Positions 1 to 64,000 of a DNA stretch of 64,000 nucleotides are shown piece by piece. The stretch spans positions 930,001-994,000 of the forward strand of contig NZ_CP061721.1 of assembly GCF_014764445.1 (NCBI RefSeq), read 5' to 3'. This DNA is from Pseudarthrobacter sp. BIM B-2242 (GTDB lineage: Bacteria; Actinomycetota; Actinomycetes; Actinomycetales; Micrococcaceae). How positions within the stretch are numbered: position 1 is the first letter of the stretch; every line of letters starts with the position of its first letter. Below the pieces are notes generated by a model, which made no database searches, was not told where the DNA came from, and saw only the letters and a program-made list of their open reading frames with translations. A program made the position numbers and the translations under genes.

Positions 1-157
1 CGAGCTGGTCGGCAGCATCCCGGCTGCCGCCGTCCGCGAGACGCCGCAGTTCCTCGAAGTCTTCCCGCTCCGCGGCCAGTTCGATCAATTGCCCCACGGC
101 GTCGGTGTCGCCGCGTGCCGCTTGTTCCCGGAGTGCTTCGAGATCGAAATCAGACAT
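1..157 (-). CDS. Partial gene, N-terminus of a small acidic protein, possibly Sel1/TPR-like
   Basis: The reading frame starts at an ATG at 157 and runs off the left edge, giving about 52 residues beginning MSDFDLEALREQAARGDTDA. A strong ribosome binding site, GGAGG, lies 8 bases upstream of the start. The visible part is rich in Glu, Asp, Arg and Ala and looks helical; the spacing of residues such as ARGDTDA and ADGGSRDAADQL resembles Sel1/TPR helices, but the piece is too short to assign a family. It is divergent from the gene at 343. Confidence 0.6.
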   Translation of the reverse strand, partial: MSDFDLEALREQAARGDTDAVGQLIELAAEREDFEELRRLADGGSRDAADQL

Positions 158-201
158 GGTGTGTACCTCCGAAGTCCGGTGCTGCTGAACATATCCGTCG
201 G

Positions 202-229
202 GCGTGAGCCAGTGACGTGACCCTCACGC
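202..229. promoter_or_regulatory. Inverted repeat in a divergent intergenic region
   Basis: GCGTGAG at 202-208 is matched by CTCACGC at 223-229, a perfect 7-bp dyad with a 14-base spacer. It sits in the 185-bp gap between two divergently read genes (starts at 157 and 343), where a regulator site or a transcript hairpin is plausible. No protein can be assigned to it. Confidence 0.3.
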
Positions 230-342
230 TCCATGATGTCTGACTTGGTGAACAGGCGGAACAGGTGTTTGTGGATGGCCTTGGCTCTGCGGACCGGTTG
301 AAGGCCCTTGGGGTGCGCCGGGGGCAGTGGGAGGATGAATCC

Positions 343-1014
343 GTGGACCAATTCTTTGACTTCCTGCGCAGCTACTGGTGGCTGGTCTTCCCTCTCAGCG
401 GAATGGCCGGAGGGTGGGCGCGGCAGTGGTCCAAGGCCAGCGAACGCCGGCACCGTCGCCGTGTGGAGCTGTACACGCTCAAGAACCAGGCGGTGCAGGC
501 GGAACAGGCCAGCCACGCCGAGGTCGCCGCCCTGATTGCAGCGCACGACGCCGTGAACCGGCGCTGGCTGGACTACGAGCTCGACGTCGGGAAACTCATC
601 GACTTCCCGGTCATGACGGATGTGCGGGAGCCCCTTACGGTGGCTTTCCTCCGGGCGAAGAAAGCGGCGGACGGGTTGCGGCCGGACGCCCCGGGCGACA
701 TCACGACGGCGGCCCGGCTGGCGGAGTACCGGACAGCCGTGCACGGCTTTGAGCTGGCGTTCGACGTCGCAGAGCGCGAAGCCATGCGAGTCAAAGACCA
801 CAACTTCTCGGAGCTGGAGCGCCAGCGCCTGACGACGGCGAGGAAGCTGCTCAACATCGCCTCCGACAGCGCCGCAACGCCTGCCGAACGGCAGACCGCG
901 TACAAGCGCGCCCGGAAGGAACTGGACGGTCTCATCGTCCTGCCCGACGTCACGGTGGCGGCGCTGGAGGTGAAGATTGCAGGCGAACTGAACGCACCGC
1001 ACGCCTCCGAGTGA
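343..1014 (+). CDS. Hypothetical membrane-anchored protein
   Basis: This 223-residue protein is not recognised. The GTG at 343 was chosen because GGGAGG lies just upstream at 329-334; the frame is open further upstream without a better start. Near the N-terminus, residues about 6-22 form one hydrophobic stretch (YWWLVFPLSGMAGGW) followed by a very basic segment, which suggests a single membrane anchor with the rest cytoplasmic. The remainder is helical and charged with heptad-like spacing. No catalytic motif is visible. Confidence 0.7.
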   Translation: MDQFFDFLRSYWWLVFPLSGMAGGWARQWSKASERRHRRRVELYTLKNQAVQAEQASHAEVAALIAAHDAVNRRWLDYELDVGKLIDFPVMTDVREPLTVAFLRAKKAADGLRPDAPGDITTAARLAEYRTAVHGFELAFDVAEREAMRVKDHNFSELERQRLTTARKLLNIASDSAATPAERQTAYKRARKELDGLIVLPDVTVAALEVKIAGELNAPHASE

Positions 1015-1061
1015 GTCATCGCGCCGGAAGGGACCGCGAGCACTTCGCCTATCAGAGCTAA

Positions 1062-2114
1062 TTAGCTATAGGACGCGGTGATGGTGCGCGTTGACCCGTT
1101 CATTGTGATTTGTCCGCCGTAGGGCAGGATCCACTGGGGGCGGGTATGCCCGAACGGCACCCCGACGCAGATGACGGCCTCGGGGTTGTACAGGGTGACC
1201 TCTTCAATGACCGCGTCCCGCTGGGCGTCGCGCAGCCGGGTGCGTTCATCGGGTTCCGGCTGGTGTTCAAAATTGCTGGTCGGTGCCCTGGCGACGAGAA
1301 CCCCGTGGACCGCGTTGAGGATGCCGCGCTCTCCGAGTGCGCGGACCCACCTCTTCACCCAGTCGGCGGGCGGGATCAGTTCGCTGGTTTCCAGCAGCAG
1401 GATGGACCCGTGCAGGTCCTCAACCGGCGGCAGGCGGTCTGCCAGCGCAAGCTGGTCGATGACCTCCAGACATCCGCCCCAGGTTCGTCCGGATACCAGC
1501 CGGGCCGGCCCGGCCCATGCCCACGGTTCGGTGGGCTCCCGTTCTCCGAATTCGACAAGTGCTTGCGGGTCATGCCAATCCTTGCCATAGTCCTCGGCTT
1601 CACCCGGATCGGTAATCGTGAGTTCACCGCCGGTCATCAGGGCGGCCCTTAATGAGGTGAGGTGGACTTCGTCAATGCCGGGGCCGGGACCGAGATGAAC
1701 CTGGGTGGAACCACCGTAGAAACCGGCGATGCCGTGGGCCCAGAGCCAGTTCAGCAGGTTAGTGTTGTCGCTGTAACCAAGAAAGATCTTGGGATCGGCC
1801 CGGGCGGCTTCGGCGTCCAGATAAGGGATGACAGTGATCTGGTCATCACCGCCGATGGTGGCGAGTATGGCTCGGATGGTTGGGTCAGCGAATGCCGCGT
1901 TGAGATCGGCGGCACGGTCTTCGGCGGTTGCACCGAGCCGGCGGGTCGTGGGGAATTCCACGGGCACAAGACCTGTGGCGCCGGCGAAGCGATTCATGGC
2001 TTGATCGTGGACTGCAGGCGCGAAGCCGGGCGCAGCGAACGACGGTGACAGAATCGCCACCCGATTACCCTTACGAAGTTTTTGTGCCGGTACGGTGGAT
2101 CCCCATTTTTCCAT
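1062..2114 (-). CDS. S66 family peptidase (LD-carboxypeptidase / MccF-like)
   Basis: The 350-residue product matches the S66 serine peptidase family, which includes LD-carboxypeptidases that trim cell-wall tetrapeptides and MccF enzymes that cleave microcin C. The nucleophile elbow GYSDN is visible with Ser near residue 115. A Glu in the strand LLLETSE and a His in GVPFGHTRP fit the Ser-Glu-His triad of the family. The length is typical. The ATG at 2114 lacks a clear Shine-Dalgarno; in-frame GTG codons lie just upstream, so the exact start is uncertain. The long reading frame upstream of it is antisense to the neighbouring gene and was not used. Confidence 0.88.
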   Translation of the reverse strand: MEKWGSTVPAQKLRKGNRVAILSPSFAAPGFAPAVHDQAMNRFAGATGLVPVEFPTTRRLGATAEDRAADLNAAFADPTIRAILATIGGDDQITVIPYLDAEAARADPKIFLGYSDNTNLLNWLWAHGIAGFYGGSTQVHLGPGPGIDEVHLTSLRAALMTGGELTITDPGEAEDYGKDWHDPQALVEFGEREPTEPWAWAGPARLVSGRTWGGCLEVIDQLALADRLPPVEDLHGSILLLETSELIPPADWVKRWVRALGERGILNAVHGVLVARAPTSNFEHQPEPDERTRLRDAQRDAVIEEVTLYNPEAVICVGVPFGHTRPQWILPYGGQITMNGSTRTITASYS

Positions 2115-2158
2115 CACGCCATTCAAACACAACGAAAAAGCCACAGTATCCGGGGCAC

Positions 2159-2722
2159 TCAGCGCCTGGTCTCGTACCGGGTCAGGACCATGCCGCCGGC
2201 GAACGTCCGGGTCTCCATCAGGTCCAGGTTCACCCAGTTGTCCAGGGCTGTGAAGAACGGCGTGCCGCCGCCCACCAGCACCGGGTGGGTGACGAGTGCG
2301 TATTCGTCGATCAGTCCGGCCCGCATGGCCGCGGCCGCGAGTGTGGCACCGGCGATGTCCATGGAGCCGCCGTCGCCGGCCTTGAGCCGGGTGATCTCGG
2401 TGACAGCGTCGCCGGTGACCAGGCGGGTGTTCCAGTCGACCGGGATGGTTCTCGAGGAGAACACCACTTTCGGCATGTCCCGCCAGCGGTGGGCGTACTC
2501 GGTCTGCGCAGGTGTGACGCCGGGCTGCTGGTCGGCGGTCGGCCAGTGGGAACTCATCCCCTCCCACAGTTTGCGCCCGTACAGCGCCAGGCCCGTCGCC
2601 CCTACCCGGTCGGACCACCATTGGAACAGCTCGTCACTCGGTACGCTCCAGCCGAGGTCGTCGCCGGGCGCGGCGATGTAGCCGTCCAGGCTCACATTCA
2701 TGGCGAAGGTCAGTTTGCGCAT
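2159..2722 (-). CDS. Dihydrofolate reductase family protein (RibD C-terminal domain)
   Basis: The 187-residue protein begins MRKLTFAMNVSLDGYIAAP, the typical opening of the RibD C-terminal/DHFR-like family of NADPH-dependent reductases. Later motifs LALYGRKLWEGM and HPVLVGGGTPFF also fit, the latter being the nucleotide-binding loop. The start at 2722 is supported by GGGAGA 8 bases upstream; an extended frame with an earlier ATG lacks this. The substrate is unknown: stand-alone members are rarely characterised. It reads in the same direction as the S66 peptidase, 44 bp upstream of it. Confidence 0.88.
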   Translation of the reverse strand: MRKLTFAMNVSLDGYIAAPGDDLGWSVPSDELFQWWSDRVGATGLALYGRKLWEGMSSHWPTADQQPGVTPAQTEYAHRWRDMPKVVFSSRTIPVDWNTRLVTGDAVTEITRLKAGDGGSMDIAGATLAAAAMRAGLIDEYALVTHPVLVGGGTPFFTALDNWVNLDLMETRTFAGGMVLTRYETRR

Positions 2723-2862
2723 GGCGTCAGTCTCCCGTGAGTCGAGGTTCGTTGTACAGACCAGCAAGGCGGCCGGGTTCAAGGCCGCCCTGCTGCTGCA
2801 CGGGCGCCTGACGTCTACGGAAAGTACGACGGCGGCGCCCGGCCGGGTGCCGCCGGTCGCCT

Positions 2863-3615
2863 CTAGGTGTACATGAGGGAGCCGGGGGTGGTGAGTTTCT
2901 CACCCGTTTCCAGCCAGGTCTTCAGGCCGGAGAGGATCATCGGCCAGCCGCCGTACAGCTGATCGTTGGCGCCTTCGCGGAGCTGGTCGTGGGTGACGGT
3001 GAGGTGGCAGGAATCCTCGCCCACCGGTTCGATCTCCCACGTGATGCGGGAGTAGCCTTCGGCTTTGACGTCCTCGCCCCAGAGTGCGCGCATGGACTGG
3101 ACGAGCCTGCGTGGGGGATCGACCTCGAGGTTCTCGCCTTCGCCCAGCAGGTCCGCCCCGTTGGGGGACATCTCGAACCTGGACCCCGGCGTCCAGTCCG
3201 AGCGGATGTTCATTCCGAACTGGTATTTGCTGCGGATCTCGCTGTCCGTGATGGCTTCCCAGAGCTGTTCCGGGGTGGTCTTGATGTAGATTTCGAAGAT
3301 CTTTTCCATGGGACTTTCCAATCGGGTTTTGAGGTCGCTGAGGGCAGCGGCCCATGGTTCGGCGTACTTGCTGACCCAGCGGTCGTGGACCAGGCGGATG
3401 GGCACCGGATTGAGGAAATGGAGTTTCTCCCGGCCCCGACGGCGGGTGACCACCAGGCCGGCATCCTCCAGCAGCTTGAGGTGCTTCATGACCCCGTAGC
3501 GGGTCATGTTGAAATGCGCCTCAAGAGCGTGGAGGGTCTGCCCGTCCTCCCGGAAGAGCTCATCGAGCAGGTCCCGGCGGGTGGGGTCGGCGAGGGCCTT
3601 GAATACGGCGTCCAC
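2863..3615 (-). CDS. Fused ArsR-type regulator and SRPBCC (AHSA1-like) domain protein
   Basis: Residues about 1-95 form an ArsR winged helix (FKALADPTRRDLLDEL, then the recognition helix MTRYGVMKHLKLLEDAGLV). Residues about 102-250 form an SRPBCC/AHSA1 START-like domain opening EKIFEIYIKTTPEQLWEAI. In many actinobacteria these two domains are adjacent genes; here they are one polypeptide. The GTG start at 3615 has GGAGG only one base away, unusually close, although the N-terminus matches the family start well. The metal-binding cysteines of metal-sensing ArsR proteins are absent, so the SRPBCC pocket may be the sensor. Inverted repeats lie just upstream at 3629-3661. Confidence 0.9.
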   Translation of the reverse strand: MDAVFKALADPTRRDLLDELFREDGQTLHALEAHFNMTRYGVMKHLKLLEDAGLVVTRRRGREKLHFLNPVPIRLVHDRWVSKYAEPWAAALSDLKTRLESPMEKIFEIYIKTTPEQLWEAITDSEIRSKYQFGMNIRSDWTPGSRFEMSPNGADLLGEGENLEVDPPRRLVQSMRALWGEDVKAEGYSRITWEIEPVGEDSCHLTVTHDQLREGANDQLYGGWPMILSGLKTWLETGEKLTTPGSLMYT

Positions 3616-3628
3616 ACCTCCAGAATAG

Positions 3629-3661
3629 GTGACTAAATGGTCACATGTCTAGAGTTAGTCA
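3629..3661. promoter_or_regulatory. Nested inverted repeats, candidate operator of the ArsR-SRPBCC gene
   Basis: GTGAC at 3629-3633 and GTCAC at 3640-3644 form a dyad with a 6-base centre. A second, larger dyad uses TGACTAA at 3630-3636 and TTAGTCA at 3655-3661. They lie 14 bases upstream of the regulator start and about 60 bases before the divergent SOUL-family gene, so one site could control both. Autoregulation is inferred from ArsR family habit. Confidence 0.5.
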
Positions 3662-3723
3662 TGGCGAGGGTGTAGCCGGATCTCTGGCCGCCGGCACCGG
3701 ACCGGCGTAAGGTCTGGAGGACC

Positions 3724-4338
3724 ATGACTGAGCAGCAGCCCTACGAACTGGTCCACCGCTATCCGCACTTTGAGCTGCGCCGCTATCCCGGGTACGCGGT
3801 GGCGGAGATACACGTCAACGCCACCTTTGACCGGGCCGGCAACGCAGCCTTCCGGCAGCTGTTCAACTACATCAGCGGCAGCAACACAGCCGGACAAAAA
3901 CTGGCGATGACCGCGCCGGTCATCCAGGAGAGCAGCTCGTCACAGAAGCTCGCGATGACCGCGCCGGTGCTGCAGAGCGGTCCGCTGCCGGGTACTGATG
4001 CGCCGGCTGACTTTGTGGTTGCCTTTGTGCTGCCCGCCGGTACGACGGCAGAGACAGCCCCGGTGCCGACGAACCCCGACGTCCTGATCCGGGCTGTTCC
4101 GGGTTCGCTTGCCGCCGTCGTCCGCTTCCCGGGCAGCGGCACCGGAAAGGCTTTTGCGCGCCGAAATGCGGGGCTGCAGGCCGCCCTGAAGATCGCCGGG
4201 CTGACGGCGGTGGGCCCGCCACGGTTTGCCCGCTTTGATCCGCCGTTCAAGCCGTGGTTCCTGCGGCACAATGAGGTCATCCAGGACGTGCAGGAGCTGT
4301 CCAGCGCCCCGGAAATGCCCGGCATTACACGGGCCTGA
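3724..4338 (+). CDS. SOUL family heme-binding protein
   Basis: The 204-residue product matches the SOUL/HBP family: YELVHRYPHFELRRYPGYAVAE at the N-terminus, then a phenylalanine-rich helix with the LFNYISGSN motif, the repeated KLAMTAPV strand, and a C-terminal PWFLRHNEV. GGAGG lies 4 bases before the ATG. The motif KLAMTAPV occurs twice about 17 residues apart, as is common in this family. Members bind heme or porphyrins; bacterial roles are poorly known. There is no signal peptide, so it is probably cytoplasmic. It is divergent from the ArsR-SRPBCC gene. Confidence 0.9.
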   Translation: MTEQQPYELVHRYPHFELRRYPGYAVAEIHVNATFDRAGNAAFRQLFNYISGSNTAGQKLAMTAPVIQESSSSQKLAMTAPVLQSGPLPGTDAPADFVVAFVLPAGTTAETAPVPTNPDVLIRAVPGSLAAVVRFPGSGTGKAFARRNAGLQAALKIAGLTAVGPPRFARFDPPFKPWFLRHNEVIQDVQELSSAPEMPGITRA

Positions 4339-4371
4339 GTTGCGGCAGCCCACGGAGCGGGAAGCCCCGGT

Positions 4372-5742
4372 ATGCCGCCGTCGGCACCCCTGTATCCTGA
4401 CAAGGTAGTCCAAGGGCTCCAGCGGCCATCGACCAAGCGCGCCTCACAGCCGGCTGACGGTCTGGAATGCTGGGCCGTAGCCTTGGACGTCGTCGAATCG
4501 CCGCTGCAAATCGTCAGTCTCCGATCGGCCCCGGACTCTCGGAATGGATCCTTCATCAGTACTGACACACCAGCTCCCGCCACAATCCCGACGCCGGACC
4601 CGGAACCGGCGCGAACGGCTGCGGCGGGTGAACCCGCCGTCGTGACCTGGATCGAGGCGGGGGAGAGCAAGACCGCGCGCTGGCGTTCGGCAAACGGCAG
4701 GCCTGCGCCGACGCGCGTGGAAGTGGTGGACGACTCCCTCACGGCCGATGATGCGAACCGGATGGCGTCACAGGGGATCGCGATGCTTTGGCACGGTGAC
4801 TTCCACAACGCGCGGCAGATCCTCAACGCCCTGGACCGGCGGATCGGCGCCGGGAAGAAGACCGCAGGAACTCCGGCCGACCAGTTCTACCGGCACCGCC
4901 AGTCACGCTCGCACCGTGCACGCATTCTCGGCCTGATGCTGATTCCCCTTGATCCCGGCCCGGTGGTGCCGCTGCGCCGCGCACCGGATATCCGCGCGGC
5001 CGCCGCGGAGGCGTACGGCGATATCGGCGAACCGTCCGTGGTGTCCCTGCATGAGCTCGTCGGGGCCATCGGCGCCCACGAATGGCGGCGGAACGGCGTC
5101 TACGTCGATGCCCTGCAAGGCCGCATCCACCCGCACTACGGCACGTTCTTCCCCACCCGCAGTGAGTATGTGGATCTTGTGGCCGCCGCCGCGCTGCCCG
5201 CTGAGACGCTGGCGTTCGACGTCGGAACCGGCACCGGGGTGCTCGCTGCCGTCCTCGCCCGCCGCGGCGTCCGCTGCGTGGTGGCCACGGACAATGAACC
5301 GCGTGCCATCGCCTGCGCTGCCGAGAATTTCCGGAGCCTCGGTGTCGAGGACCGTGCCGAGGCGGTCCTGACCGACATGTTCCCGCCCGGACGGGCGCCG
5401 CTGATCGTGTGCAACCCGCCGTGGATTCCGGCCACGCCGCATTCCAGCCTGGACAGCGCCGTCTACGATCCCGGCAGCAGGATGCTGTTCCGCTTCCTGA
5501 ACGAACTCCCCGACCATCTGGAGCCGGGCGGTGAGGGCTGGCTTGTCCTCTCCGACCTGGCCGAGCACCTGGGGCTGCGGACGCGCGAGGACCTGCTGGA
5601 GGCCATCGGGGCGGCGGGGCTGACGGTGGCGGAACGGCTCGACACTAAGCCAACGCATCCCAAGGCATCGGACCGCGACGATCCCCTGTACGAGGCGCGC
5701 GCGGCCGAGGTCACCTCCCTGTGGCGGCTTGTCCGCCGGTAG
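4372..5742 (+). CDS. Class I SAM-dependent methyltransferase with NPPW motif
   Basis: The C-terminal half carries a Rossmann methyltransferase fold: motif I VGTGTGVLAAVLARRG near residue 285, an acidic end of strand 2 (VVATDNEPRA), and the catalytic NPPW motif found in enzymes methylating amide or ring nitrogen of proteins and nucleic acids (HemK/PrmC and N6-adenine types). The N-terminal 200 residues are a family-specific domain. The true start is uncertain: residues 1-60 look poorly coding and no ribosome binding site is seen, so translation may begin nearer 4550. A second, truncated copy of its 3-prime end lies at 18981-19076. Its substrate is unknown. Confidence 0.82.
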   Translation: MPPSAPLYPDKVVQGLQRPSTKRASQPADGLECWAVALDVVESPLQIVSLRSAPDSRNGSFISTDTPAPATIPTPDPEPARTAAAGEPAVVTWIEAGESKTARWRSANGRPAPTRVEVVDDSLTADDANRMASQGIAMLWHGDFHNARQILNALDRRIGAGKKTAGTPADQFYRHRQSRSHRARILGLMLIPLDPGPVVPLRRAPDIRAAAAEAYGDIGEPSVVSLHELVGAIGAHEWRRNGVYVDALQGRIHPHYGTFFPTRSEYVDLVAAAALPAETLAFDVGTGTGVLAAVLARRGVRCVVATDNEPRAIACAAENFRSLGVEDRAEAVLTDMFPPGRAPLIVCNPPWIPATPHSSLDSAVYDPGSRMLFRFLNELPDHLEPGGEGWLVLSDLAEHLGLRTREDLLEAIGAAGLTVAERLDTKPTHPKASDRDDPLYEARAAEVTSLWRLVRR

Positions 5743-5764
5743 CCCGGTCAAGAGGCCAAGCAAA

Positions 5765-5803
5765 AGAGGAACCCCGCAGCGCTTGGCGTTGCGGGGTTCC
5801 TCT
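5765..5803. terminator. Strong bidirectional terminator hairpin
   Basis: AGAGGAACCCCGCA at 5765-5778 pairs perfectly with 5790-5803 (14 bp, 11-base loop). It lies between the convergent methyltransferase gene (stop 5742) and the gene ending at 5817, so it can end both transcripts. Confidence 0.8.
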
Positions 5804-5816
5804 GAGTTAAGGCCGG

Positions 5817-6170
5817 TTACTCGGACCCGGTCTTCTGGTCCCGGTCCCGAAGGTTGTGCTTGATCTCGTCGAACTTCTCCTTGATGACCCGCTCCACATC
5901 GGACAGTGATTTTCCGGCGCTGCTCAACGGGTCCATCTGCAGGTAGACGTTGTGACCGACAGGCAGGTCGTACTCATCCTTCAGGTGGGTTCCGCCGCCC
6001 ACGCCCTGCAGGGACAGGTAGACCTGGGCGTCCGTCCGGGCGATGCCGGCGATGGTTCCAAAGACAACCGTGAAGTCATTCGCCTGGAAGCTCACACTCT
6101 GGCCGATATGGCTGCGGTCGAGGTCACCTGCTGCGACGGGCTTTTCGGACGGGCTTCCGCTGTAGTTCAT
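5817..6170 (-). CDS. Hypothetical small acidic protein
   Basis: This 117-residue protein starts at an ATG preceded by AGGAGC 6 bases upstream. It has no membrane segment or signal peptide. The middle (about 25-80) is predicted beta-rich, with FTVVFGTIAGIA and QVYLSLQGVGGG, and the C-terminus is a charged helix. The family is not recognised. It lies between a terminator and the phosphodiesterase gene on the same strand, 74 bp downstream of that gene's stop. Confidence 0.7.
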   Translation of the reverse strand: MNYSGSPSEKPVAAGDLDRSHIGQSVSFQANDFTVVFGTIAGIARTDAQVYLSLQGVGGGTHLKDEYDLPVGHNVYLQMDPLSSAGKSLSDVERVIKEKFDEIKHNLRDRDQKTGSE

Positions 6171-6244
6171 GAGTTGCTCCTAGTAATCGAGGGACGCATG
6201 CCACAGCAGTCTATAAGTGACGCAGAACTCGGCCGGGGAATGGT

Positions 6245-7312
6245 TTAACCCTGGACCTCGTACGCCTTGGGCAGCTTCAGGCCGCGCTCTTCCATGAGGG
6301 TGCGCAGGCGGGTGGGGTAGTCGGTGATGATGCCGTCCACGCCCAGGTCCATCAGACGCGCCATGTCGGCGGTGGTGTTCACGGTCCACGGGACCACGGG
6401 CAGTCCCAGTCCGTGGGCTTCGGCGATCATCCCGGCGGTGACGGAGCGGAACGTGGGGGAGACGACGTCGTACCCCTGGGCAGCAGCCGCCTTCGGCAGG
6501 GAACCGTCGTAGTCGTCGATGTCGATGCCGCCAAGGTTGCGGCTGGCGCCGGGCTGGCCCACGCCCATCCAGGCGTCGCCGCTGGAGAGCGCCACCAGGG
6601 GAAGGCCCGGCGCGATCTGCTGGGTGAGGTTCAGCGAGGACCAGTCGAAGGACTGCAGGGTGGTGCGTTCGGACATGCCGGACGCCTGGATCTCCGCCAC
6701 CACCGCGCGGGTAAGGGACTCCATGCCGGCGCCGCCCACCTCGCTGCTCTCCACCTTGGTCTCCACGTTGAAGCGGACCTTCGCGGCGCCGGTGTCGCGG
6801 ACCAGCTGGTAGACATCCTTGAGTTCGGCGATCCGGTTGCCTTCGATGACGTCCTGTTCGGGGTAGCCGCCCAGCTGGGTAAAGCCGCAGTTGAGCGTCT
6901 TGACCTGCGCCAAGGACAGTTCGGCCACGCGGTCGCCCACGTACGGGAATTCGGCGTCGCCGGCGGTAGCGGGTGCGGTGTCCAGGCACTTGGTGGCGGA
7001 GATGGTGTCGTCGTGCCAGACGATCACCTGGCCGTCCTCGGTGAGATGCGTGTCCAGCTCGAGGGTGGTCACGCCCAGCGCCAAAGAATTTGTGAACGCG
7101 GCGAGGGACTCCTCGGTCCATTCGCCGCGGCCGCCGCGGTGGCTCTGCAGGTCAAAGGACCCGTTGCGTTCGTTGACCTTCAGATCGGAGGTGGCGGCAC
7201 CGGCAGCGTTCGACGACGGTGCGCCGGCACCGTTTTCCGGGGCGGCGACGGCGGGGCTCGCCATGGCGGCGATCAGGGCGGCTGTTGCCGCGGCAGTCAG
7301 GACTGGGCACAT
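6245..7312 (-). CDS. Secreted glycerophosphodiester phosphodiesterase
   Basis: The 355-residue protein has an N-terminal signal peptide (hydrophobic to about residue 23, cut after AVAA) and a GDPD TIM barrel. Catalytic elements are visible: SHRGGRGEWTEES with His near 58, ELDTHLTEDGQVIVWHDD with the metal-binding Glu/Asp and second His near 103, and the C-terminal PWTVN and DGIITDYP. The enzyme would hydrolyse deacylated phospholipids outside the cell to glycerol-3-phosphate and an alcohol. A strong AGGAGG lies 8 bases before the ATG at 7312. An insert between about residues 120 and 170 with one Cys resembles extracytoplasmic GlpQ-like members. Confidence 0.93.
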   Translation of the reverse strand: MCPVLTAAATAALIAAMASPAVAAPENGAGAPSSNAAGAATSDLKVNERNGSFDLQSHRGGRGEWTEESLAAFTNSLALGVTTLELDTHLTEDGQVIVWHDDTISATKCLDTAPATAGDAEFPYVGDRVAELSLAQVKTLNCGFTQLGGYPEQDVIEGNRIAELKDVYQLVRDTGAAKVRFNVETKVESSEVGGAGMESLTRAVVAEIQASGMSERTTLQSFDWSSLNLTQQIAPGLPLVALSSGDAWMGVGQPGASRNLGGIDIDDYDGSLPKAAAAQGYDVVSPTFRSVTAGMIAEAHGLGLPVVPWTVNTTADMARLMDLGVDGIITDYPTRLRTLMEERGLKLPKAYEVQG

Positions 7313-7488
7313 GGGGGTTCCTCCTGGAATAGCGGGGCCGGCGGTCCGCCGGCGACCCGTCCACGCTAGGGAGGCGAGGTTGCGCGCTTGGTGCGGGGAG
7401 TTGGAGGGGAGGTTAACGGCCGTTGGTCGCGAATTCACCCACCTCGGGAATCGGCCAGCCGGGTTGGGTCCTCCCTTGGCACGGGCAG

Positions 7489-7941
7489 CTACCCGTTCGC
7501 GCGGGCGGCCTTCCCGGTGGCGGCCAGCATGTCGGTGAAGGTCGCCGTCAGCATCCTGTCGATAAGAGGCCCGGTGAGCCGGCCGACGGGGCCGCCCCGG
7601 GGGACATACCGGTAGTCGAAGGTGGCCAGCGTCCCGTCGCCGTCGGGCGTGAGCGTGAGCGATGATCTGGCCTGTTTGAACGGCACCGATTTGCTCGGCT
7701 GATTCTGGGTGTCCATCCGGCGGCCCTCCTCCCAGACGGTGACGGTTTCCGTCATCCTGCCCATCGGCTTCAGCTCGATGCGGCGCCGGGCGCCCACGCC
7801 GCTGGTCTGGCTACCGATCGCTCTTGTGGACCTGAGGCCGCTCCAGTGCTTCGCGAGATTCGGGAAGTCGGCGTACAGGGCCCAGACGGAAGCCGTGGGT
7901 GCAGACATGCTACGTTGCACTCTGATGTGACGTTCAGGCAT
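7489..7941 (-). CDS. SRPBCC family protein (polyketide cyclase/dehydrase-like)
   Basis: This 150-residue protein has the START/SRPBCC pattern: HIRVQRSMSAPTASVWALYADFPNLAKHWSG at the N-terminus, central strands RIELKPMGRMTETVTVWEEG, and a long C-terminal helix from about residue 120. The ATG at 7941 has GGAG 8 bases upstream; longer upstream frames lack support. Such proteins bind hydrophobic ligands, but the ligand here is unknown. It lies on the same strand and 79 bp downstream of the cysteine-rich gene at 8020. Confidence 0.8.
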   Translation of the reverse strand: MPERHIRVQRSMSAPTASVWALYADFPNLAKHWSGLRSTRAIGSQTSGVGARRRIELKPMGRMTETVTVWEEGRRMDTQNQPSKSVPFKQARSSLTLTPDGDGTLATFDYRYVPRGGPVGRLTGPLIDRMLTATFTDMLAATGKAARANG

Positions 7942-8019
7942 GAGGACCACTCCAAAATGTCGGGTGGGGCGTTGCGCTGTCCCAATCTCATGATCACGCG
8001 GGCAGCCGCAGCGGCGCAA

Positions 8020-8379
8020 TCAACTGGTGGAGGGACGGGAGGGGGAGACGCGCTCGTCAATCATCCTGTGGACCTCATCGTCAGGGGGACACTCGCGCTG
8101 GTCGATGGGGCACTGCCTGTCTCCGAGGGACACCCCCAGCCGTTCCACCGTCTCGACGCACATGGTGCAGATGTTCTCGGAGTCATGCAGGAGCTTCGGG
8201 TCTTCCTCGACGTACCCGCACAGGGCACGGCGCCATTCCAGGTCGCGGCAGCAGATCAGATGGGCAAGCTCTTCCGGGTTGTCGCTGAGGGTGTACTTGG
8301 CTTCCCACGCGGGAACCCGGATCAGCTCCAGCGAACCGGCCTGTTCGACAGTCTGCTGTGCCTCGGTTGTTTCCGTCAT
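8020..8379 (-). CDS. Hypothetical cysteine-rich protein
   Basis: The 119-residue product is not recognised. It contains five to six cysteines arranged as CC near residue 44, a single C, C-x2-C in ICTMC, and CPIDQREC, which may bind zinc or a similar metal. A good Shine-Dalgarno (AAGGGG) precedes the ATG at 8379. There is no transmembrane segment. It could be co-transcribed with the SRPBCC gene that follows. Confidence 0.65.
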   Translation of the reverse strand: MTETTEAQQTVEQAGSLELIRVPAWEAKYTLSDNPEELAHLICCRDLEWRRALCGYVEEDPKLLHDSENICTMCVETVERLGVSLGDRQCPIDQRECPPDDEVHRMIDERVSPSRPSTS

Positions 8380-8662
8380 CGCATCCCCTTGCTCGCTCGT
8401 GCCTGACAACACCATACGGGCGAATCACCGGGGCTCCATTGATGTGCCCGGGCAGCGGTGCCAAAATGATCGGAGCAGCACTAATAAGCCGACGTGACCC
8501 GGGACAGGACCGGACCAGAAGTTCTCTCCGACGGACCGGGCATCCGGCTTTTCTCGACAGCCCGGCACGGTTGCCGGACACTTTGGCCTCGCCATCACGG
8601 TAAGTCCAACGCCAAAGACGGCGCTATCCGTCGGGTGGCGCGTGTCCACTGGAGGAATCACA

Positions 8663-8716
8663 GTGCCGGTACAGCAGCCAAGGCGCCCCTTTGATGTGCA
8701 GGTGGTGCGGACGTGA
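8663..8716 (+). CDS. Candidate 17-residue leader ORF coupled to the MHS transporter
   Basis: A GTG at 8663 follows a strong GGAGG (8651-8655) at 7-base spacing. The frame encodes MPVQQPRRPFDVQVVRT and stops at TGA 8714-8716, overlapping the GTG start of the transporter by four bases (GTGA). The transporter itself has only a weak ribosome binding site, so its translation may depend on reading this small ORF. The peptide has no recognised family. Confidence 0.4.
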   Translation: MPVQQPRRPFDVQVVRT

Positions 8717-10227
8717 CACAGCAACCTCTGCAGAAACGGCGTCTCCGCGTTTCAGACGTCAACGTTGTTGACCACCGGACCCTGCGGAAAGCGCTCGGCG
8801 GGACGATCGTGGGCAACACGATGGAATGGTACGACGTCGGGGTGTTCGGTTACCTGATCACCACCATGGGGCCGGTGTTCCTGCCGGAAGCAGACAAAGC
8901 CGTGCAGAACCTGTTCCTGCTGGGAACCTTCGGAGCAACGTTTATCGCCCGTCCGCTGGGCGGCGTCTTTTTTGGCTGGCTTGGCGATAAGATCGGCCGC
9001 CAGAAAGTCCTGGCGATGACCCTGATGCTGATGGCTGCGGCGACCTTCGCCGTCGGCCTGCTGCCGGGGTACGCGGTGCTGGGCATCTGGGCTGCCGTGC
9101 TGCTGGTCATCACCAAGCTGGTCCAGGGCTTTTCCGCCGGGGGTGAGTACGCCGGCGCCACCACGTTCGTCAGTGAACACTCCCCGGACCACCGCCGCGG
9201 GTTCTTCGTCAGCTTCCTGGACATGGGCAGTTACCTGGGCTTTGCCCTCGGCGCCGCCCTGGTGTCCGTTCTCCAGCTGACGCTGGGCCAGGCCGGGATG
9301 GAGGCCTGGGGATGGCGCATACCGTTCCTGATTGCCGGGCCCCTCGGCATCGTCGCGATCTACTTCCGGATGAAGATTGAGGAGTCACCCGCGTTCCAGG
9401 CAACCCTCGAGGCAGAGGCCGAGATCGCCAGGCATCCCGAGACCGGTGAAGTGCTCAAACCCATGGGCCCGGTGGGAATCTTCAAGGCCCACTGGCAAAG
9501 GATCATGCTGGCCATGGTCCTGGTGGCCGCGGCCAATACGGTGGGCTACGCCCTCACGTCCTACATGCCCACATACCTGACCACCAACAAGGGCTACGAC
9601 GAGGTCAACGGCACCCTCCTGACCGTCCCGGTCCTGGTGGTCATGGCCCTGTGCATCCCGCTGACCGGCCGTCTCTCGGACCGGATCGGCAGGCGCCCCG
9701 TCCTCTGGATAGGTGCCCTCAGCACGGTGGTCCTGGCGCTCCCCGCGTTCCTCCTGCTCTCTGTCGGAACCATCCCGGCCACCATCGCAGGCCTGTCCAT
9801 GGTGGCGTTCCCCGTCACGTTCTACGTCGCCAATCTCGCCTCGGCTCTGCCGGCACTGTTCCCCACGGCCAACCGGTACGCGGCCATGGGCATCGCCTAC
9901 AACTTCGCCGTGGCCATCTTCGGCGGCACCGCCCCGTTCATCATTGCGAGCCTGATCCAACTGACAGGCAATGACCTGATGCCGGCGTACTACCTCATGG
10001 CCACCTCGGCCATCGCCGCTGTGACCATCTACTTCCTGCCCGAATCCGCCGGGCGGCACCTGCCCGGGTCAATGCCCAGCGTGGATTCGGAGGAAGCTGC
10101 CCGCCACCTGGTGGCAACCCAGGACACCAACCCCATGCTGGACATGGCCACGCTGCCCTTCGGCCCCGGCTACGAAGCCGCAACGGCGGCGCACTCGCGG
10201 CCTGACCGCAGGGCGGGGAACCGGTGA
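8713..10227 (+). CDS. MFS transporter, metabolite:H+ symporter (MHS/ProP-like)
   Basis: The 504-residue protein has twelve predicted membrane helices and the MHS family signatures: the opening GGTIVGNTMEWYDVGVFGYL, the loop 2-3 motif GDKIGRQKVL, GFSAGGEYAGATTF in helix 4-5, and the loop 8-9 motif GRLSDRIGRRPVL. These carriers bring in osmolytes or carboxylates such as proline/betaine, alpha-ketoglutarate or citrate with protons; the exact substrate cannot be told. The C-terminus extends about 55 residues past the last helix. The GTG start overlaps a small upstream ORF. Confidence 0.92.
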   Translation: MTQQPLQKRRLRVSDVNVVDHRTLRKALGGTIVGNTMEWYDVGVFGYLITTMGPVFLPEADKAVQNLFLLGTFGATFIARPLGGVFFGWLGDKIGRQKVLAMTLMLMAAATFAVGLLPGYAVLGIWAAVLLVITKLVQGFSAGGEYAGATTFVSEHSPDHRRGFFVSFLDMGSYLGFALGAALVSVLQLTLGQAGMEAWGWRIPFLIAGPLGIVAIYFRMKIEESPAFQATLEAEAEIARHPETGEVLKPMGPVGIFKAHWQRIMLAMVLVAAANTVGYALTSYMPTYLTTNKGYDEVNGTLLTVPVLVVMALCIPLTGRLSDRIGRRPVLWIGALSTVVLALPAFLLLSVGTIPATIAGLSMVAFPVTFYVANLASALPALFPTANRYAAMGIAYNFAVAIFGGTAPFIIASLIQLTGNDLMPAYYLMATSAIAAVTIYFLPESAGRHLPGSMPSVDSEEAARHLVATQDTNPMLDMATLPFGPGYEAATAAHSRPDRRAGNR

Positions 10228-10398
10228 GGCGCGGGCGGCCTGCCGTGGGCCTGCTCAAGCCGCCGGGTACCGCCGAACTGGAAAAGATGGTTTCCGGGTC
10301 TGTGCATGGCCTCCTCCGTCGCGTCTGAGACTGCGCGGATTATGGCGGTAGGATCGGAGCATCGCCGCTGGCCGGCCACTGTTTTGGGGGAAACTATC

Positions 10399-11076
10399 GT
10401 GGGAATGACGACGTTGCGGCGCACTGTCGCAGTGGCACTTATGGCCGGAGGTGCGATGCTTCTGGCACCCGCCCCGGCACATGCCGAGTACGTGTGCTGG
10501 ATGTCCGACGGTATCCGGTACTGCTACGACCCGAATGACGGCAAAGTCCCCGTGGAACCCGATCCCGTGCCCGTGGAACCCACGTACGTTCCCACTCCGC
10601 CGGCTCCCAGCGTGGAGCAGCCCTGGATCCAGCCTGTTCCTGTCGAGCCGGGTCCGGTCCAGCCCCTGCCGGCGCAGCCTGCTCCGGTACCGGCAGCCCC
10701 GCAGCCCGCGCCGGTTCCTGTTCCCATGCCAGTTCCCGTCTACGTCCCGCCGACAGTGGACGGCTACTACGCTCCGGCCGCGGCGGCCCCGGCGCCTGCG
10801 GCGGAGGTGGCACCCGCTGAACCGGTGGCCGCCGAGGCGGCGAGCGCGGCGGCAGTCCCCACTGCTTCCGCGAGCCCGACGGCGGCCACCGCGCCGTCGC
10901 CGGCGGTGTCACCCTCAGGGGCTGTCGCCTCCACTACGGGTCAGCCGGGCAGCGCGGAACCCTTTGACGGCCTGCCGGTGGTACTGGTAGCCGGCGGGGT
11001 CTTAGCGGTTGCCGCCGTTGCCTGGCTGGTGCCGCCTTTCCGGCGGGCTCTCCTGAGCCTGGCCAGGCTTGAATAA
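10399..11076 (+). CDS. Secreted or cell-surface Pro/Ala-rich protein with C-terminal anchor
   Basis: The 225-residue protein starts with a signal peptide (TTLRRTVAVALMAGGAM, cut after AHA). A short mature domain with two Cys (VCWMSDGIRYCYDPNDG) follows, then about 120 residues of Pro/Val/Ala repeats such as PVPVEP and PAPVP, and finally one hydrophobic helix near residues 195-215 with basic residues after it. This looks like a stalk that spans the wall and is held in the membrane. The GTG at 10399 has GGGGGAAA at the right distance; an ATG two codons later is the alternative. Confidence 0.75.
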   Translation: MGMTTLRRTVAVALMAGGAMLLAPAPAHAEYVCWMSDGIRYCYDPNDGKVPVEPDPVPVEPTYVPTPPAPSVEQPWIQPVPVEPGPVQPLPAQPAPVPAAPQPAPVPVPMPVPVYVPPTVDGYYAPAAAAPAPAAEVAPAEPVAAEAASAAAVPTASASPTAATAPSPAVSPSGAVASTTGQPGSAEPFDGLPVVLVAGGVLAVAAVAWLVPPFRRALLSLARLE

Positions 11077-11121
11077 AGCCTGCCCATTCCTGTGGGGAGG
11101 GGCCTGTGCAAGACTTCGGGC

Positions 11122-11679
11122 ATGAGCGACCCACGAAGCCGCATTCTTCCCCTTCTCCGCCAGGGTGAGCAGTTGTTGTGGGTGGGACAGCCCGATCCGC
11201 GCGTTCGGTTCACCGGGGCTGACGCTTTCCTAGTGCCGTTCAGTCTTCTCTGGGGAGGCTTTGCCGTCGTCTGGGAGGTCATGGCCATCACCAATGTCAG
11301 GCAGCCCCTGTTTATTCTCTGGGGCATCCCCTTTGTTCTGCTGGGCCTCTACTTCATCTTCGGCCGTTTCATTGTCAAAAGGCGGCGGAAGCTCGCCACG
11401 GTCTACGGGCTGACCACTTCACGGGCGATCGTCTGCACGGGCGAACGATCAGTAGCGGATTCCCCTGTCGCCGGCATGCCCACGAAGGTGGACAGGTCCC
11501 GGGACGGGCGGCACGTCAGCGTGACGTTCGGGTACCAGGGCCTGCTGGGCTTTGTGGGCATGTACCAGAACACCGGGCTCGATTTTTTCAGCCTAGGGAT
11601 GGGACAGACGGTGGCCTTTTACGACGTCGGCGATCCTGACGGGCTGTTACGGGCTCTGGACCAGGCCCGACCCGGATGA
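11122..11679 (+). CDS. Hypothetical membrane protein (PH-domain-like)
   Basis: The 185-residue protein opens MSDPRSRILPLLRQGEQLLWVGQPDP, typical of small actinobacterial proteins with two membrane helices (about residues 35-80) followed by a beta-rich domain resembling bacterial PH domains (TVYGLTTSRAIVC, then VDRSRDGRHVSVTF). The ATG at 11122 was chosen because the family-like opening starts there, although the Shine-Dalgarno is weak. Its stop overlaps the ATG of the next gene (ATGA at 11676-11679), so the two are translationally coupled. Function is unknown. Confidence 0.7.
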   Translation: MSDPRSRILPLLRQGEQLLWVGQPDPRVRFTGADAFLVPFSLLWGGFAVVWEVMAITNVRQPLFILWGIPFVLLGLYFIFGRFIVKRRRKLATVYGLTTSRAIVCTGERSVADSPVAGMPTKVDRSRDGRHVSVTFGYQGLLGFVGMYQNTGLDFFSLGMGQTVAFYDVGDPDGLLRALDQARPG

Positions 11680-12279
11680 GTCGCACTACAGATCGCCCCC
11701 GCATCAGGGAGGTCGTGAAGAACTGGGTCCGGCAGCATCCGTACCTGGCACTCGCGCTTGGGTACGTCCTCTTTTTCGTGGTAACCGCTGCCGTCTGGCT
11801 CGTCGTGGACCTGGACGATCCGGTGGACGCCCTGTTCACCGCCTTCTTTTACACTTTGGTCTACTGGCTTTTGGCGCTGTTCCAGATTCGAAACATGCGC
11901 AAGACCAAGCAGCGGCTCGACGAACACGGCCAGTTCAGGGTATTTATCCGCTACCCCCGACTCTCTTCCAGGTTCCCTCAGCGGCATCTGGAACCAGGGC
12001 ATCGCAACTCCCGGGGCCGGGGCTATCCGGTTCCAGCCTGCTGTTTACGACAACCTGGAGCCGTCAGGGCGGGCAACTGATTTCACGGTGCAGGAAGTTT
12101 TTCCGGAGCGCCGGAAAGTCAGCGGCAAGGAGCGCAAATACCTGCCGGCATACGGGTTCCACGCCATGACCCTGCTGACGAACGGGGGCAAAGTGGAGTT
12201 GGCCGCGAGCCCGGAGTCGCTGGACAGGCTTGCAGAAGTCCTAGGGTCAGGTCCTGCGCAGCCGGCCAGCCCTAGCTGA
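11676..12279 (+). pseudogene. Frameshifted membrane-anchored hypothetical protein
   Basis: Two adjacent frames belong to one gene. The first (from the ATG at 11676) gives a membrane helix at about residues 23-45, a second at about 50-70, then FRVFIRYP. After a run of five C at 11954-11958 the sense continues in another frame: DSLPGSLSGIWNQGIATPG, followed by AGAIRFQPAVYDNLEPSGRA and on to the stop at 12277-12279. Removing one C restores one open frame of about 200 codons. This is either a real frameshift or a homopolymer sequencing error. It is coupled to the PH-like gene upstream and its 3-prime end overlaps the convergent alpha-glucosidase gene by eight bases. Confidence 0.75.
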
Positions 12280-13924
12280 GCAGCACCCACGCAGCATTGT
12301 CCGGCTGCAGCCACCCGTCCGATTCCAGCGGCACCGCAGTCGCCAGCACCGTCCCGGCAGGCAGCCGCACCGGCACGGTATCCATCGCCACGGCCACCAG
12401 GAACCGCGGGCTGCGCTCGCAGATCAGCAGGTTCCCGTCCTCGACGCACCAACTGCCGCCGTCGTCCGCGGTGAATACGCCCTGCTCCCACAGCTCGCGG
12501 CGGAGCCCGACGGCGGCAGTCACCAGCGCCAGCATGGAACCGGGGTCCTGCTGCTGGGTTTCGACCGCATACTTCCCCCAGCCCTCGGGCTGCGGCAGCC
12601 AGGGGGCCGCCGCCGACGGCACCGACGAAAAGGCATAGTTCATCGAGGGAGACGCCGTCCAGGGGAGCGGCACGCGGGCGCCGTCGCGGGTGATGCCGCC
12701 GCGGGCCCACATGGGATCCACGCGGGCCTCCACCGGGACGTCCACTTCGGGCAGCCCGAGCTCCTGGCCCTGGTAGATGTAGGCAGCGCCGGGCAGTCCG
12801 AGCAGCGCCAGCACGGCGGCCCGTGCGCGGCGCGCACCACGGTCCCCGCCACCGAACCGGGTCACGGAGCGGACAATGTCGTGGTTCTCCAGCGCCCAGC
12901 TGGGGGAGGCGCCATGGAGCAGCCGAGCTGCCTCCAGTTCCGCCCCGACGGCAGCCCATGCCGCAGGATCCCAGCCGAGCTTCACGAAGGCGAAGGCGAA
13001 CGCCTGGTGCATCTCGTCGGCGCGGGTGTAGCGGGCGGCGCGGGCCGGTTCCAGGTTGACCTCGCCCACCAGCAGGCGGTGCGGCTGGTACTTCTCGGCG
13101 AGGGTCCGCCAGCGCCGGTACACGTCGTGGACGTCCTCCTGATCGGAGACCAGCGGGTTGGACCGCAGACCGTCCACCACGGCGGTGGCGGACGGTGCGT
13201 CCGGCAGGCCGTCGGCCTTGAAGAGGGCATGCGCGACGTCGATCCGGAGCCCGTCCACGCCCTTGTCGAACCAGAACCGGAGTACACCTTCGAAGTAGTC
13301 GCCCACGGCCGGGTTCCGCCAGTTCCAGTCCGGCTGGCCGGGGGAGAAGAGGTGCAGGTACCACTCGGTGTCCGTCTCGGATTCCGGGGAAGCGCGGGAC
13401 CAGGCCCGGCCGCCGAAGACGCTCTGCCAGTTGTTCGGCGGAAGGTCGGAAACCGAGCCAGGACCGGAGCTGCGGCCCTCCACAAAGTGGAACATGTCCC
13501 GTTCCGGCGAACCCGGACCTGCCGCCAACGCAGCCTGGAACAGCGGATGGTCCGAGGAGCAGTGGTTGGGGACCACGTCGAGCAGGATCCGCAGCCCCAG
13601 CGAGTGGGCGAGCTCCAAGAGAGAATCGAACTCGTCCATGGTGCCGAACAGGGGGTCCACGCCGCAGTAGTCGCTGACGTCATAGCCCTGGTCCACCTGC
13701 GGCGAGGGCTGGAACGGGGTCATCCAGATCCCGTCCACGCCGAGCGATGCGATGTAGGGCAGCCGTGCGGCCAGGCCGGCGAGGTCGCCCACCCCGTCGC
13801 CGTTGCCGTCCGCGAAGGAGCGCGGATACACCTGGTAGATCACGGCGGAGTCCCACCACTGCCCGGTGACCGGACCTCCAAGGCGGGCGCCGCCGTCGTG
13901 CGCTTTCCGGACTGAAGCGATCAT
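12272..13924 (-). CDS. Alpha-glucosidase, glycoside hydrolase family 13
   Basis: The 550-residue enzyme has the GH13 conserved regions in order: DVVPNH near residue 117, the nucleophile region GLRIDVAHALF near 223, the general acid GEVNL near 267, and ENHDIVR near 336. The opening WWDSAVIYQVYPRSFADGNGDGVGDL is typical of oligo-alpha-glucosidases of actinobacteria. It would act in the cytoplasm (no signal peptide) on maltose, sucrose- or isomaltose-like sugars; the exact linkage cannot be told. Its ATG overlaps the stop of the permease gene upstream (ATGA), placing it last in the LacI-controlled sugar operon. Confidence 0.94.
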   Translation of the reverse strand: MIASVRKAHDGGARLGGPVTGQWWDSAVIYQVYPRSFADGNGDGVGDLAGLAARLPYIASLGVDGIWMTPFQPSPQVDQGYDVSDYCGVDPLFGTMDEFDSLLELAHSLGLRILLDVVPNHCSSDHPLFQAALAAGPGSPERDMFHFVEGRSSGPGSVSDLPPNNWQSVFGGRAWSRASPESETDTEWYLHLFSPGQPDWNWRNPAVGDYFEGVLRFWFDKGVDGLRIDVAHALFKADGLPDAPSATAVVDGLRSNPLVSDQEDVHDVYRRWRTLAEKYQPHRLLVGEVNLEPARAARYTRADEMHQAFAFAFVKLGWDPAAWAAVGAELEAARLLHGASPSWALENHDIVRSVTRFGGGDRGARRARAAVLALLGLPGAAYIYQGQELGLPEVDVPVEARVDPMWARGGITRDGARVPLPWTASPSMNYAFSSVPSAAAPWLPQPEGWGKYAVETQQQDPGSMLALVTAAVGLRRELWEQGVFTADDGGSWCVEDGNLLICERSPRFLVAVAMDTVPVRLPAGTVLATAVPLESDGWLQPDNAAWVLLS

Positions 13925-14847
13925 TTGCCCGCTCCCGCTGTGAGGCCTTCCACGATGCGGCGCTGGAAGACCAGCACCATGATCACCAGCGGGACGGTGA
14001 CGATCACGCCGGCGGCCATCTGCTCACCGAACGGTGCCTGGAATTCGGTGGCGCCGGTGAACTTGGAGATGGCCACGGTGGCGGTCTGGACGGCGGGGTT
14101 GTTGATCATGGACAACGCGATGATGAACTCGTTCCAGCTGTGGATGAAGGTCAGGATCGCGGTGGTGAACACGCCCGGCGCGGCCAGCGGGAGGAGGACC
14201 CGGCGGAACGCCTGCCACTTGGTGCAGCCATCGATCATGGCGGCTTCCTCGAGGTCGAACGGCAGCTGTTTCATAAACGTGGTCAGGTTCCAGACGGCCA
14301 GCGGGATGGCGAAGGACAGGTTGGGCACGATCATCGCCTGGTAGGTGTTGATCCACCCGATGTCCGTGAAGAGGCGCAGCAGCGGCACCACCACCGAGAT
14401 GCCGGGGAACATCGACGTCGCAATAATAACGCCGAGGATCACGGACTTGAACCGGAAGTTCAGCCGGGAGATGGCGTAAGCCGCGAAGACGCCGAGGATC
14501 AGGGCGAACACCGTGGTGGTCCCGGCGACGATCAGGGAGTTGAGCAGCGCCTGGCCGAACATGGTGGAGCCGTCGAACACCTTCACGTAGTTTTCGAGCG
14601 AGAACGGCGCGGGCAGGAGCGTGTTGTCGAAGATGTCGGCGGTGCGGCGGAGGCTGGACACGATCATCCAGTAGAACGGCGCCAAGCAGTAGGCGAAGAT
14701 CAGCGCCAGGCCCACGTAGACGGAGTAGGCGCGCCAGGTGCGCTTCTGCTTCGGGCGGAGGGGTACGACGGCGGCAGTTGCGTTGGGTGCGCCGGAACCG
14801 GTCGCGCCCGAATCGGCTGCGGCGTTGCGGAGGTCTGAGATGGTCAT
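13921..14847 (-). CDS. Sugar ABC transporter permease (MalG-like)
   Basis: The 308-residue protein has six predicted membrane helices and the binding-protein-dependent transport EAA loop, EEAAMIDGCTKWQAFRRVLLPL, which docks the ATPase. It pairs with the MalF-like permease upstream, overlapping it by four bases (ATGA at 14844-14847). The N-terminal 35 residues are a variable Ala/Gly-rich cytoplasmic tail. Transporters of this class import di- or oligosaccharides, in keeping with the alpha-glucosidase that follows. Confidence 0.94.
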   Translation of the reverse strand: MTISDLRNAAADSGATGSGAPNATAAVVPLRPKQKRTWRAYSVYVGLALIFAYCLAPFYWMIVSSLRRTADIFDNTLLPAPFSLENYVKVFDGSTMFGQALLNSLIVAGTTTVFALILGVFAAYAISRLNFRFKSVILGVIIATSMFPGISVVVPLLRLFTDIGWINTYQAMIVPNLSFAIPLAVWNLTTFMKQLPFDLEEAAMIDGCTKWQAFRRVLLPLAAPGVFTTAILTFIHSWNEFIIALSMINNPAVQTATVAISKFTGATEFQAPFGEQMAAGVIVTVPLVIMVLVFQRRIVEGLTAGAGK

Positions 14848-15899
14848 CGGGTGGCCTCGGCCTTCTTCTGGTCAGCGATGTCGTGGTCAGCGATAGCCAG
14901 CGTGCGGGTTGCCTTGAGTCGGGACTTCTTGGAGACGCGCTTCAGTTCCTTGGCGCCGGTGACGTCCGCGCCGAGCACCTTCACAAACACGATGGCGACG
15001 ACGGCGACGTACAGGAAGAGGACCACGGCGAACGCGGAGGCGGAGCCGTAGCGGAGCTGGTTGGATTCGTCCCAGGCCAGCATGGAGAGGGTTTCCACGG
15101 ATTCCTTGCCGGGGCCCACCAGGACGAAGGGCAGGTCGAACATGCGGAGCGCGTCGAGCATGCGGAACAGCACGGCCACCAGGAGGGTGGGGTTGACCAG
15201 CGGGAGGGTGATAGAGCCGAGCTGGCGCCACCAGCCGGCGCCGTCGATCTTGGCGGCTTCGTAGACCTCGCCGGGGATGATCTGCATCCCGGCCAGGACC
15301 AGGAGGCCGATGAACGGGGCGGTCTTCCAGACTTCGGCGATGATGACGGCCAGCTTGGAGGCGTTGCCTTCGGCGGTCCAGAGGATTTCGCTGCCGAGCA
15401 GGTTGTTGGCGATGCCGTCGGACTGGAAGATCCAGCGCCACAGCAGGCCGGAGACGGCGGTCGGCACTGCCCACGGGACCAGGATACTGGCGCGGAGGAA
15501 GGACCGGCCGCGGAAGGCGCGGTTCATGGCCAGGGCCAGGCAGAGGCCCAGGACGGTTTCGAGGAACACCGTGGTGACCGTGAAGAAGGTGGTGTTGGCG
15601 AAGGCGTTCAGGAAGCGCCGGCCGGATTCGCCCGCCAAGAGGTCGGCGTAGTTGGCGAGCCCTACGAAGGATTCCACTTCGGAGACGAAGCCGTCCGCGT
15701 CCAGGCCGGTCTCGGCGCGGAACAGCGATTGGTGCACCGCGGAGAGCAGCGGGTACACAATGACCAGGGCCAGCACCAGGAGGGTGGGGGAGAGCAGCAT
15801 CGCGGCCATGCGGCCTTCGCCGGGGGAGCGGTTGCCGCGTTTGCTGGTGGCGGGTGCGCCGGTCTGCGCGCCGGCGGGCGGGGCGGTGGTTGTGGTCAT
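14844..15899 (-). CDS. Sugar ABC transporter permease (MalF-like)
   Basis: The 351-residue protein has six membrane helices and the EAA motif YEAAKIDGAGWWRQLGSITLPL near residue 225. The N-terminal 35 residues and the C-terminal 50 are charged and cytoplasmic; the C-terminal tail after the last helix is longer than usual. It starts 7 bp after the binding-protein gene and overlaps the MalG-like gene. No ATPase gene is present in the operon, so a shared MsiK-type ATPase encoded elsewhere is the likely motor, as known for many actinobacterial sugar importers. Confidence 0.94.
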   Translation of the reverse strand: MTTTTAPPAGAQTGAPATSKRGNRSPGEGRMAAMLLSPTLLVLALVIVYPLLSAVHQSLFRAETGLDADGFVSEVESFVGLANYADLLAGESGRRFLNAFANTTFFTVTTVFLETVLGLCLALAMNRAFRGRSFLRASILVPWAVPTAVSGLLWRWIFQSDGIANNLLGSEILWTAEGNASKLAVIIAEVWKTAPFIGLLVLAGMQIIPGEVYEAAKIDGAGWWRQLGSITLPLVNPTLLVAVLFRMLDALRMFDLPFVLVGPGKESVETLSMLAWDESNQLRYGSASAFAVVLFLYVAVVAIVFVKVLGADVTGAKELKRVSKKSRLKATRTLAIADHDIADQKKAEATR

Positions 15900-15906
15900 G
15901 AGGCGC

Positions 15907-17220
15907 CTACTTGGTCAGTTCGGTGAGCTTGGCCTGCATGTCGTTCAGGGCAGTGTCCGTGTCCTTGGCGCCGGTGATGGCGGCGTAGGCCTCTTCCTGG
16001 ATGGCCTTGGTAGTGGCGCCGTACTGGACCACCTTGGGGCGCGGCTGCGCGGTGTTCAGGGACTCGAGCAGGGTGGGGAAGAACGGGCGCTTGGCGACGA
16101 CGGCCGGGTCCTCGAACAGCGAGGCGTAAACCGGGGCGCGGGAGCTGAGTTCGAGGCGCTTGGCAGCCTGTTCCTCGCTGGTGAAGAACTTGACGAATTC
16201 CAGCGCCGTGGCCTTGTTGGGGGTGAACGGGGAGATGGCCAGGCTGCGGCCGCCCAGGGTGGAGACGCCGCGGCCGTCGGTGCCGGGGATGGAGGTGATG
16301 CCGAACTTGCCGGCCACCTGGCTGGAGCCGTCCGTGGCGCTCAGGGAAGCGTGCAGGAAGGGCCAGTTGCGCATGAACACGAGCTTGCCGTCCTGGAACG
16401 CGCGGCGGCCCTGTTCCTCGAGGTAGGTGATGGCGTCGGAGGGGAAGAGCCCGTCCTTGAAGCCGTCCACCAGCAGGTTCAGGCCTTCCTTGGCTTCGGC
16501 GGTGGTGACGGTGGGCTTGCCGTCCGCGTCCACCACGGTGCCGCCGGCGGAGGCCACGGCTTCGGCGAAGTTGACCGTGAGGGCCTCGTTCTTGTCGAAC
16601 TGGCCGGTGTAGCAGGACATCCCGGCGGCGTCGGGGAGGGCCAGGATCTTGGTGCAGGCTGCCTTCATCTCGTCCCAGGTTGTGGGCGGGGCGGCGATGC
16701 CGGCAGCGGTCAGCAGGTCCTGGCGGAAGTAGAACAGGGCGCCGTCGGTGTAGTAGGGGGCGCCCACCAGGGAGTCGCGGTACGTTGCGGCGTTGACGGT
16801 GGCGGGGATCATGGTGTCCGTGGGGACGGCGTCCTTGGGCAGCGGCATGATCCACTTGTTCGCGGCGAACTCGGAGGTCCACACGACGTCCAGGTTCAGC
16901 ACGCTGAAGGTGTCCGACTTGATCTGGGCGTTCTGGATGAGCTGCTGGCGCTGCTGGTCCGCGGAGTCCGGCAGTTCGATGAACGTGACCTTCTCGTCGG
17001 GGTGGGCGGCGTTCCACTCCTCGATGCTCTTGTTCGCGGCGCCGGAGGCATCGCGGTTGGAGACGTAGTTGATGGGGCCCTTGCCTTCGAACGCGGCCGC
17101 GCTCGGGGCGGCCTTCGGCTCCGTGGTGGTTCCGCCGCACGCGGTAAGGCCGACGGCGGCTGCCGTCACCAGGGCGGTGGTGGTGAAAAGTGTCTGCCAG
17201 GTGTGGCGACGCTGCCTCAT
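15907..17220 (-). CDS. Extracellular solute-binding lipoprotein (sugar ABC importer)
   Basis: The 437-residue protein has a lipoprotein signal: basic MRQRRH, a hydrophobic segment, and the lipobox LTAC with the lipid-accepting Cys at residue 28. The mature part matches family 1 solute-binding proteins: WNAAHPDEKVTFIELP, the hinge region PYYTDGALFYFRQDLL, and the C-terminal KATALEFVKFFTSEEQAAK. It would capture an oligosaccharide outside the cell and deliver it to the two permeases encoded next. GAAGGAGC sits 5-7 bases before the ATG at 17220. A long open frame on the opposite strand here is a composition artefact. Confidence 0.94.
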   Translation of the reverse strand: MRQRRHTWQTLFTTTALVTAAAVGLTACGGTTTEPKAAPSAAAFEGKGPINYVSNRDASGAANKSIEEWNAAHPDEKVTFIELPDSADQQRQQLIQNAQIKSDTFSVLNLDVVWTSEFAANKWIMPLPKDAVPTDTMIPATVNAATYRDSLVGAPYYTDGALFYFRQDLLTAAGIAAPPTTWDEMKAACTKILALPDAAGMSCYTGQFDKNEALTVNFAEAVASAGGTVVDADGKPTVTTAEAKEGLNLLVDGFKDGLFPSDAITYLEEQGRRAFQDGKLVFMRNWPFLHASLSATDGSSQVAGKFGITSIPGTDGRGVSTLGGRSLAISPFTPNKATALEFVKFFTSEEQAAKRLELSSRAPVYASLFEDPAVVAKRPFFPTLLESLNTAQPRPKVVQYGATTKAIQEEAYAAITGAKDTDTALNDMQAKLTELTK

Positions 17221-17347
17221 GTGATGCTCCTTCAGTGGGGTTCTTGCCTGTTTGGGTGGCTGGTTTTTGGGGCGCAGGGGAGTACGACGACGGCGGCACC
17301 AGGAAGTGCCGGACGTTGCCTTGGGTGGGGGTTTTGCTGTGTGGGGG

Positions 17348-18346
17348 TTAGGTCTGTTGGGCGGGCATCGCCGCGGGCGGCGGGGCGGTGGAGCCGCGTT
17401 CGATGAGTTTGTGGGGCATGATCCGCGGCCCGAGGTCGCGGGAGCGGAGGAGTTTCTTGACGGCCATGCGGCCCATTTCCTCCAGCGGCTGGGCCATGGT
17501 GCTCAGGGGCGGGTGGACGTGCAGGGCGGTGGAGGTGTTGTCGAAGCCGAGGACGGAGACGTCTTCGGGGACGCGGCGGCCGCGTTTCTGTAGTTCGTTG
17601 ACCACGGCGGCGGCCATTTCGTCGCTCATGGCGAAGACGGCGGTGAGGTCGGGGTCCTGCTGGAGCAAATGGTCCAGTCCCGGGGCGCCGCTTTCGTAAA
17701 AGAAGGTTCCGGTGGCGGTGACAGGTTCGCACTTGGCCTCGGCCATGGCCTTGAGGTAGCCGCGCAGCCGGGGTTGGGCAACGAAGACGGATTCGGGATT
17801 GCCGGTGAGTAGCCCGATCCGGCGGTGGCCGAGTTTCAGCAGGTGACGGGTCGCGTCATAGGCTGCGTTCTCGTCGTCGATGGCCACGCTGGGTGAGCCC
17901 GACTTGTCGCTGATGGCCACGGAGATGACCGGGACGGTGGGTCCCAGCAGTTGCCGGATCTCGGGCTTGATGACCGCGGAGACCAGGATGACGCCTGCTG
18001 CCCGGTAGGTGCGCAGGGTCCGCAGGTAGCTGGCGATGTAGGCGGACTTGGCGCCGGTGCGGCCCAGCATGACGGCATAGCCGCGCTCCTGGGCCTCCTC
18101 CTCCACGCCCTGCATGACCTGGGAGGCGAGGGCGTCCGACACCATGGGCGCGAGCAGCCCGATGACCGAGGTCTGCCGGGTTTTCAAGCCGCGCGCCAGC
18201 GAGTCGGTTTCGTAGCTGAGCTTCCGGACCGCGTCCTCCACGCGCTCGCGGGTCTCGTCCGAGTAGCCCACCAGCCCGTTGACCACCCGGGAGACCGTAG
18301 CGGGGGATACGCCGGCGTGCATGGCGACGTCCCTGATGGTTACCAC
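17348..18346 (-). CDS. LacI family transcriptional regulator of the sugar operon
   Basis: The 332-residue protein opens with the LacI helix-turn-helix VTIRDVAMHAGVSPATVSRVVNGLVGYSDETRERVEDAV, followed by the periplasmic-binding-like effector domain (SVIGLLAPMVSDALAS, VFAMSDEMAAAVVNEL). It has a Ser/Asp-rich sugar pocket typical of the family. It lies 127 bp upstream of the binding-protein gene on the same strand, so it probably controls that operon and itself through the tandem operators at 18383-18412. The last residues (APPPAAMPAQQT) are a low-complexity tail. Confidence 0.94.
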   Translation of the reverse strand: MVTIRDVAMHAGVSPATVSRVVNGLVGYSDETRERVEDAVRKLSYETDSLARGLKTRQTSVIGLLAPMVSDALASQVMQGVEEEAQERGYAVMLGRTGAKSAYIASYLRTLRTYRAAGVILVSAVIKPEIRQLLGPTVPVISVAISDKSGSPSVAIDDENAAYDATRHLLKLGHRRIGLLTGNPESVFVAQPRLRGYLKAMAEAKCEPVTATGTFFYESGAPGLDHLLQQDPDLTAVFAMSDEMAAAVVNELQKRGRRVPEDVSVLGFDNTSTALHVHPPLSTMAQPLEEMGRMAVKKLLRSRDLGPRIMPHKLIERGSTAPPPAAMPAQQT

Positions 18347-18382
18347 TGGTTCTCCTTGGCTGTACTGCGGGCTGGGGGCAGG

Positions 18383-18412
18383 TACGCAAACGGTTTACGT
18401 AAACGGTTACGT
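18383..18412. promoter_or_regulatory. Tandem LacI-type operators
   Basis: Two LacI-family dyads lie side by side: CGCAAACGGTTTACG at 18385-18399 and ACGTAAACGGTTACGT at 18397-18412. Each is centred on a CG step; the centres are 13 bp apart. They lie 40-65 bases upstream of the regulator start codon, where they would control its promoter. The rest of the 334-bp gap up to the next gene at 18681 shows no further recognisable feature. Confidence 0.7.
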
Positions 18413-18680
18413 GACTTGCCTCATCAACAGTAAGGGGAGAGGTGCGGGAGGCGTGCGTGTTTCGTAAACAGCGCCTTGGGTCGAATAGCCACGGCCATCC
18501 AGGCCCGTTTCGAACGACGCCTGCTCGTGAAGCGGCCAACCAATGGGACTGCGTATGCGGCCGAATCCACCGGCTCACCTTTGTCGCAAACTGCGGACAA
18601 CTCCGGGCACGCGCAACGTCCAAATAAAACCTCCGCAGGTCCTGTACTTTTGGGACTAATAGACAACACCGGGGGAAAAA

Positions 18681-18968
18681 ATGCGGTTCAAGCGTTCAGC
18701 GGGTCTTTTTGTCACCGGCATTTCACTCCTAGTCGGCGGACCACTTCTCAGTTGGGCTGCATCGTTTTTCGGTGTGTATTTCGCTACCAGCGGCAGCAAT
18801 AGCGGCATGGCAGCAATTTCCATTGCAGTAGTGGTCTTCGGGTTACTGCTGGGGGTAGTCGGATTCTTCATGCTCATGGTCGCCATTCACCGCGCCTTGG
18901 TAAAGATCGACGCACTGCCGGTACTGACACAGCCCAGCCAGCGGCAACACACTGCCTCCGAGTACTGA
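18681..18968 (+). CDS. Small two-helix membrane protein
   Basis: The 95-residue protein has two hydrophobic helices (about residues 8-33 and 42-68) and a polar C-terminal tail. A GGGGG ribosome binding site precedes the ATG. No family is recognised. It begins in a lower-GC stretch and is followed 12 bp after its stop by a fragment of a methyltransferase gene, which suggests that it replaced or was inserted next to a former gene. Confidence 0.65.
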   Translation: MRFKRSAGLFVTGISLLVGGPLLSWAASFFGVYFATSGSNSGMAAISIAVVVFGLLLGVVGFFMLMVAIHRALVKIDALPVLTQPSQRQHTASEY

Positions 18969-18980
18969 CCGTCCCGTGCA

Positions 18981-19076
18981 CAGCCAACGCATCCGACGGC
19001 GTTGGACCGCGACGATCTATTGTTCGCGGCAGGCGCGGCCGAGGTGACGCCCCTGTGGCGGTTTGTTCGCCGATAG
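18981..19076 (+). pseudogene. 3-prime remnant of a methyltransferase paralogue
   Basis: These 96 bases align without gaps to 5647-5742, the end of the NPPW methyltransferase gene, with 78 identical positions, and end at the same stop codon. In the matching frame they encode QPTHPTALDRDDLLFAAGAA and then EVTPLWRFVRR, with 22 of 31 residues identical and many changes at third positions. Nothing upstream of 18981 continues the similarity, so only the last 31 codons of a second, diverged copy remain. Confidence 0.75.
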
Positions 19077-19117
19077 CCACAGGAGATGTGTGCGCGACCA
19101 AAAGGGCTGACAAGCGT

Positions 19118-20083
19118 TCAAACAGGCGGCCAGTTCGCGGCGCCCGGTCCGTCGAACAGCGCGCTGGTGCTGCTTTGGGGCACCACCACGTGGACGGCGT
19201 TGCGCTGGATGGTGAAGTCGGCCGGCGTGGTGGTGGCGATCTCGCCGTCGAGGTTTACCGGCATCGGCGGCTCGGTGACCACCCGGACGCTTCGGCTGGT
19301 CAGGTGGTGCACCCGGTCGTGTTTGATGAAACTTCCGTCCTTGAGCAGCCGTGCGATGCTCACGTGCTCCCGGAGCGGCCCGGCCACGATGGCGTAGATG
19401 TCAAGGATGTGGTCATCGATTCCGGCGGTGGGGGAGACCGTGTTGCCGCCGCCGTAGTGCCGGCCATTGCCGACGGCCACCTGAAGCAGGTCCTCGAGTT
19501 CCAGCGGCTCGTGGTCGCCGTCCGGGAACTCAAGGCGGGCCCGGAACGGCTTGTGCCGGGTATAGGCCAGAATCGTGGCGAAGCTGTACGCCAGGGGCCC
19601 GATGTATCGCTTCAGCCGGGGGCTCAGGGCCTCGGTTACAGACACCGACAGGCCCACGGACGCGACGTTGAGGAACGGCTCGCCGTTGGCCCGCCCGAGG
19701 TCGATATCCACCACCTTTCCTTCCGCGATGGTGGCACACGCCTCGGCAAGGTTGTTCGGTATTTCCAGTGTGCGGGCGAAGTCGTTGGCGGTGCCCAGCG
19801 GCAGAACGCCGAGCACAACGTTGGTGCCGGCAACCCGGCCGGCGGCGTAGGACACGGTCCCGTCGCCGCCGCCGACAACCACCAGGTCATGCCCGTCCGC
19901 AAGCACCCGGTCAAGGGTCCCGGCCAGGTCCGCCCCCGACAGCACGGGGTGCACGGCGGAGATGGGCACGCCTGCCTTGCGCATCGCGTCCACGGCAAGT
20001 TCGTGTGCCGCCCCGCGGCGTGATCCGGCGTTGATCACAACGGCGGCAGAGCGGGCATCGCGGGCAGCTTTCATGAGGGCCAT
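19118..20083 (-). CDS. Diacylglycerol/lipid kinase family protein
   Basis: The 321-residue protein has the DAGK catalytic domain: VVINAGSRRG at the N-terminus, the nucleotide-binding LVVVGGGDGTVSYAAG near residue 70, and LPLGTANDFARTL near 97. The C-terminal lobe contains VGNGRHYGGGNTVSPTAGIDDHILDI, typical of YegS/BmrU-type lipid kinases. It would phosphorylate diacylglycerol or a related lipid at the membrane. The ATG at 20083 overlaps the stop of the upstream methyltransferase gene by 13 bases, so the pair is coupled. No Shine-Dalgarno is seen; the long upstream frame belongs to the other gene's antisense reading. Confidence 0.9.
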   Translation of the reverse strand: MALMKAARDARSAAVVINAGSRRGAAHELAVDAMRKAGVPISAVHPVLSGADLAGTLDRVLADGHDLVVVGGGDGTVSYAAGRVAGTNVVLGVLPLGTANDFARTLEIPNNLAEACATIAEGKVVDIDLGRANGEPFLNVASVGLSVSVTEALSPRLKRYIGPLAYSFATILAYTRHKPFRARLEFPDGDHEPLELEDLLQVAVGNGRHYGGGNTVSPTAGIDDHILDIYAIVAGPLREHVSIARLLKDGSFIKHDRVHHLTSRSVRVVTEPPMPVNLDGEIATTTPADFTIQRNAVHVVVPQSSTSALFDGPGAANWPPV

Positions 20084-20676
20084 GGTAGGGCGTGGACCTG
20101 TGGGTTTCCTATGGCAGCGGCTGAAGCGTACGACGGCGGCGCGTGAGTTCCAGCCGCAGGAACCTGCGTGCGGGGGAGCCCAAGGTAGCGCGGCACCTTT
20201 TGCGCGTAGTCCGGGTAGGGCTGCGGGAACAGCCGCACGAGCTCGGACTCCTCCTCGAGGACAAACCGGTGCTCCACCAGCAGTTCGGCCGGCAGCAGTG
20301 CGAGAACCCAGGAGGAGCCGGCCATCGCGCCCGCACCGAGTTGCATGAGCCACCAGCCCACGTACATGGGATGGCGGGTGATCGCATAGGGCCCGGTGTC
20401 CACTAGCTCCTCTGGCCGTTCCAGCTCGAAGGGGCCCGCCGATCGCCGTCGGCGTTCGGCCAGGGCCCAGGCATTCAGGCCGGCGCCGGCCACCACCAGC
20501 CCCGCACCCGCCACCCTGTGAACGGAGCGGGGGCCGGGAAGCGGCAGGGGCCGGTGCCGGGCAAGGAGGAGATCGAGGGCCATCGCGGCAACCACGGCCG
20601 GCGGCAAGGGAAGGTTCGCGTAGACCGCCTTCACGCGTCCCGTCAGGGTGCGCCGAGAGCTGCCGAGGGCTGCCAT
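20071..20676 (-). CDS. Isoprenylcysteine methyltransferase-like (PEMT/NnrU) membrane protein
   Basis: The 201-residue protein has about four hydrophobic segments and the ICMT/PEMT signature: ELVDTGPYAITRHPMYVGWWLMQLG in the middle and HRFVLEEESELVRLFPQPYPDYAQKVPRYL near the C-terminus, the two parts that form the SAM-binding site. It probably methylates a lipid or small thiol in the membrane. It overlaps the lipid-kinase gene, which fits a joint role in lipid head-group metabolism, an inference. No ribosome binding site is visible at the ATG. Confidence 0.82.
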   Translation of the reverse strand: MAALGSSRRTLTGRVKAVYANLPLPPAVVAAMALDLLLARHRPLPLPGPRSVHRVAGAGLVVAGAGLNAWALAERRRRSAGPFELERPEELVDTGPYAITRHPMYVGWWLMQLGAGAMAGSSWVLALLPAELLVEHRFVLEEESELVRLFPQPYPDYAQKVPRYLGLPRTQVPAAGTHAPPSYASAAAIGNPQVHALPWPS

Positions 20677-20757
20677 GGTTTCAGCGTACGCCGCGTGAGC
20701 CGCGGCGCAGTGCTGTGCGCAGGGCCGTGCGCAGTGCTGTGCTGGTGGCCGCGTCGG

Positions 20758-21762
20758 CTACTCGGTGACAGCCACGGGAACCTTCTCGCCCTGGCTCGGA
20801 GCGGGAGTGCTTCGGCGCCGCCAGTAGGCGGCCAGCACGGCACCGGAAACGTTGTGCCACACGGAGAAGATGGCACCGGGGAGAGCCGCTTCAGGGGTCA
20901 TATACGTCCGTGCCAGCCCTGCGGCCAGGCCCGAATTCTGCATGCCCACCTCAATCGCGGTGGTACGCCGGGCAGGAATCGGCAGCCGGCACAGGCGGGC
21001 CGCACCGTACCCGAGGGCATAGCCCAGGCCGTTGTGCAGGATCACAGCCACGAGCACCAGCAGACCGGCCGAGAAAATGGCCTTTGCGCTTCCCGACACC
21101 ACAGCGATCACCACGAAGGTGATGGCAATGACCGAGATCCACGGCAGGGCGGGCAGCGCCTTGTTGACGAGCCGGGGCAGGAAGAGGCGGACCACAAGTC
21201 CCAGCAGCACGGGCAACAGCACAATCTGGACAATGGACCACGCCATGGACCCCGCATCAACGGGCATGTACTGGCCGGCCAGCCAGAGTGCCAGCACCGG
21301 GGTCAGCAGGGGAGCGACGAGGGTGGAAACAGAGGTCATCGCCACGGACAGGGCGACATCGCCCTTGGCCAGGTAGGACACCACGTTCGAAGCGGTGCCG
21401 CCGGGGCAGCAGCCCACCAGGATCACGCCCGCGGCCAGCGCCGGCGGCAGGGACAGCGCCATGGCTATCAGCCAGCCGAGGAACGGCATGATGGCGTACT
21501 GTGCCACCACGCCGATCACCACCGGAACGGGGCGTTTGGCAATGATGGCGAAGTCAGGCGGCGTGAGCGTCAGGCCCATGCCGAACATGATGATTCCCAG
21601 CAGCGGGTTGATCCAGGGGCTCAGGCCGCTGAAGGCAGTTGGAGCGGCAAGCGCCACGGCGCCTCCGGCCAGGATCAGCAGGGGGAACAGGGTGACGGCC
21701 ACACGGGCGCTGCGTTCTTCGGCAGCGGAGGCCGTGGTGGAGGGTGCGGATGAGGAAGACAT
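20758..21762 (-). CDS. Bile acid:sodium symporter (BASS) family transporter
   Basis: The 334-residue protein has about ten membrane helices and BASS motifs: PLLGIIMFGMGLTL in helix 2, VGCCPGGTASNVVSYLAKGDVALSVAMT in the crossover helix 4, and EVGMQNSGLAAGLA near the C-terminus. The family moves organic acids such as pantoate, pyruvate or keto acids with sodium; the substrate here is not known. The ATG at 21762 fits the family start but has only a weak Shine-Dalgarno. Confidence 0.92.
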   Translation of the reverse strand: MSSSSAPSTTASAAEERSARVAVTLFPLLILAGGAVALAAPTAFSGLSPWINPLLGIIMFGMGLTLTPPDFAIIAKRPVPVVIGVVAQYAIMPFLGWLIAMALSLPPALAAGVILVGCCPGGTASNVVSYLAKGDVALSVAMTSVSTLVAPLLTPVLALWLAGQYMPVDAGSMAWSIVQIVLLPVLLGLVVRLFLPRLVNKALPALPWISVIAITFVVIAVVSGSAKAIFSAGLLVLVAVILHNGLGYALGYGAARLCRLPIPARRTTAIEVGMQNSGLAAGLARTYMTPEAALPGAIFSVWHNVSGAVLAAYWRRRSTPAPSQGEKVPVAVTE

Positions 21763-22062
21763 GCCTACCGGACTATCACAGTGAGAGTTCGGTTTCAGAA
21801 TCAGCCGCAGTTGATGACGGGGCAAAAGTGCTGGTCAGCAGCGTTGTACTGTGCGGGGTGCCGTGCCGGAGGAAGCCGGGGACGGAGCACATCGACGACG
21901 TCGGCACCCGGGTGAGTGCCGCCGTCGCCCGTTACCCAACGAGTGGTTACATGCCCGTCCCCTTCCCGTGGCTTGCCCGTGGGTGACCGTTCACCCGGCC
22001 CTGTGAGGGTGGATGCGCCGGCCAGAACGGCCGGCAGCATTCACCCGACCCGGAGGACCTTC

Positions 22063-23883
22063 GTGTACTTGATTGCCAGACCGTCCAAGCTCCATCCCGC
22101 CCGGCCCTTGGCCCTGACTGCCAGCACCCTGGCCATCATTGCCGCGGCCTCTCTCCTGAACGCCTCCGCCGGCAACGCCGCCGACACCACCGACTGGGCC
22201 GCCTCGGCCTACCGCGGCAGCGTCAACGTGGTGGAAGGGCCTGACGAGAACCAGCAGGTGATCGACGGCGTCGCGTTCGTCGACGCGGACCAGGACTCCG
22301 TGCAGGACGGCAACGAGCGCGGCCTGGCCGGGGTGACCGTATCCAACGGGCGGGACGTCACGAAGACGGACAGCCAAGGCCGTTACGAGCTGCCGGCGTT
22401 CGACAACATGACTGTGTCCGTGACCCAGCCCCGCGGCTACCAGGTTCCGGTGGATGCGGACAACGTGGCCCAGTTCTTCTACCACCATCTGCCCGCGGGT
22501 TCCCCTGAGCTGAAGTTCGGCGGCCTCGAGCCCACCGGACCGCTGCCAGACCAGGTGAACTTCCCGCTGGCCAAGAGCGGCCTGACCCAGTCGCCCGAAC
22601 AGCACTGCGTCATCGGCGGCGACGTCCAGACCTACGACCAGGACGAGGTGGAATACGCCCGCACCGGTGCCTTCACCGACCTGGCGGCCCGCACAGACTA
22701 CGCAGGCTGCGGCGCCCTGTTCATCGGCGACGTGGTGGGCGATGACCTCTCGCTGTACCCACAGACCCGTGAGCTGTCCGGCATGCTGAACGGGCCGGCC
22801 CGCTTCCTGCCCGGCAACCACGACCTTGACTTCGACGCCACCACCAGCGAGCACACGTTCGACACGTTTAAGGCCAAGCTCGGCCCGGAGTACTACTCCT
22901 ATGACGCCGGCAAGGCCCACGTCGTCGCCCTGAACACCGTGGAATTCCCCACCAAGCAGCCGGCCGCCAAGGGCGACTACACCGGTTCATTGGACGAGCA
23001 GCAGCTTGAATGGCTCCGCAATGACATCGCCCAGGTGCCGAAGAACCAGCTGATCGTCCTGGCCGCGCACATCCCGCTGCTGGACTACGCCGACCAGGGC
23101 AGCAGCAAGCACCAGGTGGCGCAGGTCAAGGAGGTCTACGAGATCCTCGAAGGCCGCGAGGTGGTCGCGCTGGGCGGTCACACCCACAGCATCGAGAACC
23201 TCCGCAAGGGCGACTCCCTGGCGGGCTGGTCCGAGCTGTTCGGCATCGACGCCCTGCCGTTCAACCACATCACCGCCGGCGCCATCTCCGGCGACTGGTA
23301 CTCCGGACGCCAGACCGCCGACGGTTACCCGCTCGCCTACCAGCGCGACGGCGGTCTGCCGGGCGTGCTGACGCTGGACATCAAGAACACCGAGTTCCAG
23401 GAGCGTTTCACCGTCCGCGGCGAGGACGAGTCACTGCAGATGTCCCTGGGCCTGAACACGCCGCGCTACCGCGACTGGTACGCCCAGAACCTCGCCAACA
23501 AGGGCAGCGCCCCCGCATTCGCTGACCCGCTGACGGTCTCCCGCGACGACCTGGCCAACAGCACCTGGCTGACCAGCAACTTCTGGATGGGCAGCACCGG
23601 ATCCACGGTGAAGGTAGAGCTCGACGGCGGCGAAACGGTTGAGGCGGTCCGCACGCAGCAGATGAAGGGCGAAGGCCAGCTGGTCGGCGCTGAGTACTCT
23701 GATCCGGTGGCCGTTCAGGAGCAGCTGGTCAACGGCGGAAGCCTGGCCGACCGCTCGATGCACCTGTGGCGGCTGCAGCTGCCCGCCGACCTGGCAGCCG
23801 GCGAGCACACCGCAACCGTCACAGCCACCGATGTGTACGGCCGGACATTCACCGAGACGCTGACGTTCCAGGTCGCCGGTTAG
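22063..23883 (+). CDS. Secreted metallophosphoesterase with N- and C-terminal accessory domains
   Basis: The 606-residue protein has a signal peptide (about residues 1-37, cut near GNAA). Next is an SdrD/MetallophosN-like beta domain with GVAFVDADQDSVQDGNERGLAGVTVSNG, then a calcineurin-like phosphoesterase core with CVIGGDVQ, FIGDVVGDD, LPGNHDLDF and GGHTHS, which carry the metal-binding Asp, Asn and His residues, and a C-terminal MetallophosC-like domain. The GTG at 22063 was chosen because CGGAGG lies 6-7 bases upstream. It probably releases phosphate from extracellular organophosphates. It is monocistronic with a strong terminator. Confidence 0.92.
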   Translation: MYLIARPSKLHPARPLALTASTLAIIAAASLLNASAGNAADTTDWAASAYRGSVNVVEGPDENQQVIDGVAFVDADQDSVQDGNERGLAGVTVSNGRDVTKTDSQGRYELPAFDNMTVSVTQPRGYQVPVDADNVAQFFYHHLPAGSPELKFGGLEPTGPLPDQVNFPLAKSGLTQSPEQHCVIGGDVQTYDQDEVEYARTGAFTDLAARTDYAGCGALFIGDVVGDDLSLYPQTRELSGMLNGPARFLPGNHDLDFDATTSEHTFDTFKAKLGPEYYSYDAGKAHVVALNTVEFPTKQPAAKGDYTGSLDEQQLEWLRNDIAQVPKNQLIVLAAHIPLLDYADQGSSKHQVAQVKEVYEILEGREVVALGGHTHSIENLRKGDSLAGWSELFGIDALPFNHITAGAISGDWYSGRQTADGYPLAYQRDGGLPGVLTLDIKNTEFQERFTVRGEDESLQMSLGLNTPRYRDWYAQNLANKGSAPAFADPLTVSRDDLANSTWLTSNFWMGSTGSTVKVELDGGETVEAVRTQQMKGEGQLVGAEYSDPVAVQEQLVNGGSLADRSMHLWRLQLPADLAAGEHTATVTATDVYGRTFTETLTFQVAG

Positions 23884-23918
23884 CGGCTACACCTAGTTCC
23901 GCTGTTGGGCGGAGGGGG

Positions 23919-23952
23919 AAAGCCCTGGCACGACGTTCGTGCCAGGGCTTTT
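23919..23952 (+). terminator. Intrinsic terminator of the metallophosphoesterase gene
   Basis: AAAGCCCTGGCACGA at 23919-23933 pairs perfectly with 23937-23951 (15 bp, 3-base loop) and ends in TTTT. It lies 36 bp after the stop codon. Confidence 0.9.
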
Positions 23953-24056
23953 CTGCGTGTGGACGTACGACGGCGGTGCCTACGCTGGGCGCGGCAGGAA
24001 AACAGGGCAGGGGAGGCTTAGCCCCGGTCGCCCTAGCACCTTAAATATGTGGCCAA

Positions 24057-25739
24057 TCATCCGGACAAACGCTGGAGCAGCAGCCCTTCCAGCGGACTGA
24101 CTTGGGATGAACTAGTTTCGGGTGGACTGATTTCCGACCCACTGAATTTCGGCGGGACGATTGTCGAGGGACTGATCTCGGGCGGGAGGACGCCCGGCGG
24201 CCATTGTGGTGGTTCGCGGTCGGGTTGTTCGGCCTGGTAGTGGCGGCCGGTGGGTGATGTCCAGCCGGGTGGCTCATCCTTGGTCGCGGCAGTGGGCTCC
24301 CAGTCTCTGTTGTGCTTTAAGCGGTGATGCGATGGGCAGAGCTGTGCGATGTTGCTGATTCCGGTGGTTCCGCCGTGTTGCCACGCCAGTAGGTGGTCGG
24401 TGTCGTTGTCGAAGGAGTTGTTGTTGCAGCCGGGGAAGACGCACTTGCCGTCCCGCAGCTGCAACGCTTTTTTCATCGCCTTGGTGAGTCGATAACTGGT
24501 GCGACCGATTTCCAGGGGCGTTCCGTCGCGGGGGTCGAGCAGGACCCTGCGGAAGGATTCGGCGCCGCCGGCAAGGAGCTGACGGGCCATGGAGGCGGGA
24601 ATGGGCCCGTAACCGTCTAGCTCTGCGGGTTCGTCGGTGAGGCCCAGGAGTGCGAAGAACGGGACGGTGACGAGCACGTCGGCGCGGGGCGTGGGGACCT
24701 TGCCTGCATCCGGATCTGTGGTGGTTCCGCTCAACACCGGTTCAGCCTGGCCCGGGCGGTCACTGATTGCGACGGTATCGAAGCAGTAGAACTCTGCCGT
24801 GGGTTCATCGGAGCCGACGAGAGTGGCCAGGCCAAGCAGGCCCTCCTGCGCATCGCCCTCGCCCTGGACGGAGACTGTGGTGGGGATGGTGGCTGTTCTG
24901 TTGGTGAGGAGGCGTCTGGCGAAGTCGTCGGACTTGAGTTGTGTGAGGGTGCGGGTTTCGTTGGGTCCTTGGAGGCTGCGGGCGGTGGCGGTGATGCGGT
25001 TCGAGATCGCCAGCGCCTGGTCTGCTGGCAGGTATGCGGCGATCCAGGCCATCCCGTCCCGGTCCGGGGTGAATTCAACCCGCCGGTCCGCGGCGCTTTT
25101 GCGGTGACGCTTCTCGATCGATTCCGGGTGGTGGCGTTCCCTCCAGCCCCGTAGCCTGGCCCGCAACCGGCCCGGCACCAACTTCGGCGCGGGGCAACCC
25201 CTCGCCGCGTGAGGGGCGTCCGGGTCGAGAAAGTGCTCCACCAAAGCGGCCGCGGCGGGATGGTCCAAAGCCTCGGTCTCGTCGGCAAAGATCCGTGCCT
25301 GCTGCCAGGAGAGGCTGCCTGTGGAGAGGGCGTCCATGACCGGCGGCAATGCGCACACCTGCCGGGACTGATCCACGAACGCGGACGCGGCCCCGGGACT
25401 GATGGTCAGGATCCCGCCGATTTCCGCAACCGTGGACATCTCGGTGTAGGTCCGCTCATACAGGGGCGCGTCTGGTGGGGTCATCGCGTGTTGCAGGTCC
25501 ATGGCTTCGGCCACGGACCTGGCCTTCCGGGCCGCGGCCTGGGCCTCCAGCTTCTTTTCCAGCCCCATCCGTTCCAGCCGAATTTCGTACGCCCGCGCCA
25601 GCACATCCACACCGTCCCCGGCTACAGCCGAAACACCGGCGGAGGAGAGGGCAGCGTCCTCGGCATCGAGCGCGGCGAGAGCAGCAACGGTGGCATAGAT
25701 AGCCTCCATACCTGTCCCCGTCCCCGCCCTGGTTCCCAT
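24057..25739 (-). CDS. DUF222 and HNH endonuclease domain protein with repeat tail
   Basis: The protein (about 560 residues from the ATG at 25739, which has GAGG 8 bases upstream) carries the DUF222 domain and a C-terminal HNH nuclease: CVFPGCNNNSF, DTDHLLAWQHGG, SNIAQLCPSHHRLKHN with the metal and catalytic His residues. The frame stays open to a TTG at 25916, and the context of the start ATG is duplicated there (HDVLMGT and EDVRMGT). After the HNH domain the tail is a run of degenerate PEISP pentapeptides encoded by a 15-bp minisatellite. Such genes are multi-copy in actinobacteria; their role is unknown, and some lie in mobile regions. Confidence 0.87.
   Translation of the reverse strand: MGTRAGTGTGMEAIYATVAALAALDAEDAALSSAGVSAVAGDGVDVLARAYEIRLERMGLEKKLEAQAAARKARSVAEAMDLQHAMTPPDAPLYERTYTEMSTVAEIGGILTISPGAASAFVDQSRQVCALPPVMDALSTGSLSWQQARIFADETEALDHPAAAALVEHFLDPDAPHAARGCPAPKLVPGRLRARLRGWRERHHPESIEKRHRKSAADRRVEFTPDRDGMAWIAAYLPADQALAISNRITATARSLQGPNETRTLTQLKSDDFARRLLTNRTATIPTTVSVQGEGDAQEGLLGLATLVGSDEPTAEFYCFDTVAISDRPGQAEPVLSGTTTDPDAGKVPTPRADVLVTVPFFALLGLTDEPAELDGYGPIPASMARQLLAGGAESFRRVLLDPRDGTPLEIGRTSYRLTKAMKKALQLRDGKCVFPGCNNNSFDNDTDHLLAWQHGGTTGISNIAQLCPSHHRLKHNRDWEPTAATKDEPPGWTSPTGRHYQAEQPDREPPQWPPGVLPPEISPSTIVPPKFSGSEISPPETSSSQVSPLEGLLLQRLSG
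24094..24183. repeat. Six-unit 15-bp minisatellite in the DUF222-HNH gene
   Basis: Six consecutive 15-bp units with consensus GGACTGATTTCGGGC (read on the plus strand) run from 24094 to 24183. Units 3 and 6 are closest to the consensus. On the coding strand each unit gives a pentapeptide like PEISP. The length is a multiple of three, so copy-number change would keep the frame. Confidence 0.8.
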
Positions 25740-25986
25740 ACGAACATCCTCTAACGGGGGTACGACAATTTGGCCGGCAGCCATTGACGGCCCGGCCAAA
25801 GCAGCAGACTCGGCAGGAGGCAGCGCCCGCTCAACCCCGCCGCCCGATGCATCAGTGCCCATAAGAACATCATGAACCGGGGGTCTGACATCAGCGTCGG
25901 CAAGGCGCGCACTCAAGGTGCGCGCCGCCGTCGTACTTTCAAAAAAGTGCCGCTGTCGCCGTTCTCGGCGGCCCCGCGTCGGCGCG

Positions 25987-27117
25987 CTACTCGCCGTCGT
26001 CGTCGGTGTCGGGGCAGTTGTCCCTAAGCCACTCGGTTATCCGACGGGTTCGTCGTTCGATGAAGTCCAGCGTGGCCTCACGGTATGCCACGTACTCCTC
26101 GGTTGTGGCCGGTGTCCCGCGATGCTTGAAGTTGTCGAACGGCAGGAAGAACAGAACCTCGCTGTAGTCGGGCGTCACGAGGTCTTGGAAGTGGAAAAAG
26201 TCCACGAACTCCTTGAATCCGTCGAAGAGCGCGAAGAAGTCCGCGTAGGCGGTGAGGACATCGGCGAGGGGGCTCTGGGGCTCTCCTGCGTAGTGGCGCC
26301 GGATGCATTCCAGGGTGAGGTCCATCCGGTCGGCGATCAGCGGCCTGATCCCACGTGCCTGGTTGATGGTGGGCCGGTCCTTATTCCTGACGGGCCAGAT
26401 CATCGCACTGCCAATGGTGTACGGCGGTTTGAGGTAGCGTGCCTGCTGCTCCCCAGTGAGTCCGGCGACGGCGTCGGCCAGATTCCTCGGGCGTATCCAC
26501 CTGGTGTAGGAGTTGGTGATGGCGTCGCTGCCGAACCAATGTTTGGCCCCGGAAGCGTCGGTGAAGGTGAGGTAGCCATCGCGAGGATTTGGCGGCACGG
26601 TCGGGGCGAAAAGCACCCCGGAGTTCAGCCTCTTTGTCCACAGGACCTGATGGAGCGACCGGAGCTTCGGACTGACCCTGTCCGGGTCTCGGCTGGTCCT
26701 CGCTGGCTGGTCGGTTTGGAAGTCGAAGGATGGATCGAAGCCCCGCGCCTCGGTGCAGTGAGTCTGCCAGCCCCGGACTTCGTCCAGCACACGGATAGGT
26801 TCGTGCGTGCGATAGGACCGGGCATACGTGCCGGAAAGCCCCTCGTCGCTCACGTGGGGATGGTCCTCGAAGGGGCCGGTGGGTTCCACCCGGTAGATCC
26901 TGCCTCTTCCCTCGCCTGCGCTGAGTTCAGCATGCAGCCTTGCCGCGTCGAGGGAATCGGTGACGAAGATATGGGTGGTCGCCCCTCGCGCCTCGAAGCC
27001 TGAGGCGTCGCCGGGGACCAACAGGTTCCCGGCCTGCAGGTTTGCCCTGGTGCCGTGGTAAAACGGCCCCGAATCGTTGGGACCGTGCGTTGCCTCCGCG
27101 AGACCAATTGCATTCAT
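25987..27117 (-). CDS. Rifampin ADP-ribosyltransferase-like domain fused to DUF6994-like domain
   Basis: Residues about 17-120 match Arr, which inactivates rifamycins with NAD: FYHGTRANLQAGNLLVPG, then AELSAGEGRGRIYRVEPTGP, and ARSYRTHEPIRVLDEVRGW. His21 and Asp85 align with the Arr His and Asp, but the catalytic Tyr position appears to be Phe51 (HIFVT). Residues about 125-376 form a second domain with RMDLTLECIRRHYAG and DFFHFQDLVTPDYSEVLFFLPFDNF, which I recognise as DUF6994-like. Arr is normally a stand-alone protein of about 140 residues, so the fusion is unusual. GGGGAAAA precedes the ATG. The upstream 180 bp is lower in GC than the surroundings, suggesting transfer. Confidence 0.82.
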   Translation of the reverse strand: MNAIGLAEATHGPNDSGPFYHGTRANLQAGNLLVPGDASGFEARGATTHIFVTDSLDAARLHAELSAGEGRGRIYRVEPTGPFEDHPHVSDEGLSGTYARSYRTHEPIRVLDEVRGWQTHCTEARGFDPSFDFQTDQPARTSRDPDRVSPKLRSLHQVLWTKRLNSGVLFAPTVPPNPRDGYLTFTDASGAKHWFGSDAITNSYTRWIRPRNLADAVAGLTGEQQARYLKPPYTIGSAMIWPVRNKDRPTINQARGIRPLIADRMDLTLECIRRHYAGEPQSPLADVLTAYADFFALFDGFKEFVDFFHFQDLVTPDYSEVLFFLPFDNFKHRGTPATTEEYVAYREATLDFIERRTRRITEWLRDNCPDTDDDGE

Positions 27118-27297
27118 TTTTCCCCATTTTTAGTGCGGCTATTGCCGTGATGCTATTTCTTCAGGGGATGGAACGATTCGTTCTTGAGGCAATTTTGCGT
27201 TGATCTTTCGCGCACTCCATTCGGGCCGGCCGCCCGGAACGGGAAACCAACTGCGAAGTCTCCCAAGGTCCCGCCACGGCAAACAGTGGTCCTGCTG

Positions 27298-27615
27298 TTA
27301 GCCGTTGCCCGCGCCGTCTCCGGTGTCTTCCCACATGACATCCAGGTTGTGGAAGATCACGGGTCCATCGCACAGGGCCGCCATCTTGGCAGCGAACTCC
27401 GAGGTTTCCGGGCGGCCAGAGTTCTCCATTGCCGAGTCAAAGGACTCGAATTCGACGATGGTGAAGTAGGTCCCCGGGTGGTCCCTGTCCGCTGTGGCAA
27501 CAATCCGGCGGAACGTGGCCGGCGTGCTTCCCTCGGTTCTTGAGGGACGGCCCAGTTCTTCGATCTCCTGGATGCGGGAAGTCTTGAATTCGATGATCTG
27601 CACAAACCCGGTCAT
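27298..27615 (-). CDS. Antibiotic biosynthesis monooxygenase (ABM)-like small protein
   Basis: This 105-residue protein has the dimeric alpha-beta barrel pattern: FVQIIEFKTSRIQEIEELG, then RRIVATADRDHPGTYFTIVEFESFDSAMENSGRPET. GAGGAGC precedes the ATG. Proteins of this fold act as small oxygenases or stress proteins; no specific reaction can be assigned. Confidence 0.8.
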   Translation of the reverse strand: MTGFVQIIEFKTSRIQEIEELGRPSRTEGSTPATFRRIVATADRDHPGTYFTIVEFESFDSAMENSGRPETSEFAAKMAALCDGPVIFHNLDVMWEDTGDGAGNG

Positions 27616-27911
27616 GACGGCTCCTCGACGGCGGTGGACGTTGATGCGGATCAGACTAGTCCTGGCAGAGGACGGCGAACAGGGGTGAAATCCCTATGCA
27701 TAGCTACCTAGCCTAAACGTGAGCCTTCCCACCTTATTCTGAGTAGCTCACGATAAGCCTGTAAAGTTAGTTGCAGGCCGCCGTAGCCCTTGAGTACCGC
27801 ACTGGTGAACATTCCCGGGCCAGCGGGGCGAGCGACACAACGTGCATCCCCTCCTGCTTGAGCGGCACAAGAACCTGTACGGCCCTCATCCCAAAACCCC
27901 ACGGAGTACTT

Positions 27912-28172
27912 ATGACTTTGCTGACCGAACGCACCGAAACCATCCTTAAGGCCGCTACCACTGTCGCTGACACAGCAGTGCGCGGCGGCAGCTACGTGAC
28001 TCTCCCCGCCGGCAGCGTCTCCGCCGGCGTCGAGTGCAGCTATGTCACCGTTGCTGGCGCCCGAAACCTGCCCCCGGTCACCCGTGGCAGCTATGTCACA
28101 GTAGACGGCACTCCCGTTGTTGCCGCGGGCACCATCGAGGGCAGCTACGTAACGCTTCCTACGGCGGCATAG
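27912..28172 (+). CDS. Small protein with four SYVT repeats
   Basis: The 86-residue protein has a helical N-terminus (LLTERTETILKAATTVADTAVR) followed by four copies of [GC]SYVT[LV] at residues 26, 42, 59 and 77, spaced 16-18 residues with Gly/Pro/Val-rich linkers. This looks like a short beta-solenoid or a stack of strands. GGAGT lies 6 bases before the ATG and a strong terminator follows, so it is a defined gene. The family is not recognised; there is no signal peptide. The upstream 296-bp gap holds a 7-bp inverted repeat (CGTGAGC at 27718, GCTCACG at 27746). Confidence 0.75.
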   Translation: MTLLTERTETILKAATTVADTAVRGGSYVTLPAGSVSAGVECSYVTVAGARNLPPVTRGSYVTVDGTPVVAAGTIEGSYVTLPTAA

Positions 28173-28214
28173 GCTCCCACCGCCCTGCGGGGGATAGCAC
28201 CACCGCGCGGGCAT

Positions 28215-28261
28215 AAAAGGAGGCCGACGGCGACACTGGGGGTCGTCGTCGGCCTCCTTTT
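28215..28261 (+). terminator. Intrinsic terminator of the SYVT-repeat gene
   Basis: AAAAGGAGGCCGACG at 28215-28229 pairs perfectly with 28247-28261, and the loop contains a short extra stem. The right arm runs into TTTTT. Confidence 0.85.
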
Positions 28262-28408
28262 TCTCGTGTCTGGGCGGGCGGCTTTGGCGCCCACCTATCT
28301 TGAGAGTGTCTGCCCTTACGCGCCTCGGGGGAGACTGTGCCGTCCCGTACCATCAAGACCGGGCGGTCCCTCGTCGCTGGCGCTTCGGGGACCAGCTGTT
28401 AATAGTGC

Positions 28409-28498
28409 CTCGAAGGGATCATCGCGCAGCGTGTCTTCGATGAGGGTGTTGATCCGCTTGAGTGTCTTGCGGTCCTGGGTCTGCCAGTAGAGGCTTCG
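28409..28498 (-). pseudogene. Internal fragment of a YoeB/Txe toxin gene
   Basis: The minus strand encodes SLYWQTQDRKTLKRINTLIE followed by DTLRDDPFE, which matches the YoeB segment YWQ-x-D-x4-KRIN-x-LI-x-D-x3-PFEG. The N-terminal strand and the catalytic C-terminal part (HR..Y.. HYH) are missing on both sides, and no YefM antitoxin gene is nearby. The fragment lies between the terminator at 28261 and the divergent gene at 28519. Confidence 0.7.
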
Positions 28499-28518
28499 AC
28501 CCATGCCATTCTTGAGTT

Positions 28519-29784
28519 ATGGCACGAACCTGGTTATCGGTGACGGTGGAACTGCTCGGCGGACGTGGTGAGGAGTTGTGGCCGTGGCCAGGGCGTATCT
28601 TCGCGGTCGGACCGTCGCACACTTTTATGGATCTCGCCAACGCCATCAACGGCGCCTTCGCCCGGTGGGATCGTTCGCACCTATCGGCGTTCACCCTCGC
28701 CGACGGCCGGGTCATCACCGATGAAGAAGCAGGAGCCGAGATGGCCGCATCGGTCCGGGGCCCGATCATCGCGCCGATTGACATTGATGTAGCCAAGGTC
28801 GTGCGGACGGTCGAGCCGGGGGCCGAGTTTCAGTTCACGTTTGACCTCGGTGACGGCTGGACCCACCGCTGCGTGGTCGGGGAGGCGAAGGTGGACCCGC
28901 TGGAGGTATTGGGCATCCGTCCTGGCGTTCCCCTGCCGTACTGGGGCTGGGGCAGCATCCCGGACCAGTATGGGCGCCGATGGGCCACCGACGACGGCGA
29001 GAGTAAGGCGCCAGCGAAACCGGGCCGGCCGCACCCCATGCTGCTGCACGCATGGCCCGCACACGCGCATATACCGGATATTGACGTGTCCGAAGTGCGC
29101 ACGGCTATCGGCGCAGGAGACGCGCAGCGCTTTCTTGCTGCGGTGACAGGGCACAACATCGATGACGCTCTGCAACAGGTGGGGGCGGGCATCCCGATGG
29201 CGCTGGAGCAGAGAGGTCAGGAAGCTGAACCGGTAGCACTGTCGGTCATCAACCGGCTGACTTGGCGCGGCGGCGCCGGTGACCGGGTGCTGGCCGAGGA
29301 CCTGCTGGCTGGCCTACGGCGCGAGCCGCTGTCGGACCGTGTGGTGCCAGTTGACCTTGACATGCTTAGCACCGTGCTGGAGGGGGCGGTGGACCTGTCG
29401 CTGGGCGGCTACGTCGACTTGCGGACCGGTGAGGTGTATGACGGCATCGCCACTGACCCGATGATGGTTGGGGAGGATGCTGCCATCGATGTGGAGGAGG
29501 AGCCGGACTGTTGGCTACGAGTCAGCCTCGCCGGTTCGCGGCAAGCCTGGCAAGACATGGCGGCATTCGCCGAGCGGCAGCAGGATGAGGCCATCCGAGA
29601 GCGGCTGGAGCGCGCCATCGAAGGCAGAGGTGCCTTCTCCCGGTTCCGCGACGCGGTCCACGGCGAGAACCTCAGCGACCAGTGGTACACGTTCTCCGCC
29701 GACCGCCAGATGGGCCGAGCCCGCGAGTTCCTCGCCGACAATGGCATCCGCGTGGGCATGCGTGGTGAAGATACTGAACTTTGA
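28519..29784 (+). CDS. pRiA4b ORF-3-like / UPF0158-like fusion protein
   Basis: The 421-residue protein opens with the plasmid pRiA4b ORF-3 (IS1096 passenger TnpR-like) domain: residues about 1-190 with HTFMDLANAINGAFARWDRSHLSAFTL and EFQFTFDLGDGWTHRCVV. The C-terminal 140 residues resemble UPF0158: GYVDLRTGEVYDGI, then RERLERAIEGRGAFSRFRDAVHGENLSDQWYTF. The function of both families is unknown; the first is common on mobile elements. The ATG has a weak Shine-Dalgarno. The last codons contain a half-site of the hipBA operator. Confidence 0.75.
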   Translation: MARTWLSVTVELLGGRGEELWPWPGRIFAVGPSHTFMDLANAINGAFARWDRSHLSAFTLADGRVITDEEAGAEMAASVRGPIIAPIDIDVAKVVRTVEPGAEFQFTFDLGDGWTHRCVVGEAKVDPLEVLGIRPGVPLPYWGWGSIPDQYGRRWATDDGESKAPAKPGRPHPMLLHAWPAHAHIPDIDVSEVRTAIGAGDAQRFLAAVTGHNIDDALQQVGAGIPMALEQRGQEAEPVALSVINRLTWRGGAGDRVLAEDLLAGLRREPLSDRVVPVDLDMLSTVLEGAVDLSLGGYVDLRTGEVYDGIATDPMMVGEDAAIDVEEEPDCWLRVSLAGSRQAWQDMAAFAERQQDEAIRERLERAIEGRGAFSRFRDAVHGENLSDQWYTFSADRQMGRAREFLADNGIRVGMRGEDTEL

Positions 29785-29854
29785 CCCACAATCAGGAAAT
29801 GTTCCATATTTTCACCATTTTGCACTTGTGGTTGATATGGTGAAGATATGGAAC
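29762..29854. promoter_or_regulatory. HipB operator array (palindrome plus extra half-site)
   Basis: An 18-base arm GTTCCATATTTTCACCAT at 29801-29818 is repeated in inverted orientation at 29837-29854 with one mismatch; the second arm covers the hipB start codon. A third copy of the right arm, GTGGTGAAGATACTGAAC at 29762-29779, matches it at 15 of 18 bases and lies inside the end of the upstream gene. This fits cooperative HipA-HipB autorepression over the promoter. Confidence 0.8.
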
Positions 29855-30105
29855 ACGTACCGGAAACGCCGTTCTTTCGGGCGGTGGATGCCACGTCATT
29901 TGGCGCGTCGGTGAGGGCGGCGCGGCAAGAACGCAAATTAACGCAAAGCGGCCTGGCGGAACTCATCAACGCGAGTCGGCATACCGTTGTCCGGCTTGAG
30001 CAGGGAGAAAACGTGTCCCTGGAAACCGCGATGGCGGCGGTGAGGGCGCTGGAACGTGATATTGCTTTGATTCCCCGCTTCTCACGCCTGGATGTGAAGA
30101 GGTGA
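29848..30105 (+). CDS. hipB: HipB-like antitoxin, XRE family
   Basis: The 85-residue protein has an N-terminal strand and a Cro/C1 helix-turn-helix: FGASVRAARQERKLTQSGLAELINASRHTVVRLEQGENVSLETAM. It would bind the palindromes around its own start codon and neutralise HipA. Its stop overlaps the GTG start of hipA by four bases. The start ATG lies inside the right arm of the operator. Confidence 0.9.
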   Translation: MEHVPETPFFRAVDATSFGASVRAARQERKLTQSGLAELINASRHTVVRLEQGENVSLETAMAAVRALERDIALIPRFSRLDVKR

Positions 30106-31343
30106 AGCGGAGTGATCGGCTCGCCGTTTGGCTGCACGGCCGGCATATTGCCTGGCTTACCGGAACATCGCTTCGCCCGCGTTTGGAATATCTGCCGGAT
30201 GTTGTGGCCGAATACGGCGCGGGTGCGGTCCTCCTCTCCCTGTCCCTTCCGCTGCAGTCGAAACCCATCACCGGTCCGGCGGTCCTGAACTTTTTTGACG
30301 GGCTGCTGCCGGAGGGCCAGGTCCGGGCGCATTTGTCCGAACTCTACAAAGTCCCGTCTACGGATATCAGGGGTCTTCTAGCTGCTGTTGGCGGCGACTG
30401 CGCGGGGGCTGTCCAGGTTCTTCCGGAGGGGAGGGATCCTGCGGGCGGGGGCAGCCTCCAGCCAATGTCCCGGAAGGAACTTGTGGCTGCGGTCGAGTCG
30501 CTGCCCACCTGGGATCTGCCTCCCGATTTTGCCATCGCTACATCTTTGGGCGGGGTGCAGTCCAAAATACTGCTGTCCCGTGACGGTGGCCGTTGGTACT
30601 GGCCTTCCGGTGGTGCCGCGTCAACCCACATCATCAAACCGGACCCGTTTGATTCCCCCATCCAAGACCTCTTGGCTGCGGAGCACTGGGCTTTGAACCT
30701 GGCCGGGGCCCTCAACCTTCCCGCCGCCCGCAGCAACCTGGAGCGGTTCGGCAGCCGCGAGGCGCTGATTGTGGAACGCTATGACCGCACCAAAGATCAC
30801 CACCGCATCCATCAGGAGGACTTCACGCAGGTCCTCGGCATCTCATCGGCGGCCAAGTACGACCAGTCCACTGCGGGTCCTTCACGCCTGGCACAGGTGG
30901 CCGCCGTCGCGGCGCCGCATACGCGGAGTCCAACGATTTTCAAGATGGACCTTCTCAAACTGGTGAGCTACAACCTCCTTATCGGCAACGGTGACGCCCA
31001 CTCGAAGAACTACTCTGTGCTGATCCGGGAAACCGGTGAGGTGACCCTTGCTCCGTTGTATGACGCCGCACCCACCCTGTTGCTCTATGCCAGGAGCAGC
31101 AATGCGGGACACTCCGTGGCAGGCCAGGCGAGGCTGAACTACATCACGCTTGATCACCTCGTGCGTGAGGCGGCAGGATGGGGCCTCGACTCCGATGCCG
31201 CCCGCACAACAGTGAGCGAGCTATTCTCCGCGGCAGCGGAGGCGCCGGAAGCCGCGCCGGACAGGCTGGCTGGCCTGCCGTCACTGGTGGCATCCCGCGC
31301 GGTTGATTTGCTTCAAGGACGCACCGCGCGCCGGCAACCCTGA
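30102..31343 (+). CDS. hipA: HipA-like serine/threonine kinase toxin
   Basis: The 413-residue protein has the HipA N-terminal subdomain (LYKVPSTDIRGLLAAVGGDCAGAVQVLPEG, the P-loop-like gate) and the kinase core with HIIKPDPF, the catalytic loop LIGNGDAHSKNYSVL near residue 300, and the metal-binding YDAAPTL. HipA of E. coli phosphorylates glutamyl-tRNA synthetase and halts translation; the target here is unknown. All catalytic residues appear present. The GTG start overlaps hipB (GTGA). Confidence 0.92.
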   Translation: MKRSDRLAVWLHGRHIAWLTGTSLRPRLEYLPDVVAEYGAGAVLLSLSLPLQSKPITGPAVLNFFDGLLPEGQVRAHLSELYKVPSTDIRGLLAAVGGDCAGAVQVLPEGRDPAGGGSLQPMSRKELVAAVESLPTWDLPPDFAIATSLGGVQSKILLSRDGGRWYWPSGGAASTHIIKPDPFDSPIQDLLAAEHWALNLAGALNLPAARSNLERFGSREALIVERYDRTKDHHRIHQEDFTQVLGISSAAKYDQSTAGPSRLAQVAAVAAPHTRSPTIFKMDLLKLVSYNLLIGNGDAHSKNYSVLIRETGEVTLAPLYDAAPTLLLYARSSNAGHSVAGQARLNYITLDHLVREAAGWGLDSDAARTTVSELFSAAAEAPEAAPDRLAGLPSLVASRAVDLLQGRTARRQP

Positions 31344-31360
31344 ACAGTCTCCATGTTCAG

Positions 31361-33031
31361 CTACCCCGCCACCGCCGCCTTCGCCTCCTGCTTGGCCGCC
31401 ATCCACTCGCTCAGCCATGGAGCCCGGACGCTCGACGTGATCCGGCAGTCGGCCACGAAGGTTCCCGTGGCGCCGGCGTCTATCCACTCCGTGAGCGCGG
31501 ACAGGTCAGACAAGGATCGGATGATCGCCGACTCGGCACCCAAAGCCCGCGCAATTCCGCTGAAGTCCACCTCGGGGATCAGCATGGGCTTTTCGGTCAG
31601 GCCCTGGGAGCCGTACTGGTGGATTTCGGCTCCGTAGGCGGCATCGTTGTAGATCACCACGACGGCGCTGCTGGCCGCCCCAATGAGCGATTCGAGGTCG
31701 GACAGGCCCATCAGGAAACCGCCGTCGCCGGAGGCCAGCACCAGGGTGCGGCCGTCCTCCACTGCACGGGCCGCTCCTACGGCGCTGGCAAGGCCCAGCC
31801 CGATGGCCTGGAAGGCGGTCCCCACCATGACCAGGTCCTGCGGCCTGGGGATGTGCCAGTACATTGGTCCCCAGCCGACAAAGTGCCCGCCGTCCTGGAC
31901 CACCGTGCGGCGCGCCGGCAGCACCGCATCCAGTGCCGTGGCCAGGGACCGCGGGTCCAGCCGGCCGTCCAAAGTCTCGTCAGAGCCAGGGGCGTGGCCT
32001 GGTCCTGAAGCCAGGCGCCTGCGGGCTTCCGCGCGCCACGCCTCCGGGCGGGCATCCGCCGAAGTGCTGTCGTCCAACAGCGCCAGAAGGCGTGAAGCAG
32101 CAGACTTCACGTCCGCGCTGACGAACGTATCCACCCGGGGGTGCGTCGGCTGCAGGGCGGCGTCGATCTGGATGACGGTGCTGTCCGGGCCGAGCAGGTG
32201 CCCGAACCGCATGGTGAAGGGGCTCAGGCTTGCCCCGGCCACGAGGACCACATCAGCCTCGCCCATGAGCCCGGCCGCGGTGTCCGTGCCGAAACCGCCC
32301 GCGACACCCAGGTACCCCTCGCCTTTGAGGAGGTTGAGCGCCAGGGCGGTTCCGGCAGTCAGTGCGCCGAGACGGTCGGCGAGCTCGCGGAGCTCCGGGC
32401 CGGCTCCGGCGAGGTGCGCACCGCGGCCGGCGAGGATCAGCGGCCGCTTCGCCCCGGCGAGCAGGCGGGCTACCTGCCCGAGGCCGCCGTCGACGTCGTC
32501 ACTCACCACCGGTGCCAGCGGCACGGGAAGCTCTTCGTCTTCCGCCTCGAGTGACGCGAGGTCGTAGGGAATGGCAATGACGACGGCGGTGCGCTTGGTG
32601 AGTGCGTACTCCACCGCCTGCTGCGTGATGGAGCCCGCGGCGTCGCGGGTGACGGTGAAGGTGGCCGCGCCGAGGCCCGCGGCGATGGCCGCCTGGTCCA
32701 CGTCCTGGGGCCGGGCGCCGCTGCTCGGGGCGTCGCCGGTGACCAGCACCACGGGGATTTGGGCCTGGACCGACTCGGCGAGGGCTGTGAGTGCGTTGGT
32801 GTAGCCGGGGCCGTAGGTGGTGGTGCCTGCGGCGAGGCGTCCCGACGTCCGGTAGTAGGCGTCGGCCGCGGCGATGGCGGCGCCTTCATGGCGGACTGCG
32901 GAGAAGCGGAGGCCCAGCTGTTCCGCGGCGTCCAGGAAGTAGACGTTGCCGTTGCCCATGACGCCGAAGACATCGGTGAGGTAGCTGCTGAGAACCTGTG
33001 CCACGCGGCCTGAGACGGTGAGAGTAGTCAT
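31361..33031 (-). CDS. Thiamine pyrophosphate-requiring enzyme (acetolactate synthase-like)
   Basis: The 556-residue protein has the three-domain layout of the ThDP decarboxylase superfamily: the N-terminal Pyr domain with the catalytic Glu in RHEGAAIAAADAYYR near residue 49, a central NAD/FAD-like domain (RPLILAGRGAHLAG), and a C-terminal PP domain with the cofactor motif GDGGFLMGLSDLES ... VVVIYNDAAYGAE. With the Lrp regulator, aminotransferase and permease next to it, it may decarboxylate a keto acid from amino acid breakdown (Ehrlich-type route), which is inference. A decayed partial copy lies at 37928-38464. Confidence 0.88.
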   Translation of the reverse strand: MTTLTVSGRVAQVLSSYLTDVFGVMGNGNVYFLDAAEQLGLRFSAVRHEGAAIAAADAYYRTSGRLAAGTTTYGPGYTNALTALAESVQAQIPVVLVTGDAPSSGARPQDVDQAAIAAGLGAATFTVTRDAAGSITQQAVEYALTKRTAVVIAIPYDLASLEAEDEELPVPLAPVVSDDVDGGLGQVARLLAGAKRPLILAGRGAHLAGAGPELRELADRLGALTAGTALALNLLKGEGYLGVAGGFGTDTAAGLMGEADVVLVAGASLSPFTMRFGHLLGPDSTVIQIDAALQPTHPRVDTFVSADVKSAASRLLALLDDSTSADARPEAWRAEARRRLASGPGHAPGSDETLDGRLDPRSLATALDAVLPARRTVVQDGGHFVGWGPMYWHIPRPQDLVMVGTAFQAIGLGLASAVGAARAVEDGRTLVLASGDGGFLMGLSDLESLIGAASSAVVVIYNDAAYGAEIHQYGSQGLTEKPMLIPEVDFSGIARALGAESAIIRSLSDLSALTEWIDAGATGTFVADCRITSSVRAPWLSEWMAAKQEAKAAVAG

Positions 33032-33151
33032 GCAGGAATCTTGTGGGCTGGTTCACAGATGAGCAAGAGACGAGAGTTTGATTGGGATATTTGGCAGGAG
33101 GACACAGGTATTAGTGAAAATATGACCGCTTGTGGTGTGCATCACCCACGA

Positions 33152-33655
33152 TTAACGCGAAGGGCGGGATTCCTGCTCCGACAGCCGGCTCAGGAGGCCG
33201 TCGTAGCGGGGCGGCATAAGCTCCAGCACAGAAATGGCCGTGCTGGTCCGCTGGATGCCCTCGATTTCCAGGATCTCGTTGGTGATGCGGTAGAGATCGG
33301 CCGTGCTGCGGGCCACTACCTTGGCCATGAGGTCGGCGTCCCCGGTGGTGGCGTGGACCTCGATGACTTCCGGGATCGCGGCGAGCCCGTCCTCCACCGC
33401 GCCGGTCCGGGTCTGGCTGATGGAGAGGGAGAGGAAGGCCATCAGGTCGTAGCCCAGCGCGGCGGGGTCCAGCCTCCGGCTGAAGGAGCGGAGGGCGCCG
33501 CTGCGCTCGAGCCGTGCCAGCCGGGCGTGGACCGTGTTCCGTGCGACGCCGAGCGTCCGGGAGAGTGCCAGGGCGCTGGCTTCGGGATCCTTGTCGAGGG
33601 CCAGGATGATCCTGCCGTCGAGGGAATCCACGGTGCGGGGGTTCGGGATGGTCAT
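33152..33655 (-). CDS. Lrp/AsnC family transcriptional regulator
   Basis: The 167-residue protein has the AsnC helix-turn-helix (LDGRIILALDKDPEASALALSRTLGVARNTVHARLARLERSG) and the C-terminal RAM ligand-binding domain (IEVHATTGDADLMAKVVARSTADLYRITNEILEIEGI). It is divergent from the aminotransferase gene and upstream of the TPP gene on its own strand, so it probably senses an amino acid and controls this catabolic cluster. GGTGAA precedes the ATG. Confidence 0.93.
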   Translation of the reverse strand: MTIPNPRTVDSLDGRIILALDKDPEASALALSRTLGVARNTVHARLARLERSGALRSFSRRLDPAALGYDLMAFLSLSISQTRTGAVEDGLAAIPEVIEVHATTGDADLMAKVVARSTADLYRITNEILEIEGIQRTSTAISVLELMPPRYDGLLSRLSEQESRPSR

Positions 33656-33714
33656 ATTTTCACCACAGACAGTTGAGGTTGAGCAGAAGTCCCAATGGCT
33701 AAAGGGTATCTTGC

Positions 33715-33734
33715 ATTGTGGGCCGGGTCACAAT
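33715..33734. promoter_or_regulatory. Inverted repeat, candidate Lrp-type operator
   Basis: ATTGTG at 33715-33720 and CACAAT at 33729-33734 form a perfect dyad with an 8-base centre in the divergent gap between the Lrp regulator and the aminotransferase gene. A direct repeat of TCATGA follows at 33734 and 33747 before and over the aminotransferase start. Assignment to the Lrp protein is by position. Confidence 0.4.
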
Positions 33735-33748
33735 CATGATCGTTGCTC

Positions 33749-34846
33749 ATGACCCGTGATCAGATCCTGACTGCACCGGACACCGCGCTTCCCACCCTTC
33801 GTGGCGCCGTGGCCGGACTTCCGCCCTACGTTCCCGGCCGCCGCAGCGCCGGCCTGGACATTGCAGCCCTCGCCAGCAACGAAAGCCACTACGAACCACT
33901 GCCCGCTGCCGCCGCTGCGGTGGCCGCAGCGGCCGGAACCATGAACCGCTACCCGGACAGTGCCGCCGTCGAACTCCGTGAACGGCTTGCCCGCCACCTC
34001 GGCGTCACGGCCGGAGAGGTGGCGGTGGGACCCGGCAGCGTGGGCGTCCTCCAGCAGATCATCACCGGACTGTGCGATGCCGGGGATGACGTGATCTTTG
34101 CGTGGCGCTCCTTCGAGGCCTACCCCATCCTGGTTGAGCTGGCAGGCGCCCGGCCGGTCCGCGTTCCGCTGGACGATGTGGAGGGCCACGACCTCGAAGC
34201 CATGGCCGCGGCCGTCACCGACCGCACGAAGGTGATCCTGCTCTGCACCCCCAACAATCCCACCGGCGTTCCGATCAGCCACGAACGCATCGAGGCGTTC
34301 CTGCAGTCCGTCCGCTCCGACATCCTCGTGGTGATCGACGAGGCCTACGTGGAATACGCCGAAGCGGGCAGCGGCCCGGATTCCCTGGCGCTCTACCGCC
34401 AGTACCCGAACGTCTGCATCCTGCGCACCTTCTCGAAGGCGTACGGGCTCGCCGGCCTGCGCGTGGGATACGCCGTGGCGGCACCGACCATCGCCGAGGG
34501 ACTGCGCCGGACTGCCCTTCCCTTCTCGGTGAGCGCGCTGGCCCAGAAGGCGGCCATCGCGTCGCTGGACGCGGGGGAGGAGATGGAAGCCCGGGTGGCC
34601 ACGGTCAAGCAGGAGCGCACCCGGATGGCTGCGCAGCTGGAAGCCCAGGGCTGGAAACTGCAGGCGAGCCAGGGCAACTTCCTGTGGATCCGCGCAGATG
34701 AACGCCTCCAGGCAAGGCTGGTGGACGCGTTCGACCGCGCAGGCATCTTGGTCCGTGCGTACCAGGGCGACGGCGTACGGATCACCGTTGCCGCCCCCGC
34801 CTCCAACGATCGCGTGCTCCGGCTTTTGGAAGCCCACGCAGCCTGA
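33749..34846 (+). CDS. Class I/II aminotransferase (HisC / aromatic aminotransferase-like)
   Basis: The 365-residue PLP enzyme has ALASNESHYEPLP at the N-terminus, CTPNNPTGVPIS, DEAYVEYAE, and the PLP-binding lysine in TFSKAYGLAGLRVGYA, with the arginine of the carboxylate clamp in ITVAAPASNDR. It resembles histidinol-phosphate and aromatic amino acid aminotransferases; the neighbouring permease, Lrp regulator and TPP enzyme favour a role in amino acid use rather than histidine synthesis. The ATG at 33749 was preferred to a TTG two codons earlier; no ribosome binding site is seen, so the mRNA may be leaderless or nearly so. Confidence 0.88.
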   Translation: MTRDQILTAPDTALPTLRGAVAGLPPYVPGRRSAGLDIAALASNESHYEPLPAAAAAVAAAAGTMNRYPDSAAVELRERLARHLGVTAGEVAVGPGSVGVLQQIITGLCDAGDDVIFAWRSFEAYPILVELAGARPVRVPLDDVEGHDLEAMAAAVTDRTKVILLCTPNNPTGVPISHERIEAFLQSVRSDILVVIDEAYVEYAEAGSGPDSLALYRQYPNVCILRTFSKAYGLAGLRVGYAVAAPTIAEGLRRTALPFSVSALAQKAAIASLDAGEEMEARVATVKQERTRMAAQLEAQGWKLQASQGNFLWIRADERLQARLVDAFDRAGILVRAYQGDGVRITVAAPASNDRVLRLLEAHAA

Positions 34847-34899
34847 CAACCGACTTTCCTGTTACCCCATCCGTTCCACCCACAACCAGAGGACTCCCC

Positions 34900-36312
34900 A
34901 TGGAACAACAGACAAAGACGTCTGGCCGCGCACTGGGCGCGGCACTCAAACCCCGCCAGCTCACCATGATGGGGCTCGGCAGCGCCATCGGTGCGGGCCT
35001 GTTCATCGGCTCCGGCGCCGGCATCCAGGCCGCCGGACCGGCCGTGCTGATCTCCTACCTCGTGGCCGGCACCCTCATCATCCTGGTGATGTGGGCCCTC
35101 GGCGAGATGGCCGCCGCCAATCCGGACAGCGGCGCCTTCTCCGTCTACACCGCCAAGGCGTACGGGCCGGTGGCCGGTGCCACGGTGGGCTGGCTCTGGT
35201 GGCTGCAGCTCGTGGTGGTCATCGCAGCCGAAGCGCTCGGTGCGGCAGGCCTGCTGGCCACCATCTTCCCGGCCCTGCCGGTGTGGCTGATGGCCTTCGT
35301 GTTCATCGTGGTGCTCACGGCTGTGAACCTCACCAGTGTGAAGAACTTCGGCGAGTTCGAGTTCTGGTTCGCCCTGCTCAAGGTGGCGGCAATCGTCGGG
35401 TTCCTCCTGGTGGGCGCTGCCCTGCTCTTCGGCTGGCTGCCGGGCGTCCAGTCGCCGGGCCTGTCCAACTTCACCGGCGCCGGCTTCGCGCCTGATGGTT
35501 TCGCCGGAATCGCCACGGCACTCTTCGTGGTGGCGTTCGCGTTCGGCGGCACCGAGATCGTGTCGGTGGCGGCAGCCGAGACCGCGGAGCCGGCGCGCAG
35601 CGTGCGGACAGCGGTCCGGACTGTGCTGTGGCGCATCCTGGTCTTCTACATCGGTGCGATCTTCGTTATCGCAGCCGTGGTTCCCGTCGGTTCGGCGGGG
35701 CTGAAGAGCCCGTTCGCCGCGGTGTTGGAGGCAGCCGGCATGCCCGGCGCAGCCACCGCCATCACCCTGGTGGCCGTGGCAGCTCTGCTCTCCGCCCTGA
35801 ACGCCAACCTTTACGGTGCGTCACGGATGGCGTACTCCCTCGCCGAGCGGGGCGAAGCACCACGCCTGCTTGCCTCGGTGTCCAAAGCCCGGGTTCCGGT
35901 TGTCGCAGTCGTGGCCAGCGTCGCCTTCGGTGTTGTCACGGTTGTGCTGGAGCTGGCTTTCCCCGAGATGGTCCTTCCCGTCCTGCTCAACATCGTTGGC
36001 TCGACCTGCCTGCTGGTGTGGACCTCTGCTTTGCTGGCCCAGCTCGCGCTGCGCCTCCGTGCCGACCGCAACGGGACGGCGCTTCCCCTGCGGATGCCCG
36101 GCTTCCCGTGGCTCACGGTGGTTGGCCTGGTCATCCTCGCTGCGATCTTCACGGTGGGCTTCATCGGCGAGGATTCCCGCCCCCAGCTCCTGAGCACCTT
36201 CGCACTCGTGGCACTCCTGGCGGTGGCGAACTGGATCCATCACCGGCACGGTAAGGTTGCGCCGATTGTCGAAGCATCGGACGTTGACAAGCAGCGGGTG
36301 CTCGTCGACTGA
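34900..36312 (+). CDS. Amino acid permease, APC family (GabP/ProY-like)
   Basis: The 470-residue protein has twelve membrane helices and the AAT family opening LKPRQLTMMGLGSAIGAGLFIGSG, plus FAFGGTEIVSVAAAETAEPARSV in helix 6. It would take up amino acids such as GABA, proline or aromatic types with protons. It follows the aminotransferase gene by 53 bp on the same strand and very likely feeds it. Confidence 0.92.
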   Translation: MEQQTKTSGRALGAALKPRQLTMMGLGSAIGAGLFIGSGAGIQAAGPAVLISYLVAGTLIILVMWALGEMAAANPDSGAFSVYTAKAYGPVAGATVGWLWWLQLVVVIAAEALGAAGLLATIFPALPVWLMAFVFIVVLTAVNLTSVKNFGEFEFWFALLKVAAIVGFLLVGAALLFGWLPGVQSPGLSNFTGAGFAPDGFAGIATALFVVAFAFGGTEIVSVAAAETAEPARSVRTAVRTVLWRILVFYIGAIFVIAAVVPVGSAGLKSPFAAVLEAAGMPGAATAITLVAVAALLSALNANLYGASRMAYSLAERGEAPRLLASVSKARVPVVAVVASVAFGVVTVVLELAFPEMVLPVLLNIVGSTCLLVWTSALLAQLALRLRADRNGTALPLRMPGFPWLTVVGLVILAAIFTVGFIGEDSRPQLLSTFALVALLAVANWIHHRHGKVAPIVEASDVDKQRVLVD

Positions 36313-36426
36313 ACAAAGGGTTGCAAACCACGTCCCAGCCGGCACCGTAGCGCACGATGCCGGCCTGCTGGCTGTGCGAGACAGAGACGGATGATTGCCC
36401 GCCGGTCTTTCACCACGTCGAAAACA

Positions 36427-36461
36427 GGCAAGGCCCCCGCTGCGTGAGCAAGGGCCTTGCC
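36427..36461. terminator. Terminator-like hairpin after the permease gene
   Basis: GGCAAGGCCC at 36427-36436 pairs with 36452-36461 (10 bp, 15-base loop), 115 bp after the permease stop. There is no T-run on the plus strand; a run of T lies on the other side for the minus strand. Confidence 0.45.
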
Positions 36462-36495
36462 GTTCGGCACTTCTGGCTACCAACCTTGTGAACCG

Positions 36496-36545
36496 TATGG
36501 CCAATCTAACTGCCCATGCTCAGCGATGGCTCCAGATTGGCCATA
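36496..36545. repeat. Perfect 12-bp inverted repeat upstream of the EcsC gene
   Basis: TATGGCCAATCT at 36496-36507 is repeated inverted at 36534-36545, with an inner GCCCAT/ATGGCT pair. It lies 138 bp before the EcsC-family start in a 370-bp gene-free gap, at the left end of the region rich in defence genes. It could be an operator, an attenuator or an end of a small lost element. Confidence 0.5.
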
Positions 36546-36682
36546 AAATATCCAAGAATGACGTCTCTTCATGGATGAAGTCCGTTGCTCCTATATACCT
36601 GAGGTCGTACGCTCGTGGGCAGCTTTTCCGGTTGCGATCGTGTCGGACTGGGTTCACTGCAACGTGAAGGCATAATTGCGGC

Positions 36683-37807
36683 ATGACAGAACCATCGGCG
36701 TACGAGCTCGAAGCGTGGCACAACATCCAGCGGTTCAAGGGCCGACCGCTCTCACAGGCGATACGAAATGCGGGGGAGCAGGTGGCCGCCGGCGCTGAGA
36801 AACTCGGTGAGCGTGCCACGCAGTACCTGGAGGGAAGGCCAGGAGCCCAAGCTACCGTTGTCCGGGGACAGGAAATCGTTTCCAAGGGCGCTCACATGCT
36901 CGGCACCGGGGCTCGCAAAGCGGTCGAGGCCATTCCGGACGGAGTATCCGACTGGGGCGGCACTGCTTTTACATCGATGCGCCAATCGGTGGCGCGGGTC
37001 TCAAGGGCAGGACTCTCACCCAAGCAAGTGGTCGCGAAGCACAAGAAGCGTAAGCACGCCGTCAGTACCCTTTCCGACCTGCGACGTCTGGACCTTGAGC
37101 AGATCGATGCTGTCCGTGGACGAGGGGCGAGTTGGGGATATCCGCTTGCCGCTGCCGTTTCTGGAGCCGGTGCAGGGTTGGCGATCTCCGGCGGGGAACT
37201 CGCAGTCCCCCTCACAGGTGGTGCCGCGGCAGCACCTTCGGGCGCCGTAATCGCCGGCGCCTTCGTTGGCGACGCCGCCATAGTTCTGGCACTGGGGTCC
37301 CGTTGCGTCGGCGAAGTGTCGTTGCACTACGGCTACGATCCGGAAGAACCTGCCGAAAAGCTCTTCATCATGTCTGTCGTTAATGCGGGAACGGCAATAT
37401 CCGCCGGCGCCAAGTCCGCCGCAATGGCCGACATTTCGCGGCTCACTCAAGCTCTCGTCCGCAAAAAGACGTGGGAAATTCTGGACAGATCGATCGTCTC
37501 TCAGGTCTCGAAGCAGTTCGCGAAGGCATTCGGCGTTCGCCTTACGAAGCAGGGGCTGGGCAAAGTCGTTCCCGTCGCAGGAATCCTCGTGGGTGGGACC
37601 CTTAACTGGACCACTTTGGAAGGGATATTTGACGCTGCCAACATGGCGTACCGACGGCGGTTCCTCTTGGAAAAGTACCCGCATCTTGGCGAGGGAGAAG
37701 CCCAAGAATGGCTTCATGACGACGGCCAAGTCGGCGAAGACGACTCTGACGAACCTATCAGTGTGCTCGTTGAGATCGTCGAGGCGGGTGGCCCCGACCT
37801 GCACTGA
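36683..37807 (+). CDS. EcsC family protein
   Basis: The 374-residue protein matches the EcsC family: an amphipathic N-terminus (residues 1-100), a central Gly/Ala-rich hydrophobic region (about residues 145-200, GAGLAISGGELAVPLTGGAAAAPSGAVIAGAF) and HYGYDPEEPAEKLFIMSVVN, followed by a C-terminal segment ending PHLGEGEAQEWLHDDG. The family is linked to ABC transporters and membrane association in Bacillus, but its biochemical role is unknown. GAAGG lies about 11 bases before the ATG. Base composition is lower in GC than the core genes to the left. Confidence 0.78.
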   Translation: MTEPSAYELEAWHNIQRFKGRPLSQAIRNAGEQVAAGAEKLGERATQYLEGRPGAQATVVRGQEIVSKGAHMLGTGARKAVEAIPDGVSDWGGTAFTSMRQSVARVSRAGLSPKQVVAKHKKRKHAVSTLSDLRRLDLEQIDAVRGRGASWGYPLAAAVSGAGAGLAISGGELAVPLTGGAAAAPSGAVIAGAFVGDAAIVLALGSRCVGEVSLHYGYDPEEPAEKLFIMSVVNAGTAISAGAKSAAMADISRLTQALVRKKTWEILDRSIVSQVSKQFAKAFGVRLTKQGLGKVVPVAGILVGGTLNWTTLEGIFDAANMAYRRRFLLEKYPHLGEGEAQEWLHDDGQVGEDDSDEPISVLVEIVEAGGPDLH

Positions 37808-37927
37808 TTGTGGCGAGTCCACCCAAAGGAGCGTGGTGGTAGATCGACGGGTTGTGGACGCCGACCTCACATTGGAGCTACAGAACAGAGACTAAAACGA
37901 CTGGTTGGTTTCAAAACCCGTGGCATT

Positions 37928-38464
37928 ACCGCCTCCAGTGCCGTGGCCAGGGAACGCGGGTCCAGCCGTCCGTCCGGCTCCGCTGAGCCTGGCTGATCGC
38001 CCGGTCCCCCGACCAGCAGAGCGGCGTCGATCTGGATGACGGAGCTGTCCGGGCCGAGCAGGTGCCCGAATCGCATGGTCAAGGGACTCAAGCTCTGCCC
38101 GGCCACGAGGACCCTTAGGCCTCGCCCATGAGCCCGGCTGCGGTGTCTGTGCCAAAGCCGCCCGCGACGCCGAGGTGCCCTCACCCTGGAGGAGTTGGGT
38201 GCCGGGGCGGTTGCGGCGGTCAGCGCGCTCAGGCGATCGGCGAGCTCCCGGAGCTCCGGTGCGGCTCCGGCGAGATGCGCACCGCGGCCAGCGAGAATTA
38301 GCGGCCGCCTGCCCCCGCACCTTTGTGCGTGCGGTGCCGGAATCTCATCGTCCGCGGCTTCGATTGCCCAAGGTCGCAGGGAAGGCAATCACGACGGCGG
38401 TGCGCTGGGTAAGTGCGTACTCCACCGCCTGCCGGGTGATGGAGCCCGCGGCGTCGCGGGTGAC
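37928..38464 (-). pseudogene. Decayed partial copy of the TPP enzyme gene
   Basis: Nucleotide similarity to the gene at 31361-33031 is clear over several blocks: NVTRDAAGSITRQAVEYALT (in a frame different from the others), RPLILAGRGAHLAGA, ELRELADRLSALTA, LSPLTMRFGHLLGPDSSVIQ, and DGRLDPRSLATALEAVMP. Internal deletions and several frameshifts separate them, and both ends of the gene are missing. It is the relic of a second copy, or of a homologue brought in from a related strain. Its right end has become the tail of the neighbouring HEPN-motif gene. Confidence 0.85.
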
Positions 38465-39114
38465 GTTGGTGAGAGCTCCGCGTGCCAATAAGCCGTAAAC
38501 CGAGGCGCCGCCGTTCGACTAGTGGCAGCGCTGAAGTCCGAGTCGGTTGCGTGGATAAACTCCGGATGGTCCCAACCTTTGATGGTGTCCGGGGCCTGAC
38601 CTTGCAACCAGACGCGCAGGCTCTCAAGGACTGGCTGCGTCGCCTGGTCCACGACGTCCTCCATTACTGAGATCAAGTCCGAGAAGCTCTCGGCAATGGC
38701 CAAAGGCATTGGATGAATGATCGAAATTCCGCTGACCTTGACTCCGCGTCCCTCGGCATCGAGGAAGGCAACGGGTAGCGGCAGGGTCAATTCTGACTGT
38801 GAGTGCGCGACGGTGGTGTTTCGATACTTCCGTATCTTGTCGTGCACCCCAGCGAGGGTAGGTGGCAACGCCGGGATTTCCGGCATGTTGTCCAGGCGTG
38901 TGCGAACGTTCGAATCGATGAACGGGCGGATGTAAGCCGTGACTGCATGCGAGGTCAGCGGGAGCCAGAGCTCGGAACCTTCACCGGCCTCGAAGGCATG
39001 ACGCAGGGTATGCGCGGCTTCCGAAAGGTCGGAGGAATGACTGGTAAGTGCCACCAGTAGCCTCGTTTCGGGCGCGTCTGGCAACACTGCAATTCGCGGT
39101 TCAGGGTTGGTCAC
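38389..39114 (-). CDS. Hypothetical protein with HEPN-like RN-x4-H motif, chimeric C-terminus
   Basis: The 241-residue frame starts at a GTG with AGGAGC upstream. Residues about 85-110 contain HDKIRKYRNTTVAHSQSEL, where R98-N-x4-H104 fits the HEPN ribonuclease motif; surrounding helices fit a HEPN bundle. The last 25-30 residues (about 217-241) read the remnant of the TPP gene in another frame, so the natural C-terminus has probably been replaced. It could be a toxin or defence RNase; that is inference. It is divergent from the zinc-ribbon gene at 39207. Confidence 0.55.
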   Translation of the reverse strand: MTNPEPRIAVLPDAPETRLLVALTSHSSDLSEAAHTLRHAFEAGEGSELWLPLTSHAVTAYIRPFIDSNVRTRLDNMPEIPALPPTLAGVHDKIRKYRNTTVAHSQSELTLPLPVAFLDAEGRGVKVSGISIIHPMPLAIAESFSDLISVMEDVVDQATQPVLESLRVWLQGQAPDTIKGWDHPEFIHATDSDFSAATSRTAAPRFTAYWHAELSPTSPATPRAPSPGRRWSTHLPSAPPS

Positions 39115-39206
39115 GTGGGTTGCTGCTCCTGTTTTCTGTATAGCTGTCGGTCCTAAAACTTTTTGTAAGTCGGCAGAATGTCTGCAGCCGAGGCTACGTT
39201 TCTAAG

Positions 39207-39452
39207 ATGGCAGAGAACCGAAACCCCAAAAGAAAAACTGCGACAAGACGGTGCCCGGTCTGCGGGCACGAGGCCTGGCGCATTATCTACGGCATGGTTA
39301 TGCCCGACACAGTGGAGCAATATCCGAAAACGGAATTTGCTGGCTGCGTCATGATGCACGAACAGCGCATTTATCCCGCGACCGGCCAGGTTGAATGGGG
39401 CCTGCCGAAGTGGGCTTGCCAAGATGACGAGTGCCGCCACCGCTGGTGGTGA
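39207..39452 (+). CDS. Small zinc-ribbon protein
   Basis: The 81-residue protein begins MAENRNPKRKTATRRCPVCG and has two Cys pairs, C-P-V-C near residue 16 and W-A-C-x4-C near residue 70, typical of a zinc ribbon. The C-terminus ends CQDDECRHRWW. No partner is known. It is convergent with the helicase-nuclease gene that ends at 39469. Confidence 0.7.
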   Translation: MAENRNPKRKTATRRCPVCGHEAWRIIYGMVMPDTVEQYPKTEFAGCVMMHEQRIYPATGQVEWGLPKWACQDDECRHRWW

Positions 39453-39468
39453 AGCCGCGCCAACTCAC

Positions 39469-42400
39469 CTAGACCGCGCTGATCTCGTAGATACTTCCCA
39501 AAGCTGGGAAATGGATTAGCGTTCGCACCACGGGCTTTCCGGTTGCAGCCAGTACCGCGCTCCTGTAGGCAGCCATCTGGCCCAGGTACTTTTCGCGGAT
39601 ATGGCCTCCGGGGTTGTTGCCGGGGTATGTCTTGTGGTCGACGAGCACGAATCCTTCTGGTCCTTCCAGCAGAAGGTCGATCCAGCCTTCCATGACCTGG
39701 TTCTCCGGCCGCCAGCCTATCGCTGCCTCCCGATGGCGCACCCACCCCGGGAACTCCGAGTCGAGATAAGCCTCGAACCGGTCCCCGGACGTGATCAGCA
39801 ACAGAGGATCAACGGTTCCCTCGACGTGCCAGCGTTCGACGATCCGTTCCGCCAAATCCTGCCGGTCAGCTGGACTGAGCGCCGAGAACTGCGTTCCCAG
39901 GTAAGCATGGACTGCGCTGCCCACCGCACCCCAGTCATCGGAACCATGTTCAGCAAGACGAGAGCCTAGCTCCACCACCGCGGTTACGGCCGCGTCGTGT
40001 CCCGACGAGTCCAAGGACGACGCCGCGAAGCGGGCTGGCAACGCAGCAGCTCCGGAGGGGGACGACTCGGCATCAGTGAACCTCGGAGTCCAAACGGCAG
40101 CTGTCAAAACCGTATCCAGCGGCTCAAGTTCTGCTACAAACGCACGGAAGCCGTCATTATCCGCCACCTGAATAACACCGTCGGTGCTGTCTTCGTCTTG
40201 CTTGACCCACGAGACCAGCGAGGCAACACCCAGGTTGTTCAGCAAGTCTGGCTTGCCGTTCTTGGCTGTAAGGACCGTTGTTTTTACCGCCCGGGTCATG
40301 CCCACGTACATAAGCCGTGACATGTTGCGGCGATCGCGTTCCTGCGCCCGTTCCGCCACGTCGCTCGTCTTGCCCTTGGCGTCGAGCGGGGAGCCACCGT
40401 ACGGGAAGGGGCTGGGCCAGAAGCGGATCCAGCGGCCGTCCAGCGGCTGCTCCAGATCGAAGCTGCCGTCCTGCTCCACTGCGGCGCCGAACGCTGCGAG
40501 TCGCAGATCTTTGTCCAGCCCCTCCAAGACCACAACGGGCCATTCGAGCCCTTTGGCCTTGTGATAGGTCAGAACGTTGACCACGTCGTCCCCTGCGTTC
40601 TCGGCCGATTGCTGCTCCTCACTGCCGAAGAAGGCGAGGAAGCCCCGCAGTGTCGCTGGCGATCGGAGCGCCAGACATCGCTCGTAATACGTATGGATCG
40701 CGCCACGGGCGGCGTCGAGATTCCTCAATCTGGTAGCCGGCGACGACCAGCTGCTGATCAGACGGTTGAGCCTCAGTACACCGGTCACCGCCTCGAAGAC
40801 CTCGGTGGGAGTAGCCCGGGCTGCACGTTCGCGGAGACCATCGAGCCCTGCGATCAGTGGGTCGGCATTCCACGACTCCAGCACGGCGGCGGTCTCCGGG
40901 GCAGCAAGGAGCTGCTGTTGCCAGATCGCGTGGGCGGAGTGGTCAGGATGGAGTGCCACGATCTCGGCCAGCGCCACCGTGTCATAGCCGTCAGCGACGA
41001 AAGCCATGCCCGCCCGCGCGAGCTGCACCTCCCGTGCATCGGACAGCTTGCGTGGGTTGCGGCTGGCCCGGACCCCCAAAGCATCCAGTGCTGAGGAGAG
41101 TGATTCCACATCTGCGTTTGAGCGGGCAAGGATGGCTACGTCGCCGGCTCTCAGTTCCGGCCGCCTCCCCAGCAGAGACGCCACGCCTGCAGCGGTTGCC
41201 TTGAGCCGTTCACCGTCGTTGGTCTGGGGCCGGGTCCAGGCCTCAAGCGTGCCTGCGGACCAGTCCGCGTGTGCGTCCGGAAGCATCAAGTGGACTGTCT
41301 CGGGCTGCATCCCATGTCCTTGGAACACCGGCTCGAAGACGGCATTGCTCAAGTCCACGACGGCCTGGTGCGACCGCCAGGTTTCGGACAGCTGTTCCCG
41401 GCGGCTGACCTTGGCAACGACCGCTTCCATAAGTTCAGGGTCAGTGCCGCGGAACTCGTAGATGGCCTGTTTGGGGTCGCCCACCCAGACGGCCTCATTT
41501 ACGAGACTGCTGAGCTGCAGGAAGAGTTCCAACTGGAGGGGGCTGGTGTCCTGGAACTCGTCGACGACAAGGAACCGGACGCGTCCGGGGAACGAGCGTC
41601 GGAAGGCTTCATTGTCGCGTGCCAGCTTGAGGACCAGAGTCTCCTGGTCAACAAAGTCCATGAGGCCGTGAAGCCGTTTGAACTCGGAATAGGCATCAAG
41701 GCAATCTGCAGCGCAAGCGAAGATCCTCCGGGTGTATTGCTCCAGATCGTGATGGAAAGCAGGGTTGGACAGTAGACCTTCCTTGATGGCATCCATGGCT
41801 GGTGCGAAGAGTGCTTTGACAGCCGAGGGAGCCCCTGATCCCACGACGCCGCGCCACTCTTCCCAGGTGATGCTTTCGATTTCGCCCATTTTCGCAACCT
41901 TGTGAAGGATCTTTGGCGCATGTTCCGTAAAGGATACTGAGGTGACGCTCACCGTCTTCCCGGCAGGCGTCTTGCCGTCCCGAGCCGTCGCTTCAAGGTC
42001 GGGCACGATAGCGCGCAGGTCCCGCAACCACTTCTCCCGGTCGTCTTGACTGGGGGTATCGAGGAGCTCGCGGAAGCCGTTCCAGGACCTTTCTGCGCAG
42101 TCGGACAGGTCCTCCGCGTCCAGCAGGTTAGTGCGGGCAGCGTCCACAACGGACCGGACCATCTCCTGCCAGGTTTTGGCATCCCGGGCGCCAGCGTCGT
42201 CGGTCCCCATGCGGCGGGCGATGGGGAGAATGGCCGGAGCGTGTTCGGCCAAGATTTCGTCGGTTGCCAGATTGAAGATGCCGGTAAGCTGTTCCTCGCC
42301 TATGATCTCGAGGGCGGGGGACAGTCCCGCGTCGATCGCATGTTCCTGGAGCAACTGGCCGTAGACACCGTTCACGGTGCCGATGAGGCTAGCCGGGAGC

Positions 42401-42645
42401 TGTTGGGAAGCGAGCCGAAGCGCGGCCGCAGCGGTTTCGTCGCCCGTTACCTCAGCCTGTTCCAAAAGCCTGGCTGCTATGCGCTCCCGGAGCTCACCGG
42501 CCGCTTTCTTGGTGAACGTGGTAGCCATTATTGCCCCGGCAGGCAGTCCTCCCGCGATCTGGTCCACGATCTTGCCAGTCAGCGTGTAAGTCTTGCCGGT
42601 GCCGGCGCTGGCCGAGACCATGGTGACGTTGTCCAGCAAGTTCAC
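39469..42645 (-). CDS. AddA-like UvrD helicase with PD-(D/E)XK nuclease domain
   Basis: The 1058-residue protein has Walker A in MVSASAGTGKTYTLTGKI, FTKKAAGELRERI (motif Ia), the DExx box FLVVDEFQDTSPLQ, QAIYEFRGTDPELM and the late helicase motifs NVLTYHKAKGLEWPVVVLEG and RLMYVGMTRAV. A C-terminal PD-(D/E)XK nuclease is marked by EGWIDLLLEGPEGFVLVDHKTYPG. The GTG start at 42645 overlaps the stop of the AddB-like gene by four bases (GTGA) with AAGGGG upstream. This resembles AddA/RecB and would unwind and cut DNA ends. Arthrobacter normally uses AdnAB for recombination, so this set is probably accessory and defence-related. Confidence 0.9.
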   Translation of the reverse strand: MNLLDNVTMVSASAGTGKTYTLTGKIVDQIAGGLPAGAIMATTFTKKAAGELRERIAARLLEQAEVTGDETAAAALRLASQQLPASLIGTVNGVYGQLLQEHAIDAGLSPALEIIGEEQLTGIFNLATDEILAEHAPAILPIARRMGTDDAGARDAKTWQEMVRSVVDAARTNLLDAEDLSDCAERSWNGFRELLDTPSQDDREKWLRDLRAIVPDLEATARDGKTPAGKTVSVTSVSFTEHAPKILHKVAKMGEIESITWEEWRGVVGSGAPSAVKALFAPAMDAIKEGLLSNPAFHHDLEQYTRRIFACAADCLDAYSEFKRLHGLMDFVDQETLVLKLARDNEAFRRSFPGRVRFLVVDEFQDTSPLQLELFLQLSSLVNEAVWVGDPKQAIYEFRGTDPELMEAVVAKVSRREQLSETWRSHQAVVDLSNAVFEPVFQGHGMQPETVHLMLPDAHADWSAGTLEAWTRPQTNDGERLKATAAGVASLLGRRPELRAGDVAILARSNADVESLSSALDALGVRASRNPRKLSDAREVQLARAGMAFVADGYDTVALAEIVALHPDHSAHAIWQQQLLAAPETAAVLESWNADPLIAGLDGLRERAARATPTEVFEAVTGVLRLNRLISSWSSPATRLRNLDAARGAIHTYYERCLALRSPATLRGFLAFFGSEEQQSAENAGDDVVNVLTYHKAKGLEWPVVVLEGLDKDLRLAAFGAAVEQDGSFDLEQPLDGRWIRFWPSPFPYGGSPLDAKGKTSDVAERAQERDRRNMSRLMYVGMTRAVKTTVLTAKNGKPDLLNNLGVASLVSWVKQDEDSTDGVIQVADNDGFRAFVAELEPLDTVLTAAVWTPRFTDAESSPSGAAALPARFAASSLDSSGHDAAVTAVVELGSRLAEHGSDDWGAVGSAVHAYLGTQFSALSPADRQDLAERIVERWHVEGTVDPLLLITSGDRFEAYLDSEFPGWVRHREAAIGWRPENQVMEGWIDLLLEGPEGFVLVDHKTYPGNNPGGHIREKYLGQMAAYRSAVLAATGKPVVRTLIHFPALGSIYEISAV

Positions 42646-45281
42646 GAGTAATCCCCTTTTAGTCCGCACAGAGTTCCAAAATCGCAGTACCGGCAGTTCG
42701 GCTCCCGGTGCAACCGCTCATTCTCCGCAGCCAGCTCGGCGGAGGTGGGCCCACCTTCGGCTAGAGCAGCTTCGGCCGGCTGCGCGGCGGTGATTCGCCC
42801 GGTGAGTACTTCCTCCACCGTGAACTCCACGGCACGTACAGCTCGGCGCCACAACTCGGGTGTGTCCTGCGCGGGCTGCAGGGATGTGCCGAATTCCGCA
42901 TGGGAGGAAGCAAATGTTCCCTGTTTGAGCAGGAAATACGCGGCCGGGAAATCGGGAGGTAACTCCCCTTCATTGAGAGCCCACTGATACAGCGCCAGCT
43001 GGAGAGCTTCTCCCCGCTGGACGTCCTCACGGTAATACTTCTCTGTGTTGCTCCACTTAAGGTCGACGACGGCGGTTCGGCCGCGGGCATCGATGCCCAC
43101 GGCGTCGGCACGGCCACCGACTGAAACAGTCAGCTCGGAACCGTGCACTTTTAGTGTCAGGTCTTTACTGAACTCTTTCTCCATATCCTGCAGCACAATT
43201 CCGCCGCGTTGCAGCTGCTGGAAGAACATCATGACGGTGGCTTCGATGGTTGCCCGGACACCAGCAAGCCGGTGCAGCTGGCCGGGCAGTAGCAGTTCCG
43301 ATGCAAGCTGGGGGAGGAGACGGTCGACGACGGCGCTCACCTCGGATGCTGTCGGCGCCGCCCGGTGTTGCGGCCGAAGTTGACCGTGCAGGACCTCTAC
43401 AACCTTGTGGGCGAAAATGCCAAGCATTTGGTTCTCTGTGGGCACGCCCGCGGCGTCAGGCACCCGAAGCTGGGACCTGTGTTTGAGCGTCCAGGCGAAC
43501 GAACAGCCGAGCAGGGTGGAGAGCTGGGTGTAGGAGAGGCGTTTTGGTATGAGTGCCGCGTTCGGACCGACCTCGTGGACGGGAGGTGGGGCAATAGGGC
43601 GGTGCTGTGCAACAGGAACGAGCTGGACGTGCCGTCCCGCCAACGACCAGCGGCCGCTGTTGTTTGTCAGCTCTTCGGGGGCGACAGTCAACGCGGCGAG
43701 GCGATCTGTAACAGATTCCGATTCTGTCTGCGTGCTCGGCTGGGCGGCTACGAGTGCCTCCAGGAGCGGGTTGCCCGCTACCCGTTCCCCGTCGCGCTGT
43801 CGTATCTGGACGAGCACCAGATTGCCGGTCCGGTTTGCTCCGGCGAGGGTTTGAGTTACATCGAGAGCACTCAGATCTTCGGGAGCCGGAAGCTGCACAC
43901 CAGCTTGGGCGAGGGTTTCGATGTCATGGGAGTCCCAGCGGCGGAGGCGCGGCATTCTTGCGCTCTGAAAACCCCACCAGAGCACCTGATCGACGTCGTC
44001 GGTCAGCTCGGCTAGATGGCTGAGCCGCAGCCAAGGAGTTGATTCAGCTTGGATCAGGGATCCGGCCGAGGGAGTGATCACGGCGGCAATTATCCTGCGA
44101 AGGTCCCGGCGGGACACACGGGGAAGCGGCTTGATCAATGCGAGGATCCGTTGGAGCAGCACCGCCGTTCCCGTCGCCGTCTCGTCGTAGGCTACGCGGG
44201 CACGCAATCGCGCTGCCAGCCATTCGGCTTTTTCAGCCAACTGGATGCCGCTGACATTCGTTTCCTCAACAAGCAGGCCTGCACTGAAAACGTCGTCCAG
44301 GACGCCAGACACGTCGGGGCCGAGCCGTTCGTCGCCTTCGATGTTTGCGATTGCCGCGGCCCAGGCGTCACCGCCGACTCCTGGCTCAGCCTTGAGCGCA
44401 CCCAGCAGGTGCCCCGCGGCGCGCCGGCGGACCGGCGACCCTGGAAGGCTGAGCAGTTCGGCGAGGAGCTGTACGTTTACCGGTGACCAGATGACTTCGA
44501 AAAACAGCGGAATCGACTGGTCATGCGGCCGCCACGCTGAGGGGGCGCCAACGCCGACGGCTGGCATTCCGTGCCCGGAGAGGTAGCTGTCGAGAAGGGC
44601 GCTGCTGTCAGAACAGATAACGGCCGTGCTGGTATTGTTGCCCGAGGCGAGCCATCTGGCGCTTATCTCGGCGGCGTCCCATTCCGTTTCAGCGGAAAGG
44701 ATTGTCAGTTTCGGAGGCGTGGCAGACGGAATGGCTTCGCTGATGTCTACCCCGCGGTCGCGGAGCTTTCCGATGATGACCTGCCAGATCTTTGGAAAGC
44801 TGCACTCAGGGTGGTGAAGCACAAGCTCGTCGATGCCTAGCGGCAGCGGTGAGTCAAGCGCCGTCACCAGCTCCGCGATGTCATCGGCCAGGGACGGCGC
44901 GAGCCGTCCCTGCGCTTGTTCCGCTGCCGCAAGTGTCCGCAGCAACGGGGACGGCGCTTCCGAGTCTGGCCGCTGGGCAGGAAGCACACCGATCCAGCCG
45001 TTTGCCACTGCGTCGTCGCGGGCGGCAAGTAGCTCCTGGGCAGTGGACCAAGGGTCGACCTGGAATGACTTGTGGAACCAAGCGCCGGGGGAGTCGATGG
45101 ACCGAAGACGGTCCAGATACTGGCTGACGCGTTCGGCGTGCCCCGTGTCCGGACGCGTGATTCCCAGACGTGTCTGCAGTAGGGCCGTGAAGTTCTTCCG
45201 CCCTACCCGGATCTGGTTGAGCCGGGGCCGAGTGTAGGCCCACGGTGCGCGGTCCAGATGCAATCCGAACTCAATTTTCAT
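42642..45281 (-). CDS. AddB-like PD-(D/E)XK nuclease with Fe-S-type cysteines
   Basis: The 879-residue protein has an inactivated-helicase-like N-terminal half and a C-terminal RecB-type nuclease: FAHKVVEVLHGQ, VGGRADAVGIDARGRTAVVDLKWSNTEKYY and LQLALYQWAL. One cysteine in LLGCSFAWTLKHR and three in CRYCDFGTLCG fit the Fe-S cluster of AddB/Cas4-type nucleases. GGGGGAAGA precedes the ATG at 45281. Coupled to the AddA-like gene, it should form a two-subunit helicase-nuclease. Confidence 0.87.
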   Translation of the reverse strand: MKIEFGLHLDRAPWAYTRPRLNQIRVGRKNFTALLQTRLGITRPDTGHAERVSQYLDRLRSIDSPGAWFHKSFQVDPWSTAQELLAARDDAVANGWIGVLPAQRPDSEAPSPLLRTLAAAEQAQGRLAPSLADDIAELVTALDSPLPLGIDELVLHHPECSFPKIWQVIIGKLRDRGVDISEAIPSATPPKLTILSAETEWDAAEISARWLASGNNTSTAVICSDSSALLDSYLSGHGMPAVGVGAPSAWRPHDQSIPLFFEVIWSPVNVQLLAELLSLPGSPVRRRAAGHLLGALKAEPGVGGDAWAAAIANIEGDERLGPDVSGVLDDVFSAGLLVEETNVSGIQLAEKAEWLAARLRARVAYDETATGTAVLLQRILALIKPLPRVSRRDLRRIIAAVITPSAGSLIQAESTPWLRLSHLAELTDDVDQVLWWGFQSARMPRLRRWDSHDIETLAQAGVQLPAPEDLSALDVTQTLAGANRTGNLVLVQIRQRDGERVAGNPLLEALVAAQPSTQTESESVTDRLAALTVAPEELTNNSGRWSLAGRHVQLVPVAQHRPIAPPPVHEVGPNAALIPKRLSYTQLSTLLGCSFAWTLKHRSQLRVPDAAGVPTENQMLGIFAHKVVEVLHGQLRPQHRAAPTASEVSAVVDRLLPQLASELLLPGQLHRLAGVRATIEATVMMFFQQLQRGGIVLQDMEKEFSKDLTLKVHGSELTVSVGGRADAVGIDARGRTAVVDLKWSNTEKYYREDVQRGEALQLALYQWALNEGELPPDFPAAYFLLKQGTFASSHAEFGTSLQPAQDTPELWRRAVRAVEFTVEEVLTGRITAAQPAEAALAEGGPTSAELAAENERLHREPNCRYCDFGTLCGLKGDYS

Positions 45282-45359
45282 TCTTCCCCCATGCTTTGAC
45301 CGATGGTCGTTTCCAATCACGTTAGCGGCAGGGTCTAACAATCGTTGCCCCTGCATGAT

Positions 45360-46118
45360 TCACTGCAAAGGCAGCGGGTCAAAGCCGCCGGGCTGATAGT
45401 CACGATGTTGGCTATTGAGCCAGAAGTCGGTTGGGCTCCCAGGACGGGACATGCGGTCATCTTGGGAAGTCCAGATGATAATGTCCAGCAGTCGCAGGTC
45501 CGTTACTTTGCCAATATCGGATACCGCATGGGCGACTTGATCACGGATTTGTGTGAGTTCGCCCTGCTGTTGGCTGAGGATGCAGCGAAGTGTCAAAAGC
45601 GTTTGCTCGATGCGCCTCCAGCGAGGTTCCTTGCCGGAACGGAAGCCGTCCCTCCTGAAACCCATGGCCATCGCCACGTGTCCATCGAGAACTGGTACTG
45701 CGTCCGGCCTGTAAAGGGCAAGCATCTTTGTGACCTTCGGTGCCCACAGACCGCTATAGCCGGACCTACAAAGAAGAGTCAGGCCCTTCACCTCGGCATC
45801 GTTCATGTCGGCCAGGTTTTTGGCGGACAGCGAGGTGAGTCGTTGCACCAATTCAGTTCGAAATTCGTGCGTGAAGCCTGCCACGTCTGACGCTGACAAT
45901 CGTCCAGACAGCGAAGTGGCCCACAACAGCGACCAAGGGGCGATCTGCTTAAAGTGGCCATCTCGCCGAGCTACCAATCCTGGCATGTCGTATGTATGCC
46001 AGCCGCTCCTCGGGTGTGTGCAGTAGCTGACGACTCGTGCCACAAGGTCTTGTATCGGTGCGACCCCGATTCCTCCGGACATGCCGGGGGACAGATCCAT
46101 TTGAACGTGTGTGCTCAT
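45360..46118 (-). CDS. DUF6308-like protein
   Basis: The 252-residue protein has YSGLWAPKVTKMLALYRPDAVPVLDGHVAMAMGF near residue 125, a pattern I associate with DUF6308 proteins in accessory regions. It has no membrane segment and no recognised catalytic motif. AGGAAGAAG precedes the ATG. It lies between the NERD-helicase and the AddAB-like genes on the same strand, with gaps of about 100 and 79 bp, so it may belong to their operon. Confidence 0.6.
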   Translation of the reverse strand: MSTHVQMDLSPGMSGGIGVAPIQDLVARVVSYCTHPRSGWHTYDMPGLVARRDGHFKQIAPWSLLWATSLSGRLSASDVAGFTHEFRTELVQRLTSLSAKNLADMNDAEVKGLTLLCRSGYSGLWAPKVTKMLALYRPDAVPVLDGHVAMAMGFRRDGFRSGKEPRWRRIEQTLLTLRCILSQQQGELTQIRDQVAHAVSDIGKVTDLRLLDIIIWTSQDDRMSRPGSPTDFWLNSQHRDYQPGGFDPLPLQ

Positions 46119-46153
46119 CGTCTTCTTCCTAGGGTGGATGATTTACGGCGCCG

Positions 46154-46187
46154 GATGGCGATGCGGAATCCATGAGAAGTCGCCATC
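46154..46187. repeat. Intergenic hairpin after the NERD-helicase gene
   Basis: GATGGCGA at 46154-46161 pairs perfectly with TCGCCATC at 46180-46187 (18-base loop). It lies between the stop of the helicase gene (46218) and the start of the DUF6308-like gene. No T-run follows, so it may stabilise or attenuate the transcript rather than end it. Confidence 0.4.
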
Positions 46188-46217
46188 TGGCTTTGCCGCA
46201 GTTCGCGCTCTTTGGTC

Positions 46218-47897
46218 CTAATGCTGCGACGGTATCCAGACCTGCGCCCGCCCCAGCACCGCCTTCAGCTCCCGCCCGCCCGCTTCTTCTAAGAGCCCGG
46301 AATCACCGACAACGACCAGTAGGCTCCGCGCCCGGGAAAGGCCGACGTAGAGCTGCTCTGCCGCCCGTTCCATGTCTTTGAAGCCGTTGACGCAGAGCAC
46401 CACTACGGACCGCTCCAGGCCTTTGAAACCGAGGACGTGGCCGTAGAATTCGGCTTTGTTGGCGTGGAATTCGCGCCAGTACTCTTCGGTGGCATCGCGT
46501 TGGTAGAAGTCAAGATGTATTGGGTGCCGGTCCTTGGTGGTCAGCAACGCGATCTGATTGTTGGCCCACCCTTCTGCGATGAGTGCATCCACGCAGTCTC
46601 CGGCGATGTCGAGCGCATCCTCGGTTGCGCACTCCACCCGTCGGACCGGCAGTCCGGTACTGCCGCGGGGTGTGAAGTGTTCGCCCGCAAAGGGTTTGAG
46701 CGTCTCGGCGATCCTTCGGGTGTTCCGCAGGTTGTCGTCGATGTGAATGGGAAGAAATGTCGTGGTCGGGCCGTAGGCGAAGTCGGCTGTTGCCCCTTCC
46801 CACCTGCGGTAAACGTCCTGGCGGTCGTCCATGAACGCGTAGACCTCACCGTCGTCGGGGTCATTGGTGCAGGCAAGCAGGGCGTCCCACCACAGCGGGG
46901 CGAAGTCCTGGGCTTCATCGACAATGACGGCATCTAGCTTGTCCTCAGGCTTCATTCCCGCGGCCAGCTGCTTCAACATGCGGGGCATGTCCACGTCAAA
47001 GTACTTCTGGCCCGCACCGTCAGGGACGCCTAGGCCACGAACATACTCGTGAAACTCACCGGTGAACACCGGCTTTGCCTGGCGCCAGGTGGTGACGCGG
47101 TCCTGCAGGTATTGGCCGAGCCCCTTGTTATAGCAGAAGAGGCCTACGCGTTTGCCGTCCTTGCTTAGCAGGCGCGCCTTTTCGACTGCCAGCCAAGTCT
47201 TGCCGCTGCCCGCGCCACCGGTGAAGCGGATGCGAGGGAGTGATCGGGTTGCTTGAAGCAGCACGGACTGGCGCTCAGTGAGATGATCCTGAGCGGCTTC
47301 GTCTTCCTGCGGATTCCCGGAGGTCCCGACGGCGCCAGCCAGATTTCCGCCCAGCTGACGGACAATGCGTTCCAAGAATACCGGCGCCAGCGGGGCGGCT
47401 CCGCCGCCCTCGTTCTCTATTGCCCGGCGGACCAAGTCAGCGGGGGACTTGCTCTCAGTTTGGTCAAGGATGAGGGTCCGGGGGCAGCCAGCCATGGCCC
47501 ACTCGGGCCGTACATCGGTGTACGGCAGGCTGACCATGTAGACACAACGGCTGCTGAGACGGGATCCGAGCTGGTTCTCAAGCCAGTTCTTGAGCGCGTG
47601 TAATGAGCTCTGTGACTGCGCCACCGGGCTAAGGATTTTGCGCTTTTGGCTGCGGTCTGACTGGTACCACTGGCCGTCCGTGATGCTGACCTGGCCGCCT
47701 TTGACCTCAATAGCCGCCATGCCAACTCTGGGCCAGAGGACGAGCAGGTCAATCTCGTATTCGTTCCGACCGTCGCGGATGTGGACGGAATGGGCTAGAA
47801 CAACGTCGTCGGGGAGGCTGTTTTTCAAAGCGTTCCAGACTGCTTTTTCCGCCAGCTGTCCCTCGCCGAATTCCGGTTCCTCCGGTATGCACCTCAT
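46218..47897 (-). CDS. NERD nuclease-related domain and UvrD-like helicase protein
   Basis: The 559-residue protein begins with a NERD domain (EFGEGQLAEKAVWNALKNSL, YEIDLLVLWPRVGMAAIEVKGG with the Glu-x-Lys of the nuclease fold) followed by a superfamily I helicase: RFTGGAGSGKTWLAVEKARLL (Walker A), AVIVDEAQDFAPLWWDALL (DExx) and SRARSLLVVVGD. The start at 47897 has GGGGG at 5-base spacing; the much longer open frame upstream is antisense to the transposase. Such proteins are frequent in defence islands (DNA end or RNA/DNA processing). Confidence 0.88.
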   Translation of the reverse strand: MRCIPEEPEFGEGQLAEKAVWNALKNSLPDDVVLAHSVHIRDGRNEYEIDLLVLWPRVGMAAIEVKGGQVSITDGQWYQSDRSQKRKILSPVAQSQSSLHALKNWLENQLGSRLSSRCVYMVSLPYTDVRPEWAMAGCPRTLILDQTESKSPADLVRRAIENEGGGAAPLAPVFLERIVRQLGGNLAGAVGTSGNPQEDEAAQDHLTERQSVLLQATRSLPRIRFTGGAGSGKTWLAVEKARLLSKDGKRVGLFCYNKGLGQYLQDRVTTWRQAKPVFTGEFHEYVRGLGVPDGAGQKYFDVDMPRMLKQLAAGMKPEDKLDAVIVDEAQDFAPLWWDALLACTNDPDDGEVYAFMDDRQDVYRRWEGATADFAYGPTTTFLPIHIDDNLRNTRRIAETLKPFAGEHFTPRGSTGLPVRRVECATEDALDIAGDCVDALIAEGWANNQIALLTTKDRHPIHLDFYQRDATEEYWREFHANKAEFYGHVLGFKGLERSVVVLCVNGFKDMERAAEQLYVGLSRARSLLVVVGDSGLLEEAGGRELKAVLGRAQVWIPSQH

Positions 47898-48037
47898 TGT
47901 TGCCCCCATACTGATCAACCGGCCGTCCGGTTTAGCGGGCCTTCGCAGATAAGCATGGATGCGCAGTCTGAGGATGGCGCCATCGCGTAGGTATTCTGCG
48001 GTGCGATGTGGTGCGGCGTGGTGCGGCAGTAAAGAGG

Positions 48038-48094
48038 TCAGGGCCTCTTTGAATTGGTAGCGACCAAGCAACCAAAACCAAAAAGAGACCCTGA
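48038..48094 (+). promoter_or_regulatory. Leader hairpin covering the transposase ribosome binding site
   Basis: TCAGGGCCTCTTT at 48038-48050 pairs with AAAGAGACCCTGA at 48082-48094 with one mismatch (12 of 13 bp). The right arm includes the AGAG Shine-Dalgarno and ends one base before the transposase ATG at 48096. Transcripts entering from outside would fold and hide the start; an alternative short hairpin uses AAAGAGG at 48031-48037. Confidence 0.55.
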
Positions 48095-49430
48095 CATGAA
48101 TAACTCTATGTCTTGTTCTGCTGGCCGCTGGTGCATGCGCGCGGATGCGCTGCTCGGTGTCGAGGGCGTCCACGTCAGCTCCGTCACGGCAACCAGGACT
48201 GGCCTCGTACTGGGCGTCGAAACCGATGTGGACCTCGCCGGTTGCCCGGACTGCGGCGTCGTCGCGGTCGGCCACGGACGCCGCCAGGTCCGGCTCCATG
48301 ACATTCCCTGTTTCGGCCAGCCGGTGCGGCTGCTGTGGGCCAAACGTGTTTGGCGCTGCCCGGACCCGGACTGCCCAAAAACAACATTCAGTGAAGAACA
48401 CCCGCTGGCCGGGCCGCGGGCGAAACTCACCGCCCGAGCCGCCCACTGGGCGACCGACGCGCTGCAGCGGTTCGATACCTCGGTCTCGGCCCTGGCCCAC
48501 CAGCTCGGGGTCTCCTGGCACACCGTCTGGGACGCCATCAGAGCAGAAGCCACCCGCCGCATCAGGAACTCCGATCGGCTCGCCGGCGTTGACGCGCTCG
48601 GGGTGGATGAGCACGTCTGGTCACACACCGGCCCGCCGGGATCCGGCATGGTCACCGGAATCGTGGACCACACCCGCGACGAGAACGGCGTGGTGCACGC
48701 ACGGCTACTTGACTTGGTTCCAGGCCGGTCCGGGAAGGCCTACGCCGACTGGCTCAAAGACCGTGGCCCCGGGTTCACCGCCGGGATCAAGACCGCCGCG
48801 CTGGATCCGTTCCGCGGCTACGCCAACGCGATCCGCGACGAACTGCCCGAAGCCATCACGGTCCTGGACGCCTTCCACGTCGTGAAACTCGGATCGGCCA
48901 TGGTCGACGAAGTCCGCCGCCGGGTCCAGCAGAACACTCTCGGCCACCGCGGACGCAAGGGTGACCCGCTCTACGGTATCCGCCGGACCCTGCAGATCGG
49001 CGCCGAACATCTGACCGACAAGCAGTCCGCCCGGCTCGATGCGAAACTCAATGCCGGAGACCCCGACGACGAAGTCACCCTCGCATGGCAGTGCTACCAG
49101 AAGCTCCGCAACATCTATCACGCCCGGCCGGAGCGGGGCAGGGAACTCGTGAATGAAGTCATTGGGTCCTTCCCGTCCTGCCCAATCCCGGAAGTCGCCC
49201 GCCTCGGCCGGACACTCAAACAATGGAAAACCGCGATCCTGGCCTACTTCGAAACGAACGGCGCCTCCAACGGGCCTACCGAAGCAATCAACGGAGTCAT
49301 CGAAACCACCCGCAGAATAGCCCGAGGCTTCCGCAACTTCACCAACTACCGGCTCAGATGCCTACTCGCCGCCGGCGGCCACCGGCACTACCGGATCAAA
49401 CAAACCAACCATGCGTAAATGCGAAGGGCC
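48042..49430 (+). mobile_element. ISL3 family insertion sequence
   Basis: The element contains one full-length ISL3 transposase. Its ends are tentative: the left end may start near GGCCTCTTTG at 48042 and the right near GAAGGGCC at 49423-49430, which are imperfect inverted repeats (about 8 of 14 bases). No 8-bp target duplication was found. It lies about 130 bp upstream of the NERD-helicase start, so it may change that gene's expression. Confidence 0.55.
48096..49418 (+). CDS. ISL3 family transposase
   Basis: The 440-residue transposase has the N-terminal zinc-finger region (CPDCGVVAVGHGRRQVRLHDIP, CPDPDC), a helix-turn-helix, and the DDE core: GVDEHVWSHT, then VLDAFHVVKLG and, at the C-terminus, NGPTEAINGVIETTRRIARGFRNF with the catalytic Glu. 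All elements look intact, so the element may be active. The ATG at 48096 was chosen over upstream start codons because it is preceded by AGAG; the hairpin upstream would regulate it. Confidence 0.93.
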   Translation: MNNSMSCSAGRWCMRADALLGVEGVHVSSVTATRTGLVLGVETDVDLAGCPDCGVVAVGHGRRQVRLHDIPCFGQPVRLLWAKRVWRCPDPDCPKTTFSEEHPLAGPRAKLTARAAHWATDALQRFDTSVSALAHQLGVSWHTVWDAIRAEATRRIRNSDRLAGVDALGVDEHVWSHTGPPGSGMVTGIVDHTRDENGVVHARLLDLVPGRSGKAYADWLKDRGPGFTAGIKTAALDPFRGYANAIRDELPEAITVLDAFHVVKLGSAMVDEVRRRVQQNTLGHRGRKGDPLYGIRRTLQIGAEHLTDKQSARLDAKLNAGDPDDEVTLAWQCYQKLRNIYHARPERGRELVNEVIGSFPSCPIPEVARLGRTLKQWKTAILAYFETNGASNGPTEAINGVIETTRRIARGFRNFTNYRLRCLLAAGGHRHYRIKQTNHA

Positions 49431-49699
49431 GGTTTAGCACTCATCCAACGTTAGCCGGGCACAGCGGTTTCGCCGTGTCGACACGAAGAAGGGTGGCTCA
49501 GGACTTGGTATCTAGTGCCGGCGGCTGAGTCCGCTGCTTGGGATTGCGTGCTTCCCAGGACGAAAATTCAGATCAGCCAAGGCCGACCATCAATGCACCA
49601 CCTGACGACGACGTGGATCAAGCATTAGCGGCGCGACAATAGTGAATCATTCGCGGCAAAGATGAGGCGGGGCGGACGGTCCAGCAAGTGATCGTAGGG

Positions 49700-50485
49700 T
49701 CAGCCCGCAGCTTGGGGCTTCCAATTCTCGATTTCAGCGTCCGCAGCGATGAACCAAATAACTTCAAATGCCTTGGCTGAATCGCTTGCTTCTCCGGCGT
49801 CCGGGTCAAAACCGCCCGTATAGGATGCGACCCATTCTGTCTTTTCTTTCTTCGGAATAGCGTTGATGAAGTAGTCCATGCCACGCTTTTCGATGAAACT
49901 TTCGGCCGTGGACGGCGACTCCGCTTCGGCTATTTCCTTGTCTGTGACAACTTCCGCGATGAACTTGTCTGTGCGCTGGGCCTGTGCGATATCCGCGATG
50001 ATCATTTTAATCTGGTCCTTGTACCCATCCGTTGAGTAGTCGAGTTTACTCGTGTATACCCAGTACTGGTTGAGTTTTGCTGGACCTTGGTTTTCATCAA
50101 CGGTGACAACCTCGTATGGCGCACCTTTGTAGCTGTATGCCTCCACCGGAGGCTTGGACTTTTCCGGTTCCCGGGTCGGCTCCTCGGAAGGAGTGCCGTC
50201 GGTTTCGCAGGATCGGTCTACGGTGAGGCGAGGGGCAGACGAGACCTCTGCCCCGGTTTGAGGCTCTTGGCTGCACACCGTCCAGTTCGACTTGTCGACA
50301 ACGCCAAACATGCCGCCGCCAAGAACCTCGACCTCGTCGTCAATTCCGGCCAACTTAACATCGCTGATTGCGACATCGAGACCCTTTCCAACCACGTCGG
50401 GCATGGTGGTGACAGTCTCGCCCGAGCACCCTGCGACTAGCAATGTGACGGCAATGAAAGCGGACGTGACGATAAAACGGCGCAT
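49700..50485 (-). CDS. PASTA-like domain lipoprotein
   Basis: The 261-residue protein has a lipoprotein signal with lipobox LVAGC (Cys near residue 20). Next comes a PASTA-like domain, VTTMPDVVGKGLDVAISDVK, ending in VCSQEPQTGAEVSSAPRLTV, then a polar Glu/Pro-rich linker and a C-terminal domain of about 140 residues (VEAYSYKGAPYEVVTVDENQG) that I do not recognise. GGGGGAA precedes the ATG. It would be anchored outside the membrane; the ligand is unknown. The 269 bp between the IS end and this gene shows nothing recognisable. Confidence 0.8.
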   Translation of the reverse strand: MRRFIVTSAFIAVTLLVAGCSGETVTTMPDVVGKGLDVAISDVKLAGIDDEVEVLGGGMFGVVDKSNWTVCSQEPQTGAEVSSAPRLTVDRSCETDGTPSEEPTREPEKSKPPVEAYSYKGAPYEVVTVDENQGPAKLNQYWVYTSKLDYSTDGYKDQIKMIIADIAQAQRTDKFIAEVVTDKEIAEAESPSTAESFIEKRGMDYFINAIPKKEKTEWVASYTGGFDPDAGEASDSAKAFEVIWFIAADAEIENWKPQAAG

Positions 50486-50638
50486 AGGTGTTCCCCCGGG
50501 AATGAGACTCAGATGTGAATGCTGGCGTGCTCAACAGCAAATGGATAGGTGCTGCATGAGCCCCGTGGCTGTTTCAACAGAACTCACAGTACTAGCACCA
50601 CGCGCCGTATGACTCACCGTCGCCAACAGGTCGGATGT

Positions 50639-51381
50639 TTAAAACCGGGCGCGGTGGGCAACTGAAGGCGAAGCCCCGGCGTCCCTCGGCTCGGCGGCGC
50701 CCTCAGCATTTCCCAGCACTCGCAAGAACACTGGGTTTGGCCGCGCGAAGGGCAGGGCGCGCTGGAGGTCTTCCATCGCCTCCAACGGAGACACTCCTGC
50801 AACGTGCGCGCCGTAGGGGTCCGCAACAGTAGGCGTCCGCGACTCCGCCCGGACACAATGCAGCAGCACAGTCTTGCCCTCCGCCCGGAATCGTTCGACG
50901 GCGGCTGCCGCCTCCCCGAGGACAAGGCCGCGTGTGTGGTGTCGTCTTTAGCAGCGGAGTCGACAACCCAGAAAGTGGAGTGGTCCTCCGGCGCCACGCC
51001 CGGCACATTGAGAGTGCCGAGCGCGCAGAGCGAGACCACGGCGTCGATGCCCAACTCAGGCCACGCGCTGAAGTGAGCCGACCCCGCCGAGCCACACGCC
51101 GCCGTCGTGCGGGTGCCGGACCAGCGCACCCGAGTCGCGAGGGAGGAGGACGCGGCGCCGGAGGCGGACTCCAGCAGTGCCTGCGCAATGGGGATCGCCA
51201 TGGACGTATCGTCGGTCCACTCGGCGGGGGCGAACCCGAACGGGCCGCGGCCCTTCATGGTCACGTCGGCGCCGTCCGGCAGCGGTGCGCCGAACTCGTA
51301 TCCGGCTCCGAGGGCGTCGCCGGCGGCCAAGGCGACGAGGACGCCGGCCGCGCGGTCATTCTGCAGGGGGTTCAGTTTCAT
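50639..51381 (-). pseudogene. Broken ADP-ribosylglycohydrolase / tyrosine phosphatase-like fusion
   Basis: The first 75 codons match the start of ADP-ribosylglycohydrolase (VLVALAAGDALGAGYEFGAPLP, WTDDTSMAIPIAQAL). The catalytic bulk is then deleted, and the sequence rejoins at the C-terminal dual-specificity phosphatase-like domain of such fusions: RHPHDGGVWLGGVGSLQRVA in a second frame, ELGIDAVVSLCALGTLNVPG in the first, and the active-site loop LLHCVRAESRTPTVAD in a third. At least two frameshifts are visible. The start ATG overlaps the ARPP-1 stop (ATGA), so it was once the second gene of that operon. Confidence 0.85.
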
Positions 51382-52343
51382 GCCATCTCCATCAGGGGGT
51401 GTCGGGTGTTCCAGCCGGTCAGGTGGGCCAGCTGCGGGCGGCGCTGGGGGAGCGCGACGGCGATGCCGGCCGCGGTCACCGCTCCGGCGGCACGGGCGAT
51501 GTTGCGGCTGCGGAGCGCGCCGTGGTCACGGACCTCGACGGCCGCCGGGCCGCCGTCGAACGTTCCGAAGTCCATCGCTTGGACGTGGGCGGCGAAGTCG
51601 CGGGCACGCTGGCCGGGCATCGGTCCGGATGCCAGCACCTGGGGCGACAGGAGCTCAAAGTCCAGCAGTGCCGCCTCGACCATCTGGCCGTAGTGGCGGA
51701 GGAACAGCGTGCTGGTGCCGAAGACCTCCAGGAGCAGCGGCTGCCGGCCGAGGCCGATCACCACGCCCCGCTGGCCTTCCAGCGGCTTCGGCGCGGCCGA
51801 CGCGTCGAAGCGGTTCCGTTCCTCCTTGTCGTTCTTGAACCAGTCCATGTGCTGGAGCAGGGAACTGGTGGCGGAAGCGCCGCGGGCGTTGTCGAAGCGG
51901 CTAACCCGCTCCCAGATCCGCCCCTGCCGGTTGCCGCCGCGCTCGCCATGAAGGCCGTTGGCCAGCTCTGACCAGACGTTCAGCGGGGCGCGGCGGGCCT
52001 GCCTCCGGTGGCTGGTCTCGCCCGCTTCCCAGCGGCCGGCTTCGACGCAGAACGTGTCAATGTCGCGGGTTTCGCCTGGACCGAGGACGACGTCGCGGGC
52101 ACAGATCCGGTGCTGCTGCCCGCCTTCGAGCAGCTCGCCCTCCAGCAGCAGTGCGGGGTGCGGGCCGTTGTTGGTGACGGTGAGGCGGGCCACCTGGGCA
52201 CCACTGGCGAGTTCGGTGACGGCGACGTCGGCGTGGGTGCCGGTGCTGATGCCGAGACTGCCGGAGCCTGAGGTCCAGACGGGGAAGAAGCTGAGGGGGC
52301 CAAGGGTGCTGCCGGCGCCGACGTGGAGCTGTGGGACTTTCAT
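51378..52343 (-). CDS. ARPP-1 domain protein (ADP-ribose-linked)
   Basis: The 321-residue protein has features of the ARPP-1 family, found next to ADP-ribosylglycohydrolase and phosphatase domains: LGPLSFFPVWTSG, a repeated beta pattern with LLLEGELLEGGQQHRI near residue 67, VWSELANGLHGERGGNRQGRIWERVSRFD, and GVVIGLGRQPLLLEVF. A strong GGAGG precedes the ATG at 52343. It is the first gene of an operon controlled by the divergent NrtR regulator. The role is probably in handling ADP-ribose derivatives; this is family-based inference. Confidence 0.82.
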   Translation of the reverse strand: MKVPQLHVGAGSTLGPLSFFPVWTSGSGSLGISTGTHADVAVTELASGAQVARLTVTNNGPHPALLLEGELLEGGQQHRICARDVVLGPGETRDIDTFCVEAGRWEAGETSHRRQARRAPLNVWSELANGLHGERGGNRQGRIWERVSRFDNARGASATSSLLQHMDWFKNDKEERNRFDASAAPKPLEGQRGVVIGLGRQPLLLEVFGTSTLFLRHYGQMVEAALLDFELLSPQVLASGPMPGQRARDFAAHVQAMDFGTFDGGPAAVEVRDHGALRSRNIARAAGAVTAAGIAVALPQRRPQLAHLTGWNTRHPLMEMA

Positions 52344-52359
52344 GGTGACCTCCGGTTGA

Positions 52360-52429
52360 TTTAATGCATTTCTGCGCTAATTGATCTCAGTATGCACCGC
52401 TTGCATCTTTAGCGCAAGACTGCGATAAA
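52360..52429. promoter_or_regulatory. Tandem NrtR-type operators in a divergent promoter
   Basis: Two 22-bp dyads of the same plan (9-4-9) occur: TTTAATGCA-TTTC-TGCGCTAAT at 52360-52381 and TTTAGCGCA-AGAC-TGCGATAAA at 52408-52429. Between them ATGCA at 52392 and TGCAT at 52402 form a third small dyad. They lie between the divergent ARPP-1 and NrtR genes and are the best candidates for NrtR binding sites. Confidence 0.7.
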
Positions 52430-52438
52430 TAAGATGTG

Positions 52439-53101
52439 ATGGTTTCCAAGAACATTCCTGGCGCGTCCCTGCTCGACTACCCGCGACCGTCGGTGGCGGT
52501 GGATACGGCGGTGCTGACCGTCGCAGAGGGGAGCGTGTGCGTGCTGCTTGTGCGGCGCGCGGAAGACCATCAGCACGGACAGTGGGCCCTTCCTGGCACG
52601 TTCCTGCGCGAGCGGGAAACCCTGGCGGACGCGGTGCTGCGCTGCCTGCGCGAGAAGGCGGGGATTACCGGGCGGGTACCGCGGCAGTTGCAGGTGTTCG
52701 ACGAGCCTGGGCGCGACGATCGCGGCTGGGTGTTGTCAGTGGCGCACGTGGACGTCGTGCCGTTGGCGGCTCTGCAGGAAGCGCTAAAGTCCGACGGCGC
52801 CAGGCTGGCTTCCGTTACCGGGGAACTGGAGCTGATCGGCGGGCTGCCCTACGGGCACGCGGACATCGTGGCGAAGGCCGTGGACTGGCTGCGGACTGCC
52901 TATGTGGAGGCTCCGGATCCTGGGGCGTTGCTGGATGAGCCGTTTACGTTGAAGGATCTGCGGGAGCTGCACGAGGCGGTGGCGGGTGCTCCGTTGATGC
53001 GGGACACGTTCCGGCGGTTCATGGAGCCGAAGCTGGTCGGGACGGGGCAGATGTCCGACGGGACGCGGGGGAGGCCTTCGCGGTTGTGGCGAAGGCCCTA
53101 G
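52439..53101 (+). CDS. nrtR: NrtR-like Nudix-related transcriptional regulator
   Basis: The 220-residue protein has an N-terminal Nudix-like domain (AVDTAVLTVAEGSVCVLLVRRAEDHQHGQWALPGTFL) whose Nudix box is degenerate (RERETLADAVLRCLREKAGI lacks the paired Glu), and a C-terminal winged helix (EPFTLKDLRELHEAVAG, DTFRRFMEPKLVG). This is the NrtR layout: a sensor of ADP-ribose that has lost hydrolase activity. NrtR proteins repress NAD-related genes. The start is ATG 52439 or GTG 52436; there is no strong ribosome binding site. Confidence 0.87.
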   Translation: MVSKNIPGASLLDYPRPSVAVDTAVLTVAEGSVCVLLVRRAEDHQHGQWALPGTFLRERETLADAVLRCLREKAGITGRVPRQLQVFDEPGRDDRGWVLSVAHVDVVPLAALQEALKSDGARLASVTGELELIGGLPYGHADIVAKAVDWLRTAYVEAPDPGALLDEPFTLKDLRELHEAVAGAPLMRDTFRRFMEPKLVGTGQMSDGTRGRPSRLWRRP

Positions 53102-53139
53102 GTCCATGCATCAGCAACATACATGGACCCCACGTGGCA

Positions 53140-53337
53140 TTAGAGTTCGACTACCACGAACAGTTGGCCGCGAATTCCGGGTGCCGCGACATGCGATGAA
53201 ACAGCCAAGAACTTCGCTGACGGTTCATTACTTTGCACGAGAGTTACAAGTCGCTGGGTAGAAATGTTCGCCGATTCGTAGTGGAACACTTCGGCCACCA
53301 TTTGCTTTGAGCGGTTGAGGTGCGTGGGTAGCGTCAA
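53140..53337 (-). CDS. Possible small hypothetical ORF
   Basis: A 65-codon frame from a TTG at 53337 follows the GIY-YIG gene by 21 bp on the same strand. The composition is plausible (RSKQMVAEVFHYESANISTQ) but there is no clear ribosome binding site, no family, and the start is a rare codon. It may be a non-coding stretch. Confidence 0.25.
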   Translation of the reverse strand: MTLPTHLNRSKQMVAEVFHYESANISTQRLVTLVQSNEPSAKFLAVSSHVAAPGIRGQLFVVVEL

Positions 53338-53358
53338 CTCTGGATCATGCTCGACACG

Positions 53359-54243
53359 TCACTCGGCACGGGGCCAGTAGTTTAGTGTGCTCATGTCCCC
53401 GCGCTTCTTCGCTATCGTCCGGTAGCCATACTCGCCGATGACCTGGTCGAACAGCGGTCCATCCAAAACCGGGCTGACCTGGAAGCCACGTCTACCAGTG
53501 GCCGCGTTCTGTTCCCAGGTGTCGGAGAGGATCCGAAACAGGCCCCTAGTTACGCCGCGGTGAACGGCGACAACGTGGTCGATTCCTTCGGCTTCTATGC
53601 GGGTTTGGTTCAGCTTCCACCAGCAGCGGACGGAGTCGCCGAGCTCTGCGGCAAACTCAGACATGCCCTTGGCATTGAGCCATTCGGATTTGAAGCCATA
53701 GCCGGATCGCACGGATCCGCCGGGTGCCATTTCTTCCGCTTCAACCCAAGGCTTCAGGGTAACAAGCAGCAGGGGCGGAACGGCGCGGCCAAGATCCGGT
53801 GCCGCAAACTCGGCCACAATATTGTCCAAAGTCTCGATACCGTGTCCGTTGGATGCTTCGCGGCGGCCGTTGGTGAGCTGATCCAAGTGGGCTAAGGGGC
53901 GAGAGGCGTCGCCCGGTTGGAGCAGAAATGAACTCAGCAGGTCGATGGCAGACGCCTCAACCTGGGTGTATTCCGGGCCCATACTGTGCCGCAATATCCA
54001 GATTTCTGGTTTCAGTCCGGCGTCGTGAATGCTATTGATGGCGTCGAGCTTGCGCGAGCGCTCACTGCTGGGTTCATCTCCTGCGGGGGTCAGGGCTTTT
54101 GCCTCCAGTCCGTGGTCTAGAACGCGTGTCTTACTGCCCTTACCCACGTAGAACGGAATCCGCGTTTGCGGGTCAAGCAGTAGGTAAACGTAGTTGCCCA
54201 AGTAACCGGCGACTTGTTCCAGGACCTTCTTTTCGTCCGTCAT
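53359..54243 (-). CDS. GIY-YIG nuclease domain protein (LEM3-like)
   Basis: The 294-residue protein has the GIY-YIG nuclease fold at residues about 15-110: GNYVYLLLDPQTRIPFYVGKG, then R40-V-L-D-H and the metal-binding Glu96 in QVEASAIDLLSSF, as in LEM3/SLX1-type DNA nucleases. The rest (about 150-294) is a family-specific domain with HVVAVHRGVTRGLFRILSDTWEQNA. The ATG at 54243 overlaps the SIR2 stop (ATGA), with GGAGAG upstream. It is the last gene of a tightly coupled three-gene operon. Confidence 0.83.
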   Translation of the reverse strand: MTDEKKVLEQVAGYLGNYVYLLLDPQTRIPFYVGKGSKTRVLDHGLEAKALTPAGDEPSSERSRKLDAINSIHDAGLKPEIWILRHSMGPEYTQVEASAIDLLSSFLLQPGDASRPLAHLDQLTNGRREASNGHGIETLDNIVAEFAAPDLGRAVPPLLLVTLKPWVEAEEMAPGGSVRSGYGFKSEWLNAKGMSEFAAELGDSVRCWWKLNQTRIEAEGIDHVVAVHRGVTRGLFRILSDTWEQNAATGRRGFQVSPVLDGPLFDQVIGEYGYRTIAKKRGDMSTLNYWPRAE

Positions 54244-55835
54244 GACTCTCTCCACTCATTGTTTGCAGAATGGCCGAGCCCGTCGAGCGTCTGGTCGAGC
54301 AACGCCCACACCTCCTCGGTTCCGGGCGGTCGCGGCTGCTCAGCCAGTTTCAGCAGTTGGGCGCGCAACTGTGCCTCGGTGTGATTTAGGCCGGCGTCGT
54401 AGGCGGGTGCCAGCAAATACGAGTGATTGTCGGTAGCGTAAGCGCCTAACATGTCCAGGAAGACTTCGAGCTCTCGTCCGGATATCGCCAGCGCAAGCTT
54501 TGATTGATCGACGTTCAAGTGGCCGGCGCCGGACTCCGCCGGCATCGAGAGGATGTCCAGCTTGCCCTTCCAGACCATGGACTGAAGTGGCTCATGAAAA
54601 AGGGAGAGTACCGTCCCCATGTGGTGCCCCTCGGAGAGCCCCTCCGGCAGAGCCCGCCTGACATCGTGGACGATCTCATGGAAATGGTCGTCTGCCAGGC
54701 CGAAACCCACGAAGAGTAAATGGTGTGTCAGCAGATGTGCCTTGACCAAGGCGGACAGGGCTTCGCGGTTGCTGTTGTAACCAAGGTAGTCGTCACGCGT
54801 CAAAACGATTGATGCAGGTTGGCTGACGGATCCGTGCAATTTCAAGAGCCAGCTGTTGCCGACTGCAGGTATGTTCTCCGGCAGGACGGTTCGCGGCCGT
54901 TGGGCATCGTGGCACGCCAACTCGAAGAGTCGGTCATAGTTCAGCGTGATTGCTCCCGAAGAGGGGACGGCGGCAAGCAGCGCGGGCGCCAAGCCATACT
55001 TCTGCAGGTCCACGGCCCTCGCGACGGCTTCGCCAAAGGCAGCCCGGGAACCGTGCTGGTCGATGTAGAGCTGCTCCAGCACGCCGGCCTGATCGAGCAC
55101 TGCCAGCTTCTCGAATGCAGCAACTGCACCCTCGTCCAACTGGACTCCAGCGCGCAAGGCCGTAAGCAAATCTCTCCAGCTCGGCGCTCCGGCGCTAACG
55201 CTGACCCCCGCACCAAGAAAGGGCACCAAGTGGCCAGAGCGCGCGAGCTTGCCGAGCCCTTGCGCCTTGGCATGCAGTTCGTCACCAAGCGAAGGCCAGC
55301 ACTCCGAGCCGCCCGCGTCCCGGCGAAGCTTCTGGGCCAGAGAGAAGGCTGCCTTGTCGCGGAGCACGATGACTAAGTCGACGGCGAACTTAGTAGCCAG
55401 ATTCGCGCAGACGTCCAGCAGCCCGCGCAGCATAGCCCCGAGGTGGTTTCCTGCACCGCCGCCGGCCGTCCCGAAGAACGGAACGGCCAGCAATCTGTAG
55501 GGCCGCAGCGCCGGACTGGAAGTGGCGCCGGTGGCGGCACGCACGAATGCCTCCAGTCGCCGCGCCACAGCAGTGGAATCCCAGATGCCGTCCAGCGGAA
55601 CCGCAGTCAGAACGGGGAGTGGATCCGCCGGTTCCCAGGCGGCCACGGGCTCCGCGAGAACTGTCCCTGCTCGGAAATCTTTCGAAGCCGATGCGGCAGC
55701 GATTCCTTGGAGGTCGGGGTTCGCCCGCAGCCAATGCTGTTCGATTCGGACGGTGGAGTCCGTAGGAAGCAGCCAAGCATCGCATTTGAGGTTGAGCATG
55801 TCTGCCATAGCGACGAAGACGTGAGGCCGGGTCAT
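54240..55835 (-). CDS. SIR2 family NADase-like protein with possible macro-like N-terminus
   Basis: Residues about 200-400 carry a SIR2 domain: HLVPFLGAGVSVSAGAPSWRDLL, LNYDRLFEL with N299, LKLHGSV with H334, and FVGFGLADDHF, the residues that form the NAD site and active centre of defence-type SIR2 NADases. Residues about 5-165 (FVAMADMLNLKCDAWLLPTD, LLAVPFFGTAGGGAGNHLGA) resemble a macro-like domain, a tentative reading. A C-terminal 100-residue part is unassigned. The ATG at 55835 overlaps the upstream stop. SIR2 proteins in phage defence drain NAD on infection; the nuclease partners suggest a related trigger. Confidence 0.85.
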   Translation of the reverse strand: MTRPHVFVAMADMLNLKCDAWLLPTDSTVRIEQHWLRANPDLQGIAAASASKDFRAGTVLAEPVAAWEPADPLPVLTAVPLDGIWDSTAVARRLEAFVRAATGATSSPALRPYRLLAVPFFGTAGGGAGNHLGAMLRGLLDVCANLATKFAVDLVIVLRDKAAFSLAQKLRRDAGGSECWPSLGDELHAKAQGLGKLARSGHLVPFLGAGVSVSAGAPSWRDLLTALRAGVQLDEGAVAAFEKLAVLDQAGVLEQLYIDQHGSRAAFGEAVARAVDLQKYGLAPALLAAVPSSGAITLNYDRLFELACHDAQRPRTVLPENIPAVGNSWLLKLHGSVSQPASIVLTRDDYLGYNSNREALSALVKAHLLTHHLLFVGFGLADDHFHEIVHDVRRALPEGLSEGHHMGTVLSLFHEPLQSMVWKGKLDILSMPAESGAGHLNVDQSKLALAISGRELEVFLDMLGAYATDNHSYLLAPAYDAGLNHTEAQLRAQLLKLAEQPRPPGTEEVWALLDQTLDGLGHSANNEWRES

Positions 55836-56410
55836 GATAGTGCCCTCAGAATTCGGACGCTGTTCCGCTCAAACGCAGCAGTACCGTTACCGTCGGGCGC
55901 CGCGATGCGGATCAAGGGCGGCTGGCCCATGGCAGGAATTACTAGATCGCGCAAAGCGTCATTGTAGGCTCTTTGGCGCTGTCGGCCACCGGGGCCGAAG
56001 CCGGAGGCTGCCTTATTGAGCCGGTACGCATCCGCTGTTCGGCAGTACTTTTTGCATAGGTTCACGTACTCGTCAGAGTCGAATCCCAGGCTGGCGTCCG
56101 CTGGATAGTGTGCGAAGGTCCGCATGCGGTAGCTGGTGAAATGCTGAACCTCATCGATTTCGATCATCGTCCCAGTGGGCAGGTGGATGAAGTCGCCGGG
56201 CAGCGCAGTTGTCCGCTTAGCTGATTGTGCCTCACCGTCGCCGCCAAGTTCGTGAAAGATCTTGTCCAAGATAATGAATTCGGCTCCGGCATCACCGGGC
56301 AAGCCGAAGTGGCCCCGCTGATTCAGCCACGGTTGTTTGTACCTGACCAGCTCGATGCCTTCGTGGGCAGCTGCTTCCAAGAACGAGTTTTCGCAATCTC
56401 CGACGGGCAT
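55832..56410 (-). CDS. PD-(D/E)XK-like nuclease, DUF7255-like, first gene of the SIR2 operon
   Basis: The 192-residue protein has EFIILDKIFHELGGDGEAQ followed by LPGDFIHLPTGTMIEIDEVQHFT. The pattern D73 ... E84-I-D-E87-x-Q-H fits the PD-(D/E)XK core seen in Vsr/DUF559-type nucleases, with a C-terminal RQRQRAYNDALRDLVIPAMG helix. I associate it with DUF7255. The ATG at 56410 was preferred to a GTG two codons earlier because AGGA is then at 7-base spacing. The stop overlaps the SIR2 start. Confidence 0.72.
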   Translation of the reverse strand: MPVGDCENSFLEAAAHEGIELVRYKQPWLNQRGHFGLPGDAGAEFIILDKIFHELGGDGEAQSAKRTTALPGDFIHLPTGTMIEIDEVQHFTSYRMRTFAHYPADASLGFDSDEYVNLCKKYCRTADAYRLNKAASGFGPGGRQRQRAYNDALRDLVIPAMGQPPLIRIAAPDGNGTAAFERNSVRILRALS

Positions 56411-56594
56411 TCCCACATCCTAGGGCCGCTAGCCGAAAGAATGTCACTTGACAGGTCCGGGCGCACAGCTGTCTGAGGCACAGAGTCAAAGCAACGTCGC
56501 TGTTGCTGGCGCTGGAATGGCTCCGCGGGGTGAGAACCTGGCTGCACATGAGTCCGCGACAGGCAAGATTTCTGCGGATGTGCGAGCTTTCGCC

Positions 56595-57134
56595 CTAGTT
56601 CATCGACTTTTCAACTATGCGGATGTCGACTTCTGATGGTTCCTCATCCAGATAGAGTCGGCCAGACCTGTGAAGTTCCAGCCCAGCGTCGAGGTACGGG
56701 CGCATAGTATTCCGTGGAATGCCTGCCTCGCGTTCCATTAGACGGCGGTTGATTTCCCCATTTCGAAGTCTTGACGGGTCCAGCGCCATTCGAGTCCAAA
56801 CACGTGCGAGCTTCACGATCGCTTTCTTCCGAAGTAACTTGGGGGACGTGAACGGGTCTGGGCTGTCCCTAGCGGTGCCGTCATCAAATGCCTGCGATCC
56901 GACGTTGACCATGGCCAGGAGCCCGTCCACGGTTTCGGGCAGGTGTCGACCATTAAACTCGGTTGCGTCATTCTCACTCGTTGCGGTCTGGGACGCCTGG
57001 TGGAGTTTCAACTCCTCTGATGCTGAGTGAAGGCGCCGAGCCAACTCTTCGAGGAGCTCCGCGTTGGAAAAGTCTGAAATTCGGACCTCGCGATTTTGCA
57101 CCCCTTCAACGTTTTCGTCTGTTTTTCGATTCAT
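56595..57134 (-). CDS. Hypothetical protein with C-terminal HTH-like segment
   Basis: The 179-residue protein has a helical, coiled-coil-like N-terminus (NAELLEELARRLHSASEELKLHQ) and a C-terminal region, RLRNGEINRRLMEREAGIPRNTMRPYLDAGLELHRSG, that reads like a winged helix-turn-helix. There is no strong ribosome binding site. It lies 184 bp upstream of the PD-(D/E)XK-SIR2-GIY-YIG operon on the same strand and is divergent from the PLD-helicase gene, so it could regulate either. Confidence 0.55.
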   Translation of the reverse strand: MNRKTDENVEGVQNREVRISDFSNAELLEELARRLHSASEELKLHQASQTATSENDATEFNGRHLPETVDGLLAMVNVGSQAFDDGTARDSPDPFTSPKLLRKKAIVKLARVWTRMALDPSRLRNGEINRRLMEREAGIPRNTMRPYLDAGLELHRSGRLYLDEEPSEVDIRIVEKSMN

Positions 57135-57172
57135 TCGGTCACAATATCGAGAACAGGCGTATACAGGAATTC

Positions 57173-57182
57173 CGAATATTCG
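57173..57182. promoter_or_regulatory. Palindrome in a divergent promoter region
   Basis: CGAATATTCG at 57173-57182 is a perfect 10-bp palindrome, overlapped at its left by GGAATTCC (57166-57173). It lies between the starts of the divergent genes at 57134 and 57242 and may bind the HTH-like protein. Confidence 0.35.
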
Positions 57183-57205
57183 ATGGGCCGAACACTGCAG
57201 CTGAG

Positions 57206-57235
57206 TTGGCTCCGGTCCCTCCCGCGAAATACCCT
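57206..57235 (+). promoter_or_regulatory. Candidate promoter of a leaderless PLD-helicase mRNA
   Basis: TTGGCT at 57206-57211 and TACCCT at 57230-57235 are separated by 18 bases. The GTG start lies 6 bases after the -10 element, so transcription would begin at or next to the start codon. No ribosome binding site is present, which fits a leaderless transcript. Confidence 0.4.
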
Positions 57236-57241
57236 GGCGCA

Positions 57242-60200
57242 GTGACTAATTTCTTTGGGGGAGTGGCAGCGGAGCAGCTGCCCGAGGGCTTGTACGAACT
57301 GCTGAGCACGGAGGTGCTCAGTAACCGTCTGAGCAAAGAGCAAGAACTCCATCCAGTCTTCGCAAACGTAGACGACGAGGACACCCCGGATATCCTCTCC
57401 CGCCACGTTGCCGACGCCGTGCGCCAAGCCCTGGAAGCAGCCAAACCGACTGAACGTGTCGCCCTTGCAAACAAGCTTCTCCAAGAGCTAAAGCACGCGG
57501 ACCGCATCGCGCCAGGTCCTGCCCAATTACGGTCCCTTCACCGCCCGGACACCCTGAAGCGCCGCCAACTCCGCAGACCCACCACCAAGCTCAGTGACTC
57601 AGCGCTGCTGACCAATAGCAAGGACGAGCCAAATCTCGCCGCGGAGCTCCGGGCCGAGATCGGGTCCGCGAACACCGTCGACCTGCTCTGCGCCTTCGTC
57701 CGCTGGACGGGGCTCCGTCTGCTGGAGCCTGCCCTGGAGCAGCTCAAAGAACGCGGTGCCAGACTCCGAGTCCTCACCACCACCTACATGGGCGCCACGG
57801 AACGCCGCGCCATCGACGAGCTCGTCAACCGCTACGGCGCCGAGGTCAGGATCAACTATGAAACCCAGGCCACTCGCCTCCACGCAAAGGCCTGGTTGTT
57901 CCGCAGGAACTCCGGCTTCGACACCGCGTACGTCGGGAGCTCCAACCTCAGCCAGGCTGCACTGCTGGATGGCCTGGAATGGAACGTCAGGCTCAGCTCC
58001 GTCGGTACCCCCACGCTGCTGCAAAAGTTCGAGGTCACCTTCGACAGCTACTGGGAGCAGCGGGCCTTCCAAAGCTACGATCCGGAACGCGACGGCGAAA
58101 GGCTGGATGCCGCGCTGGAACGCAACGGAGGGCGGCGCACCGCAGTCCCGGGCGCGGCTACAGGGCTGGAAGTGCAGCCGTTCCTCCACCAGGAAGAGAT
58201 GCTCGAGGAGCTGGAAGCCGAGCGGCTCAAGGGTTTCAACCACAACCTCCTGGTCGCGGCCACCGGCACCGGGAAAACAGTCATCGCGGCACTGGACTAC
58301 AAACGCCTGTCTGAGGCTGCCGGCCGTGATCTCAAGTTGCTCTTCGTCGCCCACCGACAGGAAATCCTGAAGCAAGCGATGCGTACTTACCGCGACGTCA
58401 TGCAGGACGGCGCTTTTGGTGAACTCTACGTGGGGGACCACAAGCCCAAAGAGTGGAAGCATATCTTCGCTTCCGTCCAGTCGTTGTCATCGCTCGGCAT
58501 CGAACAGCTGGAGCCGGACTTTTTCGACGTCGTCGTCATCGATGAGTTCCACCACGCCATGGCGCCCACGTACCGGCGCCTGCTGGATTATCTCCAGCCG
58601 CAGCAACTTCTCGGACTGACTGCGACGCCGGAACGTGGCGACGGCGTCGACGTCGCCAAGCAGTTCTTCGATGGCCGCACCGCCAGCGAGCTGCGGCTCT
58701 GGGATGCGCTGGATGCTGACCTGCTGGTGCCGTTCCACTACTTTGGTGTGTCTGACGACGTTGACTTGAGCCAGTTGGAATGGAAGCGCGGCAACTACGA
58801 CGCCGCCCAGCTCAGCAACCTGTACACCGGTAACGACGCCCGCGCCGCCAAGGTGATCCGCGAACTCCGCGACAAGGTCACCAGCACCGATCAGATGCGG
58901 GCCATCGGCTTCTGCGTATCGGTCCAGCACGCCCACTACATGGCGGAGGTGTTCAACCGTGCAGGCATAGCTGCGGTTGCCGTTGATGGCAGCACTGACG
59001 ACGCCGACCGCGCAGACGCGCTGGAGAGACTCCGCCGGCGGGAGATCAACTGCATCTTCGCAGTCGACCTCTTCAACGAAGGGCTGGATCTGCCGCAGGT
59101 GGACACTATCCTGCTGCTCCGGCCGACGCAGAGCGCCACGATTTTCCTCCAGCAACTGGGTCGGGGGCTGCGCCGCGCCGAGGGCAAGGCGGTGCTGACC
59201 GTCATGGACTTCATTGGCCAGCAACGGCGTGAGTTCCGCTTTGACCTGCGCTACCGGGCCCTGACCGGTTACGGGCGCAAGGAATTGGAAAAGGCCGTCG
59301 AGGACGAGTTCCCCTACCTGCCGTCGGGCTCGCAGATCGTGCTGGACCGGGTGGCACAGAAGGTGGTGCTGGACAACATCAAGGCACAGTTGCGGTTTAA
59401 CCGAGCGCAGTTGGTCCGGGATATTGCCTCGTACGCGGAGACCGAGCTGGAGGCCTATCTGGAGCAGTCCGGGAACGACGTGAAGTCGATCTATCGGTCG
59501 ACGAGGGATTCGTGGACCGGCTACCTTCGCCTGGCTGGGCTGATCGAGGGCTTCTCTCCCCTGGAGACGGTGCTCCGCGGGAAGATCGAGGACAGGACGG
59601 ACGCCGACGAGAAGAAGCTGCTGGGCCGGATGGCTGCCCTGATTCATGTGGATGACCCAGAACGCGCAGAGGCGTACTCGATGCTGGTCGGCCCCGATGC
59701 GCCCCGCTATGCGGAGCTGGGAATGCGTGAGCAGACTTTTGCCCGGATGCTGTTCTATACGTTGTGGGACGACGGCGGCGGTTTCCAGACGTACGACGAC
59801 GGACTGGACTACCTGCGCGGCTACCAGTTTGTGTGCAGCGAGATCCGCCAGATCGTGAAGCTTGGGGTGGCCGCTTCCAAGCACGCCGCCAAGGGGCTGG
59901 GAGCGGGGCTGCAGCACGTTCCATTGCTTTCGCACGCAACCTACCGGCGTGAAGAGATCTTGGCCGCCCTGCAGTACGGGTCGCTGGAGCTCGGCAAGAA
60001 TGTGCAGCACCGGGAGGGCGTGGCCTGGTGCCCGGCGACCTCCACCGACGCCTTCTTTGTGACGCTGAACAAAGACGACAAGAAGCATTCGGCCACCACA
60101 ATGTATAAGGACTACGCCATCAGCCCCGAGCTGTTCCACTGGGAATCGCAGAACGCGACGTCGCCAGGGAGCCCGACGGGGAAGCGGTACCTGGACCGGG

Positions 60201-60397
60201 CATCGCACGGCTCCAAGGTTCTGATCTTCACCAGGGATACAGCCGACGACGAGACCGGGCTGACGGTTCCATACACATGCCTGGGCCAGGTGGACTACGT
60301 GCAGCACAAGGGTGAAAAGCCCATTGCCATCACGTGGAAGCTGCACCGGCCGATGCCGGCGGATGTGTTCGCCACGGCTGCTCCGGTGGCGCAGTGA
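57242..60397 (+). CDS. PLD-DEAD/DEAH helicase-DUF3427 protein
   Basis: The 1051-residue protein has an N-terminal phospholipase D-like nuclease domain ([29 protein letters not shown], with H, K and the Asn-Ser), then a superfamily II helicase: [21 protein letters not shown] (Walker A), [18 protein letters not shown] (DEAH-like), [10 protein letters not shown], and [10 protein letters not shown]. The C-terminus is DUF3427 ([43 protein letters not shown]). The start was set at GTG 57242 because the upstream extension overlaps the divergent gene. Proteins of this layout are enriched near restriction and defence genes; the target is unknown. Confidence 0.87.
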   Translation: [1051 protein letters not shown]

Positions 60398-60428
60398 CGC
60401 TCTGCTAACAAGGCTTGTGCGAAGTTTC

Positions 60429-60457
60429 AGGTAGCCCGCCGGCGCATCCCGCTACCT
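60429..60457. terminator. Weak hairpin between convergent genes
   Basis: AGGTAGC at 60429-60435 pairs with GCTACCT at 60451-60457 (15-base loop). It lies between the stops of the PLD-helicase (60397) and the DUF262 gene (60531). There is no T-run, so terminator function is uncertain. Confidence 0.3.
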
Positions 60458-60530
60458 CCGAAGATTGACTCAAGGTGCAGCCGCGTTACGAACTCCTCGT
60501 AGAGAAGCTCATAAGTGCCTACAGCGCTGC

Positions 60531-62630
60531 CTATTCCCCACCCATCTGGTACTCGAAAGCCTGACGAACCAAGCCGATGGTGTAGCCGAGGTCGGTCTCC
60601 TCGTTCAGGCTGACCTCGGTTGGGCCATTGCCCCAATGCCCCTTGTCGCTGACGTCCCAGGCAAGGCCCCGCTCGTCTCGGAGTGCCTCGAGTGGGATGT
60701 TGAGGCTCAACCTCAGCCGAGCCTTCTGCGGGACCACGTCGACGAAGTTAGTCTCAGCCTTAAAAGCGACGTATTGCTTCAAGAATTGCTGAGTGACGAC
60801 TGGGTCTAGGGCCAGAACTTCCGCACTAAACTTTTCGAATAGGGCTCGTCGCGGCTGCTTGAGCAGATGTGGGTGGTCTTCAATGGAGAAATCCGACTCT
60901 GCACGTCTTTTTTGTAACTCCGTGATCGTTTGGGCTGGCAGTTCCGGCAGGGACCAGATCTTGAGCGCATCGTCTGCCAGCCGCGCGTTGCGTTTTTGGA
61001 TCTCGCTCGCGTTCCAGAATTCGAGTTGCCCTAACCCCTTGTTGAGCCTGAGCGGGCTGTCTTTGAACCCTCCCTCCATGTCGCGCTTCTTTGCGAACGC
61101 GTGATCGGAGTACTCCGAGTTGTAGCCCGTGAGCGTGAGGTTTCCGAGCGTGTGCAGGTAAGTCGATTGCACGTCCTGCCAGTCTTCCCCAAGAGACAAT
61201 TGCCATTCATCCGACAGGTTCTCGTTCTGCGGCATTATGTGCTCGATCGTGTAATCCTCGATCGTCACGCGCTCCTTGCGGCCGTAGTTCTCCAGCATGC
61301 GAAAAAAGTAAGAGCGCCGGCGAAAGTTGTACAGGTCACTGGACTTGAGCCCGGAAACGAACTCGGCGTCAGTCGGAAATCTGCGGTAGCTCTTGAAGCC
61401 GAGAAAGTTTGCCTTAACGCTCTCGAGATACCGATCCTTGCGCACAGCTGAACTGAAGCCAGCAAAGGTCTTGTTCAGCGAGTTGGTCGGGATGCGGCAA
61501 ACCGCGCGGCGGAAGATGTACGAGGTAACTAAATCAACGATCTGGAGCACGCCGTCGCGAGTCAAAGTCCCGAGCTCGTAGTCCGTGTAGACATCGAGCA
61601 GGAAAGGGTAGACGACATCAGCCTTGATCTGGTCCAGGTCCTTAAAGGCCCGCCACAAGGTCGGATCCGTCTCCTTGCCCAACGCCATCGCGCAGTAGCG
61701 GCGCGCGTACTGACGCAGCTCGATAACGAGAGACTCGATTGTTTCGTCCGCGCTTGTGAAAGCTGTCGCGTGATCCTTGAATGCGTCATAGATGCCGTCC
61801 AAGCGAGGTATCTCGCCGGTCTTATTGGTCAGGTAATGGCGGACGAACTCATCGAACTGACTCTCCTCAGCACCCATAAACTCGAGCTCCATTGGACGCC
61901 AATAGGCCGAGTAGACTTTCTCCTGCTGTTTGGGTGGCAGGTCCATGAGGACGTAGTTGCGAATCAGATCGGCCTGGGACAGCTTCTTGCCGGTCGAGTT
62001 CATGGCTTCAAAGACGAGCTGGGGGTTGTCCACCCCGCGCTCGAGCTTTACATCGACGACGACGAGTTTGTCGAGGCCGCGGCAGACGAGGGACAAATCG
62101 AGCTTCGGATCATCAAGCTTCCGCCGGAAGTAGGAATAGTTCTCGATGACGCGGGTTTCCGTGTCGTTGGCCGGCTCCGCTCCCTGTAGGATCGCGATCA
62201 ACGCCGGCCTGTCGCTCTGGGACAAGATCAGCTTGAACTGACGTTCACCTTCTTCATCATCATTGAGTAGGTAGCGATTCCGGATCTTTCGCGGAGAGAA
62301 ACCGTCCCAGGGCTCCCGCTGACCGTCCGGTAGTGCCTCCAGCCGGTCAACCAGAGCTGCGAGTATCAGGGTTACAGTGGTGACCCGCTGCTGGCCATCG
62401 ATGATCAGATCGGGCTCAGCGGAGGTGTTAGTGGCTTGATCCTTTGCGACGTAGACGATAGACCCCGTGAAATGTGACCCAAGTGCCGCAGTCGATCCCG
62501 CGCGGAGGATATCTGCCCACAACTGCGCGCACTCCGCTTCGTGCCAAGAGTAAAGGCGCTGGTAGATCGGCACTATGAACTGACTGCTCGCTTTCAGCAG
62601 CGTAAGTAGATGCGAGTCAACGGCCTTCAC
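60531..62630 (-). CDS. GmrSD-like DUF262/DUF1524 protein
   Basis: The 699-residue protein has the DUF262 ParB/Srx-like nucleotidase domain at its N-terminus (FIVPIYQRLYSW, DGQQR at residues 78-82, VFEAMNSTGKKLSQADLIRN) and the DUF1524 HNH nuclease near residue 480 (IEHIMPQNE, LHTLGNLTLTGYNSEYS). A C-terminal domain (about 600-699) resembles DUF5655. This is the fused GmrSD layout of type IV restriction enzymes acting on modified DNA. The GTG at 62630 has GAAGGAG. It is divergent from the brx-like genes. Confidence 0.88.
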   Translation of the reverse strand: MKAVDSHLLTLLKASSQFIVPIYQRLYSWHEAECAQLWADILRAGSTAALGSHFTGSIVYVAKDQATNTSAEPDLIIDGQQRVTTVTLILAALVDRLEALPDGQREPWDGFSPRKIRNRYLLNDDEEGERQFKLILSQSDRPALIAILQGAEPANDTETRVIENYSYFRRKLDDPKLDLSLVCRGLDKLVVVDVKLERGVDNPQLVFEAMNSTGKKLSQADLIRNYVLMDLPPKQQEKVYSAYWRPMELEFMGAEESQFDEFVRHYLTNKTGEIPRLDGIYDAFKDHATAFTSADETIESLVIELRQYARRYCAMALGKETDPTLWRAFKDLDQIKADVVYPFLLDVYTDYELGTLTRDGVLQIVDLVTSYIFRRAVCRIPTNSLNKTFAGFSSAVRKDRYLESVKANFLGFKSYRRFPTDAEFVSGLKSSDLYNFRRRSYFFRMLENYGRKERVTIEDYTIEHIMPQNENLSDEWQLSLGEDWQDVQSTYLHTLGNLTLTGYNSEYSDHAFAKKRDMEGGFKDSPLRLNKGLGQLEFWNASEIQKRNARLADDALKIWSLPELPAQTITELQKRRAESDFSIEDHPHLLKQPRRALFEKFSAEVLALDPVVTQQFLKQYVAFKAETNFVDVVPQKARLRLSLNIPLEALRDERGLAWDVSDKGHWGNGPTEVSLNEETDLGYTIGLVRQAFEYQMGGE

Positions 62631-62646
62631 AGTTCTCCTTCATTTT

Positions 62647-62659
62647 GTGTTGATCACAC
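62647..62659. promoter_or_regulatory. Small dyad upstream of the GmrSD-like gene
   Basis: GTGT-TGATC-ACAC at 62647-62659 lies 17 bp before the GTG of the GmrSD-like gene, where a repressor could block it. Confidence 0.3.
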
Positions 62660-62758
62660 CTTATCGTCCAGGTAAGTAGACCGAGCCTTGGGGTCACGGC
62701 AAGTATGGGTGGCTGTGCCTGCGGCTAGTCCGAAGGATGCAACGGTCCGGCATATGCT

Positions 62759-62786
62759 TTGACGGCTCGCGCCCGCCCGCTATCTG
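62759..62786 (+). promoter_or_regulatory. Candidate promoter of the brx-like genes
   Basis: TTGACG at 62759-62764 and TATCTG at 62781-62786 are separated by 16 bases, giving a leader of about 120 nt. The rest of the 284-bp divergent gap shows no further feature. Confidence 0.3.
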
Positions 62787-62914
62787 CCGGACAACATAAA
62801 CGCCATAACCTGCAAGCCCTATAAGCCCCGTCGCTTCCGGCGGGTTGATTCGTCCCGGGAGGCAGCTGCCGCTACAGTTTGAAGTCAGAGTTGTTCGTGA
62901 GTAGGAGATCGTCA

Positions 62915-63688
62915 TTGGGGCCGTTCGATGACCGCGATATTGTCAGTGGCCATGTGCCCGGCGGCACGAACACTAGCCACACGATTGCCATCGGACACCT
63001 GACTTCACTTCTCTCTGCAGTGCCCAAGGCGTCTGGCCTGGCCGATTACGAAATGGCCGCCGTCGAGCACAACGTGCTCGGACGGGCTACAACGGAGGGC
63101 CGCCGGCGGACCTTCCGCTATTTGCGCGAACTGTACCTTCTCGATCCCAACCGCATAATGTTCCGGGCAATGCGTGACCTGTGGGACGAAGATGAGAAGG
63201 CACAGCCTCTCTTAGCTGGTTTGTCGGCCATGGCGCGAGACAGCGTTTTCCGGGCGTCTGCTTCGGGTCTCCTCGCGTTCGATGAGGGAGCGCTCGTGAC
63301 GGCTGAAATGCTCACCGGACTTGTAGAAGCCGCGTTTCCTCATGCATATAACGAAGGTACAGCGGCCAAGATTGGTCGGAACACTGCATCGTCATGGACG
63401 CAGACAGGGCATCTCCACGGCCGGGCTTCAAAAACTCGCCGGCAAGTGGAGCCGCGCCCAGCGGCGCTGGCGTTCGCGCTCCTCCTTGGCCACTTGCAGG
63501 GAGCCCGTGGGCCGTCCCTATACGACACTCAGTGGACAGCGTTCTTCGATGCGGACGTGCGCGAAATCGAGGCCATGGCCGGAGTCGCCGGCCAGCGTGG
63601 GTATATTGAGCTACGATCCGGGGGCGGGATTGTCGAGATCGGGTTCCGGCACCTTCTGAGACCCATGGAGGATCTTGCAAATGAGTGA
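62915..63688 (+). CDS. brxA: BrxA-like protein (DUF1819-like)
   Basis: The 257-residue protein contains EHNVLGRATTEGRRRTFRYLRELYLLDPNRIMFRAMRDLW, a pattern resembling the BrxA (DUF1819) family, which starts many BREX phage-defence loci. It has no membrane segment. The TTG at 62915 was chosen because AGGAG lies 7 bases upstream; earlier TTG and GTG codons lack this. The gene overlaps the next one by eight bases, in the brxA-brxB order. The assignment rests on pattern memory and context. Confidence 0.65.
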   Translation: MGPFDDRDIVSGHVPGGTNTSHTIAIGHLTSLLSAVPKASGLADYEMAAVEHNVLGRATTEGRRRTFRYLRELYLLDPNRIMFRAMRDLWDEDEKAQPLLAGLSAMARDSVFRASASGLLAFDEGALVTAEMLTGLVEAAFPHAYNEGTAAKIGRNTASSWTQTGHLHGRASKTRRQVEPRPAALAFALLLGHLQGARGPSLYDTQWTAFFDADVREIEAMAGVAGQRGYIELRSGGGIVEIGFRHLLRPMEDLANE

Positions 63689-64000
63689 CATCGACGCCCT
63701 TGTGGGCGCGTACGAACGATTCGTGGCTCTGCCGTGGTCGCGAAACCTCGCACCTGCACAGCGCGTTTGGATGGTCGTCTACCCTCCGAACGACGAGCGT
63801 CGATTGAGGGCGCGGATCGCAGCGTTTGCTGTTGCCACAGCCAAGGCAAAGAAAACCTGGTCGGTGGCCGATGTGACCAACAGTTTTGGAGACTGGATCG
63901 GGCGAAACCCATACAGGGAAACGTACTTCAAGAGCCCTGACAAGCTGTCGGCTGCTGCGCTTCGGGACTTTGAAAGGGACCTCGTTGTCCAAGTGCGCTC
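63681..64000 (+). CDS. brxB: BrxB-like protein (DUF1788-like), partial
   Basis: The frame from ATG 63681 runs off the right edge (106 codons visible). GGAGG lies 9 bases upstream. FVALPWSRNLAPAQRVWMVVYPPNDERRLRARIAAFAVATAKAKKTWSVADVTNSFGDWI resembles BrxB-domain proteins, which in BREX loci follow brxA. The rest of the locus (brxC, pglX, pglZ) would lie to the right. Confidence 0.65.
   Translation, partial: MSDIDALVGAYERFVALPWSRNLAPAQRVWMVVYPPNDERRLRARIAAFAVATAKAKKTWSVADVTNSFGDWIGRNPYRETYFKSPDKLSAAALRDFERDLVVQVR

Follow-up and report, generated by a model that had tools for sequence, protein, structure and literature searches.

ARG-centric anti-ADP-ribosylation systems are a computational prediction by Iyer et al. 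2022 (PMC9503650, section 3.8), where they are thought to undo phage ADP-ribosylation. As set out in that section, these systems were selected for having no genomically coupled ART or sirtuin, over 42% of them carry a Nudix or WYL regulator, and NrtR is given as a sensor of ADP-ribose (PMC9503650). A macrodomain is also described as the reader of ADP-ribose-like signals in an abortive-infection effector, the TM-macro Thoeris ThsA (PMC11204291). The reported triggers of anti-phage SIR2 NADases include cyclic ADP-ribose isomers (ThsA), a phage tail tube protein (DSR2), and an Argonaute partner (SPARSA), and structures of Kongming complexes have been solved with dITP. CMoRE (PD-T4-3) is reported as a type IV enzyme of the GIY-YIG family, with hydroxymethylcytosine DNA (5hmC/5ghmC) as the substrate that it cuts; the systems surveyed were single-component in 274 of 274 cases, and most, not all, members have a negatively charged inhibitory loop, which in E. 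coli CMoRE is a run of four acidic residues (PMC12923530).

We analyzed a stretch of 64,000 nucleotides from Pseudarthrobacter sp. BIM B-2242, hereafter referred to as the window, in which three genuine minus-strand genes follow one another: ORF1 (55832..56410; 192 aa), ORF2 (54240..55835; 531 aa), and ORF3 (53359..54243; 294 aa). ORF1 has an ATG start, and a GTG at 56416 is also possible. The coordinates and the four-base overlaps proposed in the initial annotation were confirmed, both ATGA overlaps (55832-55835 and 54240-54243) being real. The overlap of ORF2 with ORF3 is also present in all three relatives that carry the two genes in line: it measures 11 bases in L078 and L079 and 4 bases (ATGA) in locus L077, whose deposited sequence has a frameshift in ORF3. 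The four-base overlap of ORF1 with ORF2 recurs in L076, and a gap of ~50 bp takes its place in L078 and L079. Promoter and terminator scans gave no signal over shuffled background, and a repeat search, run without a shuffle control, found nothing resembling paired cassette ends. Here the three genes probably form one translational unit, yet they can work apart; they are presumably co-transcribed, and their products may cooperate.

The SIR2 domain of ORF2 (residues 185-470; 54426..55283, minus strand; SIR2_2 PF13289, E = 1.7e-27) carries the N/H active site that had been read from the letters. Its catalytic residues N299 (codon 54939-54941) and H334 (codon 54834-54836) are unchanged in all 51 of the proteins aligned, namely the window protein and 50 hand-picked relatives from which near-duplicates and damaged copies were dropped. 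By its best matches, the NADase effectors ThsA, DSR2, and KomC, it belongs to the ThsA/DSR2/KomC NADase class. The initial annotation did not mention the reader-like macrodomain at residues ~1-172 (55320..55835, minus strand), which has a conserved Asp12 and a GTGxGG loop. The NAAN motif of macrodomains, with its Asn, and their GGxxG loop are both missing from the ORF2 domain, so its ligand may differ. The top 50 Foldseek rows for the whole ORF2 model were all SIR2 proteins, and the macrodomain match came via the VIA-align list. Both ORF2 and the SIR2-SLOG Thoeris ThsA have a SIR2 domain with catalytic Asn/His, but the reader of ThsA is a C-terminal SLOG and that of ORF2 an N-terminal macrodomain; the TM-macro Thoeris ThsA has a macrodomain in common with ORF2, with a transmembrane domain as effector instead of SIR2 (PMC11204291). 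No C-terminal SLOG/STALD was found in ORF2, whose best PADLOC ThsA match spans only positions 20-213 of 478, and membership of Thoeris was dropped for want of SLOG; no TIR domain, as expected of an adjacent ThsB, turned up among the 19 window proteins scanned with Pfam. DSR1/DSR2 resemble ORF2 in SIR2 catalytic residues and fold, but measure ~1000 aa or more against 531 aa, and this assignment was rejected by size and scores (NF041819, 17.5 bits; NF041818, 13.4 bits; NCBIfam cut-offs, 1400). PADLOC PDC-S25, matched by 51 of 51 members, was also set aside, as it covers the window protein only at ~residues 293-398. ORF2 is likely, on these domain matches, to be an NAD-destroying enzyme with a built-in ADP-ribose-reading domain.

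The neighborhood of ORF2 contains further ADP-ribose-related genes: an intact NrtR-like Nudix-HTH regulator convergent with ORF3 (52436..53101, plus strand; NUDIX 2.2e-11, NrtR_WHD 4.5e-11), an ARPP-1 gene (51378..52343, minus strand; PF20208 4.3e-55), and an ADP-ribosylglycohydrolase gene (50614..51381, minus strand) that is broken, lacking ~residues 72-348 and with what is left of it not in a single frame, and that is intact in genome G005 and locus L076. The genome has another hydrolase gene at a different place. On the other side is a PLD-ResIII-DUF3427 type IV restriction helicase (56963..60397, plus strand, start codon uncertain; PADLOC mREase_IV, 1134 bits), followed by a GmrSD-like gene (60531..62630, minus strand; GmrSD_N 2.5e-33, GmrSD_C 5.7e-23) as defence context; ORF0 (56595-57134) had no match in Pfam, PADLOC, or NCBIfam. 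Flanked by the Nudix gene on one side and the helicase on the other, a variable slot holds the trio in the window and TY-Chap2 plus DUF7255 in G005, and DNA synteny between the two picks up again at 57230. Among 9 other same-genus genomes sampled, none had ORF2 and two (G005 and G183) had the ARG core.

Across the order, 8 of 20 ORF2 genomes had an ADP-ribosylglycohydrolase match (Pfam model) no farther than 5 kb from ORF2; uniform placement, in a calculation that ignores shared ancestry, would predict 0.12. The 8 include the broken copy of the window itself, and in the other 12 of the 20 genomes the hydrolase was more than 5 kb away or absent. This count excludes G078 and G148, which match the SIR2 core only, and includes G266, whose match starts no earlier than residue 184, and G063, in which two frames share ORF2. 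Within the best 80 of at least 254 confirmed ORF2 loci from 84,980 species-level genomes, we detected the hydrolase at 24 (within 8 kb of ORF2), Nudix at 25, and ARPP at 17, using profiles partly built from the same loci, whereas the Pfam-based hydrolase count is independent. In the ORF2 tree, which leaves out L040, L042, L043, L105, and L107 (truncated, frameshifted, or SIR2-only) as well as L094, the NrtR-like Nudix and the hydrolase, with or without ARPP-1, stood beside ORF2 in 26 of the 36 rows of its clade, while 55 of the 59 rows outside it had neither hydrolase nor Nudix in the flanks examined. The association recurs in differing gene orders. These recurrent partners, to which the initial annotation does not refer, accompany ORF2 far more often than ORF1 and ORF3 do. 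The described ARG-centric systems and the ORF2 loci have in common an NrtR-like Nudix, a hydrolase with a phosphatase-like C-terminus, ARPP, TY-Chap2, 5'-nucleotidase, and nuclease modules; those systems were chosen without a coupled sirtuin or ART (PMC9503650), whereas here a macrodomain-SIR2 protein is a frequent neighbor. The phosphatase part corresponds to a DSPc hit in the hydrolase of L076, which at 32.0 bits falls slightly short of the 33.5 that Pfam requires, and TY-Chap2 and NT5C genes occur in relatives. The best reading is that ORF2 is an optional module of ARG-centric systems in actinobacteria; we found no description of a macrodomain-SIR2 protein in such a system in the open-licence literature.

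The same association could also be expected if the SIR2 protein were an ADP-ribosyltransferase toxin acting on some host target, with the linked hydrolase undoing the modification, comparable to sirtuin-macrodomain and DarT-DarG pairs, and sirtuin-macro toxin-antitoxin pairs are indeed known (PMC9503650). This appears quite unlikely, given that the SIR2 domain best matches NADase effectors, that the window retains an intact ORF2 beside a broken hydrolase (a second copy elsewhere notwithstanding), and that in 12 of the 20 ORF2 genomes no hydrolase lies as close as 5 kb. NrtR-type regulators govern NAD metabolism, and the presence of one near ORF2 would also fit a role of the macrodomain-SIR2 protein in NAD/ADP-ribose homeostasis rather than defence, as would a 19-row Geodermatophilaceae-type clade in which ORF2 homologues share conserved, apparently vertical chromosomal neighbors, among them a gene resembling cytochrome P450, rather than ARG genes. 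Slot contents that differ among same-genus genomes, neighbors typical of a defence island, and a SIR2 class of anti-phage effectors make such a housekeeping role decidedly unlikely.

ORF3 is homologous to CMoRE (PD-T4-3), though divergent from it, and is a predicted type IV restriction endonuclease. It matched the LEM-3-like GIY-YIG family (PF22945, E = 1.1e-7), PADLOC PD-T4-3 (E = 5.5e-17), and, as a single sequence, the CMoRE structure 9u75 (E = 2.5e-12), to which a profile of 6 ORF3-family sequences aligned over both domains (E = 5.6e-34). The GIY-YIG core noted earlier was borne out, as the GIYxY-YIG motif and the catalytic Arg and Glu aligned to 9u75, with Y18, Y20, Y32, R40, and E96 invariant in 6 of 6. 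The C-terminal modification-sensing domain of CMoRE was found by the six-sequence profile (i-E = 1.2e-5) and weakly by the window protein (i-E = 0.34). At the inhibitory-loop position ORF3 has GDEPSSE, not four acidic residues in a row. ORF3 thus has in common with CMoRE the motif, the catalytic Arg/Glu, and a profile-detectable sensing domain, but CMoRE stands alone, whereas the divergent ORF3 overlaps another gene and its substrate is only predicted. A GIY-labelled protein in L076 was rejected as its orthologue, being a different protein with a PD-T4-3-like stretch and PDDEXK_4. ORF1 belongs to DUF7255 (PF23913, E = 3.6e-15), a family for which no naming paper was found in the open-licence literature. 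Its motif D73...E84-x-D86-x3-H90, which may be a PD-(D/E)XK variant of D...(D/E)xK type, upholds the nuclease-like motif reported for the first gene, with E84, D86, H90, and R95 invariant in 12 of 12 aligned DUF7255 proteins and D73 in 8 of 12; the PD-(D/E)XK fold could not be confirmed, and the class is a prediction from the motif. The AF2 model of ORF1 was poor (pLDDT 55.5, built from 4 close sequences) and too weak for a fold search, with nothing from Foldseek at E 0.001; a 12-sequence profile run against the PDB matched no nuclease and hit short dehydrogenase stretches best, and PADLOC gave no match.

The NADase-class SIR2 protein, its two nuclease-like partners, and the defence-island setting were supported, but not the view of the three genes as one conserved system. 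Among 396 genomes of the order, all three families occurred together only in the window's own genome; in the search of species-level genomes, the full trio was also present in 2 of the 80 best other ORF2 loci (L078 and L079, both Arthrobacter-group). ORF1 with ORF2 occurred in one of these loci (L076), ORF2 with ORF3 in another (L077), and ORF2 stood without ORF1 and ORF3 in 76, a count that includes L080 with its scrap of ORF3 and in which neighbor absence is weak for short-flanked loci such as L092, L115, and L132. No PADLOC system covered all three proteins, in line with the initial annotation, to which no named system with this combination was known. ORF3 alone corresponded to a catalogued system, the one-gene PD-T4-3/CMoRE, so that the direct catalogue match named at the outset as a refutation applies in part. 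No confirmed relatives were found in viral contigs for ORF2 (single-sequence and alignment scans), ORF1 (alignment), or ORF3. In phage records, tblastn with ORF2 gave 3 records whose matches are confined to the SIR2 part and fall short of 80% coverage; 116 plasmid records matched ORF2, none covering 80%, and all of the 30 matches listed start from residue 192 on. ORF1 had no match in plasmids and ORF3 had 7 partial ones. The trio is a local assembly. The obligate three-part system first suggested, with the SIR2 protein as effector and nucleases for DNA detection or processing, would explain the overlapping genes and the whole trio in L078 and L079; the partial sets, the scrap in L080, the 76 of 80 loci with neither nuclease, and the single full trio among the 396 genomes make it decidedly unlikely. 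Accretion in a defence island could instead have brought CMoRE, macrodomain-SIR2, and DUF7255 onto one transcript by chance, each acting independently and with no link to ARG genes. The single-component nature of CMoRE (PMC12923530), the many loci with ORF2 and neither nuclease, DNA identity between the window and L076 that is nearly confined to ORF1 and ORF2, with hardly any on either side, and several further defence genes in the island, BREX among them, favor this possibility; we nevertheless regard it as rather unlikely, as the association of ORF2 with ARG genes is well over chance in varied gene orders and the ORF2-ORF3 overlap is kept in all three relatives.

We favor, at a probability of roughly 45%, an ADP-ribose-gated NADase effector that is an optional module of ARG systems and is co-expressed here with type IV restriction. 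As an abortive-infection effector, ORF2 would read ADP-ribose, free or on phage-modified host molecules, through its macrodomain, which would switch on the SIR2 domain and destroy NAD+. Its partners would be the ADP-ribose-sensing Nudix repressor, the ADP-ribosylglycohydrolase-phosphatase, ARPP-1, the chaperone, and the nucleotidase; in Arthrobacter-group genomes this slot may also have gained the predicted DUF7255 nuclease and the CMoRE-type enzyme (ORF3), which would cut cytosine-modified phage DNA. The broken hydrolase in the window, the absence of ORF2 from two same-genus genomes with the ARG core, and the non-ARG Geodermatophilaceae-type clade speak against this reading, as do the ORF2 genomes and tree rows with no ARG gene nearby, the motifs missing from the macrodomain, and the sirtuin-free selection of the described systems. 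An extension of this mechanism to a two-layer anti-T4-like defence in one operon, with type IV nucleases acting first, on cytosine-modified phage DNA, and a SIR2 NADase released by the macrodomain on sensing ADP-ribosylation as fallback, seems unlikely; the damage done by phage ADP-ribosyltransferases would itself be the trigger of abortive infection. The macrodomain of ORF2 and its frequent position beside genes predicted to sense and strip ADP-ribose suggest a trigger other than those reported for SIR2 NADases: ADP-ribose, which could signal an attack by phage. The nuclease trio matters less, as a local assembly, yet it unites two defences suited to the same kind of phage, T-even phages having hydroxymethylcytosine (PMC12923530) and T4 carrying ADP-ribosyltransferases (PMC9503650). 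The predicted ARG-centric systems would gain a candidate killing module in the macrodomain-SIR2 protein, and host sensing of phage ADP-ribosylation may become testable with a single purified protein.

The three minus-strand genes proposed in the initial annotation were confirmed; they span 56410-53359 of the window, with two ATGA overlaps linking them, and were assigned to the Pfam families DUF7255 (ORF1, 55832-56410), SIR2_2 (ORF2, a macrodomain-SIR2 protein, 54240-55835) and the LEM-3-like GIY-YIG domain (ORF3, 53359-54243). In PADLOC, ORF2 matched ThsA and other SIR2 effectors over its SIR2 part only, ORF3 matched PD-T4-3, a one-gene system, and ORF1 gave no match. The annotation's reading of the domains was mostly right. 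For the nuclease fold given to ORF1, neither a fold search (with a poor fold model as query) nor a profile search returned a nuclease. Residues E84, D86, H90, F91 and R95, a QRA triplet, D151, D155 and R168 were invariant in all 12 DUF7255 proteins compared and resemble a nuclease motif; the assignment of ORF1 as a nuclease is still a prediction.

ORF3 is a homologue of CMoRE, the new name for PD-T4-3, and a putative enzyme. CMoRE is a one-gene type IV restriction system that degrades DNA containing 5-hydroxymethyl- or glucosyl-hydroxymethylcytosine (PMC12923530). Searched against the CMoRE structure 9u75, ORF3 alone gave an E-value of 2.5e-12, and a profile of ORF3 with five relatives gave 5.6e-34, with a second matching stretch in the C-terminal sensing domain (i-E 1.2e-5). 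As in CMoRE, the GIYxY-YIG motif is present (Y18, Y20 and Y32), and an Arg and a Glu stand where they would be expected. In the deposited sequence of locus L077, the ORF3 homologue (9602-10485) has a frameshift close to its start, either natural or a sequencing error. At L076, an open stretch (10416-11246) combining a PD-T4-3-like part with a PDDEXK_4 nuclease part sits between ORF2 and the Nudix gene, the position of ORF3 in the window. The gene for a protein of about 525 aa (L024, 9794-11368; L062, 9959-11536; 38% identity between the two), with no match in Pfam or PADLOC, immediately precedes ORF2 in G380 and a CMoRE homologue in G052.

The 396 genomes of the order sample were scanned for all three families. 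ORF2 relatives were found in 22 genomes (two, G078 and G148, matching the SIR2 core only), DUF7255 in 10 and ORF3 relatives in seven, with all three together in the window's genome only; ORF2 was absent from all nine other genomes of the genus in this sample, and G150 and G189 encoded ORF2 and DUF7255 far apart or on different contigs. Across 84,980 species-level genomes, at least 254 carried ORF2 relatives. Among the best 80 of these loci, which we analysed, the full trio was present in Arthrobacter sp. 9V (L078) and a Paenarthrobacter MAG (L079), ORF1 and ORF2 in Arthrobacter sp. SO5 (L076; ORF2 92% identical), ORF2 and ORF3 in L077, and a fragment of ORF3 beside ORF2 in L080, while profile search of the same loci recovered no further trio orthologues. 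In the ORF2 tree, the window, L076-L080 and L081 form one seven-row clade. The window and L076 share DNA identity over 54269-56444, covering ORF1 and ORF2 with almost nothing beyond on either side, which fits a two-gene cassette. The idea of one conserved three-part system was not borne out by these counts, and the trio is local.

The trio fills a slot held by TY-Chap2 and another DUF7255 gene in G005, a genome of the same genus with the order NERD helicase, another gene, ADP-ribosylglycohydrolase (hereafter hydrolase; intact, 491 aa), ARPP-1, Nudix, TY-Chap2, DUF7255 and restriction helicase; DNA synteny with the window ends at 53091 and restarts at 57230. G183, also of this genus, has the same core followed by about 7.6 kb, in which no profile matched and a basic gene caller, adjusted to codon usage in the window, found no gene. 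ARPP occurs in only 5 of the 396 genomes, so the ARPP-bearing core is uncommon. In the window, an ISL3-family transposase (48054-49418) separates the NERD helicase from the ADP-ribose genes. The right flank of the slot runs on into the restriction helicase, GmrSD and BREX, the last beginning at 62954-63688 and continuing past that stretch (L075; BrxA, BrxC, PglX, PglZ and BrxL identified); two PglX-like genes there share the same initial 70 residues, and the first of them was scanned.

The tie between the macrodomain-SIR2 protein and ADP-ribose-removal genes is a stronger finding than the trio. Directly downstream of ORF3 come the genes for an NrtR-like Nudix regulator and ARPP-1 and a broken hydrolase gene (50614-51381), in which only roughly 71 residues from the start and 140 from the end of the family remain, in different frames; the gene is intact in the same order in G005 and L076. 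By neighbour profiles trained on part of the same loci, the hydrolase, Nudix gene and ARPP accompany 24, 25 and 17 of the 80 best ORF2 loci, some of which also carry TY-Chap2, an NT5C-type nucleotidase or N-formylglutamate amidohydrolase. In the 95-row tree, the flanking DNA covered showed a hydrolase or Nudix gene in 26 of the 36 rows that form a clade with the window, compared with 4 of the 59 other rows. In the order sample, 8 of 20 genomes had a hydrolase (Pfam model) no more than 5 kb from ORF2, against 0.12 predicted by uniform placement (P about 1e-13, a calculation that ignores kinship). Gene order varies, with ORF2 upstream, downstream or convergent relative to the ADP-ribose genes. 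DUF6308 genes also occur near the hydrolase and ORF2 in the window (45360-46100) and L039 (11635-12309).

Several neighbourhoods count against this ADP-ribose reading. In 10 of the 36 near-clade rows, neither hydrolase nor Nudix gene was found in the flanking DNA covered (one of these rows is on a 4-kb contig). Nor was a hydrolase found in the neighbourhoods of a 19-row clade, made up of loci from Blastococcus, Modestobacter and Geodermatophilus and others related to them, which share chromosomal neighbours including a cytochrome P450-like gene. In these genera the ORF2 neighbourhood is common to about 18 to 20 loci (L117-L155) and looks vertically inherited. Distant homologues (Myxococcota, Planctomycetota and others) have ARPP nearby in two loci, L109 and L119, and otherwise no recurring partner was evident among clusters in three or more loci. 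The hydrolase is probably not an obligate antitoxin, since the window has lost it while keeping ORF2 intact, although a second hydrolase gene elsewhere in that genome qualifies this argument.

The companion genes of ORF2 are those that make up the predicted ARG-centric systems of Iyer et al. (PMC9503650), which have been proposed to reverse ADP-ribosylation by phages. As described there, that survey sought hydrolases without coupled ARTs or sirtuins, and the link between ORF2 and the hydrolase therefore falls outside its rule. We file ORF2 as a putative new variant among the SIR2 NADase effectors.
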